A stretch of 64,000 nucleotides of DNA from Mesostigma viride (taxonomy: Eukaryota; Streptophyta; Mesostigmatophyceae; Mesostigmatales; Mesostigmataceae), in assembly GCA_009746045.1 (NCBI GenBank), contig RPFO01000076.1, positions 2,146,479-2,210,478 of the forward strand, in the 5' to 3' direction. Within the stretch, counting starts at the first letter, position 1. The number at the start of each line of letters is the position of its first letter. This document shows, one piece after another, positions 1 to 64,000 of the stretch. The notes beneath the pieces were generated by a model. It was not told the DNA's origin. It did not search any database and saw only the letters and a program-made list of their open reading frames with translations. Position numbers and translations under genes: made by a program.

Positions 1-618
1 CAACGAGCAAAGAGGCTTTGAGGATGGATGAATAATGCGAACCTATTATACCATGTTAGATTAGATCACAACAAACGTTCCAGCAATGGCAACCCATACG
101 TCCTAATATCAACGTGCATGTCGAGCATGCTCCACCGTTCGCCTGAAATGGACCAATCAGGTACAGCATCACAAGGTTAAGATTCTTTCGTCCCTCTAAC
201 TACACACGTAACAGAAGAGCACACAAACCAGCCTGGCAGAATCCAGACGTGGAATCACCGAATCTTGATAAGCACTGGAGTCCTAAAGGATCATTTAAGA
301 CTTGGCAGAACCGACCAACTAATAACCCCACGTGGATCAGGCCACGACCAATGAGGGTCTAAACAAGTCAGTTGACAAAGGGTCTCCAAATATCTCTGCA
401 CGTGGGAAACCTCATAACTAGCTCAATACTTGTCCAAAAGGCCTCAAATAAAATCCCAAACTATTACAAAACTCAGGATGTAACAACAAGTCAGATTTGG
501 TTGTTACATATTGACATGTCAAGCAAATGTGGGTCAGCAAGTATTGACTGTCCTCCCTAATGGTGGCGGTTGCTAGGGAACATCCAGTAATTTTATCCTG
601 AGGGGGGGCACTCAGGGT
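1..618. other. No gene recognised
   Basis: This is unique-looking sequence of mixed composition. The only open frames are short and have no recognisable motif. I see no repeat, terminal inverted repeat or RNA gene here. Confidence 0.5.
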
Positions 619-676
619 TCAAGGGAACTCCCACAGCAACCTTGGGTTGGTACCACAATGCATGGCACTACCCAAC

Positions 677-1043
677 GCCAGCGGCGGCGACGGCCCGGCT
701 AAGGCGGAGGCAGCCCAGAGGAGGCGGCGGGGGCAGCAGCCCGGAGCCGGCGGCGGCAGCGGCGGCCCGAAGGAGGAGGAGGCGGCGGCGGCCCGGAGGA
801 GGCGGTGGCGGCTTGGAGGCGGCAGCGGCCCGGAGGAGGCGGCGGCGGCCCGGAGGCGGCAGCGGCCCGGAGGAGGCGGCGGCGGCGGCGGCGGCCCGGA
901 GGCGGCGGCGGCAGCGGCGGCCCGGAGGAGGCGGTGGCGGCCAGGAGGCGGCAGCGGCCCGTAGGAGGCGGCGGCGGCGGCCCGGAGGCGGCAGCGGCCC
1001 GTAGGAGGCGGCGGCGGCCCGGAGGAGGAGGCGGCGGCGGCCA
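677..1043. repeat. GGC/GGA-rich low-complexity block
   Basis: About 370 bp is built almost entirely from GGC, GGA and GCA triplets, interspersed with CCCGGAGGAGGC-type units. All six frames are open and give Ala/Arg/Gly/Pro-rich strings, as expected from triplet-repeat DNA and not from a protein gene. The edges are sharp, with ordinary sequence on both sides. Confidence 0.85.
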
Positions 1044-2118
1044 TTGAAACCACCACTCAGTTGGACAGCCTACACGAGCTTTCACCAACAAAGCCTGACA
1101 TGTCAAACTACCAGTGAAGATTCGCTTTTTGCACCCGAGTGGGTTGAGAGCCCACTACTCGTCTAGCCACTAAATCGGCACATGCCAAACCAGCCACTTC
1201 AGGCTGGCTTCAACCATGCTTGAACCACCGTCAACATGAGTGGCTCAACACATGTAGTGAACGTTGGAACTGATGGGAAGCACAGATGTCCACCGGGGGA
1301 AGTGATGGTGGCACCACGGCTCCATCGCAAGCAAGGGCCACTAGGCCTACTGTCCACACCATGATGGCTGATTGAGCTTCAAACGTTGCCAAGCATTATG
1401 ATGATGGCACCACTGATATGCCACATCCTTGATGATAAGTGTAGCAATAGTAGCCGGGCCGCAGCAGCAAGAAGATATGTCGCATGCAGCGCCACGTAGG
1501 TCCGTCCACCATGCGCCGCACCTGCAAGTGTGTAAACAAGGGCATGGTTGCATGTCTGGGGGTGGCCTTGTACATTTGGGAGGAGTTGGCGCCACATGTA
1601 TAAGTAACGCAAAGAAACCAAGCACTCAAGTCCATCGTTGAAAGAAAATACACACATGAGATTCAAGGCCACATCTCACGATCATGGAGGCAGCCAACAA
1701 GCACTACAATGGACACCACAACTCCAACATTCCATTATAGTGCTTAAAGCCAAACACCGCAAAATGTTCGGGAGCAAGACAATGGCCCGGCACATATGTT
1801 TGAGATACTCATATTACACTACGGCAAGAAGATGTTCAATGTTGATACGAAGTTTTATGGCCGAGGAAACGCACCAACTTACAACAAACACAGATGAAAT
1901 GTAGCCAGGATACACATGTTGTCCCACTTAGGATTGTTAACGTGAAGATGGATGTGCCGGAAAGGATGTAGGCAGCCTGTGGTGCATAGAAGTTGCACCT
2001 TCCCTATTGCACTAAGCAAGCGCTGCCATGCTAGCAACATTGCCAGCAAATACCTCCAAATGATCCATGAGGGCATTGACCTCGTGAAGGTGCATCGAGG
2101 TTGCAGTTTCATATTCGC
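1044..2118. other. No gene recognised
   Basis: Short overlapping frames occur on both strands without domain motifs. I see no convincing exon, repeat or RNA. The right end abuts the possible C-terminal exon of the transposase remnant. Confidence 0.4.
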
Positions 2119-3168
2119 TCATGGGAGTTGGGGTTGCGAACAAGCACTGCCAACACTTGGAGCAGACGCGGCATTGCTAGGGCAGTTGCCGTGACCAAGA
2201 GAAGCAACGAACCCGCATCGGGCCCGGGCCTGCTTCGAAGTACCCGTAGCCTCACCGACAACGCTTCCACCAAGAGTTGCAGAGACCTTGCGTTTTGACG
2301 TGGGTGGCTCGTTGGGATGGTGTGCTCTTTGTTTACGTGGTTGTTTTCCCCGACCACGGGGTGGAGGACCTAAAGGGTTTTCTACCAAGCGAGCAGCACT
2401 TCCATCCCCTCCCGGCAATGTCGCATTGTGACTGACCTGACTTTATGGCAGTGTCTTCTGCTGTCAGTATGACTTACAATGCCTGAGAAAATCCGAGCCA
2501 CAACGACCCTCATGCGCCAAAGAAGCCCATGCCTTCATGTGAGCGAGAATGTCAGTATACGTAGGCTCCGTGCCTTGAGCGACATCCACGTTGACATCAT
2601 CATCACGGCTGTTCTCAGGGTGTACAGTTACCATCTGTTGGAATTGTAGCTGGCTCTCAATAGTGTCCGGCTAGGGTTGCTTCCACCTATCGCACACCAA
2701 TTGAATCGGCACCTGCTTGCACTGATGAAGATGCACCTCAACGGCTAAACAATGGCGGCATGGGAGGCCTACAAAGGCTGGAAATTGGCATGTGCACTCC
2801 AAAACATGGCCGTCCTCCCCGGTCGTAACCAAACGTTCCTTTTGTGCCTGACCACAGGAATCCAAGCACAGATCAAGCTTCTCCTTCACATTTGAACATT
2901 CTCCAACAAAGGAAACCTTGAACACGTTAGCAGTCTCTGACGGCTCAACCCGATAGTGCTGTGATGCGGCAAGCTCTACCGAGAACCGGGTGCAACGGCG
3001 TGGTGGCCAGGAAGTCGTTTTTACGCCACGTCCAAAATCATCGTTCATAAACACTTTACGCGGCCGCCTTGGCATGGTATGGCCCACAGGCCGCCATCTT
3101 GACCCACAAACGGTTTCGCAAGTATGAGCCAGTAGGCTGCGCTTTCCGTTCGTTTCGTCCCTGATCAC
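2119..3168 (-). pseudogene. Mutator-like (MULE/FAR1-type) transposase C-terminal remnant with SWIM zinc finger
   Basis: The open frame 3168-2671 contains a SWIM-type zinc finger near its end: a CTC pair, a Phe-rich spacer, then GLPCRHCLAV and a downstream RW pair. That is the pattern at the C-terminus of MULE and FAR1/FHY3 transposase-derived proteins. The frame stops at a TAG after the residues WKQP, yet remains open for about 65 codons beyond it, down to a GTAAGT splice-donor match at about 2477. A possible 46-bp intron (2432-2477) leads to a basic, Lys/Arg/Pro-rich tail (about 2418-2119), though in which frame is uncertain. The catalytic DDE core is absent upstream, so this is a broken 3' portion. 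In the family, SWIM domains bind zinc and help DNA or protein contact. The family call is fairly secure; the exon structure is inferred. Confidence 0.65.
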
Positions 3169-3196
3169 GATGTTTCCGGCTTATGCCGCCGCGTCT

Positions 3197-3260
3197 GCAA
3201 GCGTTACCCGTATTTATCGGCCCACACCGTTCCTTTCGCAAGCGTTACCCGTATTTATCG
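3197..3260. repeat. 23-bp direct repeat, two copies
   Basis: The sequence from GCAAGCGTTACCCG onward (23 bp) occurs at 3197-3219 and again, identical, at 3238-3260. The copies start 41 bp apart. They lie just upstream of the MULE remnant on its coding strand. Confidence 0.8.
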
Positions 3261-3718
3261 ACGCGTACCGTAGCCTCTCGTCATTGTCATCTGTCATCGG
3301 GTGTTGCCAACACCGGGTGTGATTTCCAAAAACCCTTCCTGGAGCCACTGACATCTTGATACCCTAGGCTTAGCAGGGATTAACTACTGGTTATATTTGG
3401 AATAAACGTACACCTATTTACCTGGAAATGACCAGAATATTGCACAACTGTGGCGGGCTGGCGGCGTAGCTGCAAGGGAAGGGCCAGCGGTTGCCTCCAA
3501 GCCATGCCGTAATTCCAGCTGTTTGTTGTCGGTCGTTGCTTCGTATGTATCCAGTCGGTACTTGCATCGTATGGATTGAGCAACGATCGTTGCCCAAGGT
3601 TACGTGCTCCGCATAAAGCTCGACAAGCAGCTTGTTCACTGTTCCATATGAACCGGCGTTCATTCCCTATGACGACCATAAGCCGTCGAGTCGTGACAAC
3701 GGATGTCACCCTGAAGGG

Positions 3719-4553
3719 GTTGGCGTATTATCAAGGAGACAACCAGCGCAGGTCAGAAATCGGGAGAATCCGGACCATGGTAGCTCGAGCCTGCCGTTAT
3801 CTTGTCCGCGTGTTCGTGGCTTACGTGTAGAGCGACTAGATGACCTAGACGGCGTATTATGATAGTAATGATCACGGGTGCCAATAGAGGTTGCTGCTGG
3901 CTGGTCCGAGTTGGAGCTAGAAAACCCTCGCGACAAAAATGTTATCGCTGTTTCGGTAAACGGCGACAAAGCGGAATTACGGAAGTTTGCTGGACAGTGC
4001 TTTCTTTTCCCGTTGCGTCACTGAAAAGGTAAACGGTCTTGCGATGTCAAAACAGCAGCAAGTAGAAGTCGCTGTGTTTAATTGCAATGTGGTTGTTTTA
4101 TTTAACACATATACTGCCTGAAGCTTTTCAAGGATTGCTGGGATGTTGCCCATATTCTGATTTTCATATGTTTCTAACGCTTTAACTCTTGTCCAAGTGA
4201 TGAAGACTGGCTTGGAAACTTGAGCTTGTCATGTTTACATTGTTATTGTGTTACAATATGTGCCTCTTTTCAGTATATGTTTCATATATAATGCGAGGCT
4301 TCAGTTAGGCTCGAAACACACGCCCTGATCAAGCATGCTGTTTCCGGCCCCACCGTCTAGGTCATCTAGTCGCTCTACACGTAAGCCAGCCATAATTTCA
4401 ATGCACAAGGATACACTTTTCCATCACCATTCATCTTCATCATCCTGAACGACTCGAACACGCGGACAAGATAACGGCAGGCTCAAGCTACCATGGTCCG
4501 GATTCTCCCGATTTCTGGCCTGCGCTGGTTGTCTCCTTGATAATGCGAGGCTT
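3719..4553. mobile_element. Fold-back type element with long imperfect inverted arms
   Basis: The stretch 3725-3852 reappears inverted at about 4350-4550. The right arm carries an extra segment of about 67 bp (roughly 4388-4455) absent from the left arm. The arms enclose about 500 bp with no gene. The outer end reads TTATCAAGGAGACAACCAGC, and this terminal motif recurs in inverted pairs near 29.87 and 30.64 kb. No clear target duplication was found, so the exact ends are uncertain. Confidence 0.6.
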
Positions 4554-5148
4554 CAGCATCATGGTTTAGCACCGTGGTGGCAGCCAAGCCTCTAACGACA
4601 ATCTTGGACCTAACCTTGGCCTACGCAAATATTTGCTTCTTGTTTCACTCTTTGGACTGAGCTAGCTTTACACCTGCTATTTGGCCTGCACCATCGTCCC
4701 TGGCTGCCAGTTACATTTTGTGCCCCCCCCCCTGGCAGGCTGCAGGGTCTAGGATAGCGAGGGTGTAACGTAGACATGTTGTGGGCACCCTCGGTGCATT
4801 TTCAGGACCAGCCATGACCTGGCCATGCCTTCTTTCTTGGCACATTGAACATGACTTGTCAGAGTGCTTTTTGGTCACTCCTGTAACGACCCCCCTGCAT
4901 TCATAAATCGTAAACAATAATAAAATGAGCATATTTCATGGATGTAAAGCATTTCAACTCTTGCTCAAGCATATCATAAAAGTTAATGGTTCCATACCGT
5001 ACCCATGGATGTGTTGACATGTGTGAGTTATTACAAATGGTATCCATCTTTAAAATGTCCTCATTTGAGGACATTTTCTTGCAGTGATTAGACATCAAGG
5101 TTCTAGATATTTTGCCATTGCACTTGCCCTTGCCCACACTCAATCCTG
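4554..5148. other. No gene recognised
   Basis: Ordinary-complexity sequence with a short C homopolymer near 4724. No motif-bearing open frame is seen. Confidence 0.4.
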
Positions 5149-5402
5149 CGCACACGCACACGCACACGCACACGCACACGCACACGCACACGCACACGCA
5201 CACGCACACGCACACGCACACGCACACGCACACGCACACGCACACGCACACGCACACGCACACGCACACGCACACGCACACGCACACGCACACGCACACG
5301 CACACGCACACGCACACGCACACGCACACGCACACGCACACGCACACGCACGCGCACGCGCACACGCACACGCACACGCACACGCACACGCACACGCACA
5401 CG
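5149..5402. repeat. (CACACG)n hexanucleotide microsatellite
   Basis: About 250 bp of nearly perfect CACACG repeats, interrupted once near 5350 by CGCGCACGCG. The His/Thr/Ala/Val/Cys-repeat open frames across it are artefacts of the array. Confidence 0.97.
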
Positions 5403-5574
5403 ACCACGACCAAGGAAGTAACTAATGTCTAACTAAATTAGTTGTTTCACAACTGCAATAGAATAGTTGTCGATCTCACTTCATATGTCTTAATGGATCT
5501 ATGATTCCATGTTGTTGCTCGATATGGCAAGTAACACAACAATCGAACACTTTTGACACACCCACACACCTTGG

Positions 5575-5831
5575 CACAATTCAGGGTGGCCCTATGTGGT
5601 CGCTTGATGTGCCATAATAAGTTAGACTAGTTCACGGCAAACCACGGCTCATCAATCACGTACACAACCATGCAGTGACTTTATTGAAAACTTGAACACA
5701 ATTCAGGTGGCCCTATATGTGGTCGCTTGATGTGCCATAATAAGTTAGACTAGTTCATGGCAAATCACGGCTCATCAATCACACAACCATGCAAAGACTT
5801 TATTGAAAACTTGAACACAATTCAGGTGGCC
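5575..5831. repeat. Tandem duplication of a ~120-bp unit
   Basis: Two head-to-tail copies (5575-5696 and 5697-5815) begin CACAATTCAGG and end TTGAAAACTTGAA. A third copy starts at 5816 and is cut off after about 16 bp. The copies differ by small indels and a few substitutions. Confidence 0.9.
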
Positions 5832-5876
5832 AGCTGTCGCAGCTGCTTCCAAGCATCGGTGGTAGCGTGCTCTTTC

Positions 5877-6150
5877 TTAAACAGTTTTTGATAGTCGTTC
5901 CAGCTGCATTCCCGCAATTTCTCCTCTGGAACAACCTCGAGAAGGAACCCGCCGGTGATACAATTCTACAGTCGGTTGCTTGGGAGCGTTGCCCTCGGCG
6001 TCTTTCATTGTGACGATGACGAGGGCTTTAAAGTGCCTATAGTCAACTAAGCCAGCATCCAGCATCCTCTGGGGGAATGCTGGATGCCCGGACGTGTCTT
6101 CTGCCATCCCCTCACGAAGTCTGTAACTCAGCTGTTCTGCGTCTTCAGTT
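5877..6150 (-). CDS. Unrecognised short open frame, possible exon fragment
   Basis: The frame encodes about 90 residues with normal-looking composition (mixed acidic, basic and hydrophobic residues, no low complexity). It is open upstream of its first methionine. I recognise no family. It begins directly after the tandem duplication that ends at 5831 and could be a captured or decayed exon. There is no independent evidence that it is expressed. Confidence 0.2.
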
Positions 6151-6861
6151 CAGGGTTCTCAGCCGTCAATGGAAGCAGCTAGCAAACTGGAAGCCCACCT
6201 GTGTTAGGCGCTGCATGCTGCGCAGAATAATTTAATAAACCGCTAGCCATGTAACCAAGGCCTTTCCCCGCTTTCCCCTGCTTTTTCCTGCTAAAAAACA
6301 GGGGTGGCCCTTAACCCGACTTTGCCTCCCCGCCCCCCACCCACCCACCCACCCCAAAACGTGCCAAAACGGTCCCAACAAGAATTTTACCATGCGAAGT
6401 CGATGTCGCTGATTCCAAATCCGTGCTCAGAATGACAATCTGCCCAGTCCTGGGAATGCCAGGAGTTTTGCAATTAAGGTGGCCCTTAGCCGGGTGGATT
6501 ACCTTACGTTTATTCCAAATATATCCAATAATCCCTTCTCTTGAAATTTCAGCTTTAAGATCGCAGGGCTGGTTTTGGGCAAGAGATCTTAAAGTAGGTA
6601 CAAATGGCTGGTCAGTGGTTTGCGATACAGATTTATGTACTCATGTATACCACCACCACCACCACCACAACAACAACAACAACAACTCATGTATACCGTA
6701 TCAAGTAACGTGCGTGTTTGCAACTTGCCCGTTGAAACTCTACGGCGGAGCCAATTTTCGGAAGACCCTCACCCTTATGCTTGCAAATTCGGGACAAATT
6801 TCCTTCGGTGGATGGATGGATGGATGGGTGGATGGATTGACGGATTTTCATCCCCTATTCC
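6151..6861. other. No gene; short simple-sequence patches
   Basis: Contains C-rich runs with CCCACCCACC near 6330-6355, a CCA/CAA trinucleotide patch at about 6648-6685 and a GGAT patch near 6810-6840. No coding or RNA signal is recognised. Confidence 0.45.
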
Positions 6862-7530
6862 TAGGGCTGGCACATCCGCCGCATACCGAACACGGACATG
6901 TTCGGGCGGATACCGAACATGTGCGGTGTTCGGGTCGGCAAAAATGTTCGGCCGAACATGTGCTGTTCGGGTTCGGGTCACCTGGAAACTTTCAGAACAT
7001 GTTCGTGTCCGTATTCGGGTCACCCTGGGAACCGGGCGAACATGTTCGCCTCTGACCCGGTACCGAACATTTTCTGGCGGAATCCTTGTAGTACCATCCA
7101 GTGAGACGACTCGGCAACGATTCTCTGATGAAAAGGCCTTAGATTTTAGTCCGCCGACACGCTGGCAAGAGCAAAGCTGTTGTACGGTTGTAGTCTGTAG
7201 AATTGTCTAAGCACGACCGGACTAGTTCAGGTAATGATTATTACGTAATGATTAATAGTACATCATGTATTTAAGGAAAAGTGACAACAAACTATGTATA
7301 GTTTCTCACTTATTATAATTTATTTAATGAATTGTTCGTGTTCGGTAAAATGTTCGGGTAATGTTCGGGTAATGTTCGGGTTCGGGTTTGGGTCACTTGA
7401 CCCTAAACAGTACATGTTCGTGTTCGTGTTCGGGTCACCTGGCAATGTACCGAACATGTTCGTGTTCGGGTTCGGGTACTCTCCCAGGTCAGTGTTCGTG
7501 TTCGTGACCGGGTCGAGAAAAGACCCGGAT
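6862..7530. mobile_element. Candidate hAT-like non-autonomous element with TTCGGG/CGAACATGTTCG repeats
   Basis: The block is dominated by degenerate GTTCGGG and palindromic CGAACATGTTCG units at both ends (6887-7075 and 7325-7520), with an AT-rich centre. The left edge reads CTAGGGCTGGCAC, close to the YAGGGxTG terminal consensus of many hAT elements. The right edge (about 7530) is weaker. I found no convincing 8-bp target duplication, so the family call is tentative. Confidence 0.35.
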
Positions 7531-8335
7531 CACTAGGAGTTAATTTTACGGGGCATAAACGCCCCGGTTGAGGTTACCGGGGCGGTTACTGGCCAGTAAC
7601 CATGTACGTTTAAGGTTACCGGCCAGGTTACCGGCCGGTAACCTTAAACGCGACAGACTAAATACCGGCCGGTAATGGTTACTGGGCGGTAATAGTAGTT
7701 ACCGGAACGTTTACTGGGCGGTAACTTTTACCGGAGCCGTAACCATGCCCGTAACCTATCTGGTTTACGGGCATGGTTACGGCCCAAGTAGAAGTTACCG
7801 GGCGGTAAACTGATATGGTTACGGGACCAGTTCTGAGAACGGGGATGGGTTACCGGCATGGTTACGGGACCAGTTCTGATAACCGGGATGGGTTACTAGC
7901 CTGGTTACGGGACCCGTAACTGGCCCGTACAAGTAACTGACCCGTAACCTGTACAAGTAACTGACCCGTAAACGGGCATGGTTACTGGCATGGTTACGGG
8001 TCCGGTATTTGGCATCAGCATAGGTTACGGGCCAGTCTCGGGCATGGCTACTGTCCTGGTTACAGGCCCGTAACCTGGCCAGTAACCATTACTAGTTACG
8101 GCACCGTAAATGGTCCTGGTTATTGCCATGGTTACTGGTCCGGTATTATGTACTGGGGCAGGTTACGGGCCTCAGTGGTTACTGGCCCGTAACCAGGCCA
8201 GTAACCACTACTAGTTATTGCCCCGTAAACAGGCCTGGTTACTGCCATGGTTATTATGGCCCAGTAACCAAACCCATAACTAGTTACCGTCTTGGTTATG
8301 GATCTCAAATTGCAGGATTTGATTTAGACAGTCTC
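7531..8335. repeat. Degenerate GGTTACCGG/CCGGTAACC repeat block, probable CACTA-type end
   Basis: About 800 bp of short direct and inverted variants of GGTTACYGGCC and its complement. The block starts with CACTAGGAGTTAATTTTACG followed by GGGGC, which resembles in layout the proven CACTA terminus at 27470: CACTA, a T-rich spacer, then CCGGGGCGG and GGTTAC motifs. No matching TAGTG right end was seen nearby. Confidence 0.45.
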
Positions 8336-8656
8336 TAACAATTTATTATGCACATATGATATAAAAATAATTTATTCAGAGAACCATAAGTGTAAGTGTA
8401 AAAGACAAGGTGCGGCCCACCATGATAAAACACATAGCATCATTGGCTCACATCAGAAAAACACAGAGTATTCAAAGGCAGTATCATCATCAATGTCTTC
8501 AAGGTCCTGCCATAATACAAGGTTCCACCTAGCGTAACATTACCAGCTGGTGGTAAGTCTGGACTTGGGGTCCAGCCAAGGCATGGCCTGATGCCATTGT
8601 ATACCGTGCGCAAGTTGTGGATAGTCATTATTGTCTTCCGCTAATGCCATTTATCA
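8336..8656. other. No gene recognised; 3' flank of the minus-strand gene
   Basis: AT-richer sequence between the GTTACC block and the stop codon of the minus-strand gene. It may include that gene's 3' UTR, but no polyadenylation motif could be assigned. Confidence 0.4.
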
Positions 8657-10199
8657 TCACTCGTCCATTGCTTCCTCCTCAATGAGGTCGTCCAGGTCTG
8701 CATCTAACTTGGCTGCGTCAGCGGTGGTCAGAAACTTCCTCACCACGAGGCCAGTCAGTAGCTTTGGCCCTCATGTCAGCCTCAGCTTCCCACACGGAGT
8801 CTACCACAAGGCCGACATGGTCAATCAGGACCTTTCGCTGCTTCATCGTGTCCACGTTCCAGTGCTTGAACTTGCGAAGGAGGAACTGCGCATTGACACC
8901 ACGAGCAAGTCCACTTGCAAGCGTACACACATACATGACAGTGAGCAAGTGTAGAATGTAATGCATACGACAGCATGGATATATAATGCATGATGTTGCA
9001 AAGGGCACAAGGAAGAACAGCAAGGCTTTACCATATCGTTTTTAGTCCACACAATATAACACAGGCCACCACCCATTAAACCTAGTTGAGCAGCAAAGTG
9101 ACCTCGTAAGTACCTACTTAAACGTCATATACCAGGCGTTTACGCCCCTTGCTGCGGATGTCGCCGGCTGGCGCTGCCGCCGCCTCAACGTACTTCTTGT
9201 TGTCCAGCGTCATCTTTCGAATCTGCTTCTTGGCATTGGACCTGGTTGATGTCAGGTGGCATCTCATTGCCGATGCTGCGTGCTTGGCGGCGGCCTCCCT
9301 CCTGCCCACTGCCGCATGTAATATTTGTTCTTGATGGCCACGTCCGCCACGATGGCAACATACTTCTTCCACAGCCCCCCGTCATCCTCCTGGTCCATGG
9401 CCTCAGGGGTGAGAAAGTGGCCATCCATGTCGTCAAACGCAGCCTGGATCTCCTTCTTTTTCCACTGCGAGACCACAACAAAACACACCACCAGAAGTGA
9501 AACGAAACACGTGACAAGTACTGTTGATTGCATTTGCATTTCGTAGATCATAATCACCCCAAACAACTCCAAGCAGAACCATACGGAATGATGCACTTTA
9601 AAGGGTTCCCCTAATACAGCAGAGGGGTTTACCCATTCGAAGACTGAAACGAAGCCAGCGTCGATCGAGCCGCGAGCGTCGCTCGCCGGGCTCCCCTTGG
9701 GTCCTGAGGCACTGGAAAGCCGGGTCGGCTGTGTGGGCGTGGCCTCCTGCGACCGGGGCTGCCGACCCTGGTCCAGTAACTGTTGAAGCATGTCATACAT
9801 CTTGTCGGTCATTTCTTTCTGCTTCGCCATGTCGCTCTTGAGTTGGCGGACGTCCGCGGCTGTCCCGCTAGGGTACAGCCTGCGGAGAGTAGCGCCCCCG
9901 CTGCCTGCCTCAGCTTTCCTAGGCTTCCCCTTGCGGCCCGAGCCCTTGTCCTGCCCACCCTTGGCAGGCGTGGTGTCCAACCCATCGTCTATATACTCGT
10001 CGTCCTCGTCGTCGGAGTCGTTGGAGGTTTCTATGTCTTCCTCCGAGTCCAGGTTCTCCTCCTGCTTCACCCAGTGGTCGTTTTGTTCCTCGTCGGCTCG
10101 CCTCGCCTTCTTTCTCCCTGGGGCCTCGCGTGCCGAGACCCCGCCCTTTGTGGTCGCTGCACCCTTTGGTGCCGCCATGTCAGTCCGGCGCTTTCCCAT
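8657..10199 (-). CDS. Possible intron-containing gene for an acidic/basic, coiled-coil protein
   Basis: I do not recognise the family. Exon 1 (10199 to about 9638) starts at an ATG encoding MGKRRTDM. It carries a Lys/Arg-rich stretch that could be a nuclear localisation signal, an Asp/Glu/Ser-rich region, and a heptad-like segment around ADVRQLKSDMAKQKEMTDKM. A likely intron runs from GGTAAAC (about 9637) to a pyrimidine-rich CTCGCAG acceptor at about 9463. Exon 2 (about 9462-9140) needs one single-base shift near 9300 in a G-rich stretch to stay open. A third exon (about 8908-8657) encodes a hydrophobic/charged region, again with a one-base shift near 8768, and ends in an acidic tail before TGA. 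The splice sites are inferred by eye. The base-level shifts may be sequence errors or decay. Confidence 0.4.
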
Positions 10200-10216
10200 A
10201 TTTTGTTTGCCGCTGC

Positions 10217-10299
10217 TGCGCTGCGTTCTGGGCACTGGTGCTGCGTTCTGGGCACTGGTGCTGCGTTCTGGGCACTGGTGCTGCGTTCTGGGCACTGGT
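10217..10299. repeat. 20-bp tandem repeat, about four copies
   Basis: The unit CTGCGTTCTGGGCACTGGTG is repeated about four times without visible change, immediately upstream of the start codon of the minus-strand gene. It could lie in its leader or promoter. The open frames that run through it on both strands are products of the repeat. Confidence 0.9.
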
Positions 10300-10478
10300 G
10301 AGGCTTTCAAGCGTGCGCTCGTGCAAAATGTAACGCGGCGGTATGGTCTGGCGCGTTCGGAAATTCAAAAATCAAGGCGACGCGTCGGCCCCGATCCACG
10401 TGGCTCACTCGCAGAGGAACTGCTTCGGGCAGTCGTCATGAGTCGAGTACATAGCGGAGTGCTGCTGCATTGGAGACA

Positions 10479-10561
10479 CTATGTACTCCACCCTATGTAC
10501 TCTTGGAGTACATAGGGTGCCACCCTATGTACTCTTGGGGTACATAGGGTGGAGTACATAG
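10479..10561. repeat. GTACATAG hairpin array, copy 1
   Basis: This holds two nested palindromes made of CTATGTACTCCACCC and its complement GGGTGGAGTACATAG around TTG or TTGG loops. A sister copy lies at 12835-12884. In the ancestral arrangement both were close together; the LINE at 10580-12768 now separates them. Confidence 0.85.
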
Positions 10562-10566
10562 TCACT

Positions 10567-12781
10567 CCTTCCTATGTATTAAAAATATAATTACTTACAG
10601 CAGAGTGAAATCACTCAAACCAAAGCAAACGCCCAGCTATAAACCTATATACAGAGCCATGTCAAAGCTCTATACTACGATAAGACCAATGGAAACGCCT
10701 AACGGGAGGAACCTAATAGCCCTGCTGCACCGCAAAATCAGCCCGCGTACGGCGGAGCATGATGTCAGCCATGGCCCGAGTCAGCGCCACCGACAAGCGC
10801 TGACGCCAATATGACGTCCAGGTCCGCGCCGACCATGGGGCCCGCTGGCCCTCCAGGTCCAGCCGGTCCTCCCGGAGCCGGCAGCACTCCTTGAAGAAGG
10901 CGGAGGTCAGGGGCCCCATGGCCCCAAACTCCTCCAGGACAAAGGGCACCACACGATGGTGCCCGACGTCGCCGTAGGCCAGGAGCTTGGCCCGCTCCGC
11001 CCGGTCCGCCGTGTAACCTGCCGTGAGGGAGGCCCCAGCCACGTGGCTAAGAGCCAAGGGCCGCGCCACCGAAACGTCAATAAGCAGATGCCGGCCACCC
11101 CCCTCAAAGTCCAGCACCACGATGTCAGGCCGGTGGTTGGGGGAATAGAAGGCAGCGCCATCCGCATCCTCGGACCGGATGTTCGCGTGGGGGAAAACTG
11201 ACCGAATCATGGCGAGCACCACCGTCAGGAGGACAGTGTGCAAATACAAATACCAATTCTGATTCTGTTGGCCCCCCATGCAGGCAAGGTAGTGAGTCCC
11301 CGTGGGATCCAGCGGCTGCCCACAGCTACCACAAGGCCGCCCGGCCGGAACAAGAGGCTGCGGGGCAAATAGCTGGTGCCGGAGCGCCACCGAGTAGTGG
11401 CTGGGAGCCAAGGCGAATGGGGGGGCCATGGGAAGAGCACGAAGGTACGCCGAGCCCACACTCCGCAAGGAAAGCGAGAACAGCCACGCACGTCCCTGGG
11501 CGTTGAGGTCCGCGAAAAGAGCAATCCAATCAGCCGTGTGCAGAATACCCGCGTAGGTTTTCTGGTGTTTATCGATGACGCGAGCAGGGAATGCGGCGGG
11601 AGATTGAACGGAGGCGACCGAGGGAGTGCCGCGAGGGAGGTGGCGCTGTACCGCCTGAGCGGCACGGACGGGAGAACAGGCCTGCTGGATCTCAGCATAG
11701 GCCTCCTGGATGGCGGTGACGAAGGGCAAAGGGCTGCTGGGGTCCAGGAGGTCAGGGGCTGCCGTTGCCAAAAGGGGCAGGAGCCGGCAGCTTTCCGCCC
11801 ACGACTGAGCGACGGAGCCCAAAAATGCCGCTGGGGCAAGCCGGGCGGCACGAGTCAGACCACAGCCACCCATTCGTGCAGGCAGGGAGGCAATGCGAAT
11901 AGCATGTGGCGGGAGGTCGGGGCCCGGGACCAGCTGCGCCAAGGCCGACTGGATGCGTTCGTCGTGGCCCTCGGCGGCCAGCCGGACCTGAGCCGGAAGA
12001 GCGCCCCGGAGCCAGTGAACGACGCGAGGGTGAGCGCAAAACCACAGAAGCAGACCCTTGGTCTGCGAATCATGAAGGCGCGCAATCAAGGGCAGTACCT
12101 CAGTGCGTGCCTCGAGGGCGGCCCGCAGAGCATCGATGACAAACGCGGGGTCGCCAACCGGAACGCCGAGGACATCCAACCCATGGAGGCGCTCGTCCCG
12201 GCCCAAGAGCTGGGGCGGAAAGCCGGAGCAATCACCTTGGGGCGAGTACACCGCGCACTTGGCCAGGGTCAACTGGAGGTTGATGTCGGCCACCGCGGTC
12301 TGCAGTGCCAGCAGAGCCGCGGTGGTGTCCGGCACAGGGCCCAGAAGGTAGATATCATCCAAGTAGGCCTGAATAGCGACCGCCGGGTGGGCAGCATGGA
12401 CCGCTTGGAGGCAACCCTGGAGGGGGGCGGCAAAGTACAGGGGTCCCAGGGGGTCCCCTTGCTGGGTGCCCGACCGCGACAGCAGGCCGCCGCGAGTGCC
12501 GTCCTCCATGATGTGAACCAGTTGGCCGGGCTGGCCGTAGCACACGGCTGTCCAAGCGTACAAGTCCTCGAAGGACTCCAGGACGGCCGCAAACATGCTG
12601 GCGCGGGACAGACTGTTGAACGCGTTGTGGCAGTCGACCTTGACGACAGCGTGGGTGGGGTGGGCCTCGAGGTAGGCCTGCACCGAATGGATGAGGATAT
12701 CCGCCCCGCCTGGAGTCGTCACCCCCAGCTGGGCCGCCACCGAGGTCTCACCTGCTGCGAGGGGCGGGCCTTCCTATGTAT
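10567..12781 (-). mobile_element. 5'-truncated LINE insertion with 13-bp target duplication
   Basis: A 2,189-bp minus-strand copy (10580-12768) is flanked by identical 13-bp repeats, CCTTCCTATGTAT, at 10567-10579 and 12769-12781. The 5' end cuts into the RT domain, and the 3' end is a short AT-rich tail preceded by TGTAAG. This is what target-primed reverse transcription with 5' truncation produces. The target was a palindromic GTACATAG repeat array. Confidence 0.9.
10713..12768 (-). CDS. LINE ORF2 fragment: reverse transcriptase plus C-terminal zinc finger and restriction-like endonuclease
   Basis: The frame is open from the truncation point (12768) to 10713; its first in-frame methionine is at 12740, giving 675 residues. 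RT motifs in order: KVDCHNAFNS (residues 34-43), a GTQQGDPLGP block (91-100), and the catalytic YLDD at 126-129. Near residue 480 there is a CCHC finger (C-x2-C-x9-H-x3-C). It is followed by RPD and, about 15 residues later, DVSVARP, the PD..(D/E) layout of the restriction-like endonuclease found at the C-terminus of R2/NeSL/Utopia-type LINEs. The enzyme would nick the target and copy element RNA onto it. The N-terminal part of RT and everything upstream is missing, so this copy is dead. Long open frames on the opposite strand are shadows caused by high GC. Confidence 0.85.
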
Positions 12782-12960
12782 AATACGGGCGTGTCTCACC
12801 GCGTCGGCAGTCCCCTATTCGGAAATCCCGGATCATATGTACTCCACCCTATGTACTCTTGGAGTACATAGGGTGGAGTACATAGTCACACCTTCCTATG
12901 TAATACTGGCGTGTCTCACCGCGTCATGACTCGAGTACATAGCTTAGTGTGGAGTAGATA
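12782..12960. repeat. Hairpin array copy 2 and flanking direct repeats
   Basis: Holds a near-perfect hairpin at 12835-12884 (23-bp arms, TTG loop). It also has two copies of CTTCCTATGTA followed by TAATAC and GTGTCTCACCGCGTC, near 12770-12805 and 12892-12926, and a second copy of the GTCATGA(G/C)TCGAGTACATAG motif seen at 10436. It is the pre-insertion target of the LINE. Confidence 0.8.
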
Positions 12961-13118
12961 GCCAAAGTCCTAATAATCCCTGCCACTTGGAGAATAGCAA
13001 TTGTCAAAGGTCCTGTGCTCACGTGACACCAACTTCATTATATCACAGTAGGTTAGGGCTTATATTATAAACGTCATTACAGTGGTTCGTGAAGTGGCGG
13101 CGGCACAGCGCAAAACTT
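12961..13118. other. Intergenic sequence between two LINE insertions
   Basis: No feature recognised. Confidence 0.4.
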
Positions 13119-14661
13119 GGCCAGGCCGAATTGAATTGAATTGAATTGTAACATAACTCCGTTGGGAGTATATGTAGCACACAGCCCTTGAGAGGGGGGC
13201 ATATGGCCTATCATACATCCTAAGCTACTTCCTGCAAGGGTGGGGATGTAAAGGACCCTTGCTCTAGGTGCACCAGGGCACTTGCATCCCATGATCTTCA
13301 AGCTATGCCCAGCGAAGGGGGAGCCTGTCATGGGGGGAAGAGCAGCATAGCTATACAAAGAAGCTAGGGCATGGCGTCTCAGCAGAGAGTTACTCCCTGC
13401 ATGGGCACAACATAACTAAATAAAGCTAGGCATCATCTGGGGTGTGGCTCATCATAGGCACACATGTACATGATTAAGGAAAGCGCGTGGCTTAGCTAGG
13501 ATAGTGCCTCTAGGAGGCGTACATGTACATGGCCACGGTCTATCTATTCTGCACTACTACTGCTGTATTCCCCTAAGCTGGGGCGTCTGGAGTCGCTGGG
13601 GCCGCGGGGGGGGGGGGGTCGCCTGCCAGGGCTTGTGGCCGACGTAGATGGCCGCCCCCTTCCAGTACACCGGCTGGCCCGCCTTGGTCTGCCGGAGCTG
13701 GAGGTAGATCGGCCATAGCTCCCGTCGCCGTTGTTGCTGCGCCAGGGTCAGGTCGTCATCAAGGGTGAAGAGAGTCTTCTCGAGCCGCTTGCGGCGTCTG
13801 AGAAAAGAAATCTTGTCCGCCGGGGTCTTAAAGGTGAGAAGGAGCGGGGGCGGCCCTGCCTTACCCCGCGCGCGGGGAAGGCGGTGGGCGGCCAGCGCGA
13901 TCTCACCGATAAGGCCCATGCGACCAAGGATTTCTCGCTCAAACGCACGCAAAAGCTTCTCGGAAGTCTCACCTTCCTCCATGGTGAAGTTCTTGACAAT
14001 GACGTTGAGGCTGCGCTGGGCGAGCTCGGCCTCCTCGCGGAGGTCAAGCGTCTGCCGTTGGAGCTGGGCTGCGACGGCGGAGGTGGTGGAGGTGGTATGT
14101 TGCTTAAGCATGTCCGCCCAGGTGGTGATGGGAGGAGCATCGCCGGCCAGGCCAGCCGGGGCTGGCTTGGCGGCAATGTCCTTCACCGCCTGGGCGGTGA
14201 GGCCTGCCGTGTTCTGCAGAACCTCGATAGCGATGGCGTTGTCCTTAAGACGCTGGTCGATGTCACGGAGCTGGGCGGTGATGGCGTCGGAGGTGGAGGT
14301 GGTGGCGGTGGAGGAGGCGAGGAGGGTGGAGGTGGCGGTGGAGATGGTGGAGGTGGCGGTGGAAAGGAGGGGAAGCTCGGCAGTCAGCGTGCCGCCGATG
14401 GCCGCCACATCTGCAGCAATGGGGTCCACGTGCTCCTCGAGGACCTCCTTAAGGAGTGAGCGGAGGGAGGATTCGGTTAAGGTGGTGGTGAGAGGCTTGG
14501 GGGGCCAAAGCTCCCCGATGGAGCGTCCAAGGAGGGAAAAGAGAGCGAATTGCTGGAGGAAGGGGCGGTGGAGGCTGGGAATGATGTCGAAAGAGGCGAG
14601 ACGAACCCAGCGAGGGTCAAAGAGGCGACCTTGGTTGGTTGGTTGGTGGGCCAGGCCGAAT
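13119..14661 (-). mobile_element. ORF1-only LINE copy (half-LINE) with 13-bp target duplication
   Basis: The repeats GGCCAGGCCGAAT at 13119-13131 and 14649-14661 bound a 1,517-bp minus-strand insertion (13132-14648). On the minus strand it starts CACCAACCAACCAACC, encodes one ORF, and ends in a pentanucleotide tail of ATTCA/AATTC units (13132-13148). No RT is present. A 13-bp duplication plus a simple-repeat tail indicates mobilisation by a LINE machinery. Confidence 0.85.
13557..14429 (-). CDS. LINE ORF1-like RNA-binding protein
   Basis: 290 residues. The N-terminal third is Ala/Thr/Ser-rich, and a middle part (about 75-165) has heptad-like spacing compatible with a coiled coil. The C-terminal part (about 165-265) resembles the RRM plus C-terminal domain of L1 ORF1p: charged FTMEEGE and LRAFEREI segments, then FKTPADKISFLRRRKRLE, and a final DDLTLAQQQRRRELWPIYLQ helix with an Arg/Trp pattern. 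In L1 elements this protein trimerises and coats element RNA. The domain call is by pattern only. Because no ORF2 follows inside the insertion, it would depend on a partner LINE in trans. Confidence 0.6.
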   Translation of the reverse strand: MDPIAADVAAIGGTLTAELPLLSTATSTISTATSTLLASSTATTSTSDAITAQLRDIDQRLKDNAIAIEVLQNTAGLTAQAVKDIAAKPAPAGLAGDAPPITTWADMLKQHTTSTTSAVAAQLQRQTLDLREEAELAQRSLNVIVKNFTMEEGETSEKLLRAFEREILGRMGLIGEIALAAHRLPRARGKAGPPPLLLTFKTPADKISFLRRRKRLEKTLFTLDDDLTLAQQQRRRELWPIYLQLRQTKAGQPVYWKGAAIYVGHKPWQATPPPPRPQRLQTPQLRGIQQ

Positions 14662-15266
14662 GCATGGAATTAATGTGCGGTGCCGGATGGTACACCATAT
14701 TTGATGATGTGTCGTCAGCGCGCTTAAGTACGCACGCCTGCGGAGATACAATTTTTTTGTGAGCTGTCCCGTAATCAAACTGTACTAGCTATGGGGGCCG
14801 GGGTTAGTGTAAAACAAGGGTCGCACATGACGCGACATCCACATTACATGGGGCGAGTTTAGACAAGTCGCTGGGCAGGTTATGGGATTATGGACCGTGT
14901 GCAGGCAGTAATCGCTTTGAAAAGGAACACGGCTGGATACTGAGCGCTAGCCGAATGACAGATCATGATGTCGGGGGCACCATGCGCGTCGACTAAGAAT
15001 GTAAGTAATCCGCTTTTGCGGTCGTATGAGCAATAAACCATTTGGGTAGCTGCAGGGTGGAGGTTTCATGCAATTTTTTGATTGAGCGCCTGCTGCCTTG
15101 AAAGCTGGGAATGAGAGAAGGGTGCCGTGGCCCCTGATCCCTTTTACATAGTTGCTGTGCATAAATCAGGTATGGAACGTAGCTAGCTTCTAGCTACGGC
15201 CTACTGAAAAAGTTGGTACCCCTTGACTATGAACATCGTGCAACGGAGGCGCGTGAAGGACGGAAC
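14662..15266. other. No gene recognised
   Basis: Mixed-composition sequence; short frames only, no repeats or motifs identified. Confidence 0.4.
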
Positions 15267-15722
15267 GAAGGGAGGGAGGGAGGGAGGGAGGGAGGGAGGG
15301 AGGGAGGGAGGGAGGGAGGGAGGGAGGGAGGGAGGGAGGGAGGGAGGGAGGGAGGGAGGGAGGGAGGGAGGGAGGGAGGGAGGGAGGGAGGGAGGGAGGG
15401 AGGGAGGGAGGGAGGGAGGGAGGGAGGAGGAGGAGGGAGGAGGGAGGGAGGAGGGAGGGAGGGAGGGAGGGAGGGAGGGAGGGAGGGAGGGAGGGAGGGA
15501 GGGAGGGAGGGAGGGAGGGAGGGAGGGAGGGAGGGAGGAGGGAGGGAGGGAGGAGGGAGGGAGGGAGGGAGGGAGGGAGGGAGGGAGGGAGGGAGGAGGG
15601 AGGGAGGGAGGGAGGAGGGAGGGAGGGAGGGAGGGAGGGAGGGAGGGAGGGAGGGAGGAGGGAGGGAGGGAGGGAGGGAGGGAGGGAGGGAGGGAGGGAG
15701 GGAGGGAGGGAGGGAGGGAGAG
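15267..15722. repeat. (GGGA)n tetranucleotide microsatellite, ~455 bp
   Basis: Almost uninterrupted GGGA repeats with scattered one-base-short units (GGA). Purine-only on this strand; it gives long Gly/Arg/Glu frames here and Pro/Ser/Leu frames on the complement, none of them genes. Polypurine tracts of this length can form triplex or quadruplex structures. Confidence 0.97.
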
Positions 15723-16763
15723 TTAGCAACAAAGCCCAGAGCGTGAGCTCCTGGTCTTTCACGCACAACGGGATGAGCCAAAGTTGCAGGCAGCAACCTT
15801 TTAACCCGTGCACCAAGTCACGACCACGGTGGTCACTTCCACGTCCAATGTGGGCGCCCACGGTTCGTGCTTGCCGAGATAGCTGGTCATCCCCCATGAC
15901 CAAGCTATATCCTTTGCGTTGTTCCTCATTCCCATCGGCGTGACGAGGCACGTGCAGGCGAGCGAGCAAATCCCCAACATCCACTGGCATCAGTGCAGAG
16001 CCAGGACGAACTGGATTTGCCTAGACTCTGCAACCTAGGAAGTACAGGACCTGTCACAAGCCTGCAAGGTCTAGTATCCTTGCAGTCCTGTGCCAGCTCC
16101 AGTACCCCACCAGTCACAGGCTGCTGCTCCTCCTGGTCTACGTGGACCACAGTCACGTGATAGTCAGGCTAAGCCTGTGCAGGGCACGGCCTGCCACGTG
16201 TCCTGTCCACTATACCAGAGGACTGCACCCTAGTCGGCCACGGACGGCTACGACTTCGGGACCTCATATCTTTCTCGTCCTTTGTCTGTTTCAGGCGGTC
16301 AGCACGGCGTTGGAAAGGTCTTTCCAAACTGCATCCATTTAGCATATTGGCTGCCCAAGATGCTAACTCCAACCCTTTCTTCTTTTGGAGCTGGACCAGC
16401 TTGAAACAAGCCTAACCTTGCTTGTGCCCACTCAGCCACAGACCACTTGGTCCCTTGAGGTTGATCAGACCTGCTAGGGCCCAGGGTCCTGCCTCCCTTT
16501 TGGGTAACAACATATATGCCCTTGGACCAGGCTAGGTGTACTGACCAGTGAATCAGAGGTCACCCCAGGTTATCCCCTGACCCCTTGGTCAGCTCCCAAC
16601 CTTTCCTTGGGAACTTGGTGCTAGATTAAAGTCAAGGCACATTACCTAGTCCAATGGCTGGGATTAAAGGATGCCAAGAACGTATTATTGTGAGTTCCTG
16701 ATCTTTCACAGTTATCACAGGCGCCCGTTCTTATGGCGCCCGCCTTGGCCAAGCTTTCCCTTT
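15723..16763. other. No gene recognised; short degenerate repeats
   Basis: Sequence with many short variants of CTTGGTC, CCAGG and GTCACAGG. A GAG(C/T)TCCTG(G/A)TCTTTCAC motif occurs near 15747 and again near 16691. It may include the upstream flank or LTR start of element C, but I cannot place that boundary. Confidence 0.35.
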
Positions 16764-17222
16764 AGTTGCAATCTGTTGCATGGCCGAAATGCGTGTATAA
16801 ACTGGTGCATGCATAATGGAATGTAAATGAAACAATACTCACAATTGCTGCACACAGCTTGTGTGCATGACCATGGTGGCAGTATAGCCAAGTTGATGCA
16901 TTATAATTAGTGGTCACGCTGACTGTCGAGCACTGACTGTCGGTCAGGCTGTTGAAGTCGTGCCAAGGATTGATGAGATAAAACACCCCTTCAGCGGGCA
17001 GAACAATACGGCAATATTCCCTGCTAATGGATATTTGTAAATGGTTCTAGAAGCGTCTAGAAGCATTGTGCAACGCTGGCGTAACGCTAGTTCAGTGTGC
17101 CTCTTGGAAATCGCTAATGCACATGAAATGTGATTGGTGCAATGTCGATAAGGCCTATCGCAATCTTGAGGTTGCACACATGACTTGTAAACATATATAA
17201 ACTGATAATAAACCCAGGCACC
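16764..17222 (+). mobile_element. Element C 5' LTR, upstream part (left of the element B insertion)
   Basis: Ends with a TATA-like ACATATATAAACTG (17191-17204) and AATAAA (17207-17212), an LTR promoter/poly(A) layout on the plus strand. The LTR would resume after element B at 56784-56828 and end CTCAACT, the same AACT terminus as the A and B LTRs. The start at 16764 (AGTTGCA) is a guess, because the 3' LTR lies outside the window and no comparison is possible. Confidence 0.4.
17191..17212 (+). promoter_or_regulatory. TATA-like box and poly(A) signal of element C LTR
   Basis: ACATATATAA followed closely by AATAAA. In compact LTRs these lie close together at the U3/R boundary. Function is inferred from layout only. 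Confidence 0.35.
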
Positions 17223-17844
17223 AGTTGTGAGAGGGTTGCACAGAATTCCGCCATGGTTCTTGCAGGAATGTTGCCTTTCTTATGAATAAGGAACACAGAC
17301 GTAAGTCACGTCACTTCCAAGACTGCACGCAGGCTGCACAGGCGACAGGGTCGCAGTGCCAAGAGAACGTGCACGCAAGAACTAGCGTCCCGGTGCTACC
17401 AAGTCACACATATAGGTTGCTAGGGACGCGTCCAAGTATTCAGCTGCACTGTCACAGCTGAACTGTCAATCAATTGATTACACAGACTCTGGCACGTCTT
17501 TGGCGCGCAGATCTATCAATTGTCCATACGGCTAGTCCTGTGGACCTATCCGTACGCTGCTCGATCAGCATCAATTGTCTCATAGGTCCTGGCGCGCTAC
17601 AGCGCGCCTACCTATCAATTGACCATCAAGTCCTGTACAAGTCCTGTCAACGTCCTGCGGACTATCAAAGTGACACTTGTACATCCTGTGTCCGTACGCG
17701 CCCACAGTGGCGCGCCGGGTACTGTCGGCACAGCCTAGGAAACGTCATAACTTTTACGTTCCTTAACCAAATGAGGCGTTCAAGGTGCCGTTGGAAAGAG
17801 CGTAACAATCTCTATCCATCTAACGTAAATCCGTTACGTTAACT
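17223..17844 (-). repeat. Element B 3' LTR
   Basis: On the coding (minus) strand it starts AGTTAACG and ends CACAACT, so it has AGTT...AACT termini instead of TG...CA. Against 56166-56783 I see two substitutions and one 4-bp indel, which implies a young insertion. Confidence 0.9.
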
Positions 17845-17863
17845 CCAATCCCTTCTTTTCTTT
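17845..17863 (-). promoter_or_regulatory. Element B polypurine tract
   Basis: The minus strand reads AAAGAAAAGAAGGGATTGG, directly abutting the 3' LTR. Polypurine tracts prime plus-strand DNA synthesis, and this one fixes the orientation of element B. Confidence 0.75.
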
Positions 17864-18794
17864 AGGGATCACATCCCCTGCCAGGGACCCTTGAAGTAGC
17901 TTGAAATGTCCTTCACTCCAGCTTGAAGCTTGAACAGATGTCTTTAATGGCCATTGCCATTCCCCCAGCCTTTTCTTTTAAGGAACTGGAAAAGAAACAG
18001 ATCTGCCACAGGGAAAACCATTCCATGAGCAATGGATAAAAACCTATGGAAGTGGCATTACAGAGTACCACCAGATATTAGAAACACACAAAATTAAATA
18101 CATACAGGTTAATTCTATGAGGTCTTCTCCAAGAATTAATCCCATCACCTCGGTAGAGTCTCCAGTACAATGACCTTCTGGCGGTGAGTTACATTAATCC
18201 CAGATACTAATCCCATAAAACCCAGTACATATTCAATATAAGTACAATAAATCCATGACAATTAAAATACCACTTGACAAAGTAAGGCGTATTACAATAG
18301 TTTGCCTGTCATTCTCTCAACAGGGGTCTATTGGCGCCCGTCTTACGGCGCCCGTCTACTTGCCAGATGGTAAACTGCCACAGCATACAAATGACAAAAT
18401 GAAACACATAGGCAACAATTAAATCCTGCCCTGGGGAACTAGGGAAGTCTGAACAGGCAAACACCTGAACAGGCCAGCTTGTAGAAACATAATACCAGGG
18501 AATCGAACCCCGCCCTATAAACCCCAGTATGAAGGTTCCCAGACCATTGTGAGAAGTATGTACAAATATACATTTCTTTTAAAATAGAATACATGGTCTG
18601 TAATGGACCTGTCAACCTTGTGTAGTCAACAGCATGAACCCCAGCCAAAAGCTGGCTGTATCCTGAATAAAATCAGAGTGAGTGTACTATGGTCCATGAG
18701 CCTTAGTACAGACTAAAATACAGGTATTATGCCAGTCACAATGCTGACACTACCAAACAACCTGCTCTCCAATGCCCTATAACCAGGCACCAGC
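17864..18794 (-). other. Element B 3' untranslated internal region
   Basis: About 930 bp between RNase H and the polypurine tract with no open frame of note. On the minus strand a tRNA T-arm-like stretch, GGGGTTCGATTCCCTGG, occurs near 18500-18520, but no acceptor stem surrounds it. Confidence 0.6.
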
Positions 18795-20526
18795 TTAGAC
18801 AGCTTGCTGAGATGGGTCCATCAGAGACTGAAGAACCTTGTATTGCACTGCTGCCTTCTGCACTAACTTGGTCCAAGCATCAGCAGGATTGTCAACCCCA
18901 GGGATATGCTCAATATTGGCCAAGGAGGACAATTCCTTAAGAAGGAGATAATCCAAGTCCCTACTTCTGGCCATCTGCCTGTGCACAAATTGCACCATCC
19001 CCATGGAGTCTGTTTTGAGAAGAGTGGTAACCTGAAGTGGCCAAGGAGTGTTAGAAGTCATCTGATGAAGCAACTCCTTCAGATAAAGGCTTGTGTGAAT
19101 GCCTTCACAAATTGCCCTGCATTCTGCCACATCACTGCTGACAGCCACCCGTTTGTGCAGGCGACTAAACCAGCTCACCAAACTCCCCAGGCCTTCCTGT
19201 CTGAGCACAAAGAGCCCTGCAGCCCTGCCCCTGACCTTGGAGACCTGCCTGCTGTCCATTGAGCTATCCACATACAGCTCCATGCAAATGGGTTGTGATA
19301 AATCCACTGCAGACAACAGAATGCCAGATGAAGCCCTGACCTGATCAGCCACCTTGGCAGACCCTAGCTCCATCAGCATGTCATCAGGCAACCTGGCTAT
19401 GACCATAAGGTCTGGCCTGGAAATGCCTGCCACCCAAGCAACCATGCCCCTGACCATAGGACACAGTGCCTGTGTGATGGTTGGAGGAGGCTTACTAATG
19501 AGGGTTTCTTGATAATCATTACCCCCCACCAGCAGCATACGCCACTCCCCCCCCTTCTTCACCAGTGTGGCCTCCATGCCCACAAACAGCAGAGGCTCAT
19601 TCTCCACCTGCCATTGCTCCCTACCCAGAGGAAACTTGGACTTAATGATGGAGATTAGCTCCTTAAGACGTGGGAGCCAGCAGGTGCAGGTCATCCCCGT
19701 GCAGCGAAGCATACACTGGTAGGCCTTCCCATTGCCCCAGAAACAGACAGGGGTCTACAGGAGAGACCTTCAAGTTGCAATGCTCCTTCAGGAAACGGTT
19801 GAGAGTCTCCCTCCAGATTATTGGACTTGACCTCAGGCCCTCCAGGCCCTTGAGGATTTTAAGGAACTCAGTGTGAATATATCCCTTTTCCATACAGCAG
19901 GCACCCTGACATAGAAAGGCGTCTTGCCCTCCCACTTTTCCTGTGCCACATCTGCATCTCCCTCCAGAAATGCCCTCTTGAAGTCTACCACCACTGAGAC
20001 ATAGTCCAAGCCCTTGTTGAGAAGGCCTAGAAATACACACAGCAGCAGCCTCCAAGTGTCATGCAGCATGCCAGGGGTATACAACTCCTCAGCAGTGCAC
20101 TCACCAGTACCCTTGAACTCATTCAGCACTGGCCTGACATGTGGTACCTTGACCCCGTCCACCTCCTTCATCTTGATGACAAACTTGAGCTTGAGTAGAC
20201 GTCGTGCAGGAGGCAGGTCATTGACAGGTTCCACGCATTTCTTGGAGATCCAGTCCTCCCCAGATTTAATCAGACCCAGTGTGACCTGGGGACACATAAT
20301 GGGAGAGGACATGAGCTTCACCAGGCCTTGGTAGTTGATAGGGCTGTGTCCAGCAAGTGAGTGAGGACCAATGCCCAAACTGCTTGGATGACTAGCAGCT
20401 GGCAATATGAGGTCATCAACCAAGGGCTCCTGCCCCTGGCACACTTGCACACGCTTAACCGTCCTGGTTACTGCACGTGATAGGTGAGTGGTCCTGAAAT
20501 TAATCAGTGGGACCTGACCAGCCCCT
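18795..20526 (-). pseudogene. Element B reverse transcriptase-RNase H, two frameshifts
   Basis: Three overlapping frames together give a copia-type RT and RNase H. In order they show LKFVIKMKEVD, an RVRPVL-like motif, VVDFKRAFLEGDA (first catalytic Asp), GLEGLRSSPIIW, and YASLHGDDLHLLAP with the catalytic pair in an HGDD box. RNase H shows WFSRLHKRVAVSSDVAECRA and ends with NPADAWTK. The frame changes near 19880, where one extra G in a short G run would repair it, and near 19665, which is not a homopolymer. The reading frame joins the protease at 23046 once the dimer insertion is removed. This copy cannot make a full enzyme unless these are sequence errors. Confidence 0.85.
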
Positions 20527-23049
20527 TGTCGCGTTTGCGTGCCATATCATCCTGGACTGGTCATTACCGCTACTTGGAATGCATCCACTATCAGCAGTAA
20601 TCATGTGTGAGATATGCCACCTAGTAAAATGAGAATGAAAGGTGCGGTCCTTTAACGGCACCGCCACCTTCATGACAGGCAATCCGGCCCAACCAGCCGA
20701 TTCTTGAGACCATGCTTTATCATCAAAGCAACCAAAAGACCTTTCAATTCCAATGAGATACATGACGAATTACAAAGAGTGTCGAGTTGTAATGTTGTAG
20801 TTATAAGAGCAGCTGTGAGGTCCCTTGGTTGACGCCACTGCAGGCCCCTTGTGGCGGCAGTGCGCGTGTGTTCCCGACCTAGTTCCTACTGGCATTCTTG
20901 CCAACGACGACCAGGGTGCCCGAAGGCCCTGTCCCTTGTCTCGTTCTCAGTCTTACACACATTCTTAACAAAACCAATACATTGTCGTATCCGTCAGTCC
21001 ATCCTCATGGCAACTGACTGCATGCAACCACTCACGGGGGCTGCTCCGGGCTGCTCGAACTATTTCACCCCATGAAGACAACAAACCAGTTGTGAGGGAG
21101 AGAAACGGACGAACAACGACCACCATGGTTCGTTGCTCATCCTTCTATACTGCTCAAAGCTCAAGCCTGGCGGCTGGCGCCACTAGCGCCACTTTAGACA
21201 TCAGCCAATCATAACATTGTCTAATTTCCGACAAGCTAAACTTCAAGCTTTATCTGTCAAGCGAACACAAATATACAAGGGCAAATCTATCGGCTGTGCC
21301 AGGCACCGCCTGGGGCTTCCTTGCATTTGTGTCTGGTGTCCCACGTTGAAATCCTGAAATTGCACATCTGCTCAGTGCCTCGCCGGCTTGCTGCGTACCA
21401 GCATTCGGCAAACTGCCCTTGTGACGAATGTCAGTGAAATTCAGGTCCGCCCAAAAGTTCCGTCAGCAAATTCTGCGGACTTGGCGCGTGAGTACAATTG
21501 AGATCCGCGGCGTCAGTACCGGGCCGCGGTATAGCAACCCGCACAAGGCTGCGGACGTCAGAATTACGCTAAAATCTGAATTGCGGACGTGATAGATCAC
21601 GGACGCGACAGCTGTCGCGTTTGCGTGCCATATCATCCTGGACTGGTCATTACCGCTACTTGGAATGCATCCACTATCAGCAGTAATCATGTGTGAGATA
21701 TGCCACCTCCCCCCCCACTATTTAGCTCACAACAACGTGAGAGCAAAAAGTGAAAGAAAGGCATCTCACACTAAAGAAGGAAGCCCAAAGAGGGCGTCAT
21801 TCCAGGCAGCAGCAAAAAGGAAAAAAAAATAAAATCCAGCTGCTCAAAGATGCTTTTCCAGGATCAGCAACAACCTTAACATGCATGCTTTTAAAGGCTT
21901 AGCAATAACCCCTTCAATGGCTTTTTTTACAGGGAAAAGCCTAACCTCTTCAGATGCTTTTGAAGGCTAAGCAATAACCTCTTCAATGTGCTTCCCTGGG
22001 TGAAGTAGAAGGAACCCCAGGCTGGCCGGACTGAACCCATCATGGGTTGTTCGTCCGTTTAAAATGAGAATGAAAGGTGCGGTCCTTTAACGGCACCGCC
22101 ACCTTCATGACAGGCAATCCGGCCCAACCAGCCGATTCTTGAGACCATGCTTTATCATCAAAGCAACCAAAAGACCTTTCAATTCCAATGAGATACATGA
22201 CGAATTACAAAGAGTGTCGAGTTGTAATGTTGTAGTTATAAGAGCAGCTGTGAGGTCCCTTGGTTGACGCCACTGCAGGCCCCTTGTGGCGGCAGTGCGC
22301 GTGTGTTCCCGACCTAGTTCCTACTGGCATTCTTGCCAACGACGACCAGGGTGCCCGAAGGCCCTGTCCCTTGTCTCGTTCTCAGTCTTACACACATTCT
22401 TAACAAAACCAATACATTGTCGTATCCGTCAGTCCATCCTCATGGCAACTGACTGCATGCAACCACTCACGGGGGCTGCTCCGGGCTGCTCGAACTATTT
22501 CACCCCATGAAGACAACAAACCAGTTGTGAGGGAGAGAAACGGACGAACAACGACCACCATGGTTCGTTGCTCATCCTTCTATACTGCTCAAAGCTCAAG
22601 CCTGGCGGCTGGCGCCACTAGCGCCACTTTAGACATCAGCCAATCATAACATTGTCTAATTTCCGACAAGCTAAACTTCAAGCTTTATCTGTCAAGCGAA
22701 CACAAATATACAAGGGCAAATCTATCGGCTATGCCAGGCACCGCCTGGGGCTTCCTTGCATTTGTGTCTGGTGTCCCACGTTGAAATCCTGAAATTGCAC
22801 ATCTGCTCAGTGCCTCGCCGGCTTGCTGCGTACCAGCATTCGGCAAACTGCCCTTGTGACGAATGTCAGTGAAATTCAGGTCCGCCCAAAAGTTCCGTCA
22901 GCAAATTCAGCGGACTTGGCGCGTGAGTACAATTGAGATCCGCGGCGTCAGTACCGGGCCGCGGTATAGCAACCCGCACAAGGCTGCGGACGTCAGAATT
23001 ACGCTAAAATCTGAATTGCGGACGTGATAGATCACGGACGCGACACCCT
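20523..23049. mobile_element. LTR-LTR dimer insertion without internal region
   Basis: A 2.5-kb insertion (20527-23045) consists of two head-to-tail copies of one LTR-like unit: 20527-21610 and 21613-23045, separated by GC. Each starts TGTCGCGT and ends ACGCGACA. It is flanked by CCCT on both sides (20523-20526 and 23046-23049), a 4-bp target duplication. Copy 2 holds 352 bp (21709-22060) where copy 1 has only three bases (20633-20635). Apart from that the copies are nearly identical. No coding region is recognised; the identical 74-codon plus-strand frames at 20851 and 22286 have no known motif. Excision restores the element B frame. Confidence 0.85.
21603..21620. repeat. Perfect 18-bp palindrome at the LTR-LTR junction
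   Basis: ACGCGACAGCTGTCGCGT is its own complement and forms the joint between the two LTR-like units. It is the kind of joint expected when the two ends of a linear cDNA are ligated. Confidence 0.9.
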
Positions 23050-23508
23050 TCCTTAGTCAGGAGAGAGGACGTGATCACTACTCCATCCTGGCATAGGAAA
23101 TTCTGCCCCAGAAGAGCAGGTCCCTGATAGCCCTCCAAGACACAAAATGCAGTGTCCTGTCCAAGGATAGGAATAGATACCTCACCCAGTACCTTCACTT
23201 GTACCCCGCCACTGAAGTCAGACACAAACTGATAGCTGGGTTCAGTCATGCTGTACCCTGCTGCAGCTCTGGTCCCAATGATGGAGACCTGAGAATTAGT
23301 GTCTACCTCTAAGGCAGTGTCCAGCCCCAGATTGCCATGCCACCTGAGCTTGGCTACCTTGGGCTGCTTCTTGGCTCTTTGAAGAGCCCCAATCAATCCA
23401 GCCAAACTAGTCCCCCTCCTGGGCTTGGTTAGAGCCTTGGGCTTGACAGTTGACTCCCCAGCTGTTGACCTTGCAGCCTGTTCAACAAGTACCTCTGCAA
23501 CCTGGCCA
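23046..23508 (-). CDS. Element B aspartic protease domain, located after integrase
   Basis: The frame joins the integrase C-terminal region (right of element A) to RT. The protease core begins ALEVDTNSQVSIIG, in which the usual D-T/S-G is D-T-N. It continues through a VSDF..GVQVKVLGEVSIP segment and VLEGYQGPALLGQNFL, the LLG motif that closes the retropepsin fold. Upstream lies a Lys/Pro/Arg-rich linker. The last residues before the dimer (LLTKEG) align with LLSVAG in element A. Retropepsins dimerise to cut the polyprotein. With Asn in place of the active-site Gly, activity is uncertain. Confidence 0.75.
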
Positions 23509-23513
23509 GGGCT

Positions 23514-23858
23514 AGTTAAAGCCCGACCGGCTCAGCTATGGCGGTCGGTCACGTTGAGCTTGGGATAAGGTGAACACAGAGAACTGCTGTCGGAGCTGGC
23601 CCACCACTGGTTTATGTCTTAGCCAGCAAACCCTATCCGGTTAGCCGTAACCGTGGGACAAGCTAGCTGTCCGTACCGACCCGGATAAGGCCCCGGACTG
23701 GGGCCTAGGTGGCGCCAGCCCTAGGCGCCGCCCTTAGACCGGTCGACCGCATCGGACCGCCGGATTATAGCCGGCGGCTTAGCGGACGCTAGCGGAAGGC
23801 GTGCGGACGGACATGGGGAACTTAGAGCCAGATCCTAGGGCTCTAGAGTTACTCAACT
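23514..23858 (-). repeat. Element A 3' LTR
   Basis: The coding strand begins AGTTGAGTAAC and ends GGGCTTTAACT, with AGTT...AACT termini. One A/G difference from the 5' LTR (in GGCGCC(A/G)GCCC). Confidence 0.95.
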
Positions 23859-23880
23859 CCGACATACTCTTTTGTTCTTT
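23859..23880 (-). promoter_or_regulatory. Element A probable polypurine tract
   Basis: The minus strand reads AAAGAACAAAAGAGTATGTC followed by GG, next to the 3' LTR. It is purine-rich but less pure than the element B tract. Confidence 0.45.
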
Positions 23881-24236
23881 GATTAATTATCAAAATAATT
23901 ACATCAAATGCAGACCATACAAAAACCTCTAAGGTAGGGAACTCAAGGGGGCCTCAAGGCCGTCAAAATCACCACGGTATCGACCCGCGCCCTTGTGATC
24001 ACACATGAATAGTGATGTAATAAGTATCGAGAAAAAAACAACTATGCCACCAGACAAAAGGTGACCCATTTATTAGGACCAGTGACCCGCCGACGGGCCC
24101 AAGGCACCGTCCAACGTGGCTAGGGTATGGTCAGGACAAGCAAAAAAAACTACCACCATGATATTCGTGAATGCTAGCAACACAGGGTGAGTTATGGCTG
24201 TATTCATAAAGCGCCCGAGCCGTAACCCTGTGTGGC
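23881..24236 (-). other. Element A 3' untranslated internal region
   Basis: Noncoding sequence between RNase H and the polypurine tract; no open frame or structure recognised. Confidence 0.6.
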
Positions 24237-26555
24237 TCACGGGTGTTGCATCGTCATGCGCTTGCGCAACACTGCGTACTGCGGGGCAGCCTCCCGCGCC
24301 TCCTTGGTGAGTGCATCCGCGGGATTGAGTTCATCCGCGATGTGCTGGAGACGCGTGACGCAGGAGGCCGCCTCAGCGAGTACGAGGTAATCAACGTCCT
24401 GTGACCGCGCATAGGGATTGTCAAGGAAGGCCAAACAACTTTGTGAGTCAGTGTGCACCGTGCTAGTCCAGTGAAGAGTGAACCCACACGAGCCAAATAC
24501 CCAACCCAGCAAGTACCGCAGCCACATGCCATGTGAGATAGCTGAAACAATGCCCCGGCATTCAGCCGTGTTGGGGCTAGTGGCAATGCGGCTGTGCAAG
24601 CGCGAGTACCAATCTAACAACATGCCAGGCTGTCCCTCATTGCTGATAAAGAACAGTGCCCCCATGCGGGCCCGCACTTGGCTGACTGTGCGCGTCTCTA
24701 GATTAGCATCCGTCACTATCTCGAGGTGCACCGGCTGTGAGCAATCGAGCCCACGAAGCACAATGCCGGGCGTCATGGCCAGCTGCCGCCGAACATGAAT
24801 GGACCCTAGTCCTTCCAGCACATCATCGGGCAGGCGAGCGAGCACCGCCAAATCAGGTGCCACCGTGTCCGCCAACCACCCGAGCTTGCCCTTAACCGAG
24901 GGCCCATGGGTTGCCAACAGCGGGGACGGGAGGTCGGCCAGCAGGTCAACCACATAGTTGCGGCTATCCTGCATGTGCATGACCCATTCGCCAGAACGCG
25001 AATCCCGCTGCAACGTAGACTGCACGCCGCAAAACACCACGGGTTTACCCTCCTCATGATCCACCGCCCTGCCCAGGGGAAACTTAGCCGCCACTGCAGC
25101 AAGAAACTGGGTAGCAAAGGTGCGAGGTGCCACCAGCTTGAAGTCATCGCCATGCCACACGAAGAGGGCTGGCTCGCCAGGGACGCCGGTGGGGACCACA
25201 AAGAAGTTAGGATCAGCGCGATGGTACGTGGCCCCTAAGCTCTGCAAGACCTCCTCCGCGGAAATGCGGAAGATGATGGGAGAGCTCTGCAGCCCCTCCA
25301 CCCCTGTCAACAGCTCGATATACTCGCTGCCAATGGTGCCATCCTGCCAGACCACCGGGACCTTCACCACGTAGCGGGTGCCTTGCCATGTTTGCTGCGC
25401 GACCCCAGCGTCGCTGTGGAGGAATGCCCGCTGAAAGTCACCGCACCACATCCCGTAGTCCTTGCCCGCGTTCCGCTTGCCCAAGTAGATGACCGTCAGT
25501 AGCCGATGCGAAACATGGTTGAGCCCAGGGGTATAAAGATCCTTGGCGTCCAGCGGGGAGGACCCCTTCGTCTCCGTGACCACGGGCCTAACCCGGAACA
25601 CCACCGAAGAGTTGGTCTCGTCCGGCTTGTAGGTGAGCACGAACTTCAACCGCAACCGCGTGGCCCCGGCTGGCACACTCTCCAATCCTCGGTAGACCTC
25701 GCGCTCTCGCCACTGCTCCTTGGCTCGAATGAACGCGTCGCGCCACAAAGCAAACTTGAGAGGATCTTGACAGTCCAGGACAAGTTGCTCCCACGTCACA
25801 GGGCTATCCGCCGCCAGTGAGTGTGAGTGGAGGCCGAAGCTGCGCGGGTGCCAATCCTGAGGCTGAATGATGGACTGGACGAGCGGCGGTGTGGAAAACG
25901 CCGCCATCGGTAAGCGCCGCACGACGCCGGGCTGCCCGACCACCACCCCCAATGGAGCGTGGTACTCGCGAAGCGGGATGCTGCCCACCCCCGCGACTGA
26001 CAGCAAGTCAGCGGACACTGAGAACCCCGGGTATGATACGAAAGGTTCGCCCAGCAAGGCCACATCCTCGTAGCCATCCACGACGTGAAACGGCGTGTCA
26101 ATGCCCAACACCGGCAGCACCACCATCCCGGTAACTTGATATGCCGAAGTGCCTGCAAAGTCGGTCACCGATTTGTACGGCGACTCTAGCACTGGATACA
26201 GGGTGGCTGCCCGACGAGAGATAATAGACACGGATGCTTGCGTGTCCACAGCCACCAGCTGCCACGGTCTACACGTAGGAAACAAGGCTGACTTAACCGG
26301 CCTGACCCCCTGTGAGAGAGTTTTGACCTGAGCCACCCCTGATGCAGCTTTCGCTTTAAGCGCCTGAGCACGCCACAAGGCCGTGACCGTTGAAGCCAGG
26401 TCCCTAGGTGGGCGAGGCGCATGGGCAGGACCCTGACCCTCCGGCGAGGCCACGCTAGGCGGGCCTCCCACATTATCCGTGGCTAGCACAGGAGGTGAGT
26501 CACTACGTGCACTAGGTCCCGTCAAACCCACCCCATCCTCATCCCACCCATCCAC
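24237..26555 (-). CDS. Element A protease-reverse transcriptase-RNase H polyprotein segment
   Basis: 772 residues, uninterrupted. The protease core starts near residue 100: AVDTQASVSII has catalytic Asp104, with Gln where Gly is expected, and ends with ALLGEPF at about 166-172. RT follows with LRLKFVLTYK (301-310), GDFQRAFL (372-379), GVEGLQSSPIIF (418-429) and the catalytic pair in WHGDD (467-471), where most copia elements have YVDD. RNase H occupies the C-terminal third, with WYSRLHSRIATSPNTAECRG and a final LNPADALTK. Its 5' end overlaps the integrase frame by 34 bp. A run of seven C near 26575 is the probable shift point: one C fewer would fuse the frames. The polyprotein would be cut after translation and copies element RNA to DNA. 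Confidence 0.9.
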   Translation of the reverse strand: MDGWDEDGVGLTGPSARSDSPPVLATDNVGGPPSVASPEGQGPAHAPRPPRDLASTVTALWRAQALKAKAASGVAQVKTLSQGVRPVKSALFPTCRPWQLVAVDTQASVSIISRRAATLYPVLESPYKSVTDFAGTSAYQVTGMVVLPVLGIDTPFHVVDGYEDVALLGEPFVSYPGFSVSADLLSVAGVGSIPLREYHAPLGVVVGQPGVVRRLPMAAFSTPPLVQSIIQPQDWHPRSFGLHSHSLAADSPVTWEQLVLDCQDPLKFALWRDAFIRAKEQWREREVYRGLESVPAGATRLRLKFVLTYKPDETNSSVVFRVRPVVTETKGSSPLDAKDLYTPGLNHVSHRLLTVIYLGKRNAGKDYGMWCGDFQRAFLHSDAGVAQQTWQGTRYVVKVPVVWQDGTIGSEYIELLTGVEGLQSSPIIFRISAEEVLQSLGATYHRADPNFFVVPTGVPGEPALFVWHGDDFKLVAPRTFATQFLAAVAAKFPLGRAVDHEEGKPVVFCGVQSTLQRDSRSGEWVMHMQDSRNYVVDLLADLPSPLLATHGPSVKGKLGWLADTVAPDLAVLARLPDDVLEGLGSIHVRRQLAMTPGIVLRGLDCSQPVHLEIVTDANLETRTVSQVRARMGALFFISNEGQPGMLLDWYSRLHSRIATSPNTAECRGIVSAISHGMWLRYLLGWVFGSCGFTLHWTSTVHTDSQSCLAFLDNPYARSQDVDYLVLAEAASCVTRLQHIADELNPADALTKEAREAAPQYAVLRKRMTMQHP

Positions 26556-27469
26556 GGGGTCATATTGGGGCCCAGGGGAGGGGGGGGTGTAGCTGTGTCT
26601 GCCCCTGGGAGCGACCCGTGGGGTACCACCTCAGATGCTACGACAGGCGCATTATCCTTCACTACCCACCCCAGTGCCCTGTTGGCTGCCAGCTCACTCT
26701 CCATGCTATCCCCTTGCTTATAGCCTGCCACCGATGCCCATGGTACCCTATACACCCGATCATTCCACTCTATGTCTATGACCCGCAGCGGCCAGTCTAA
26801 CTTTGTGATGGCCCCAGGCCCCTGCATGGTGCCCCGTTTGCCGCTGGGCGAGCTCTCCTTGTGGAACATGACCAACTGCCCGACCTCAAAAGCGCTAGAC
26901 AAATCAGGCAGCGTGGCATCCTTGAGCCGCAGCTTGGCGGCGGTATCCTGTAGATGCTGTTGGTATGCCTCTACTACCTCGGGTGAGTAGGTGCCCGCTG
27001 ACAGCCCCCGAGGCGTGACTAGCCCAAAGCCCTTGACATCAAGCACGTGCCTATGGTTGCACACATGCATGAGCTCCTTGCACCACGCCGACTTGACCGC
27101 GTAGGATTTGCCATGTGGGTTATCCTGTCGCTTGGCTGCCACAGTCTTGACATAGCTTACAGTGCGATCTATCATGCCCATATTGCCGTGATCCTCACGC
27201 CCCACGATGACCACGGCCTCCATCCCCGGCAAACCTTGCACACAGCGGAACTGCTGGTCTAGCATGAGCTCCACTACGGGATGAAAGAAAGCCAGGCTGA
27301 TCTTGATAGCCCTGTGCAGGTCAGCCTCAAACATGTGAGGCAGCGGCTCAATGTAGGTGGCCTTGCTGAACCTATCCTTGACTATGAAATAGGTGTCCCC
27401 CCCTTCCATGTGCATGACATCCCCCACAAGGTACCCTCGCTCCAAGGGTGGAGTCTTGGCATGACGCCT
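26522..27469 (-). CDS. Element A integrase catalytic core and C-terminal domain
   Basis: About 315 residues, starting directly at the CACTA insertion boundary (27469). The core has a first Asp in YLVGDVMHMEGG, a DRF strand, a second Asp in ELMLDQQFRC, and the third catalytic position in GREDHGNMGMIDRTV. There an Asp stands where elements B and C have Glu (IVERAV, AIERAI). The C-terminal part has VGQLVMFHKE and KRGTMQGPGAI, an SH3-like DNA-binding segment as in copia and gypsy integrases. Its zinc finger is 23 kb away at about 50500-50600. The Glu-to-Asp change may weaken strand transfer. Confidence 0.85.
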   Translation of the reverse strand, partial: RRHAKTPPLERGYLVGDVMHMEGGDTYFIVKDRFSKATYIEPLPHMFEADLHRAIKISLAFFHPVVELMLDQQFRCVQGLPGMEAVVIVGREDHGNMGMIDRTVSYVKTVAAKRQDNPHGKSYAVKSAWCKELMHVCNHRHVLDVKGFGLVTPRGLSAGTYSPEVVEAYQQHLQDTAAKLRLKDATLPDLSSAFEVGQLVMFHKESSPSGKRGTMQGPGAITKLDWPLRVIDIEWNDRVYRVPWASVAGYKQGDSMESELAANRALGWVVKDNAPVVASEVVPHGSLPGADTATPPPPLGPNMTPWMGGMRMGWV

Positions 27470-27514
27470 CACTAACCGTTTTTCTCACCGGGGCGGCACG
27501 GTAACCGGGCCGGT
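27470..27514 (+). repeat. CACTA left terminal inverted repeat
   Basis: 45 bp starting CACTAACCG, identical to the complement of 50423-50467. After it the two ends diverge into related GC-rich subterminal repeats. Confidence 0.95.
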
Positions 27515-27601
27515 TCGCCAGTTAGCCGGGGCGGTAGCCGGTCCAGTTACCGTGCCGCCCCCGGCAACCGGCCCCGGCAACTGCCAGCTCATTCGCTGGC
27601 C

Positions 27602-28245
27602 CGGAAACCGGGGCGGCAGCCGGGGCAGCGCATGGCGGCGCATTCGCAGGGCCGGCAACCGGGGCCGGTAGCCAGGGCGGCGCATGGCGGCGCATTCGCA
27701 GGGCCGGCAACCGGGGCCGGTAGCCAGGGCTGCGCATGGCGGCGCATCGCACGGTCGGCAACCGGGGCTGGTAGGCAGGGCGGCGCATGGCGGCGCATTC
27801 GTACTGCAGGCAGCCGGGGCCGGTAGCCAGGGCTGCGCATGGCGGCGCATTCGCAGGGCCGGCGACCGGGGCCGGTAGCCAGGGCTGCGCATGGCGGCGC
27901 ATTCGCACTGCAGGCAGCCGGGGCCGGTAGCCGGGGCAGCGCATGGCAGCGCATTCGCAGGGCCGGCGACCGGGGCCGGTAGCCAGGGCGGCGCATGGCG
28001 GCGCATTCGCACTGCAGGCAACCGGGGCCGGTAGCCGGGGCTGCGCATGGCAGCGCATTCGCAGGGCCCGGCGACCGGGGCCGGTAGCCAGGGCGGCGCA
28101 TGGCGGCGCATTCGCACTGCAGGCAGCCGGGGCCGGTAGCCAGGGCTGCGCATGGCGGCGCATTCGCAGGGCCGGCAACCGGGGCCGGTAGCCAGGGCTG
28201 CGCATGGCGGCGCATTCGCAGGGCCGGCGACCGGGGCCGACAGTA
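27602..28245. repeat. 52-bp subterminal satellite, about 12 copies
   Basis: Tandem copies of a unit containing GCGCATGGCGGCGCATTCGC and CCGGGGCCGGTAGCCAGGG, with a period of about 52 bp and minor variants (one CGCACGGTC unit, several ACTGCAGG units). Each unit holds a CCGGGGCCGGT core like the terminus. Subterminal arrays of this kind bind transposase in CACTA elements. The Ala/Pro/Gly/Cys/His-rich frames through it are repeat products. Confidence 0.92.
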
Positions 28246-28360
28246 CTGAATTACTGCCCGCTGCGCATGCCGGCCATGGCCAATCTCCTTTATTATTTAA
28301 ATTATATGCAAAAATCCCCTTTCTCCTGTTGTGTACGCACAGGGATTAAAAGCACTTCGG
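28246..28360. other. Short AT-rich spacer inside the CACTA element
   Basis: No feature recognised. Confidence 0.4.
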
Positions 28361-28410
28361 TGCTCCGTGACTCCCCAACGGGAGCACGTGTTTAATTAAT
28401 TAATTAATTA

Positions 28411-29358
<948 letters not shown>

Positions 29359-29625
29359 AACAGGTGTTGAAGGTTCCTCTACTTTGTATTGGCACCCACA
29401 TATGACGCAGTCGTGAACGTGATCTAGTCAATTAATGAATTAATTTACACGTGAGAATGAATTAATTACAAAACAGACACGCGATAAATAATTTGATTAT
29501 TAATCAGTGAATCCCATTAATTGATCATTCGATTAATCCCATACTGTGAACTGATCGGGCAATTAATTAATTAATTAATTAATTAATTAATAAGACTCGT
29601 GCTCCCGTTTGGGAGTCACGGAGCA

Positions 29626-32600
29626 TGAACCTCGATGGATGGATGGATTGATTAATTAGTTAATTAGACTCGTGATGGATGGATGGATGGGTGCAACCAG
29701 TCCTACATCTTCTTTTCTTTTTTCTTTCTCTTTTTTCTTTTTCCCTTTGTAATGTATACTCCTTACTTATTCTTTTAGCGCCTTCGTGTATGTGTGTTTT
29801 CCCTATCAACCTAACTTGTTACCCTCTGTCTCCCTCCACACAGGTCTACCTAGAGATCAAGGAGACAACCAGCGCAGAGATAGCCATGCACGCGGCTCCC
29901 GCGGCCACCACGTCTTTCCTCTCAGACAACTACCCTAGTCCTTCCACGGCGTTGGATCGCCATGCGTCCCGGCATAGTTGTCTTACTTCACACGGAGGTG
30001 CAGGTGCACCATGTGCACCCAGAGTAGGTGGCTGTTTACGCCCCCCACCTGCAGGTCGTAGCCCAGAATCAAGAATGTATTAAAAACCATAGGCCCCCTT
30101 CTCAGGGCCATGTGTTATGTCCCATCCCATGTTCCCCTCCCGCTGAGGACTTATGCTCACGTGACGCAGTCACGTGTCTATTAATTAATTAGTTAATTAA
30201 TTAATTAATTAATGTGTTATGATTAACGTGTTATGTATACCCCCAGCAGACTAATTAATGAATTAGTTGTCGAAGCTCTGAATGGGGTGAAAACTCATAT
30301 TTTCATTACCATCTTATTTACAGTGGACCCCTCTTTTTGTAGCTACGTTATCATTGGTAGTTCAACAATGCCACACACCCCATGTGTGCCCTCCTACCCC
30401 ATCTGTCCTTGAAAGTACTCGTGTAAGCAAGACAACCACCAATGAAATGAATGCATGCATACTTTGGTTGCCTTGGGGGGGTCACTGCACACGAAAATTC
30501 AATTAGACATGCCTCCCCCTTTCCATCACACAGAGGGTTCACTCTTTCTACCCCAATCTGTCACGCCTGTGACCACGAAGTTAGCAGGAACGCAGGCATT
30601 TGAGCTCGGCACTCTGAGGAAGCTGCTATACTGGCCTGCGCTGGTTGTCTCTTTGGTACTGCTCATAAGCGGTCCTTGCGTGGATACGACTCCTCAGCGT
30701 TCAAGGCAACCTCGTCACGTTTCACCCCGTTTGCCTCTTTCACTCTCATGCCCTGAAAGTAGGAAGGCTACACTCACAGGACGCCCACCCGGTATTGTCC
30801 TGAGGGGCGAGAAGGCATGACACGGGAAAGAAAATTCTCCACGACACCGCACCACGTTGGTAGTCCGCGTGGGAGGCTTGCGGGTGAGGACGAGAACATC
30901 CCACGCGAAGTAAGATGCTGGGAGGACGGTGTGCAGGATGAAGATCAGAAGCCGGGAGAGCCAGCTTTCGCGCTTGAGATGCTCGTCGCAGGCGTGGTAT
31001 TGCATGCGGCCCTTGTCGCCGATGTCCGATGCGCCTTCTGAAGGGTGAACTCACCGTCAATGCGCCGGGATGTCCGCATAGACGCCATTCGCGAAACTCA
31101 GCCGCTGTTGAATCCGAAACCGTGGGCGCTCCTGTGGATCAAATCATTTCTGACGGCCGCTGCTTTCATGGGCGCCCGCCCCCCAATCCTTTCTCTTCCT
31201 CCACTTACCTGCCCTCTTGTATTGGTGCCTCGGCGTGCGGTCGTGCGCGGCCGCCATGCGGCGAGCAGCAGATAGCACGCCAGCATGGGCCTCATTAACG
31301 TCTTCCTCAAAAGATGACTCGGCCATGGTCGTCTGCAATGATAGTTAGTATACCATCGACCCTCGGTTTCACCTACAATGCAGACCCCACGTAAGATACG
31401 TAGCAAGAAAATGCATGGCGATAATCATACAGGGAAAAAACCCAAAAAAACGATGTACAGAAGTATGAACAGTGGTAGTGACTAGTGGCTCTAGATCTAA
31501 TAACCAATTCCATCGACCTGCCTGCATGCACCGCACTGTTTGCAGTGTTCGACCCGGACAGGAAAATGTTTTCCGTGATTGACGCAAACGTTTGCAGTTG
31601 TTAACAACAACTCTCCCGTTGCGCGGTTCACCGGCGTGGGAATAAAAGCGTGAGAATAAATAACTCAACTCCACTCCACTCTCCCGTTGCTGAACTAGTG
31701 AAATTGGTCTGCGTACCCGTGCTTGGCCGTTTTCAGGCTTCAGCTGTTCAGTTCTCAACCTACGTACGTCATCAGACGCCTGACGAGTGAGTTGGCGTCA
31801 CTTGGCGAGCTTTTCAAGAAATACAAGTTGTAGCAGGGTTGTAGTCCAAGATTCAGCAACGCTGACAACTGTGTTAGTAACAGCTGATGGACTGACGTCT
31901 GACGGGGATTTTCAGATCCGTGGGCAGGCTTATACAAGCAAGTCTCCCGCTGAAGCTCGAGTAACATTGTCAAGCTTGTAATTGTCAAGCCTGTCACTGT
32001 CAAGCCTGTCAATTGTCAAGTCTGTCATGCATCATCAATATTCAATGCCTGCCGCGAGCGCCGACGTGGCCGCTGAATTCCCTTCGCAGATGTCCATCCA
32101 AGCGTGTTGCGCAACCTTAGTTAACCTTCTCGGCGACGTAAAGCCCATCCGGGGGGCATAACTCGTGCATGCAAAGCGACTCCCCATAGCTTCCCAGTGT
32201 AGAAGTCTTTTTAGTCTTGCTAGCGCCGAAGATTTGTGCAACGTATCGTCGCACGTGACGGATGGGACATGCTATCGTATTCTCTCTAGGTAGCAGCACG
32301 TCCGGGGTTTGTAGGGAGGCGGACGGCCACGAAGCTGCAGCACGCGCGCGTTGCTGGTAAGAGTTGCAAGGCTGTTTGCAGCGCGCTAGTTTGGTGGGCA
32401 ATGGAGCCGTACTTGTAGGCAACCGAATGATGTCATTTTGCAAATGGCATGTCTTTTTCCACGGAGGTCGTTGCCGCGAGCTTTGTCTTGTACGGTGGTA
32501 GATACTTTCCGAGGGTTGGTGTGCGGCGTTTGACTTGTGGGGCTGATGTCGATGCTGTTTCAGCGGTCCGATGTGCCTAAGTCGCTCGCGCTACTGCACT

Positions 32601-33722
32601 ACGCCTGGCAGTACGCCTTGTCAGTTGGATGATTAATGGCCACCTCCGGCAAACCCGAAGTGTGATAGCATCCTCGATTCGGCCCTGGTATGCGGGGGGG
32701 TGTATTCGTGGCGACAACACTTCGTGCTTAAATACCGGCCATCTTTGTGTCTTTGCATGCAGGTAGTGCAGACGTGCTTTGTCTTGTCCCAGCTGGCCGA
32801 CCTTTTCGTAACGTTTTTTTATGGAGATGTGGATTAGCAACCAATTTGGTGCATGCCGCCCCCCTGTGATTTAGATATCTGTTTGTGTCTGTTCTTTCAC
32901 AGCCAGTCATGGCTGTCTGCAGTATTGGCATTGCCAGTTGAATGGCTTCACTGACTCGTACTGCATGTTCGCAACTGGATGTCTGTGCCTGCACGATGCG
33001 GGGATCACGACTTTTGATGCATTGTGGAGAAAGTGCAGGTGCGTATTGCTTTTGCTGCCTGGCATGGCCTTCAGATGCGACGACTATCTGCCACTCGGCT
33101 GCGGCATCGTGGCTTGCAGAGGTTGTGTACCTCTTGAATCAGGGTAGCTTCTGGTTTTTGAATGGCTTGCCGTGTTTTGCAGGCCAGTCCACGTCAGGCC
33201 GACATGTTGTACCTCTCCAGAAAGTCCCCAGCTGTGATTTCCACAATCCCCCCTCAACTGCCTCTACCAAGCGCACGTCACTTATTTGCGTTGTGATGCC
33301 CTGCTATGTCCTGCAATACCCTGTGCTATGTCGCAATGCACTTCAACGCTCCACGATCTTCATTTCCCTCCTTGATCGCCGTGTGCTGTGCTGTGCATTG
33401 CAGGTTATGGCCCATCCATACTGCACAGCAATCAGTACGCTCACGAAAGGGACCAGGGCGTGATTTTAGGGAAGAGTTCCATACACGCGAGATATGAGAC
33501 GTGCTGGCATCGATGCCCGCTGTGGGCTGAGCTGTGGTGATGATATAGTTGGGGAGTTAGGTCGGTAGTTATGACAGCAAAGCACATATTGTGAGACTCG
33601 CTTCACTCAGCGCTCTTCCTCACATGCATTTCATATTACACATGCCGGATACATGCATCAGTCGCCTTGACGGGTGATGTTACTTTATAAGCGCGTAAAC
33701 GCGAGTCGACCTACGCAGAGTG
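29626..33722. other. CACTA interior without a recognised gene
   Basis: About 4.1 kb. It holds AATTAATT runs (29.4-29.6 and 30.18-30.21 kb), an inverted pair of the 17-bp motif GAGACAACCAGCGCAG(A/G) near 29869 and 30640, and short GTCAAGCCTGTCA repeats (31985-32025). Several open frames of 60-175 codons occur on both strands, the longest at 32942-33463 plus, none with a motif I recognise. This could be captured host DNA with exons too decayed to call. Confidence 0.4.
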
Positions 33723-33727
33723 CAGAG

Positions 33728-34542
33728 TGTTTGGATTGGGAGAGGAAACTAATGGGTTTTACACAATGCCTTGTGCTTGGCCTTGCTACCCACACACCTT
33801 GCAGGTGCTGAAAGAAAGAGAGGTTGAAGACAATTTACGTGGAAGAATAAATGGCTTTATTAGAATATAATAGTTGGAGAAGAGCTTGAATGGAGGTTGA
33901 ATGGAGGTTGAATGGAGGTACCTGCCCTTAGGGGGCAGTTTCCTTTTATACCTTTTAGGCTAGGAAGGATGACATCAGCAATGACATCATCACAGAAGCT
34001 TGTAGAAACATCCTAGCATATTCCTAGCATATTCCCAGCATATTCTCAGTATATTCCAGGAATATTCCTGGCATATTCTTAGAACATTCCTAGAACATTC
34101 TAGACATGATCCAATGAGCTGGCATAATAGCTAGATGCCAAGTGTCTACATAATAATGTGCCACATAACATAATTAATAAAGTGACACATCTCTTCTCCT
34201 TGGAGTGACAAGTGTCATGCAATGAGTCTACCCACTTGTCATCATGTAAGTCATAACATGTGTCATCATGAGCTGCCAACACTTGTCAGCTCATGGACCA
34301 AACACTTGTCCAATAGGCCATAGCACCACTTGTCAATCAAATACGTGATGCTACTAGGCTGACTCAGGTACAAGTCATCCATGTCCAAGTATAGGACTAT
34401 GGCACATGAATATTGATCAGCTCATTGAGCCCAATCCATCTAGCTCATATAGCTATCAAATTCCCAGTCCATATAATAAATCCAACAAGAAATAAATCAG
34501 GCTGGGATATATTGTGGCCAGGTGGATATAATATCCCTAACA
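33728..34542 (-). repeat. Element D 3' LTR
   Basis: 815 bp, TG...CA. Contains three TTGAATGGAGG units and a run of degenerate CATATTCC(T/C)AG units (about 34010-34105). Confidence 0.95.
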
Positions 34543-34552
34543 CCCCCCTTAG
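34543..34552 (-). promoter_or_regulatory. Element D polypurine tract
   Basis: The minus strand reads CTAAGGGGGG directly before the 3' LTR. Confidence 0.7.
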
Positions 34553-35797
34553 CCACATGGGCACAATGCAAAAGATGTCTGGGTAGGTGGAATCTCAACA
34601 CCCCCCTTAACCACATGCTCGTAGCATGCCGTCCAGTTGCTACATGGTGCAACTGAAAATGAAGATGCCGTCCTCGTGAAACGCTTGAAGCTCCAACATG
34701 CGGTCATGAGCCGCACTACCGCCACTGATCCGTCCCCCCCCGGCAACGCGAATGAGTGTCCAACCATAGCAGCGACGCACTAGCTGCCCATCCTGGATGG
34801 CTGATACCCAACCCTTAGTTGGAAAAAGTGCTCTAGATGCTACATTCCCCCCTCACTCAAAGCGGCTGCCCATGGACACAATAGGGCCACACAGTCCCAC
34901 ACATACAATACGGCAACACATGCCAACAAAGAAAGTCCCTATGAGCTAACCCAAACGGTAAAGAGGTAGGGCAACGGCAACAACACGTGCTGTACACGCA
35001 CGGAGCAACATAACATACGCCATCTCACAAAATTAATGACACCAACATCACGTTTTACGCCAATATATAAACGGGGTGAACAAACAAACATATTGGCAAC
35101 AAATGCCACACAAACAAGGTGCAATACAACCTTCAACACAAGACACAGTGGCCATAACAGATAAACACGCTTCATAGCAAAGAAAACAGGACGTGCAAAA
35201 CATTACCGCCACAAAGGCGAACACAAGTAACGATTACTTCGTCACGATTCACAAATCAGTGCCCGAGAGTAAACATTACGTCCGACATTACATGCTATGC
35301 CGAAATGCACAGCCGAATTGGACACAAAGGACGTAAACATTTGCATACAAGCAATGCTCTCAGCACAAAACAAAATAACACACGCGTCACAGGCACTTTA
35401 CTTACGAAAACAAGTCGTAGACGACGATACAACGGCGCTTCACTACGCCGCAAACTAGTGCCACAAATAGCGTGCAAAAACTCTGGATATACACTCCAGG
35501 TACGTAGAAAACGTCTCGTGGGAACAATACCAAAATGCGTGGGCCATTGCCACTGAACGCATGGCAAAATAAGCACATAATTGCTGGAAGAACACAAAGA
35601 AAGAATCAGAAAACGCAGGCTTACGGCGCCTCACAATTTCCAGCAAACACGACACAAAAGTCGACATACAAGTTAATTTCCCACAGACAAAACATTAGGG
35701 CAACCTTGAGGAGTGGGGTCTGTGCATCCTGGGCGACAATTTCCAAGGGTCGTTGCAGCTAGCGCATTTGCAAATGCCATGGCCTGGCCGAACACCG
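34553..35797 (-). other. Element D noncoding remainder where integrase-RT-RNase H should be
   Basis: About 1.25 kb of sequence without a pol-like frame on the minus strand. A full copia pol needs roughly 3 kb, so the pol region has been lost or replaced. Confidence 0.65.
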
Positions 35798-37375
35798 TCA
35801 ACTGACCGACGTGATACCTTGGCAGCATTTTGCAGTCGACCTGACCGTTGGTGCTTGACAGCAGTGTGGCTGACAGGTCGCTGTCCACGTCGTTGTCGGC
35901 TCGCTCGAGGCCTCGCGCCAGCACCGGACTTGGCAGTCCAGGACTTGGAAAAATTTGCAGCTTGGTCGATTTCGCCCTCGCGCACGAATTTGTTCCCCCT
36001 CAGTTAGGCTGGCAGCGTTCGAGCGCCGCGCCTTTGGTCTGGTCGCCGGACTTTGGTTACTAGCACCAGTATCACCTGGTATGCTGGCGGCGACAACGCG
36101 CTCCGCCTGCACTGGGCTGTTCTGGACCGCGGTTTCTGGAAGTACTTCAGCGTCTGACACGGACTTCTCCATTGCGCTGGAAACTTCTCGAATTGGCGTG
36201 AACTTCCACTGGGCCGGCGCAGAGTATATAAAGCCACGCAGTGTGCGAGTAATGCCCAGTAGGCCGCCCCCGATCCCGCATACACGGGCAAGCATGGCCA
36301 GTATGACCGTTAGGCCCACGGCCAGCCACTCCGCCGCGTGTCCCGAGGCACGTGAGATGCTGCGCTCGCTGCTCGCCATTTTCTGCCCTTGACAGGCAGC
36401 GTCGTTCTTGAAGCTCGTCGCCGACGATTTCAGCTCTGGGATGGCGTCCATCGCTGCGTCCGCACCGCGCGCGGGCAAAAAGTAGGTGTTGTTCCTCGTC
36501 CCGATGCTGCAGTGCCTGCTGTCCAGCACAGCAACCCGCTGGGCGAGGTCGACCTTGTGGCCATCCTTGACGAGCTGGCCGACTGATAGAAGTCGGGTGC
36601 TCAGCCTGGGAACGAGCAGCGCGTTTTGGAGGTGCACGTCCGCGTCCTGACCCGGCAGCTTCAGTTTGACAGTCCCGATGGCTGTCGCCTTCAGTTGGCC
36701 GCCTGAGCCGGCGATTTCCCTGTCATGAGGGTGCAGGCACACGAAGTCCGACGGGCATGGCGTCATGTGACAGCTCGCTGCGGAATCCAGCACCCAGCTG
36801 GTCGGTGCTTTCTTTTCATACTGCGTGAGTGCAGCAGCATCCGACGGCGATGGCGACTCGGCGATGGTGGCGAAGACGAAGCCGGACCGCTCCGCAGCCT
36901 CCTCGGTGATACGCGCCTCGCTGGCACCTGGTGAGTGCTCCTTTCTCGCTTGGTTCCGTCGCGTTGCCTTGTTCTTGCGTTCTTGCTTCAGCTCCGGATG
37001 CTTCTCCCAGCACTGGGTGTCCACGTGCCCGGCCTTCTTGCAGTAATTGCACCGCCTCTTTCCTCCACTTTTCTTCGTAGTAGTGTGGAAAACCTGGCCG
37101 TTAGGGGAGCCCTCCTTCTTTGCTTGAGCAGAACGCCTTCCGTGCAGTAGCTCCTCCGCCTCCAGCAGCGCAGTCTTGACCTCCTTTAGCGAATCCTCCT
37201 CTCCAGTTAGGACCTTGACCAGGTCACAATAGGCCGATGCTAAGGCCTTCAACACAGCCTTGATTTCTTCCCATTTCCTCAGAGACCGCCCATCAAACGT
37301 TGTGATGGACTTGCTTGTTGCCCGGAATTGCTTGTAGCACGCTTCCTTGGTAGCCATGGTGTCTTCAGTCGCCAA
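35798..37375 (-). CDS. Element D gag-protease with an added C-terminal region
   Basis: 525 residues. The N-terminal part is helical gag, then a CCHC knuckle CNYCKKAGHVDTQC (about 110-123). The protease starts WVLDSAASCHMT (about 196-207) and continues to STRLLSVGQLVKDG, the layout of Ty1/copia protease placed directly after gag. The active-site triad is D-S-A in place of D-S-G. Past residue about 300 the sequence leaves the copia pattern and includes a hydrophobic stretch (AEWLAVGLTVILAMLARVCG) that could span a membrane, followed by an Ala/Arg/Ser-rich tail. No integrase follows. The new tail may be read-through of deleted DNA or a recombined segment. Confidence 0.85.
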   Translation of the reverse strand: MATEDTMATKEACYKQFRATSKSITTFDGRSLRKWEEIKAVLKALASAYCDLVKVLTGEEDSLKEVKTALLEAEELLHGRRSAQAKKEGSPNGQVFHTTTKKSGGKRRCNYCKKAGHVDTQCWEKHPELKQERKNKATRRNQARKEHSPGASEARITEEAAERSGFVFATIAESPSPSDAAALTQYEKKAPTSWVLDSAASCHMTPCPSDFVCLHPHDREIAGSGGQLKATAIGTVKLKLPGQDADVHLQNALLVPRLSTRLLSVGQLVKDGHKVDLAQRVAVLDSRHCSIGTRNNTYFLPARGADAAMDAIPELKSSATSFKNDAACQGQKMASSERSISRASGHAAEWLAVGLTVILAMLARVCGIGGGLLGITRTLRGFIYSAPAQWKFTPIREVSSAMEKSVSDAEVLPETAVQNSPVQAERVVAASIPGDTGASNQSPATRPKARRSNAASLTEGEQIRARGRNRPSCKFFQVLDCQVRCWREASSEPTTTWTATCQPHCCQAPTVRSTAKCCQGITSVS

Positions 37376-37428
37376 TGGAACTGGATGTCTCTGGGTTCAC
37401 AGTGGTCTTCTTGTTCCTCAGTAACAAA

Positions 37429-37440
37429 CCTCCGATACCA
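37429..37440 (-). promoter_or_regulatory. Element D primer-binding site (initiator tRNA-Met type)
   Basis: On the minus strand TGGTATCGGAGG directly follows the 5' LTR. It matches the plant-type initiator tRNA-Met 3'-end complement (TGGTATCAGAGC) at 10 of 12 bases. Confidence 0.75.
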
Positions 37441-38258
37441 TGTTTGGATTGGGAGAGGAAACTAATGGGTTTTACACAATGCCTTGTGCTTGGCCTTGCT
37501 ACCCACACACCTTGCAGGTGCTGAAAGAAAGAGAGGTTGAAGACAATTTACGTGGAAGAATAAATGGCTTTATTAGAATATAATAGTTGGAGAAGAGCTT
37601 GAATGGAGGTTGAATGGAGGTTGAATGGAGGTACCTGCCCTTAGGGGGCAGTTTCCTTTTATACCTTTTAGGCTAGGAAGGATGACATCAGCAATGACAT
37701 CATCACAGAAGCTTGTAGAAACATCCTAGCATATTCCTAGCATATTCCCAGCATATTCTCAGTATATTCCAGGAATATTCCTGGCATATTCTTAGAACAT
37801 TCCTAGAACATTCTAGACATGATCCAATGAGCTGGCATAATAGCTAGATGCCAAGTGTCTACATAATAATGTGCCACATAACATAATTAATAAAGTGACA
37901 CATCTCTTTCCTTGGAGTGACAAGTGTCATGCAATGAGTCTACCCACTTGTCATCATGTAAGTCATAACATGTGTCATCATGAGCTGCCAACACTTGTCA
38001 GCTCATGGACCAAACACTTGTCCAATAGGCCATAGCACCACTTGTCAATCAAATACGTGATGCTACTAGGCTGACTCAGGGTACAAGTCATCCATGTCCA
38101 AGTATAGGACTATGGCACATGAATATTGATCAGCTCATTGAGCCCAATCCATCTAGCTCATGATAGCTATCAAATTCCCAGTCCATAAGTAATAAATCCA
38201 ACAGGAAATAAATCAGGCTGGGATATATTGTGGCCAGGTGGATATAATATCCCTAACA
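37441..38258 (-). repeat. Element D 5' LTR
   Basis: 818 bp, TGTTTGG...CTAACA on the plus strand; near-identical to 33728-34542. Confidence 0.95.
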
Positions 38259-38397
38259 CAGAGTCCCATGTATTTTGGGGGTGTTACTTCCGCATGACAA
38301 GAACAATCGCAATTGTAGCTTTATTAAGAAAATAACCAATGCTTACAATTTTTAACATAAGACAATTGATTGATGGCAATTGCAATTGATGCGCGTG

Positions 38398-38969
38398 TGT
38401 TACGTCGCGTAACAATTCGTTGTAGTTACGGACGTAAATTAGGTCTTTTGCCTCAGTTGTCGCTAGGTTTACGTTTAGGCTCCTACCGGGACATTATTGT
38501 CTTCGTAACAGTACTGTGGTACATTGGGTGCCGTTGGGCGCCGCGCCGCGTACTTTACTAGTGGTCCTGATCCTTTGGTAGAATGTAGTGGACCAGCGTG
38601 CATCAGTAGATGTAGTGGACCAGCGTGCATCTGTAGGCGAGGGCCATGTTGGCCCGAGCGTGTTGGACCGTTGGTGACCATTTATGCGTGTTCTACCCCT
38701 TGTGTGTGCACTCGGCGTGTGTTAAATGAATTAACACATATAGGCTTGGGTCACGGCAGTGTAGTTGTGTTTCCTTCCTCTTTTCCTGGAGTAAACGGGT
38801 TTGATTAAATGGCCTATGGCATATTACAGTAGTACATATGTAAATGCATTGAGATCTGGTTCGTCTCGGTCGTCTTTCGCTAGGGGTGTAAATAGAAGCG
38901 GCCTCACTAGTTTAGGTAGTATCAGGACCGGTAGAGGTAGAGGTGGCGGCCGAGGCTTGCGGCGTAACA
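38398..38969 (+). repeat. Element E 5' LTR
   Basis: 572 bp. Holds two copies of AGTGGACCAGCGTGCATC in its middle and an ATG at 38810 that opens into the internal region. Confidence 0.96.
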
Positions 38970-39115
38970 ATGGACTCGGAGGTAGTTTAGATAGAGAGCG
39001 AGACGACGATCCTTTGCAACATACGTCATTGAATCAACCCTTCCGCGGCTGGGAAAATGAAGACGACACCTACTTGACAGGTAATGGGCGGGTCGCCTGC
39101 GAGCTGGGGGGGTAG
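38810..39115 (+). CDS. ORF starting in element E LTR, RGG-rich
   Basis: Translation from the ATG at 38810 gives MAYYSSTYVNALRS, a Ser/Arg-rich stretch and RTGRGRGGGRGLRR, crossing the LTR boundary at 38969 and continuing to an acidic part (ENEDDTYLTG). A splice-donor match ACAG/GTAATG lies at about 39079. Arg-Gly boxes bind RNA in many proteins. It may be a leader exon spliced to a downstream ORF, or fortuitous. Confidence 0.35.
   Translation, partial: WPMAYYSSTYVNALRSGSSRSSFARGVNRSGLTSLGSIRTGRGRGGGRGLRRNNGLGGSLDRERDDDPLQHTSLNQPFRGWENEDDTYLTGNGRVACELGG
38971..38984 (+). promoter_or_regulatory. Element E probable primer-binding site
   Basis: TGGACTCGGAGGTA, one base after the 5' LTR, starts with the TGG that pairs with a tRNA CCA end. 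The tRNA is not identified. Confidence 0.5.
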
Positions 39116-39483
39116 TGCTGCCTGATTCAGGACACGCCCTGCCTAGAAGATAGACCTGCTCGAAGCGGAAAATCCTTTTCTAGATAGTTCCTTTTCCTCG
39201 TCTTGTTTTCTTTAGAAAAGTGGTTCACTGTCGTAGATAGGTGATGTTTTCGGTTCGATGTTAGTGAGACGATTAGCGTCTGGGTAGGTTCCACCTTTTC
39301 CTTCGTGCTGCTGTACATTAGACGGCCGCACTCGCAGAAAGTCACTGGGTCGCTGACTTTAGGACTACGAGCGCTGGACCATTGCCGCCCTCGTCATTTC
39401 GGTGATCCAGATAACCCAGCTAAGTCGACTCCTACCCCTTCCACTCCTATCGTGACTACTCAAGAACAACAAGGTGCGTTACC
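39116..39483 (+). other. Element E leader between RGG ORF and viroplasmin-like ORF
   Basis: Noncoding leader with possible splice acceptors (TTCTTTAG near 39211, ATCCAG near 39412). No other feature seen. Confidence 0.4.
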
Positions 39484-39876
39484 ATGAGCCAACGGCGATC
39501 TTTTACTGCTCCTTCCCATTCTTCTAGCGATAATAGTCTAGCTAAATATTACGTAGTGATTACGCCTCAATGGTCCTCCATTTTCCTTTCTTGGTCCGAC
39601 GCTAGGAAGATCGTTCAGAATCGTGTATACAACGTAATTAGGTACAAGAAATTTATGTCCTTCGAAGAAGCTCAGCAGTTCCTTATAGATCATAGCCAAA
39701 CAGATTTAGGCCTTCATGTACGCCCTATTCCTTATGGTCGTCCTCCAGTAGAAGCTCTAGTCTTTGCTACCCCTCCTTCTTCTCCCCCTAAACGGGCTGC
39801 ATCTGCATCTGCTTCAGATACTCCTCTCACTTTGGAGTTTGGTTCCCTATCCATTACTGTTGTTAAAAAGGATTGA
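39484..39876 (+). CDS. Viroplasmin/RNase H1 N-terminal-like (hybrid-binding) domain protein upstream of gag
   Basis: 130 residues. Residues about 22-68 read KYYVVITPQWSSIFLSW, then SDARKIVQNRVYNVI and RYKKFMSFEEAQQFL. This is the YYVV...GIY.SW......V.G......K.F.S..EA..FL pattern of the small domain shared by eukaryotic RNase H1 N-termini (binds RNA:DNA hybrids) and caulimovirus viroplasmin. The rest is Pro/Ser-rich. It stands alone in its own frame before gag. A role in handling RNA:DNA hybrids during reverse transcription is an inference. Confidence 0.65.
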   Translation: MSQRRSFTAPSHSSSDNSLAKYYVVITPQWSSIFLSWSDARKIVQNRVYNVIRYKKFMSFEEAQQFLIDHSQTDLGLHVRPIPYGRPPVEALVFATPPSSPPKRAASASASDTPLTLEFGSLSITVVKKD

Positions 39877-39965
39877 TTTTAATTTTGTTCCTGCTGCATC
39901 CTTCAAGGTTTTTCATTTTCCTTTGTGGCTTTCTTCTAGATTCCTATTCCTTTACTTAATTAAAG

Positions 39966-40004
39966 ATGGATCCAGTGGGTGGAGATATGTCGCCTATACC
40001 TACC

Positions 40005-40040
<36 letters not shown>

Positions 40041-41692
40041 AACAATAACAACAATCGTGGTAACCGACGGGACTCACTTGAAACGGTGCACCATCTCACT
40101 CCTCAAGGTAATCTTCGTACCTCACCTCCTTCTCCTGTTGCTGGTGGTCGCCGTCGTCCCTCACTTACCCCTCCTACCTATGAACAACGTATGCAAGTCA
40201 GATTTAGTGATGACCCTTCCCTTACCTTGAACCAGGCCCCTGCCCCTCCTGCAACCGTGGCTCAACCCCCTAGCAGGTCCTCACTAACTAACAATGTTCT
40301 AGGCCTCCTTCCCACCCTGTGCCTTCCATGCCTGTTTTAACACGGGTCGTGCCTCTGCCCCTGTCGGCCCTTCTGGGCGCCCTAGTGCAGTTCCCTTTTA
40401 CCCACCTGCTTCCTGGTCCTACCCTGAGACGGCCTATGAGGCAGCCCAGGTCCCTACCCGTGTGGCTGATTTAGAAGTTAACAGTGATTTCAGCACCATG
40501 CCCCTAGATGATAGAAATTATGATCATTTTGCCTACTCCTCTCTTCGTGAGCAATATACTGTCCCCTTTTCTTATGGGCACCAGCCTGAAACGGTGGCCC
40601 CTTCTAGACCCCTACCCAAGACTTTTCCTCTTCCTTCCTTCTATCCCGCTTATGTAGCAGTGGAAGATAGTGGCCCTATGGGAAAAACTGACTCTTCTAA
40701 TCCCCCTAAGCCTCCTGCTCTTCCCCTCTTTGCTAACCTTCCCAAGCTGGATGTCAAGTCTACCCCTCAACAGTTTTTCACCTTTATTATGTTGCTTACC
40801 CAGAACACAGAGTCGTGGCAGAATCATAATAGATGGCGTCTCTCTGATGCTGTGTTAGTTCCTCACTATCTTACAACCTGCATTACTCCTGAGCTTGCTA
40901 ACCTCATTCAGTGTGAGTCTTTGGCCTCTCATGCCTACCCTAACTCTGTAGCAGAATTGTTTAAGCGTTTAGAGAACCATTTAGTCCCTCCTGATTCAGA
41001 TTGGCAGGATAGATTAGCCTTTGGTACCTTGCAGCAGGGTACTAAATCATTTAAGGATATATGAAAGAGTTTGATGCTCAGATGGTACGAATTAGGGATT
41101 TGTCGGGTGCAGAAGTACGTGCTCGCTTCCTCCAAGGCCTCAGTAGACCCTTATTACGTGAAGTCAAGCGCCAGTTCTCTGCCTACCGTTTTACTGATCT
41201 GCCCCTCAAGCATGTGCGCCAGCATCTTTTACGAGTAGCAGATTTCTTCTCCACGCCTTCTCTTCCTACCCGTTCCCGTATTAATAATATTAGCCTTACC
41301 CCGAGGAGGAGAACTCCTATGTAGAAGAATTAGATATCTGTGTGACTGACCTTTCAGCTCTGGATGTCTCTCATATCACCTGCTATCATTGTAAGGAAGT
41401 AGGTCATCTTAAACGTGAGTGCCCCAAGTTCCTTTCGGGTGCTCCCCCTCATCCCGACGCTCGCCCTCCTCGTACCCCTCAGCGTGCTCCTATTCGTCCC
41501 ACTTCAGGACGCATTCCTTCAGCTACCCCTAGTAGGCTGAATGCTGTGCAGACAGGATCCCCAGGGTTCCCCTATGATAATCAGGCTCCCGCACCCTCTT
41601 CAATCCCTCGTGACCCTCCAGCAGTGGCTTTTCCGCCAGGGTCTTCTTCGGGGTTCGTTCCTATGGATTTGGGGGGGGAGGGGGAACAGTAG
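39966..41692 (+). pseudogene. Element E gag with zinc knuckle, frameshifted
   Basis: Starts MDPVGGDMSPIP followed by an Asn tract encoded by an AAT repeat (40007-40038). A Pro/Ser-rich region leads to a capsid-like part (40462-41064: LPKLDVKSTPQQFFTF, ESWQNHNRWRLSDA, GTLQQGTKSFKD), then 41061-41324 and a CCHC knuckle CYHCKEVGHLKREC at 41381-41422. Frames change near 40300, 41058 and 41300. At the last two, one additional base in a short run (T or C) would keep the protein open. Gag forms the particle and binds element RNA. Confidence 0.8.
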
Positions 41693-44600
41693 GCCTGTCA
41701 GCCGGGGGTAACCTGGACAGGTCCTTAGATAGTACCCCAGATAAAAATTTTTGCCTGCCTGTTTTTATAACCTCTGTAGGAGCTGAATCATCCCTACCAC
41801 TACGTGTGCGTCCTCTTATGTTCTTGAATGGTGGCTTAACCGTCCCTCATACTGTTGTAGATCCCTTCCTGCATGCTGATGAACTCTTGAATGTCTCTGT
41901 GTTAGTGGATAGCGGTGCGGCTAGCTCCTTTGTGAGCGAGGCCCTAGTTAGGCGTTTAGGACTAGTCCCTACCCCTCACACAAAAACTGTCACTGTCCAT
42001 TATGCTGACGGTCGCACCAGTCATTCCCCGGGTACGGTGTCCCTTCCCCTGGTCATACAAGGACGTACGGTCAACCTGACGGCCACTATAGGCCCTATCA
42101 CTACAGCTGATGTATTACTAGGATTAGATTGGCACCAGGATAATAAATTACTATTAATTATGATACTATGGTCATTTGGTTTCCAGATAGCTCTTACTGG
42201 GTACCAGAACGTCATTATAGATTAGAAAATTTATCCTTGGTAGATATTACTCCTCCTACACCTGTTGATCCTCCTGTGAGACCTATACCTGAAGTATTAA
42301 TGTCCAATGACGAATTGCGATCTGAACTAAAGGAATATGGATACCTATTATGTATGTTCCTTCAGTTAGAAGTACAGGAGATACCTATCACTAATAATAG
42401 TGTGGATATAGATGTAAATACAGTGGATACAATAGGAGTGGGATTTACTGAAAATGAAATAGTAAGATACATGGCTGTGATAGATTCCTCAAAAGTTTTT
42501 GAAGAAAAGACTCCTTCTTATCCTCCTCCTCGTTCTGTTTTACACCGTGTAGTTATCAAGGACGGTGCAGTTCCTACGCACTCTCCGATGTATAGAATGG
42601 GCCCTACCGAGTTAAAGGAACTAAAACAGATTTTAGTGTCATTATTAGAAGCAGGATTGATAGAGCCTAGTAACTCCCCTACTCAGCTGGTGTCCTGTTA
42701 GTTCCTAAGCCAAATGGCAAGTTTCGCCTAGTTACTGATTATAGGAAGTTGAATGATATTACTGTGAAGTCTAAATACCCTCTACCTCGTATTGATGATA
42801 TATTTAATAAGGTTAAAGGTTCCACTTGTTTCACAGTACTGGATTGTGCGGATGGTTTTTGGCAGTTGCGGATAGCTCCTGAGGATTGCCATAAAACCGC
42901 CTTTGCTACCCCTTTTGGTCATTACCAGTTTAGAGTAGCGGCTATGGGACTCTGTAACTCGCCTGCCTCTTTTCAAATGTTAATGAATGAAGTGCTTAGA
43001 CCTGTTATGGGAAATTCTCACCTTCCTCAGGTGTCCTCTGATTAAAGGATCCTTCCTTCTCCTCTGTTTCTTTATCTGAGCATGACCGTTCTTGTGCTCA
43101 AGCTTACTTAGATGATATTCTTATTTACTCTCCTGATTTTGAAACGCACCTACGTGATTTAAAGAAAGTATTAGAAATAATGGCTGAAAATTCTTTGTGG
43201 GCGCGCCGTGCTAAAGTTCGTTCGGGTAGGAGTGTCCCATTTTTAGGGCACGTTCTGTCAGATGCCGGGGTCGCTACCGACCCGGATAAAACTAAGTCAA
43301 TTCAGGAATGGCCTACCCCTACCGACGTTAAAGGTGTACGTAGTTTTCTAGGAATTGCTTCTTACTATAGGCGTTTTATCCCGCGTTTCGCAACTATAGC
43401 AGCCCCTATTAATCATTTATTAAAGAAGGATATCCCCTTTGTTTGGAGTAGTGAATGTCAGTCGGCTTTTCAGTGCCTAAAATCCCTACTCCTTTCCCCT
43501 CCTGTACTCATCCTACCGGATACTACTAAACCCTTTGTTGTGGCTACAGATGCTAGTAAGGTAGCTATAGGTGGCGTCCTTCTCCAGGATCAGGGTCAGG
43601 GCTTACAGCCAATTGAGTATATCTCTAGGACAATGCTCCCTGCGGAGCGTAACTATCCCGTACACCAGCAGGAACTCTTAGCTGTGGTGTATTGTTGCCA
43701 CGCGTGGCAGCACTTTCTTAAAGGTGCTCAATTTGATGTCTGCTGAATGAACCCTGTGAGCTAGATCCTTATAGATTAGTTATCCAAACGGATCACCGTC
43801 CCCTTACCCATCTTCTCTCCCAACCCAACCTTACCCCTCGGCAAGCGCGCTGGATGGAATTTTTAGCACAGTTTTCCCCTTTTAAACTTCAGTATGTCAA
43901 GGGTGTAGATAACATAGTACCAGATGCACTCTCTCGTCGTGCAGACTACTCCTTTTTCGAGGACCTTGATGTTCTCAATACTACTCTAGTTCCTACTACT
44001 ATGGGTGTAACCCCTTATGGTGAACTACCTGATGATGAATCCTATGCCTACCTCTTTCATACAGCTGTTCGCATGCCTGATCTCCTTTCTCACGTAGGAC
44101 TCTCTCTCCCGTGTGAGGCCCTTCCCGTGGCCTCGGTGGGGGGGAGGGGAAAAATAAAATTTCTATACCGCTTAGCCATATAGCGACTAGGTCAGGAAAG
44201 TCTTATGAAAACGTAGTCCCTCTAGGACCTCCCCTTCTCTTTGGCAAGGCGGTAGGAGATCTCTTTAAACCTGTTCTGGATACCTCTGTAGCGATGCCTA
44301 CCTCTGATCTTGAACGCCTTATTAGTAGATTTACGGCCACTGAGCCGGAAGCATTAGCTGCCATTGCTGCACATCCCCAACAATTAGGCAAGCACCCTTG
44401 TAAATTTGTAGGTGGGTTTTTATATGTGCAGATAGCAGATTCTCCCCTCAATGGCGCCTGTATGTCCCTCCTATCTGTCGCTCCTCCTTGCTCTTTGAGT
44501 TGCATGACTTAGCTGCTCATCAGGGTGGTAAACGGGTACGGGACTTAGTAGCCCGCTCTTATTACTGGCCTTCCCTTTATAAGGATGTAGATGAGTATGT

Positions 44601-44848
44601 TAGAACTTGTCAATCTTGCCAGGAGATGAAACCCAATAACGTAGGACAGATAGCAGAACCTAGGACCTTGCCTGACCCCATCATGCCGTGGGATTCTATC
44701 ATGATGGATTTTGTAGGACCTTTTAGAAAGAATGATAGAGGCAATGCCCAAATCCTTGTGTTCATAGATCGTTTTACGCGTATGTGCCATCTTGTGCCGT
44801 GTCCTTTAGAACTCACAGCACGTGATTGCGCACGCCTATACCTCAATA

Positions 44849-47182
44849 ATTTTCTGAGCTATCTGCTCATTTTATAGTTATGTTGCGGCGGGCTCAAAGG
44901 GGGCCGATCTGCCGCCTGTAGCGTAGCTCTACCGTACGTCACCTACACCATGTTAGGTGCTTGTTGTTACTTAGGACTAGAGAGAGAAAGGGACCGGCGG
45001 TGCGCCGGTACTAGTGCCTACTGGCAACCGTGCCCGCCCTTGATTGAGGGGGGCGCGGCGCCTTGAGACATGTGCTTTGTTTTCCATTTTCACACCGTAC
45101 TTAGAGTGGTGTGGTGAACGTAGGGAGGCCTTTTTGCAGCTTCGCAACTTGATCCCAGCATTTGCTGGCAAGGTCGGCTGGCCGCTATGGCGGCTGCGCT
45201 GAATGTAAGACGATGCTATCGGCCTCTCCGGGCGTGGAGAGGCCTGGAATAAAAGTCTTTATGATCGCCACCTACCGTTACAGGCCACGGTAATGGTTGT
45301 TGGGTGGGGGGCTCTACGATTTGAGTAAAAGGGTGTGATTTCCGGCGCTGGGCCCACTGACGATTCCCCTCTACCCCTGGGTGCGGCAAGCAGCTTCCTG
45401 ACACTGGGGAAGCTGCGTTTTTTAGTCGGACAACGTCAGGGAAGGAGCCATACAGGCCAGGGCCAGCGGCTACGGTGGAAAGAATCACAGGTGGAGGCGA
45501 ATCTGCCTTAAACGTGGAAATGGCTAGCGCGGGGTGCCAGGGTAGCCCATAACTACCAGGAGCCTGACAGCGGACCCGATCTTTCGGCCTGTGGCCAGAC
45601 GGGAGTTTCGGGGAGGATGCGGGGCTGGAGCGAATCTTGGTGGGAGGAGCGCGCTCTTCATAATTGCCCAGTTTTTCAGCAAAGGCAGCGGCTGCCGTGG
45701 GTCGGGGGGGGGTCCTGTCGGCATGGGGAGGTCGGCAGGCACTCTGTACCCTCTCGGCGCTCCGGCGAGCAGGCCCCTTCTGCCCTTGGCGATAAGGGAG
45801 AGGTGGGAAGCTGCGGAAAACCGTGGGTATTCATGCGCACTTACAAAAAATCTGGTTAAGAAACTCTACAGCGCTTGGCAAGCCTGGAAAAAAATTTTCC
45901 CCTCGCGGGGGGCGCGTGAAAACGCGGGGGGCTCCGCTACGCCCGCCCAAAGGCGGCGGGCTCCGCTTTGCCTTTGCCGTTTTCACGCGCCTCCCACGAG
46001 GGGGGGGGGTGCGTGTGGAACCCGGCAGTGCGGTCCGGCTTTGTTTTAAGAAAATGCATTATATACCATAATAAAGCTCCACTCGGCTGCGGCTGCGCCA
46101 AGGCTCGTGACACCATGGCGATGGTGAGCCTTGGCGCTAGGAGGTCCGCAGCCATCATTATCACCACGATGGGGGGTTATGGAGCCAGTGGCAGTGGCTC
46201 TACCCTCGGGAAATCCCAGCGGCTTTGCCGGTGGGCTGGTGATGGTGGTTGGGTGAGCTGGAGACGTTCCCAGGTGGCATAAGTCCTAAAGCGGCAGCAC
46301 TGGGATGCGCCCCTCTAAGAAGGGGAACGCATGTGGCTCCGCCCTGCGTCCGCCGGGAGACCGTAGCGGCCACACGGGGGCGGGAAGGGGGGCATCATCA
46401 TGCCAACAAGAGCCCAGCATTCCAAGTGGTTGCGTTCCTACCACCAGGGCTGGAAACGGCCTGGGTGGCCAGAGATGGTGATGTGGGACAAGATTGGACC
46501 AAGGGGGCATGTGCTGGGCCCCAGCATGGTGAACTGGCCTAACTTGACAATGACTTGTACAATGATTTTGAGGGTGTGGCTAGGCTCAACTGTTAAAGCC
46601 TGCACACACTTATTGTAATAAACTTGTTTCTCTGGTAGGAAGGCACTCCAATGGACCTTAGCTTCAGCACCTATTTTCTGAGCTATCTGCTCATTTTATA
46701 GTTATGTTGCGGCGGGCTCAAAGGGGGCCGATCTGCCGCCTGTAGCGTAGCTCTACCGTACGTCACCTACACCATGTTAGGTGCTTGTTGTTACTTAGGA
46801 CTAGAGAGAGAAAGGGACCGGCGGTGCGCCGGTACTAGTGCCTACTGGCAACCGTGCCCGCCCTTGATTGAGGGGGGCGCGGCGCCTTGAGACATGTGCT
46901 TTGTTTTCCATTTTCACACCGTACTTAGAGTGGTGTGGTGAACGTAGGGAGGCCTTTTTGCAGCTCCCACCCACCCACCCTCGCTGCTGTTGGGGACAAG
47001 ATTGGACCAAGGGGGCATGTGCTGGGCCCCAGCATGGTGAACTGGCCTAACTTGACAATGACTTGTACAATGATTTTGAGGGTGTGGCTAGGCTCAACTG
47101 TTAAAGCCTGCACACACTTATTGTAATAAACTTGTTTCTCTGGTAGGAAGGCACTCCAATGGACCTTAGCTTCAGCACCTAT
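44849..47182 (+). mobile_element. Tandem-dimer element with AT target duplication (in element E integrase)
   Basis: Two head-to-tail units, 44851-46672 and 46675-47180, each start TTTCTGAGCTATC and end CTTCAGCACCT. AT stands before, between and after them (44849-44850, 46673-46674, 47181-47182). The units share their first ~290 bp and last ~185 bp; unit 1 has about 1.35 kb extra in the middle (about 45140-46487) where unit 2 has only about 25 bp, CCCACCCACCCTCGCTGCTG plus a few bases. AATAAAC lies near each right end. Excising everything between the outer AT copies restores the integrase frame. No transposase-like ORF was recognised. Confidence 0.8.
45901..46002. repeat. Large hairpin inside the dimer element
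   Basis: GGCGCGTGAAAACG (45911-45924) pairs perfectly with CGTTTTCACGCGCC; flanking CCTCGNGGG/CCCNCGAGG extends the stem to about 24 bp with two mismatches. The loop is GC-rich. A second 9-bp hairpin (GGCCTCTCC/GGAGAGGCC) is at 45221-45244. Confidence 0.8.
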
Positions 47183-48227
47183 GTATACAGATATCATGGT
47201 TTGAGTAGGCAGTTTATTAGTGATAAGGATAAGTTATTTACCTCAGATTTTTGGCAGCAGTTTTTCGCTGCCATCGGTACCAAGGTTACCTACGGTACTG
47301 CCTATCACTCCTCCTCCTCTCATTTAGTGGAGCGTCTTAATAGGGTAGTAGAAGAAGCGCTTAGACACTATGTTAATGGCTCGGGTAGTGATTGGGAGGA
47401 TTATTTATGTTTGGTAGAGTTCTCCCTCAACAATTGTCCCCAAGCTGCGCATGGATATACGCCCTTCTTCTTAGATACTGGTAGACAGCCTCTTACTCCT
47501 ACCTCTCTCTTAGCTAGTCCTCTACGGGACAAGGATGATGTGTCCCGAGATACGGTAGAAGGTGTACAGTCCTTACTAGATAGAATGAAAACTGCTCATG
47601 ACCACGCGATCGCAGGGTACCAAAAAGCTCAGTCTAAGTACCTTGCTAGGTTGCGTGCCTCCTTAGATAGAAGAGCACCTGAGATAGAAATAGGAGATCT
47701 AGTATTAGTAGAAGGCCCCCGTGTTGGCCGTTTTGCTCATAAGTTTGAAGCAGAACTTAAGGTCAAACTTAGGCCCGCCTTCTTAGGACCCTTCCGTGTT
47801 TTGTCTAGAGTAGGAAATTTCCTATATAAAGTCGATATCCCTACCTCTTGGCAGACACATTCAAACACCTTCCATAGGAGCCAGCTAAAACTGTACCACC
47901 CTAGTACGTTCGCTGGTAGAGAGCTAGCGCCTGCCCCTTTAGAGCATAACCCTGACACTGGGGAAGTAGAAGACGAAGTAGAAAGCATCGTGGCCCATAG
48001 AGATGTCAAAAAGGGCCGCGGTACCCAGCGTCAGTACAAAGTGAAGTGGATGTATGCTCGCAGTGAAGTAGATAAGGTCTGGTATACGGAAAGCGAGCTA
48101 GATGGGTGTAGTCGCTTGCTGCAGGAATATAAAACCCTGCACAAGCTTTAGCAGTAGACCTTCTCCTCTCTTATATTATGCCTGCTGTCGACGGGTGGTT
48201 GGTTGTCCCCCCCCCTCCGCAGCCGTC

Positions 48228-49088
48228 ATGTCAGAGCCTACCCCTCCGGCTGAGAGTTCGCTGCCGTCCCCGCCCCTACCGGACCCTGAGCTGTATTTCG
48301 AGGCCCTTCCGGGCCGCTGGGTGTCGCGATCAAGTTACCCGGGTGGCGTTGCGCAGCCGGCCCTTCAGGCCCAACATGCGGGCTTAGTCAGGGCGGCCCT
48401 CTTCGGGGTCACGTGGTATGGTCCTTCCCCTGATGAGCCGCACCAGCTTGTCCTGCACGGGTTCGACGATGCCGGACACTGTTTGTTGGGGTGTGGTTCC
48501 AGCTGTCCCGCCCTGGGACAGATAGATGCGGTTCTCCGGTGCTGCCGTGTGTTCTCCTACCTCTCTACCCCTGTGGGCCGTACCTGCCTACGGGAGGTGT
48601 TCCCTTGGCTTCCGGCTGAGGGCGATGCTGAGGTAGATGAGAACCCCTGTGACCTTTTACGGGCCGTAGAATTCATGGAGATAGCTGATCAGTCGGCGGA
48701 ACTAGCGGTTAGTGGTCCTGCCCCTTCGGGCGCCCCAGCCGAGGTACATTATACGCCAGATTATTCTGCCTCAAGCGCTGCGTCCGCCTCCTCGGCGTCT
48801 GTTCCTCCCTCTCCGGTCCCGTCGTCCCCTCGGTCGACCCGGGATGTTGCAGTAGAGCCTTTCCTTCGCCTCTTTGCCTGTGGCTTCCTGGACTGGGCCC
48901 GTGGCCAGGTCGTTCTTACGCAGCATAGGTATTACTGGGCCTTTCTGGGCCTTTTTCCTGACGGTGTGTGGGCCGATGTTTTCCTCACTGTAGATAGGCA
49001 TGACAATGTCGAGGATGTGGCCCACTACCAGGCCTACCTGGATGTCCTGCTGGCCTCCCGTGGTACCTACCAGACGGATGGCCATTAG
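48228..49088 (+). CDS. Element E accessory ORF downstream of pol, unknown function
   Basis: 286 residues from the ATG at 48228 (MSEPTPPAESS); the frame is also open upstream into the end of pol. Intact despite the frameshifts in pol. It has a Pro/Ser-rich N-terminus, a Cys-containing middle (GHCLLGCGSSCPALGQ), a Ser/Ala/Pro-rich linker and a C-terminal segment rich in Phe, Leu and Tyr (FLRLFACGFLDWARGQ). I see no signal peptide or transmembrane helix, so it is not an obvious envelope. I do not recognise the family. Its position after pol matches where some gypsy elements carry a third ORF. Confidence 0.55.
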   Translation: MSEPTPPAESSLPSPPLPDPELYFEALPGRWVSRSSYPGGVAQPALQAQHAGLVRAALFGVTWYGPSPDEPHQLVLHGFDDAGHCLLGCGSSCPALGQIDAVLRCCRVFSYLSTPVGRTCLREVFPWLPAEGDAEVDENPCDLLRAVEFMEIADQSAELAVSGPAPSGAPAEVHYTPDYSASSAASASSASVPPSPVPSSPRSTRDVAVEPFLRLFACGFLDWARGQVVLTQHRYYWAFLGLFPDGVWADVFLTVDRHDNVEDVAHYQAYLDVLLASRGTYQTDGH

Positions 49089-49446
49089 ATAGAGGGCCTT
49101 AGGCCCGACCTGAGGGTGTTGTCCCTCCGGTATGTAGAGTCGCCCTCATATTCTGGCCAGTTGGTTGACGTTCTTGGTCCTTGACGCCGATGTGTTTACT
49201 CTGTGTGTCCTGCCCAGTGCCGTTCCCCCCCGGCCAGGACTCCGTTCCAGGCAGTTAGGGGAACCTCCCACCAGGCTTGGTGCTGGCTAACCCTACACCA
49301 CCCGGCGTGGTGGTGGAGACCGTGTGAACTATTGGTGTTTTGTATCTGGGATGGTCTATCGATTGTGTTGGTGTGTGTTGGGTGCATTAGGGTTTTCCTA
49401 CCCCTTCGTTTCCTCCCAGTGCGTAGGGAGAGGGCTCCCTACCTTT
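49089..49446 (+). other. Element E 3' untranslated internal region
   Basis: Noncoding sequence between the accessory ORF and the polypurine tract. Confidence 0.6.
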
Positions 49447-49458
49447 GTGGGGGGGAGG
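49447..49458 (+). promoter_or_regulatory. Element E polypurine tract
   Basis: GTGGGGGGGAGG directly before the 3' LTR. Confidence 0.8.
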
Positions 49459-50030
49459 TGTTACGTCGCGTAACAATTCGTTGTAGTTACGGACGTAAAT
49501 TAGGTCTTTTGCCTCAGTTGTCCCTAGGTTTACGTTTAGGCTCCTACCGGGACATTATTGTCTTCGTAACAGTACTGTGGTACATTGGGTGCCGTTGGGC
49601 GCCGCGCCGCGTACTTTACTAGTGGTCCTGATCCTTTGGTAGAATGTAGTGGACCAGCGTGCATCAGTAGATGTAGTGGACCAGCGTGCATCTGTAGGCG
49701 AGGGCCATGTTGGCCCGAGCGTGTTGGACCGTTGGTGACCATTTATGCGTGTTCTACCCCTTGTGTGTGCACTCGGCGTGTGTTAAATGAATTAACACAT
49801 ATAGGCTTGGGTCACGGCAGTGTAGTTGTGTTTCCTTCCTCTTTTCCTGGAGTAAACGGGTTTGATTAAATGGCCTATGGCATATTACAGTAGTACATAT
49901 GTAAATGCATTGAGATCTGGTTCGTCTCGGTCGTCTTTCGCTAGGGGTGTAAATAGAAGCGGCCTCACTAGTTTAGGTAGTATCAGGACCGGTAGAGGTA
50001 GAGGTGGCGGCCGAGGCTTGCGGCGTAACA
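49459..50030 (+). repeat. Element E 3' LTR
   Basis: 572 bp, one base different from the 5' LTR (TTGTC(G/C)CTAGG). Confidence 0.96.
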
Positions 50031-50422
50031 GCGTGTCGCGGACTCTGCAGAAATGCACAGATATGCCAGACATGTGAACATTAGCCTGGTCGCTACCGCC
50101 CACCATTGCCGCCCCGGTTGCCGCCAGCGACAGCCGTTGCATGCCGCCCCTGTTACCGCCCTGGTTACCGCCCCAGTTACTGTCCACGGTAGCCACCATG
50201 GTTGCCGCCCTGGTAGCTGCCCGCGGTTGCCGCCCCGGTTGCCGCCCCGGTTGCCGCCCCTGCCCCTGCCCCCGGCAACCGCCCCGCCGCCGGCCCCGCC
50301 GCCGCCCCGGCAGCTGACCCACGGCAGCCGCCCCCCTGCCGCCCCGGCGACCGGCCGGTTACCGGGGCGAGCCGGGGTCCCCGGTTCGCCCCGGCGAGGT
50401 CCGGTTAACCGCCCCCCCCGTT
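50031..50422. repeat. CACTA right subterminal region
   Basis: GC-rich variants of CCGCCCCGGTTGCCGCC and GTTACCGCC, richest in 50095-50420, similar in character to the left subterminal satellite but without a regular period. Confidence 0.75.
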
Positions 50423-50467
50423 ACCGGCCCGGTTACCGTGCCGCCCCGGTGAGAAAAACGGTTAGTG
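50423..50467 (-). repeat. CACTA right terminal inverted repeat
   Basis: Exact complement of 27470-27514; ends GGTTAGTG at 50467. Confidence 0.95.
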
Positions 50468-52305
50468 CTACGCGACTTCGTCCTGATCTTGATGCAGGCA
50501 GGACACTGAGCACGCACATTCTTCAGCTCGTTGTATAAAGGTGCCCCTAACATGTGTGCCCCCTCTACCTCGGCTTGGGCCTCATGCCCGTATGCACGGT
50601 GCATCTGGTATGCTAACAGTTTCAGGGTGACAGCCTGAGGTGCAGTGGCATTGTCAGGATTCTCAACAGGTGGGGTGACTACTGGGGTAGTGACATTGGC
50701 TAACTGGGCAGCTTCAGAGGCTGCGCGAAAGGCCGCCCGTGTGAGCACCTTGCCAATGTGAAGATCCACACTAGGGTGGTGTGTACCGAGAACATCTGCC
50801 CGCCCAGCATTCTCTTGCACTGTCACAACATTCCTCATAGGCCCAACCGCCCCAGTATCTAGCTGGGGTGCTGCAGTAGTGCTTGGTCGCTCGGCGTTGT
50901 ACACACCCGACCTAGAAGACACCACATTGCTTAGGTCACGCATTGTAGACCCGTGCTCAGGAAGCACGTGATCCTGGCGCGACAGAGCCAGCGCAGCATC
51001 AACGGATTGCGTGAGCACATCACGGAATGAGACAGAGGATGCAGTCACGTTGCTTTTAGGAACGACGTCAGGCTCTACGACGGCCCGGTTCAGCGTGACG
51101 CATTGAGCAAAAGAAGGGGTATCGAGCGTGCTCTCACCTGACTTTCGTGCTGCCCGTCGCTCTGCCCACTCCTCGCGTGTGCCGTGGACGACGATGCGCT
51201 TGGCCTTGCACGCCTCCACGCTGTGACCACGCAGAACGTCGTGGCACTTGCGGCAAAGGTTGTCCTCGAGCTCCAGGTCCGGGCGAACTCGGCAGTCATC
51301 CCGGACATGGCGACGTCCGAAGCAGCGCTCACAGCGTTGCTTGCGGTCAGTAGACGCCCCCTGCTGCCGCTTGGCCGGGGGATGATCACCCTGCTTGGCG
51401 TCGCCACCATGCCCGCGCTTGCGCCCTCGCTGGCCCCCATTGTTGCCGTGGCCGACGACCTTTTTCAGGATGGCCGTAAGCTCCGACCGCGTAATTGGAG
51501 CCTCTGCGCCTGAAGAAGAAGACGCGCCGGCATCCACCTTGCGCAGGGATGGCAGAGCAGCCGAGGCAGCCGGCTTGGACTGCGCACTCTTGAAGCATGA
51601 GATTAAATACAGCATGCCCTCGTCGAAACTGACAGCACTCTTCTTTTTGAGTTCCGTCGCTATGGTCAGATGCACATCCGACGACAGGTCGCATTTCTTG
51701 AGAAATCGATTGCACAGGAAAATGGGCTTGAGAGTATCTAGCAGCTTGTGCTTGTGCACGAAGACCTGGAAATCATGTGCAGCCCCGGGCAAATTTGCCT
51801 TATTAACTGCATAGCCCTCGAAGTCATTGAAGGCTTGCTCGTTGGCCTCTTCCTTAGACCGCGACAAGTGGGCATCTAGACCGTTGTAAAAAACTTCCCA
51901 GGTTTGTTTGTTGTCGTCCGCAATGCGAACTAGATTGGCAATGTTTGGGTGCTTTGTTGTACTGCAGAATACTGCACGGAACTTGCCAATCAGCTCCGAA
52001 TCTTTGTCTGCGCGTCCATCGCGCAGACGCTTGAGAGCAGCTAGAAAATCTGCTGCGTCGTCCGCCGTATAGTCGGCAGGTAGATCCGCGGGCACCTCCG
52101 TTTGCTTGAGAGGGCCGCGATTCAGTACATCGTCAGCAGCAAGCATCAGATGCTTGAACTGCTTGGCCAGTTCAGGTTGCGCCACGAGGGTTTGCATCAA
52201 CCTCGTGGCCTCGTCCGCACTAAAGCGTGGCAGGACGGTCCCTGCGGCCTCGCCACTTGGCGTATCTGTGTGTTCGCCCGTGCGGCTCCGTGTACCGGAA
52301 GCCAT
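50468..52305 (-). CDS. Element A gag plus integrase zinc finger
   Basis: About 612 codons up to the CACTA boundary; the apparent extension to 50359 reads into the transposon end. The first ATG (MASGTRSRTGEH) is 20 bp inside the LTR. The N-terminal 300 residues are helical gag. Two zinc knuckles follow, CERCFGRRHVRDDC and CRKCHDVLRGHSVEAC. After a variable Ser/Thr/Val linker comes the integrase HHCC finger, HRAYGHE...CPACIK, cut off two codons later. No stop or protease lies between gag and integrase, so the two are one polyprotein. Confidence 0.85.
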
Positions 52306-52324
52306 CGGGATTTTTATGAATACA
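52306..52324 (-). other. Element A 19-nt leader, no TGG primer site
   Basis: The minus strand reads TGTATTCATAAAAATCCCG between the 5' LTR and the gag ATG. It does not begin TGG. The corresponding positions in elements B and C start CGTATTACTC and CGTACTCAAA, so a shared YGTAYTM-like start may be this lineage's primer site. Confidence 0.5.
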
Positions 52325-52669
52325 AGTTAAAGCCCGACCGGCTCAGCTATGGCGGTCGGTCACGTTGAGCTTGGGATAAGGTGAACACAGAGAACTGCTG
52401 TCGGAGCTGGCCCACCACTGGTTTATGTCTTAGCCAGCAAACCCTATCCGGTTAGCCGTAACCGTGGGACAAGCTAGCTGTCCGTACCGACCCGGATAAG
52501 GCCCCGGACTGGGGCCTAGGTGGCGCCGGCCCTAGGCGCCGCCCTTAGACCGGTCGACCGCATCGGACCGCCGGATTATAGCCGGCGGCTTAGCGGACGC
52601 TAGCGGAAGGCGTGCGGACGGACATGGGGAACTTAGAGCCAGATCCTAGGGCTCTAGAGTTACTCAACT
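52325..52669 (-). repeat. Element A 5' LTR
   Basis: 345 bp; differs from 23514-23858 at one base. The 5-bp repeat GGGCT follows at 52670-52674. Confidence 0.95.
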
Positions 52670-52674
52670 GGGCT

Positions 52675-54108
52675 GACAGATTCCCCTGCAACAGATGTGG
52701 TCGTTGCGTCAGTGATGTCACTTGGGACCTGAAAATCCTGCAGATCCTGTGAGCCTTGTGCCTGACTGCCCTCATTCATCAGGTAAGGCTTGACATATGA
52801 CCAACTCAGCCGGTGTACATGCTTTGGTTCGTCCTCCATGCTGACCAAGCATGCGTGGCTAGCTTCATCAACCTGGGTAACCACCCCAGGACTCCAGCTA
52901 CCACGTTTGCCATACAGGCTCGGTTCCTTCCAAGCTAATACCCTCTGACCCACTGTTGGCTCCAGCATCTTCCAACCCCGGTCCTTCTCCCTCAGCTTGG
53001 CAAAGGTGACATGTGCAGCATGTTTCCAGCCCTCCAGCACATGTGGTGGGCACAGGCCATGATATAGACCCATTGGGCTGACAGCAACTCCATCATAGTA
53101 GAAATTGACCCTGCTGTTCAGCTGCTGCTCCACGTTCCTCAACCATGCACTCCTGACAAGTGCAGGTGCAGACAAGGGTACCCAGTCTTCAGAGATGATC
53201 AATTTCTTGACCTCCTGGATTGCCCTCTCGATAGCACCCTGCTGCCCATGAGCCTCCCTAGGTGTAACCAGCAACTCAGGAAGGGTGGGGTCACCCTTGA
53301 GATGCTGAAACTGCATGTCCACCTGGATCCTTGTGGTAGAAAACTTGGCTCTTACATTCTGCAGGGCAGCCAGCAAGTACCTGTTCTTCATAGAAGGTAA
53401 ATGCTCTAGCACCTTGTACTTTGTGTACCTGTCCACGCACACCAACAGTTGCATGCCCCTGATGTGTTGGATATCACATTGCAGATCACCAATGCCCTGA
53501 GGTAGAGCTTTGGCATGTGATTTCCTGGGCTTGTTGGAGGACAACTGGCACTTACACCGTGAGGCAGCTTGCTGGCACGCCTTGAGAAGGGGTGCCCTGC
53601 CCATACGGAAGGCAAAGTTGTTTGACAGAGAAGTGGCATGCCCAAACATGTTGTGGATTCGGACATCCAACTCCTGGTACACGGAGGAAGCAGTCCCTGG
53701 CACAGTCAGGACTGTGCTGTCAGGTTGTCCAGCATCACCATGCTGACTTCCATCCTGTTCTGACTCAGAGCCTGAGTCACCCTGCTCATGCCCAACACCT
53801 GGACCGCCAGCAGGGACCACATGCATACCACCAGAGGCCTTCACACCCCTCTGTGGTTGTGCATTGGTTTCTCTCAAAATGAGAGGTCCACCCTCGTGCC
53901 CAGCACGAGGATGCGGCATGGGGTCAGACATTCTTACAGCTGCACCAGCTGTCAAGGACGTCTTCATAGGAACCTGTACCTCTCCAGGTGACCTGGGGCC
54001 ACCCTGAACCTGGAGATCACCCTCTTGTTGCCCAGATATAAAATCTGCATTGGAGCACCTGGCCTCCCCTTTGGGTGAATTAAGGTGTGTAGGGGTTGCC
54101 TCAGACAG
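52675..54108 (-). CDS. Element B integrase
   Basis: The frame opens immediately after the gag TGA and runs to the element A insertion. The first ATG is at 53967, but about 47 in-frame codons precede it. After a Gly/Pro/Gln-rich linker comes an HHCC finger (IHNMFGHATS...CKCQLSS). The catalytic core has LQCDIQHIRG (first Asp), VDRYTKYKVLEHL, RIQVDMQFQHL (second Asp), and HGQQGAIERAIQEVK with the catalytic Glu. The C-terminal domain has VGQRVLAWKEPS and KRGSWSPGVVTQVD. It joins processed cDNA ends to target DNA. The frame ends at the element A LTR (GESVSP); removing A continues it straight into the protease. Confidence 0.88.
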
Positions 54109-55221
54109 TCACTGCTCCTTGTTGTCTTCTTGTTGACTGCCCTTTGAAGGCTGGCCTGCCTGGGACTTGTTCTTGTTGTTGTTTTTGTTGTTGTTGTTCT
54201 TGTTGCTGCCCTGGCCCTGGGTCTTCTTGAAGCTGGGACACTCCTTCTTGATGTGCCCCCACCCCTTGCACAGGTAGCACTGGATCTTTGACTTGCCCTG
54301 GCCACCTCCCCCGTTGTCAGACGCGTTACCCGGCTTGGGCTTGCCACCCACCCTCCTGAACACCGACTTGGCATGTGATTGCCCGTCAGGGTCGGGTGAA
54401 TGGTTGGCCTTCCGCTTGTTATGGTTGCCCCCACGCCCTCCTTGGCTTCTTTCAGCCTCAGACGCCCTGGAGCCCCCCTGGGCACGCCCACCTGCATGGG
54501 TAGCCTTCACAGCTGGCACTCCACCCTCAAAAAGCTCCTCTGCCTCGAGTGCCTGTTTGATGATGACCTTATAGGCCTTCAGGGTAGAGTGTGGGGCACA
54601 CATGACCTTTAAAGAGCCACGTGTTGCCTTGTCCAGCCCAGAAACCTTCAGCCAGTTAGTCAGGGCTATGTTGTCAGCTACATTAAAGCCATGAGCCCTG
54701 CCTTCCTCAACCATTTTACAATAGTTGAGAAAATTCTGGATGAGGTCTCCTTTAACCTCCCACCCTTGGTATTTATCCTGCCAATGGATCCCCACTTTCT
54801 TCCGTTGATCCTCTAGCAGCTCCCTCAGCTCTGCCACGTAGACTGCCCAGGCCTTGTTGGCCTTCTTGCACTCTCTAGTGAGGTCTTTAATCTGATCTGT
54901 GCACTTGCCAAAAGTCTGGCTGCCTATCCAGATCTGATAATAGTTTGTACCACCGTACAAACTTGGAAACCCCTCTAGTCCTTCCACAAACTCCTCTGCC
55001 TGCTTTGGCTTAGAGTCTGAAGTGACAGGTTGCAGCTGATTAACAATAAGGAGACCCTGTGTGGTGAGATCATATCCAGAGACAGCATGTGTATTATTAT
55101 TGATAGGTACATTGGTAATCTCGCCGGTAACCCCCACGTCATCTACGTGAGCGGTCCCACTACCTGCACCTCCATTATTACCACTGGCTGGGGCACCCTT
55201 GCTACGGCGCCCGTCCGCCAT
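54109..55221 (-). CDS. Element B gag
   Basis: 370 residues, MADGRRSKGAPASGNN start. A helical capsid-like region (about 75-235, with YYQIWIGSQTFGKC and NFLNYCKMVEEGRAHGFNVA) precedes a basic Gly-rich stretch, a CCHC knuckle CYLCKGWGHIKKEC (315-328) and an Asn/Lys/Gln-rich tail. It ends at a TGA that is in the same frame as the integrase ORF, leaving one stop codon between them. Confidence 0.88.
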   Translation of the reverse strand: MADGRRSKGAPASGNNGGAGSGTAHVDDVGVTGEITNVPINNNTHAVSGYDLTTQGLLIVNQLQPVTSDSKPKQAEEFVEGLEGFPSLYGGTNYYQIWIGSQTFGKCTDQIKDLTRECKKANKAWAVYVAELRELLEDQRKKVGIHWQDKYQGWEVKGDLIQNFLNYCKMVEEGRAHGFNVADNIALTNWLKVSGLDKATRGSLKVMCAPHSTLKAYKVIIKQALEAEELFEGGVPAVKATHAGGRAQGGSRASEAERSQGGRGGNHNKRKANHSPDPDGQSHAKSVFRRVGGKPKPGNASDNGGGGQGKSKIQCYLCKGWGHIKKECPSFKKTQGQGSNKNNNNKNNNKNKSQAGQPSKGSQQEDNKEQ

Positions 55222-55387
55222 GATGTACTACAAGCTGTCTTAGCAAACACCTGAGTAAAGCAGCAAAAGAAAGTATGTACAAAACTGTCGACTATTGCCG
55301 CCTGCACCGGTGTCGCCGCCGCCCCCGCGAAACGCCGTTGAAAAGTCGACTAAACGCCGACGAGCACTGGAAAAATGGCCGACGTTT

Positions 55388-56137
55388 TTAGTAGTCAAGG
55401 CCCCGAAAATCACAGTACTCATATCCAAACTCGGGATCCTCCATGCCTGGCGTGTGAGCCGGACCCGCACCGGTATGGATCAAAACCGGTGTATTCGCCG
55501 GGTTTTGCGTCGGGTCAAAAATCGCAATGCGCCGACGCGCGACGAGGCGAAGAGGATGCGTAAAGATGGAAAGAAGCTCCCAGCCCGCTGGGATCCACTC
55601 ACGCAAAGCCGAGAGAAATGCCACCAGGTTTATGAGGACCTGGCACTCGCGAGTGCGAACGCCGCGAGTGAGCAGCGAAAGCAACGCGAGGTCTTGAAAC
55701 AAATTTGTAGTGACCACCGGCGCGCCCCCCGTGCGCGTCGAGGCCCAGTTTTGTAAGTTGCGCTGATACCCGGTGAGTGACGAAATGGCGTTATCCACCT
55801 CCTCAATGGCGGTGGTGACCTCGTTCACCGAACGCAGGCCTCCGCGGACCTGGACCGTAAAAGCCGAAAGAATATTTCGGATTTGGTCTAATGGACCACG
55901 CATCGCCGGCACCAGCTGCGGCAGGCGGGGGTCTTCGGGAAAATCTCCCAGCAACGGGAGCGCTGCTCGCTGTCCACGATGCAATTCGTCGAGTGAAATC
56001 GTGACCTCGTCAAGGAGAGCTTGCCACGATGGAGCAGCCGGCCTTGGCTCACGCGGACGTGGAGCCGGTAATGGATCTGCCGGCGGAGCAGCTACTTCCT
56101 CATCGGTAGGAATGCGGAAGTCTTCGGAATTCGGCAT
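55388..56137 (-). CDS. Element B leading ORF of unknown function before gag
   Basis: 249 residues from the first internal ATG (MPNSEDFRIPTDEE), 28 bp inside the 5' LTR; the frame is open back into the LTR, to an ATG at 56239. Composition: Pro/Ala-rich start, then a long helical region with heptad-like spacing (SWQALLDEVTISLDELHRG; VNEVTTAIEEVDNAISSL), a hydrophobic patch (LFQDLALLSLL; LINLVAFLSAL) and a Tyr/Asp/Phe C-terminus. I recognise no family. It lies between LTR and gag, a place where copia elements normally have only the leader. Element A lacks it. Confidence 0.55.
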   Translation of the reverse strand: MPNSEDFRIPTDEEVAAPPADPLPAPRPREPRPAAPSWQALLDEVTISLDELHRGQRAALPLLGDFPEDPRLPQLVPAMRGPLDQIRNILSAFTVQVRGGLRSVNEVTTAIEEVDNAISSLTGYQRNLQNWASTRTGGAPVVTTNLFQDLALLSLLTRGVRTRECQVLINLVAFLSALREWIPAGWELLSIFTHPLRLVARRRIAIFDPTQNPANTPVLIHTGAGPAHTPGMEDPEFGYEYCDFRGLDY

Positions 56138-56165
56138 GATCGTGAAAAGGCGATCGAGTAATACG

Positions 56166-56783
56166 AGTTGTGAGAGGGTTGCACAGAATTCCGCCATGGT
56201 TCTTGCAGGAATGTTGCCTTTATTATGAATAAGGAACACAGACGTAAGTCACGTCACTTCCAAGACTGCACGCAGCACAGGCGACAGGGTCGCAGTGCCA
56301 AGAGAACGTGCACGCAAGAACTAGCGTCCCGGTGCTACCAAGTCACACATATAGGTTGCTAGGGACGCGTCCAAGTATTCAGCTGCACTGTCACAGCTGA
56401 ACTGTCAATCAATTGATTACACAGACTCTGGCACGTCTTTGGCGCGCAGATCTATCAATTGTCCATACGGCTAGTCCTGTGGACCTATCCGTACGCTGCT
56501 CGATCAGCATCAATTGTCTCATAGGTCCTGGCGCGCTACAGCGCGCCTACCTATCAATTGACCATCAAGTCCTGTACAAGTCCTGTCAACGTCCTGCGGA
56601 CTATCAAAGTGACACTTGTACATCCTGTGTCCGTACGCGCCCACAGTGGCGCGCCGGGTACTGTCGGCACAGCCTAGGAAACGTCATAACTTTTACGTTC
56701 CTTAACCAAATGAGGCGTTCAAGGTGCCGTTGGAAAGAGCGTAACAATCTCTATCCATCTAACGTAAATCCTTTACGTTAACT
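56166..56783 (-). repeat. Element B 5' LTR
   Basis: 618 bp. On the minus strand a TATATG box lies near 56350 and AATAAA at 56224-56219, followed by the AACT end at 56166, consistent with U3-R-U5 order on that strand. Confidence 0.9.
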
Positions 56784-56828
56784 TTACCTTGTGCCGCATT
56801 CTTGCAAACATCATTCTCATTCTCAACT
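56784..56828 (+). repeat. Element C 5' LTR, terminal part (right of element B)
   Basis: Ends CATTCTCAACT at 56828, followed by CGTACTCAAA. This matches the LTR end plus first internal bases of elements A and B, which supports B having inserted in the U5 part of the C LTR. Confidence 0.6.
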
Positions 56829-57419
56829 CGTACTCAAAAGCTGCTATTTACAATGGCTCGCGGCTCCCGTTCCGACACGGACGCCATTCAGTCGACTGGC
56901 AATGGTGCCAATGCTTACAAGGAGCTGTGACAGCACGAACTGGTGGTTCGCATGCTGCCAGAGCCGTTGGCCGACAAGGCTACGGACAAGGAAAACCGTG
57001 ACTTTGTCTGGGCAATCAAGGCCTGGTGGGAGGAGAAAGTCCGCACGGTAGTGAAGACTCCCGCGTAGATTTTTCGGATCTTGCGGGGGGCTCCACTGGC
57101 CAGCAAAGGGCCGCAGGCGGTGCGGGACCTGATTCGGATCGCCCAGGAGAAGGCATGGGACTGGAATCAGTTCCTTGAGCGGCTCACTGAGCTTCTCGCG
57201 CCGACAGGGCTGGTGAAGTCCATCAAGGACGTCATGCAGATTCTGACGTTCGAAGTGTCAGGTGACACTGCCAAGGCCACGCTGGCCTTCGAGCGGATGC
57301 TAGAAGAAACCAATCTAAAATTTGCTGATGATTTTTCGGTGGTCCTGTTCTTGGGCAAGGCCCTTGGCAGCGGTGCTATGTCAGAAAGCACCGTGCAGAG
57401 TCTGGCGTCCGTCCTGACC

Positions 57420-57726
57420 AAGGAGAAGCTATGCTCCTGTTTTCTCCCCACGGGCCCCGCGGCCCGTTGCTAGCCAGGGTAGAAGTCCGCAGGTGGAGGT
57501 TATTGGTCCTGAGGATAGCCGCTACACTACCGCCTCGTCTGCCATTACAGTAGAGGACAGCTCGGATGAGGATTACATCCCCATCTTGCGGTTGGGGGAT
57601 GATGCAGACAATATTTGTTTAAACTTTTGTGTAATTATTTTTCTAATGAGATTAGCATAGTACTCCGTGGCATGCCTTTGCGCATGACACGCAAGTACTT
57701 ACTTACTTACTTAATAAGGAGAAGCT
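57420..57726 (+). mobile_element. 285-bp retroposon with 11-bp target duplication and TTAC tail
   Basis: AAGGAGAAGCT occurs at 57420-57430 and 57716-57726 around a 285-bp insert (57431-57715). The insert holds what looks like a coding 3' end (acidic SSDEDYIPILRLGDDADN), an AT-rich 3' UTR with TGTGTAATT, and a terminal ACTTACTTACTTACTTAAT tail. It behaves as a 5'-truncated LINE-type or LINE-mobilised copy. Confidence 0.75.
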
Positions 57727-57854
57727 GGCAAGCAAGGCTGCTGCTTTCGCCTGCATCCGCGAGATCATGGCGCTCGGTGGCGCTGCTCAGGAGCTGCCCG
57801 GCAAGGGTGCCGTGAAGCCGACGCCAGCAGTCAATGTCCATGTTCCCAAGAAAA

Positions 57855-59605
57855 GTCCTTATTTTAGGACCAGTTTGAATTAAAAAATATATGCACAAAC
57901 ATCAAATTTTGACCCTGGCATTTTTACCACTGACAGATAACACACTTTTTGAATTTTGGACAAAAACCTGGGTTTAAATAATTACATTTAGTGCCTGAAT
58001 GGACCCTGGCCCATGGCAGGCCTCAAACCGCGAATTTGGTCAAAATGAGAATTTAGGACCAATAGGACCAATTAGTGTCAACGCATGACCATGCTATCCA
58101 CACGGTCCCTTGAGCATCTTACAAGCGCTAGGGGACCCTACGAGGCCTTGGGATGGCGGGGCAGCGTATAACAAGGCCATACCCTGCTGTGGCTGCCACT
58201 ATATATACGCGTGCTTAACGGTGTCACAGATGGTGCAGGTAATGCAATATACGGTTGCATGGTTGCTGAGGTTGCCCGGCTTGAACATGGCCCACCCCTT
58301 GCGGTAAACTTTCTCTAAGCATATGCCAAACCTTCTTTGACATCACGGACATGCTGGCCACCACCCAGCGATGAAAAAACATTGCATTTGCATTGCAACT
58401 AACACATGAATGCAGCCAAATCAAGTTACAGAACAACGTTGTGCTAACATGCAACGCTTTGTGAGCGAATTCAGGGTGCATGTAACACGTAAACCATATT
58501 GTATATACTGTCTGAGAACACCCTGAACGACTGCAGGCCATAGGACCATGGTTTATAACTAACACATGAGTAAAACTGCTCTTACGCATGTGTGTTTTAG
58601 CTGCAGCGGACGACGAAGATAAAGACGTAAAAAATTGTATGACGTAAACCAACTATGTGTGACAGCTATGTGCACAGAGAGCGTCCCCTCTTTTTAGGCA
58701 TAGCTTACTGACTCAAAACACCACGACAGCGTTGCCAGTTACACTCATGATCTAGGGCACCCCGGCACGTACCTGCTACTTACGTCGCCTCATTCCAGAT
58801 GGTTGCAAAAAAGTCGCTGAAATCCGCAGCGAGGTCAGCTTTCCGAGAGCTGAGCGCACCAAAGCTGGCCAACCGGTTCGAAAATGATATAAACCACGCT
58901 TGTGCTGCGTTCTAGGTCCAAGAAATACCGAAAGTGAAGACCTATAAGGTGCGCTCGCTGCCCAGCCTGAACGTCCCTAAAACATGGTCGACAATGGAAA
59001 TCGGGCAAGAATATCACGGCCCAGGCGCTCCCATGTCAAATACTCCGTTTATAAACTCCAGACTATAATCAAAATCGTCCACAAAAATTTCCTGGCTTGA
59101 TTCGCACCACCATTGCTAATACACTAACATGTTTGTGCCAAAATCGACCCTCCGCGAGCAGGCGATCTGCGACCCATTTGTGTTGTGCCGCTGTGCTACA
59201 GCGCTACACATAAAAACTTGCGCAGAAAATTTCACAGCCTTTAAGCATAACTAACGACCTTTCGTTTTTGCTACTGGGCGCCCGAAATGATAAACGCACG
59301 TGAAAACGCCGGCCACGATTGTCAGGTCGCCATATCCACCTCAGATCATTCCCGCACCCACTTTTTCGCTCCAAAATCGGTTATATTTTTGGTCGAGGTA
59401 CCTACTTTCCCGCCATTATACCCGGTACCCGGGTACGGAATCCGGGTACCATGTGCCGGTACCATGGGTCGGGTACATCATGCCGGGTACGGTCCACATG
59501 GGGTACGGTCCATATAGTGACCCCCCCCCCCGGTACCTCGGTTATAGTAAATTGGTCCTTAATTTAGGACAAAGTCCTAAATTAAGGACCGTGGGAGGCT
59601 TAACA
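57855..59605. mobile_element. 1.75-kb inverted-repeat element in element C gag
   Basis: The left end AGTCCTTATTTTAGGACC and right end GTCCTAAATTAAGGACC are imperfect inverted repeats that are themselves palindromic. The interior (57.9-59.55 kb) is noncoding, with repeated GGACCAATAGGACCAATT near 58058 and GGGTAC/GGTACC motifs at 59425-59545. No clear target duplication was found, but gag coding stops at the left end and resumes at the right end. Confidence 0.6.
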
Positions 59606-59882
59606 TCAATGCCGATGGCCCTGCCATCAGGGCCGTTTTTGGCGCCGGTGACGGGCGCCTGAAGTGTCCTCGCTGCCAGGGGACTGGTCACACCCGGGAG
59701 ACCTGCAAGGCCAACAAGGCTTTCCCGTTGGGGACGAACCTGTGTGGCAAGTGCCACAAGCCAGGGCACAAGGCCCGGTTTTGCAAGTCGCGGACTGCTG
59801 CCAACCAGGCGGACAATGTTGGCAAGGCTGGGCCTATTAGGCGCCAGCGGTTCACGTGGGTGCGCAATGCTCAGGAAAACTG

Positions 59883-60269
59883 AAGGCCCCAGGGCAGGAC
59901 AGCGCTATGGAGCATAGGAGGCTCCTGGCAGTAGACGATGTAGGCAGTTTTATGGCCGATGCTGCGGATGTTAAGGCAATATCAAACTTGATCAATACAG
60001 ATCCAATTTTCAAGTATGCCTGTGCGTCTCGGTTTCACATCTTCTTTGGCCATGGAACAAACGCTTACAAGTTTGCTAGGGCTTTTGGTGGGGCGCCAAT
60101 GCTGGAAGCATGTCGTGAGTGTTACGAAAATTGTCCACAACAATGTCAATCGTCGGGCCCCAAGCCTCCTCGCCACCATGCAAAGCATCCACCTGCGAGA
60201 AAGGGGGAAATCGTAGGTGATGTGCTGTTCTGGGCACACATGCCATACTTTATTGCAATAGATAGATAT
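59883..60269 (+). pseudogene. Element C integrase N-terminal part
   Basis: In the frame of 59856-60281. Carries the HHCC finger (FHIFFGHGTNAYKFARAFGG...CRECYENCPQQC), then RHHAKHPPARKGEIVGDVLF with the first catalytic Asp, and AIDRY at the insertion point. The finger and the HAK motif align with elements A and B. Confidence 0.8.
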
Positions 60270-62415
60270 TATGACACTTGAGCTCCCAAGAAAACCAGCA
60301 TTTGATTGAAAACAATGAGTAGAGCCCCTGCCAAAGGCAGGTTTAAGTAGTCATCTCGTCTCCCTCGCATGCAGGAGCAAGAGCCCCCCAAGGGTGGGAT
60401 GGGTGGGAAGAAACAATTACGGGTCACAACCCGCCGACCATGCTTATCAAGCCTACCGTCAAAATGGAAAACGGCAAAACCAGAAATATCCTAACGCTGA
60501 CAATTTAATAATTCAGCCAGCCAGCTCATCTGTCACACCTCTGAGCTGTCAGGCCATGTGTACTCTTCGAATGCAACCCTGAACACACTACCCAACCAAG
60601 CAGCACACCAATCAATTGGTGAGTGCTGGTTACATCAGATTTTATTACAGCTTTTTGACGCAACTTCCGTCAGCATTCCACACATGGCCGGCCGTTCAAA
60701 CAAACGGCGCCTGACTTACAAAAGGTAAAGCTAGTTGCCAGTAGGATTCCCCGGTAAACAACAAGCCGTCCCCATTCGTCTAACAAGCCTCTCTGCATGT
60801 ACAGCCACAAGGTTGTGGCGGCCCTTTCTTTCCCGCATTCTGTTTAATAAACTATTTTCAGAGAAATCCGATTATGACACTTGAGCTCCCAAGAAAACCA
60901 GCATTTGATTGAAAACAATGAGTAGAGCCCCTGCCAAAGGCAGGTTTAAGTAGTCATCTCGTCTCCCTCGCATGCAGGAGCAAGAGCCCCCCGATCCACC
61001 CCAGTCCCTGGCGCCATTGCCCTCCTCCCCCGCACTGTCGCCGTTCAGGAAACAAAACTTGATAGGATCACTGTTGCCCCAATATTAACAGTGAACAAAG
61101 AAAAGAAGAAGAATCCCCCCCCCTCTTCCAGGCAGCCTCGAGGGTAGCCGCTTCCATAAAAAGACCACAAAGTGGGGCGTGTCGCAACATCTCCTTCATG
61201 GCGACTCAGCCCGCACAAGGCTATATAATAACCCCCTAAGGGGCCCGACGATAAAAGGTTAGCGAATCCGCGGAGCCGCCTCAGCAAAATATTATTCCAG
61301 ATAAAAACCCAGAAAATTCGCATTCCGACGCCACCAGGGTTTGAACCGCTACCTGCCGGGTGCTGAGCAGGGAGAGACGACAAGGCCAGGCACTGCCACT
61401 GCCAGCCGAGACGCCTTTCCGATACTCGGTTCCTTTTGTGGGAATTTTGCAAATATATTTTCTTCCGGAACGCAAGAAATTAGCCGGCCGCGCGTCACCC
61501 TTATATCCCTCGCTGGCCCATAGCAAAAAAGGGCCGCGCACCAAGCCGAAGGCAGCGCCATGCAGCGCCCTAGGCTGTGGGCCGCTGACTGACTACCAGC
61601 GCAGTCTCATGGAATCCAAATTAATCTATTGACCTTCGCTCAGTTTCCACATTAGCTGCGGACTTCTTAGTCGACATGATTGGCTCCGCTGCTGGAATTA
61701 CCAGCAGCCGGGGCGGGGCGCCTAGCCTACTTTCTATGACCACCGAGACGCTGCCCAGCAAGGTGCCAACCAGAACCACTTGGCACATTGGTAACGCGAA
61801 ATTTCCGTTCCGTTCAAACCGCCCCTACCTGCCGTGAAGTCGCAAAGCCCGCGACTTCATAGCAGGCAAGGACGGGGTCTTTGCCTAATTTTCTTTAGCC
61901 CCGCCGCCATAGCAGCGAGGCCGCTCATACTGCTTCAGTGAGCACATTCAAAGAAACAATTACGGGTCACAACCCGCCGACCATGCTTATCAAGCCTACC
62001 GTCAAAATGGAAAACGGCAAAACCAGAAATATCCTAACGCTGACAATTTAATAATTCAGCCAGCCAGCTCATCTGTCACACCTCTGAGCTGTCAGGCCAT
62101 GTGTACTCTTCGAATGCAACCCTGAACACACTACCCAACCAAGCAGCACACCAATCAATTGGTGAGTGCTGGTTACATCAGATTTTATTACAGCTTTTTG
62201 ACGCAACTTCCGTCAGCATTCCACACATGGCCGGCCGTTCAAACAAACGGCGCCTGACTTACAAAAGGTAAAGCTAGTTGCCAGTAGGATTCCCCGGTAC
62301 ACAACAAGCCGTCCCCATTCGTCTAACAAGCCTCTCTGCATGTACAGCCACAAGGTTGTGGCGGCCCTTTCTTTCCCGCATTCTGTTTAATAAACTATTT
62401 TCAGAGAAATCCGAT
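60268..62415 (+). mobile_element. Tandem-dimer element with AT target duplication (in element C integrase)
   Basis: Two head-to-tail units, 60270-60870 and 60873-62413, each start TATGACACTTGAGCTCCC and end CAGAGAAATCCG. AT stands before, between and after them (60268-60269, 60871-60872, 62414-62415). The units share ~120 bp at the left and ~460 bp at the right; unit 2 has about 960 bp extra in the middle (60994-61950), replaced in unit 1 by about 20 bp of GGGTGGGATGGGTGGG type. TTTAATAAACTATTTTC lies near each right end. Excision between outer AT copies gives an integrase of the same spacing as element A. No transposase-like ORF is seen. Confidence 0.8.
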
Positions 62416-64000
62416 GCTCACAACGTAGCTGTAGTTCCTTTGCGTCATATGGAAGCCGCCGACCTGGCAGAAGCCATTGATGTCTCTTCGTCCTTTTTCT
62501 CACCACTCGAGTCAATATAGATGGACAGGCAGTTCGCGTGTCTAGAGGGCCAGCCTGGATTTGAATGCCTCAAGACAGTTGGGCGTGAGGACCACACTGG
62601 TCAGGGTATAGTGGAGCGTGCTGTGCAAGAATTCAAGCAAGCTGCACGGAGACAAGGTGATGCATCCCTTTCAGCATACCCAGCCCGCCTCATGTGGGCG
62701 TTGCGGATTTGTGCATGCCTTAATCGGCGTGTGTTGTTGTCCATTCCTTCTCGCAATGTGGTGATAACAGCTGAGGGATTGCAGCACGGCCACTACCCAC
62801 CAGAGATAGAAGAGGAGTGGGCACGCCATTTGCAGGGTAGATTTGCCAACCTGGTACGAAGGGATACACGTAGGCCGGTTACCGCCTATAGTGTAGGAGA
62901 CCTGGTTTGGGTGCATAAAGAGGGCCCCTTTGTAAAGAGGGGACAGTGGAATGGTCCAGCCACGGTAGTGTCCGTGGATGGGAGTGTGCGCAAGGCCGTT
63001 GTTTCCTTGCAGGACAAGCAACACCACATCCCGTGGAGCAAGCTCAAGCACTATCAACCGAACACAAGTGCGTGGGAGCGCCTTCTGCACTACTACGAGG
63101 ACGCGGACAACTTCTTGCGGCCTCCACCAGGTGACGTGATTGCCCCTCTTTTACCCATGCCTGCCTCTGACCCTATGCAAATGTCTGCCGAAGCTCGGGA
63201 GGTAGAGGACGATGAGCATGTTGAGGAGGACGGTGATCTGGTGGCACCTGCTGCAGATGTGCAGAGCTTAGCTCGCGAGCCCCCTGCTGACCTGCGCGAG
63301 GGTAGTAGGGAGGGCATTACCCCTGCCGTTAGCCAGGGTCCGGCTGCCGTTAGTCAGCCTCGCCGGGGTGGTGGGTTGCTCAGCAAGATTGTTCTAGGGC
63401 TGCGCCGGGACAATAACATGGGGTTAGGCTCCCTTCGCCGCCCACCACAGACTGCAGGCGTCCCCCCTCAGCTGGGCCCGAGCACTGCAGTCATCTCTTC
63501 CTCGTTAACCGCTAGGGCGCTGAATTGTGGGTTCCTCATTGATACCCAGGCCCAGGTCTCTATTATCAGGGCCAATTGTGTAGACTTTCCTTTGCTGCCC
63601 TCTCATTGGACTCAGGTCACTGATTTTGCTAGGTCAGGGTCCTACAAGGTCCTGGGGGAATTTCCCTTTACCATACTCGGCGCAGACACGCCCATGTGTG
63701 TGGTAGAGGGGTATGATGGGCCCGCCTTATTAGGGCAGCCGTTCTTGACGCTACCCGGGGTTACAGTGAGCAGCACACAGCTGTCCCGAGCGGGGTTTGG
63801 CTGCATGCGATTGAATAATTTTTCCCTCGATGTCGCTGCTCGGGGTCTCTCATTGCCTATGGTGGCTGCCATGAAAGGGGTAGAGTACAAGGATTCTGAA
63901 TTGCCTCCTGCACGCGATCTTCTCACCCCTAAAGCCCTCACCCCTGACAGTTTGGGGATTAGCTTCCACGATGTTGCCACTGAAAGCCCCATGTCCTTCC
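62414..64000 (+). CDS. Element C integrase core, protease and start of RT (runs past window end)
   Basis: After the dimer, integrase resumes with NVAVVPLRHMEAADL, meets a TAG at 62518-62520, then is open to the window end. MDRQFACLEG holds the second Asp; GREDHTGQGIVERAV holds the catalytic Glu. VGDLVWVHKEGPFVKRGQW is the C-terminal DNA-binding part. An acidic, Pro-rich linker follows, then the protease: FLIDTQAQVSIIRAN has its Asp codon at 63541, with Gln in place of Gly, and it ends GPALLGQPFL. RT begins near 63950 (LGISFHDVATESP), aligning with the RT start of A and B. One TAG and earlier gag stops make this copy defective. Confidence 0.85.

Follow-up and report, generated by a model that had tools for sequence, protein, structure and literature searches.

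LTR retrotransposon families in Mesostigma viride with a retropepsin-like domain between integrase and reverse transcriptase

The order of the pol domains is a pillar of the classification of LTR retroelements. Ty1/copia elements are arranged as gag, protease (PR), integrase (IN), reverse transcriptase (RT), and RNase H (RH), and Ty3/gypsy elements as gag–PR–RT–RH–IN. In general, the LTRs of these retroelements begin with TG and end with CA, and the target site duplications (TSDs) of Ty1/copia elements are short (4–6 bp). In the sections of a survey of 268 elements compared here (Llorens 2009; PMC2774666), five integrase positions are distinguished: after PR, after RH, truncated and reversed, lost, and upstream of gag. 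The corresponding sections of a survey of 13,863 elements, all but a few of them (13,795) from 80 Viridiplantae species (Neumann 2019; PMC6317226), assign the elements to one or other of the two standard orders; elements with an unexpected order were removed as likely mispredictions. For Mesostigma viride, LTR retroelements are put at 27.9% in one genome paper (PMC6947507), and word searches of the main texts of that paper and of PMC7027972 returned neither "copia" nor "gypsy".

We analyzed a window of 64,000 nt from M. viride (assembly GCA_009746045.1, contig RPFO01000076.1, positions 2,146,479–2,210,478 of the forward strand). Three elements of this window (A, B, and C) and two further families of the genome (D and E) had the order gag–IN–PR–RT–RH. 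We interpret A–E as autonomous, recently mobile, copia-related (by RT) Mesostigma LTR retrotransposons in which pol is ordered IN, retropepsin-like domain, RT, and RH, a reading to which we assign a probability of roughly 0.86, with catalysis by the PR domain putative. Sequences and models show LTRs, 5-bp TSDs, a gag with zinc knuckles, a three-domain IN, a retropepsin-like fold between IN and RT, and an RVT_2-type RT. Three features go beyond the earlier note on this DNA: the PR lacks the normally indispensable glycine of the active site, the LTR ends are unusual, and the control of gag–pol expression varies among families.

In element C, that note had described IN, an acidic linker, PR, and RT in one frame, and this was confirmed. 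A 493-codon frame at 62521–64000 (+) is open throughout, runs off the window edge, and encodes, in order, the second half of IN, the IN C-terminal domain, the acidic linker, DTQAQVSII ... ALLGQPFL, and the start of RT. In the window copy, this frame starts directly after an in-frame stop; copies of element C elsewhere are without that stop and are open through to RH. Two CCHC zinc knuckles mark the end of gag (59665–59784 (+), read by eye), and the same two knuckles are carried by the open gag frame of another copy (L036). The IN HHCC finger and the region of the first catalytic Asp follow (59997–60269 (+), by eye and from conserved alignment columns), after which approximately 2.1 kb of other DNA (about 60270 to 62415) interrupts IN. 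The second Asp (MDRQF), the Glu (GIVERAV), and the C-terminal domain of the GKRG type lie at 62521–63090 (+), based on the frame, the alignment, and a fold modeled on copy L022. The retropepsin-like domain is located at 63484–63849 (+) (fold and profile from L022 and relatives), and the first part of a copia-type RT, which the end of the window truncates, at 63922–64000 (+) (alignment, and RVT_2 in L022).

Elements A and B had been thought to share this order, and their frames in the window, which are bounded by LTRs in both cases, bear this out. Element A sits inside element B on the minus strand, with its own LTRs and a 5-bp TSD (AGCCC) that flanks it within B. Its 5' LTR (52325–52669 (−), 345 bp, AGTT...AACT) is followed by an open reading frame with the gag knuckles and the HHCC finger (50359–52326 (−)), the IN core and C-terminal domain (26522–27484 (−), aligned as copy L012; third catalytic residue Asp, MIDRT), the PR–RT–RH frame (24237–26630 (−)), and the 3' LTR (23514–23858 (−)). 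Within the PR–RT–RH frame, the retropepsin-like domain, DTQASVSII ... ALLGEPF, occupies 25941–26291 (−) (alignment and PR profile), and RT with RH occupies 24255–25871 (−) (alignment). No matching target duplication was seen in copy L021 of element A. A GC-rich tandem array with a 52-bp period (27545–28291) adjoins the element A integrase, and by eye a similar sequence also occurs at the end of the element A piece at 50359.

Element B extends from a 5' LTR at 56163–56783 (−), which starts with AGTT, to a 3' LTR at 17220–17844 (−), both with BLAST limits and 98.9% identical; the five bases on either side agree at three positions. Its gag, with a CCHC knuckle, ends in TGA-C (54109–55227 (−); zf-CCHC E 0.0052, below the cut-off), and IN, with HHCC, DDE, and a C-terminal domain, lies in the same frame (frame 52660–54108, domain 52762–53691 (−); rve E 0.014, below the cut-off). 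The retropepsin-like domain, DTNSQVSII ... ALLGQNF, was found at 23019–23366 (−) in the frame 23004–23531 (gag-asp_proteas E 0.12, below the cut-off). The N-terminal part of RT (frame 19833–20546, domain 19836–20408 (−)) and its C-terminal part with RH (frame 18795–19754, domain 18819–19709 (−)) were recognized by alignment with A, C, and D, with no Pfam match.

All three window copies are nested or interrupted, and in such copies an assembly artefact or a local rearrangement might account for an unusual order; however, frames of equal length occur on many contigs, and there are matching gene models from a separate Mesostigma source, which makes this explanation negligible. A search of the 440-Mb Mesostigma assembly, a survey that the earlier note had proposed, returned at least 95, 57, 71, and 80 matches for C, A, D, and E, respectively, counts that are lower bounds and include fragments (for A, 57 of 8350 candidates scored). 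The 797-amino-acid frame of element A was 100% identical in all 57 of its genome rows, and open frames of 1194, 1249, and 1320 amino acids were present in 9 of 95 rows for C, 13 of 71 for D, and 15 of 80 for E. In the copies of C, D, and E that were read, IN–PR–RT–RH formed a single uninterrupted frame. Because the order is common to five families, with many genome copies, it is not a local rearrangement, as had been argued from three elements. In one copy each, the LTRs were 501 bp and 100% identical in C (TSD ACCAA), 431 bp and 98.8% identical in D (ACGCT), and approximately 601 bp and 99.5% identical in E (CCATT); thus, A, C, D, and E are each represented by one copy with a 5-bp duplication of the short Ty1/copia type. 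The near-identical LTRs indicate that the families have been mobile recently. Five families with a shared new order and recent copies indicate that a protease between IN and RT is compatible with mobility.

The DTQ/DTN domain had been proposed to be a retropepsin, and the models and profiles uphold this with moderate confidence: the domain of L022 and its relatives is predicted to have a retropepsin fold with a flap and a hydrophobic–hydrophobic–Gly motif, and the best 50 rows of each structural aligner were retroviral proteases or DDI1. When the PR profile was compared with PDB sequences, the top matches were HIV proteases; among the 17 sequences listed at E up to 10, only two were under 0.001, DDI1 appeared at E 0.34 and 0.71, and one sequence, RcsC, was unrelated. 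In a scan of stretches of at least 40 amino acids, with family E left out, strong matches (159–201 bits) occurred only between IN and RT (L021 of family A, L036 and L037 of the C type, L044 of family D, and window A, B, and C), and four weak matches (E 0.0098–0.28) fell in other ORFs. The profile also matched, in register, the window gypsy protease ORF at 41614–42222 (E 0.016), a match of little weight because its score was exceeded by that of a chance ORF in L037.

These results bear on the possibility that A–E are conventional Ty1/copia elements whose true protease escaped notice, with the IN–RT domain being an extension of RT. Searched singly, the sequences of A, C, and D contain no protease that Pfam recognizes, and none of nine pieces of A, B, and C matched a Pfam family of RTs or proteases at E up to 1; scans of this kind, one sequence at a time, see next to nothing in these elements. 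In C, the stretch from the last knuckle to the first HHCC His consists of 32 gag-frame and 65 pol-frame residues; the corresponding figures for D are 9 and 127, and the stretch in A has about 200 residues. The claim that no protease lies between the gag knuckle and IN held in the profile and D[ST]G scans of A, C, and D: the C and D stretches contain no D[ST]G, and A has one LDTGAVG string, which could favor a missed protease but is without the remaining retropepsin features at the right distance. In family E, no protease was found there in ORFs read by eye. Together with the retropepsin model of the IN–RT domain and its best PDB profile matches, this makes a missed copia protease very improbable.

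The active site of the domain departs from that of clan AA retropepsins, D-[ST]-G. In 46 motif matches, it read DTQ, DTN, DTM, or DTL and never DTG, and the third residue in family E was N. Such a loop favors a retropepsin-derived pseudoprotease that has kept the fold and the Asp as a non-catalytic dimerizer or spacer, with processing left to a host protease or dispensable. This would accord with the sections compared of published work in which the active-site glycine must be small (PMC6058741) and in which a DTG/ILG template underlies the alignment of clan AA families (PMC2642776). On the other hand, the Asp, the Thr, the flap region, and the hydrophobic–hydrophobic–Gly motif are conserved across families with a pairwise PR identity of 40–54% among A–E, and some copies in these families have near-identical LTRs, a sign of recent mobility. 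We therefore regard the pseudoprotease as a serious though somewhat less probable alternative, and slightly favor a domain that acts as a dimer, cutting gag–pol and freeing IN from RT with a DTx rather than a DTG loop; otherwise, it would be a non-catalytic spacer or dimerizer. With the catalytic glycine missing, these elements make it possible to test directly if an LTR retrotransposon can function with an altered or a dead protease.

IN consists of an HHCC finger, an RNase H-like core, and an SH3-like C-terminal domain, as modeled on L022, and the INs of A, B, and D were 32–33% identical to that of C. The catalytic triad is DDE in B, C, and E and DDD in A and D; these A (L012) and D (L040) integrases have Asp for Glu at the third position, yet many near-identical copies exist. 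RVT_2 matched E with 48 bits (cut-off 31.6) and copy L022 of C with 22.9 bits (E 7.6e-5), below the Pfam cut-off, and A, B, and D gave no match. PDB sequences gave no match to the IN profile, the RT profile, or element C alone, and no IN relatives were found among viral contigs.

The LTRs follow the TG...CA rule in E (TGTT...AACA) and depart from it in A–D, which have AGTT...AACT. The bases directly 3' of the 5' LTR were TGTAT in A and D, CGTAC in C, CGTAT in B, and TGTAC in E, so that a putative primer site starting with YGTAY, not TGG, is common to L021, L036, L044, L051, and window element B. A primer RNA for such sites was not found. Tf1-like self-priming was rejected for A, C, and D, whose own LTRs contain no complement of the primer site of 7 or more bases. 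At the gag–pol junction, B, D, and E have a UGA-C stop with pol in the same frame (one copy each). In C, gag and pol overlap by 40 nt in the −1 frame, an arrangement kept in six of seven copies (L002–L008), and GGAAAAC before the TGA is a candidate frameshift site. In 7 of 12 copies of element A (L009–L020), the HHCC and IN frame stayed open as far as the edge of the locus, and all 12 showed a 106-nt overlap of the IN frame with PR–RT–RH in the −1 frame, with CCCCCCT as a candidate frameshift site. The knuckles and the N-terminal part of gag lie in different frames in L023 (C type, 5477–6600) and L051 (E, 333–1480), a pattern that may reflect damage to these copies or an additional change of frame.

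Under the favored reading, transcription would be driven by the LTR, gag would be the main product, and pol would be produced by UGA-C readthrough in B, D, and E and by −1 frameshifting in C. Since the frame change in element A falls between IN and PR, its IN should be made at the level of gag, which would upset the usual gag:pol ratio. Reverse transcription may begin at the YGTAY-opening site without TGG (one copy per family), and IN would join AGTT/AACT ends, or TGTT/AACA ends in E. The copia-position protease was probably lost or moved in an ancestor before the families split. A broader reading, which we consider doubtful, is that of a deep separate lineage, observed to date in Mesostigma alone, in which the protease at the copia position was lost; its members would carry a retropepsin of non-copia type with a working DTx active site between IN and RT, new LTR ends, a non-TGG primer site, and, in A, an integrase made at the gag level. 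Protein database matches to element A were Mesostigma viride gene models (EukProt names). The protein searches returned no relatives outside Mesostigma, a weak negative because each scored only about 8000 candidates, those sharing the most words. The earlier note knew of no named group with gag–IN–PR–RT–RH, and neither Llorens 2009 nor Neumann 2019 describes this order in the sections compared; these surveys support, but do not prove, that it is new, in a comparison lying mostly outside subscription papers.

The window also holds other elements and repeats. As a contrast, at 35798–37396 (−) a knuckle (by eye) precedes Pfam Pol_BBD with an LDSAAS motif, the usual copia order; the active site of this conventional gag–protease fragment is likewise without the usual glycine. 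Gypsy-type pieces with a VDSGAA protease, RT, and integrase lie at 40303–48151 (+), interrupted at approximately 45–47 kb (by eye). A 686-amino-acid frame at 10713–12773 (−) with a QGDP...YLDD-like reverse transcriptase probably belongs to a non-LTR (LINE-like) element, to which the ORFs flanking element A in copies L013 and L014 seem related (both by eye). Long simple-repeat arrays at 28391–29400 and 15200–15740 are open in several frames (LLTY/LLAC and GGRE types).

Because the order of Ty1/copia elements was sought and not found, A–E were not assigned to that group, although in their workings they would be LTR retrotransposons related to copia. They resemble Ty1/copia in the RVT_2-type RT (above the cut-off in E and below it in C), IN before RT, RH last, a 5-bp TSD, and an ADALTK-like C-terminal end, which we take to be a copia hallmark. 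They differ in that PR follows IN rather than preceding it, PR resembles retroviral and DDI1 retropepsins, and the LTR ends in A–D are AGTT/AACT. With Ty3/gypsy, they share an LLG-type retropepsin and a gag with knuckles; however, IN precedes PR and RT in all five families, whereas in gypsy it follows RH, and the RT of C and E is of the RVT_2 type. Petunia vein clearing virus, which is a pararetrovirus and not an LTR retrotransposon, has IN upstream of PR, like the present elements. In the sections of the Llorens survey compared here (PMC2774666), however, its IN lies upstream of gag. The same sections offer, in Gmr1-type gypsy elements, a precedent for pol reordering with IN before RT, although there IN is downstream of PR, and in the Mesostigma elements it is upstream.
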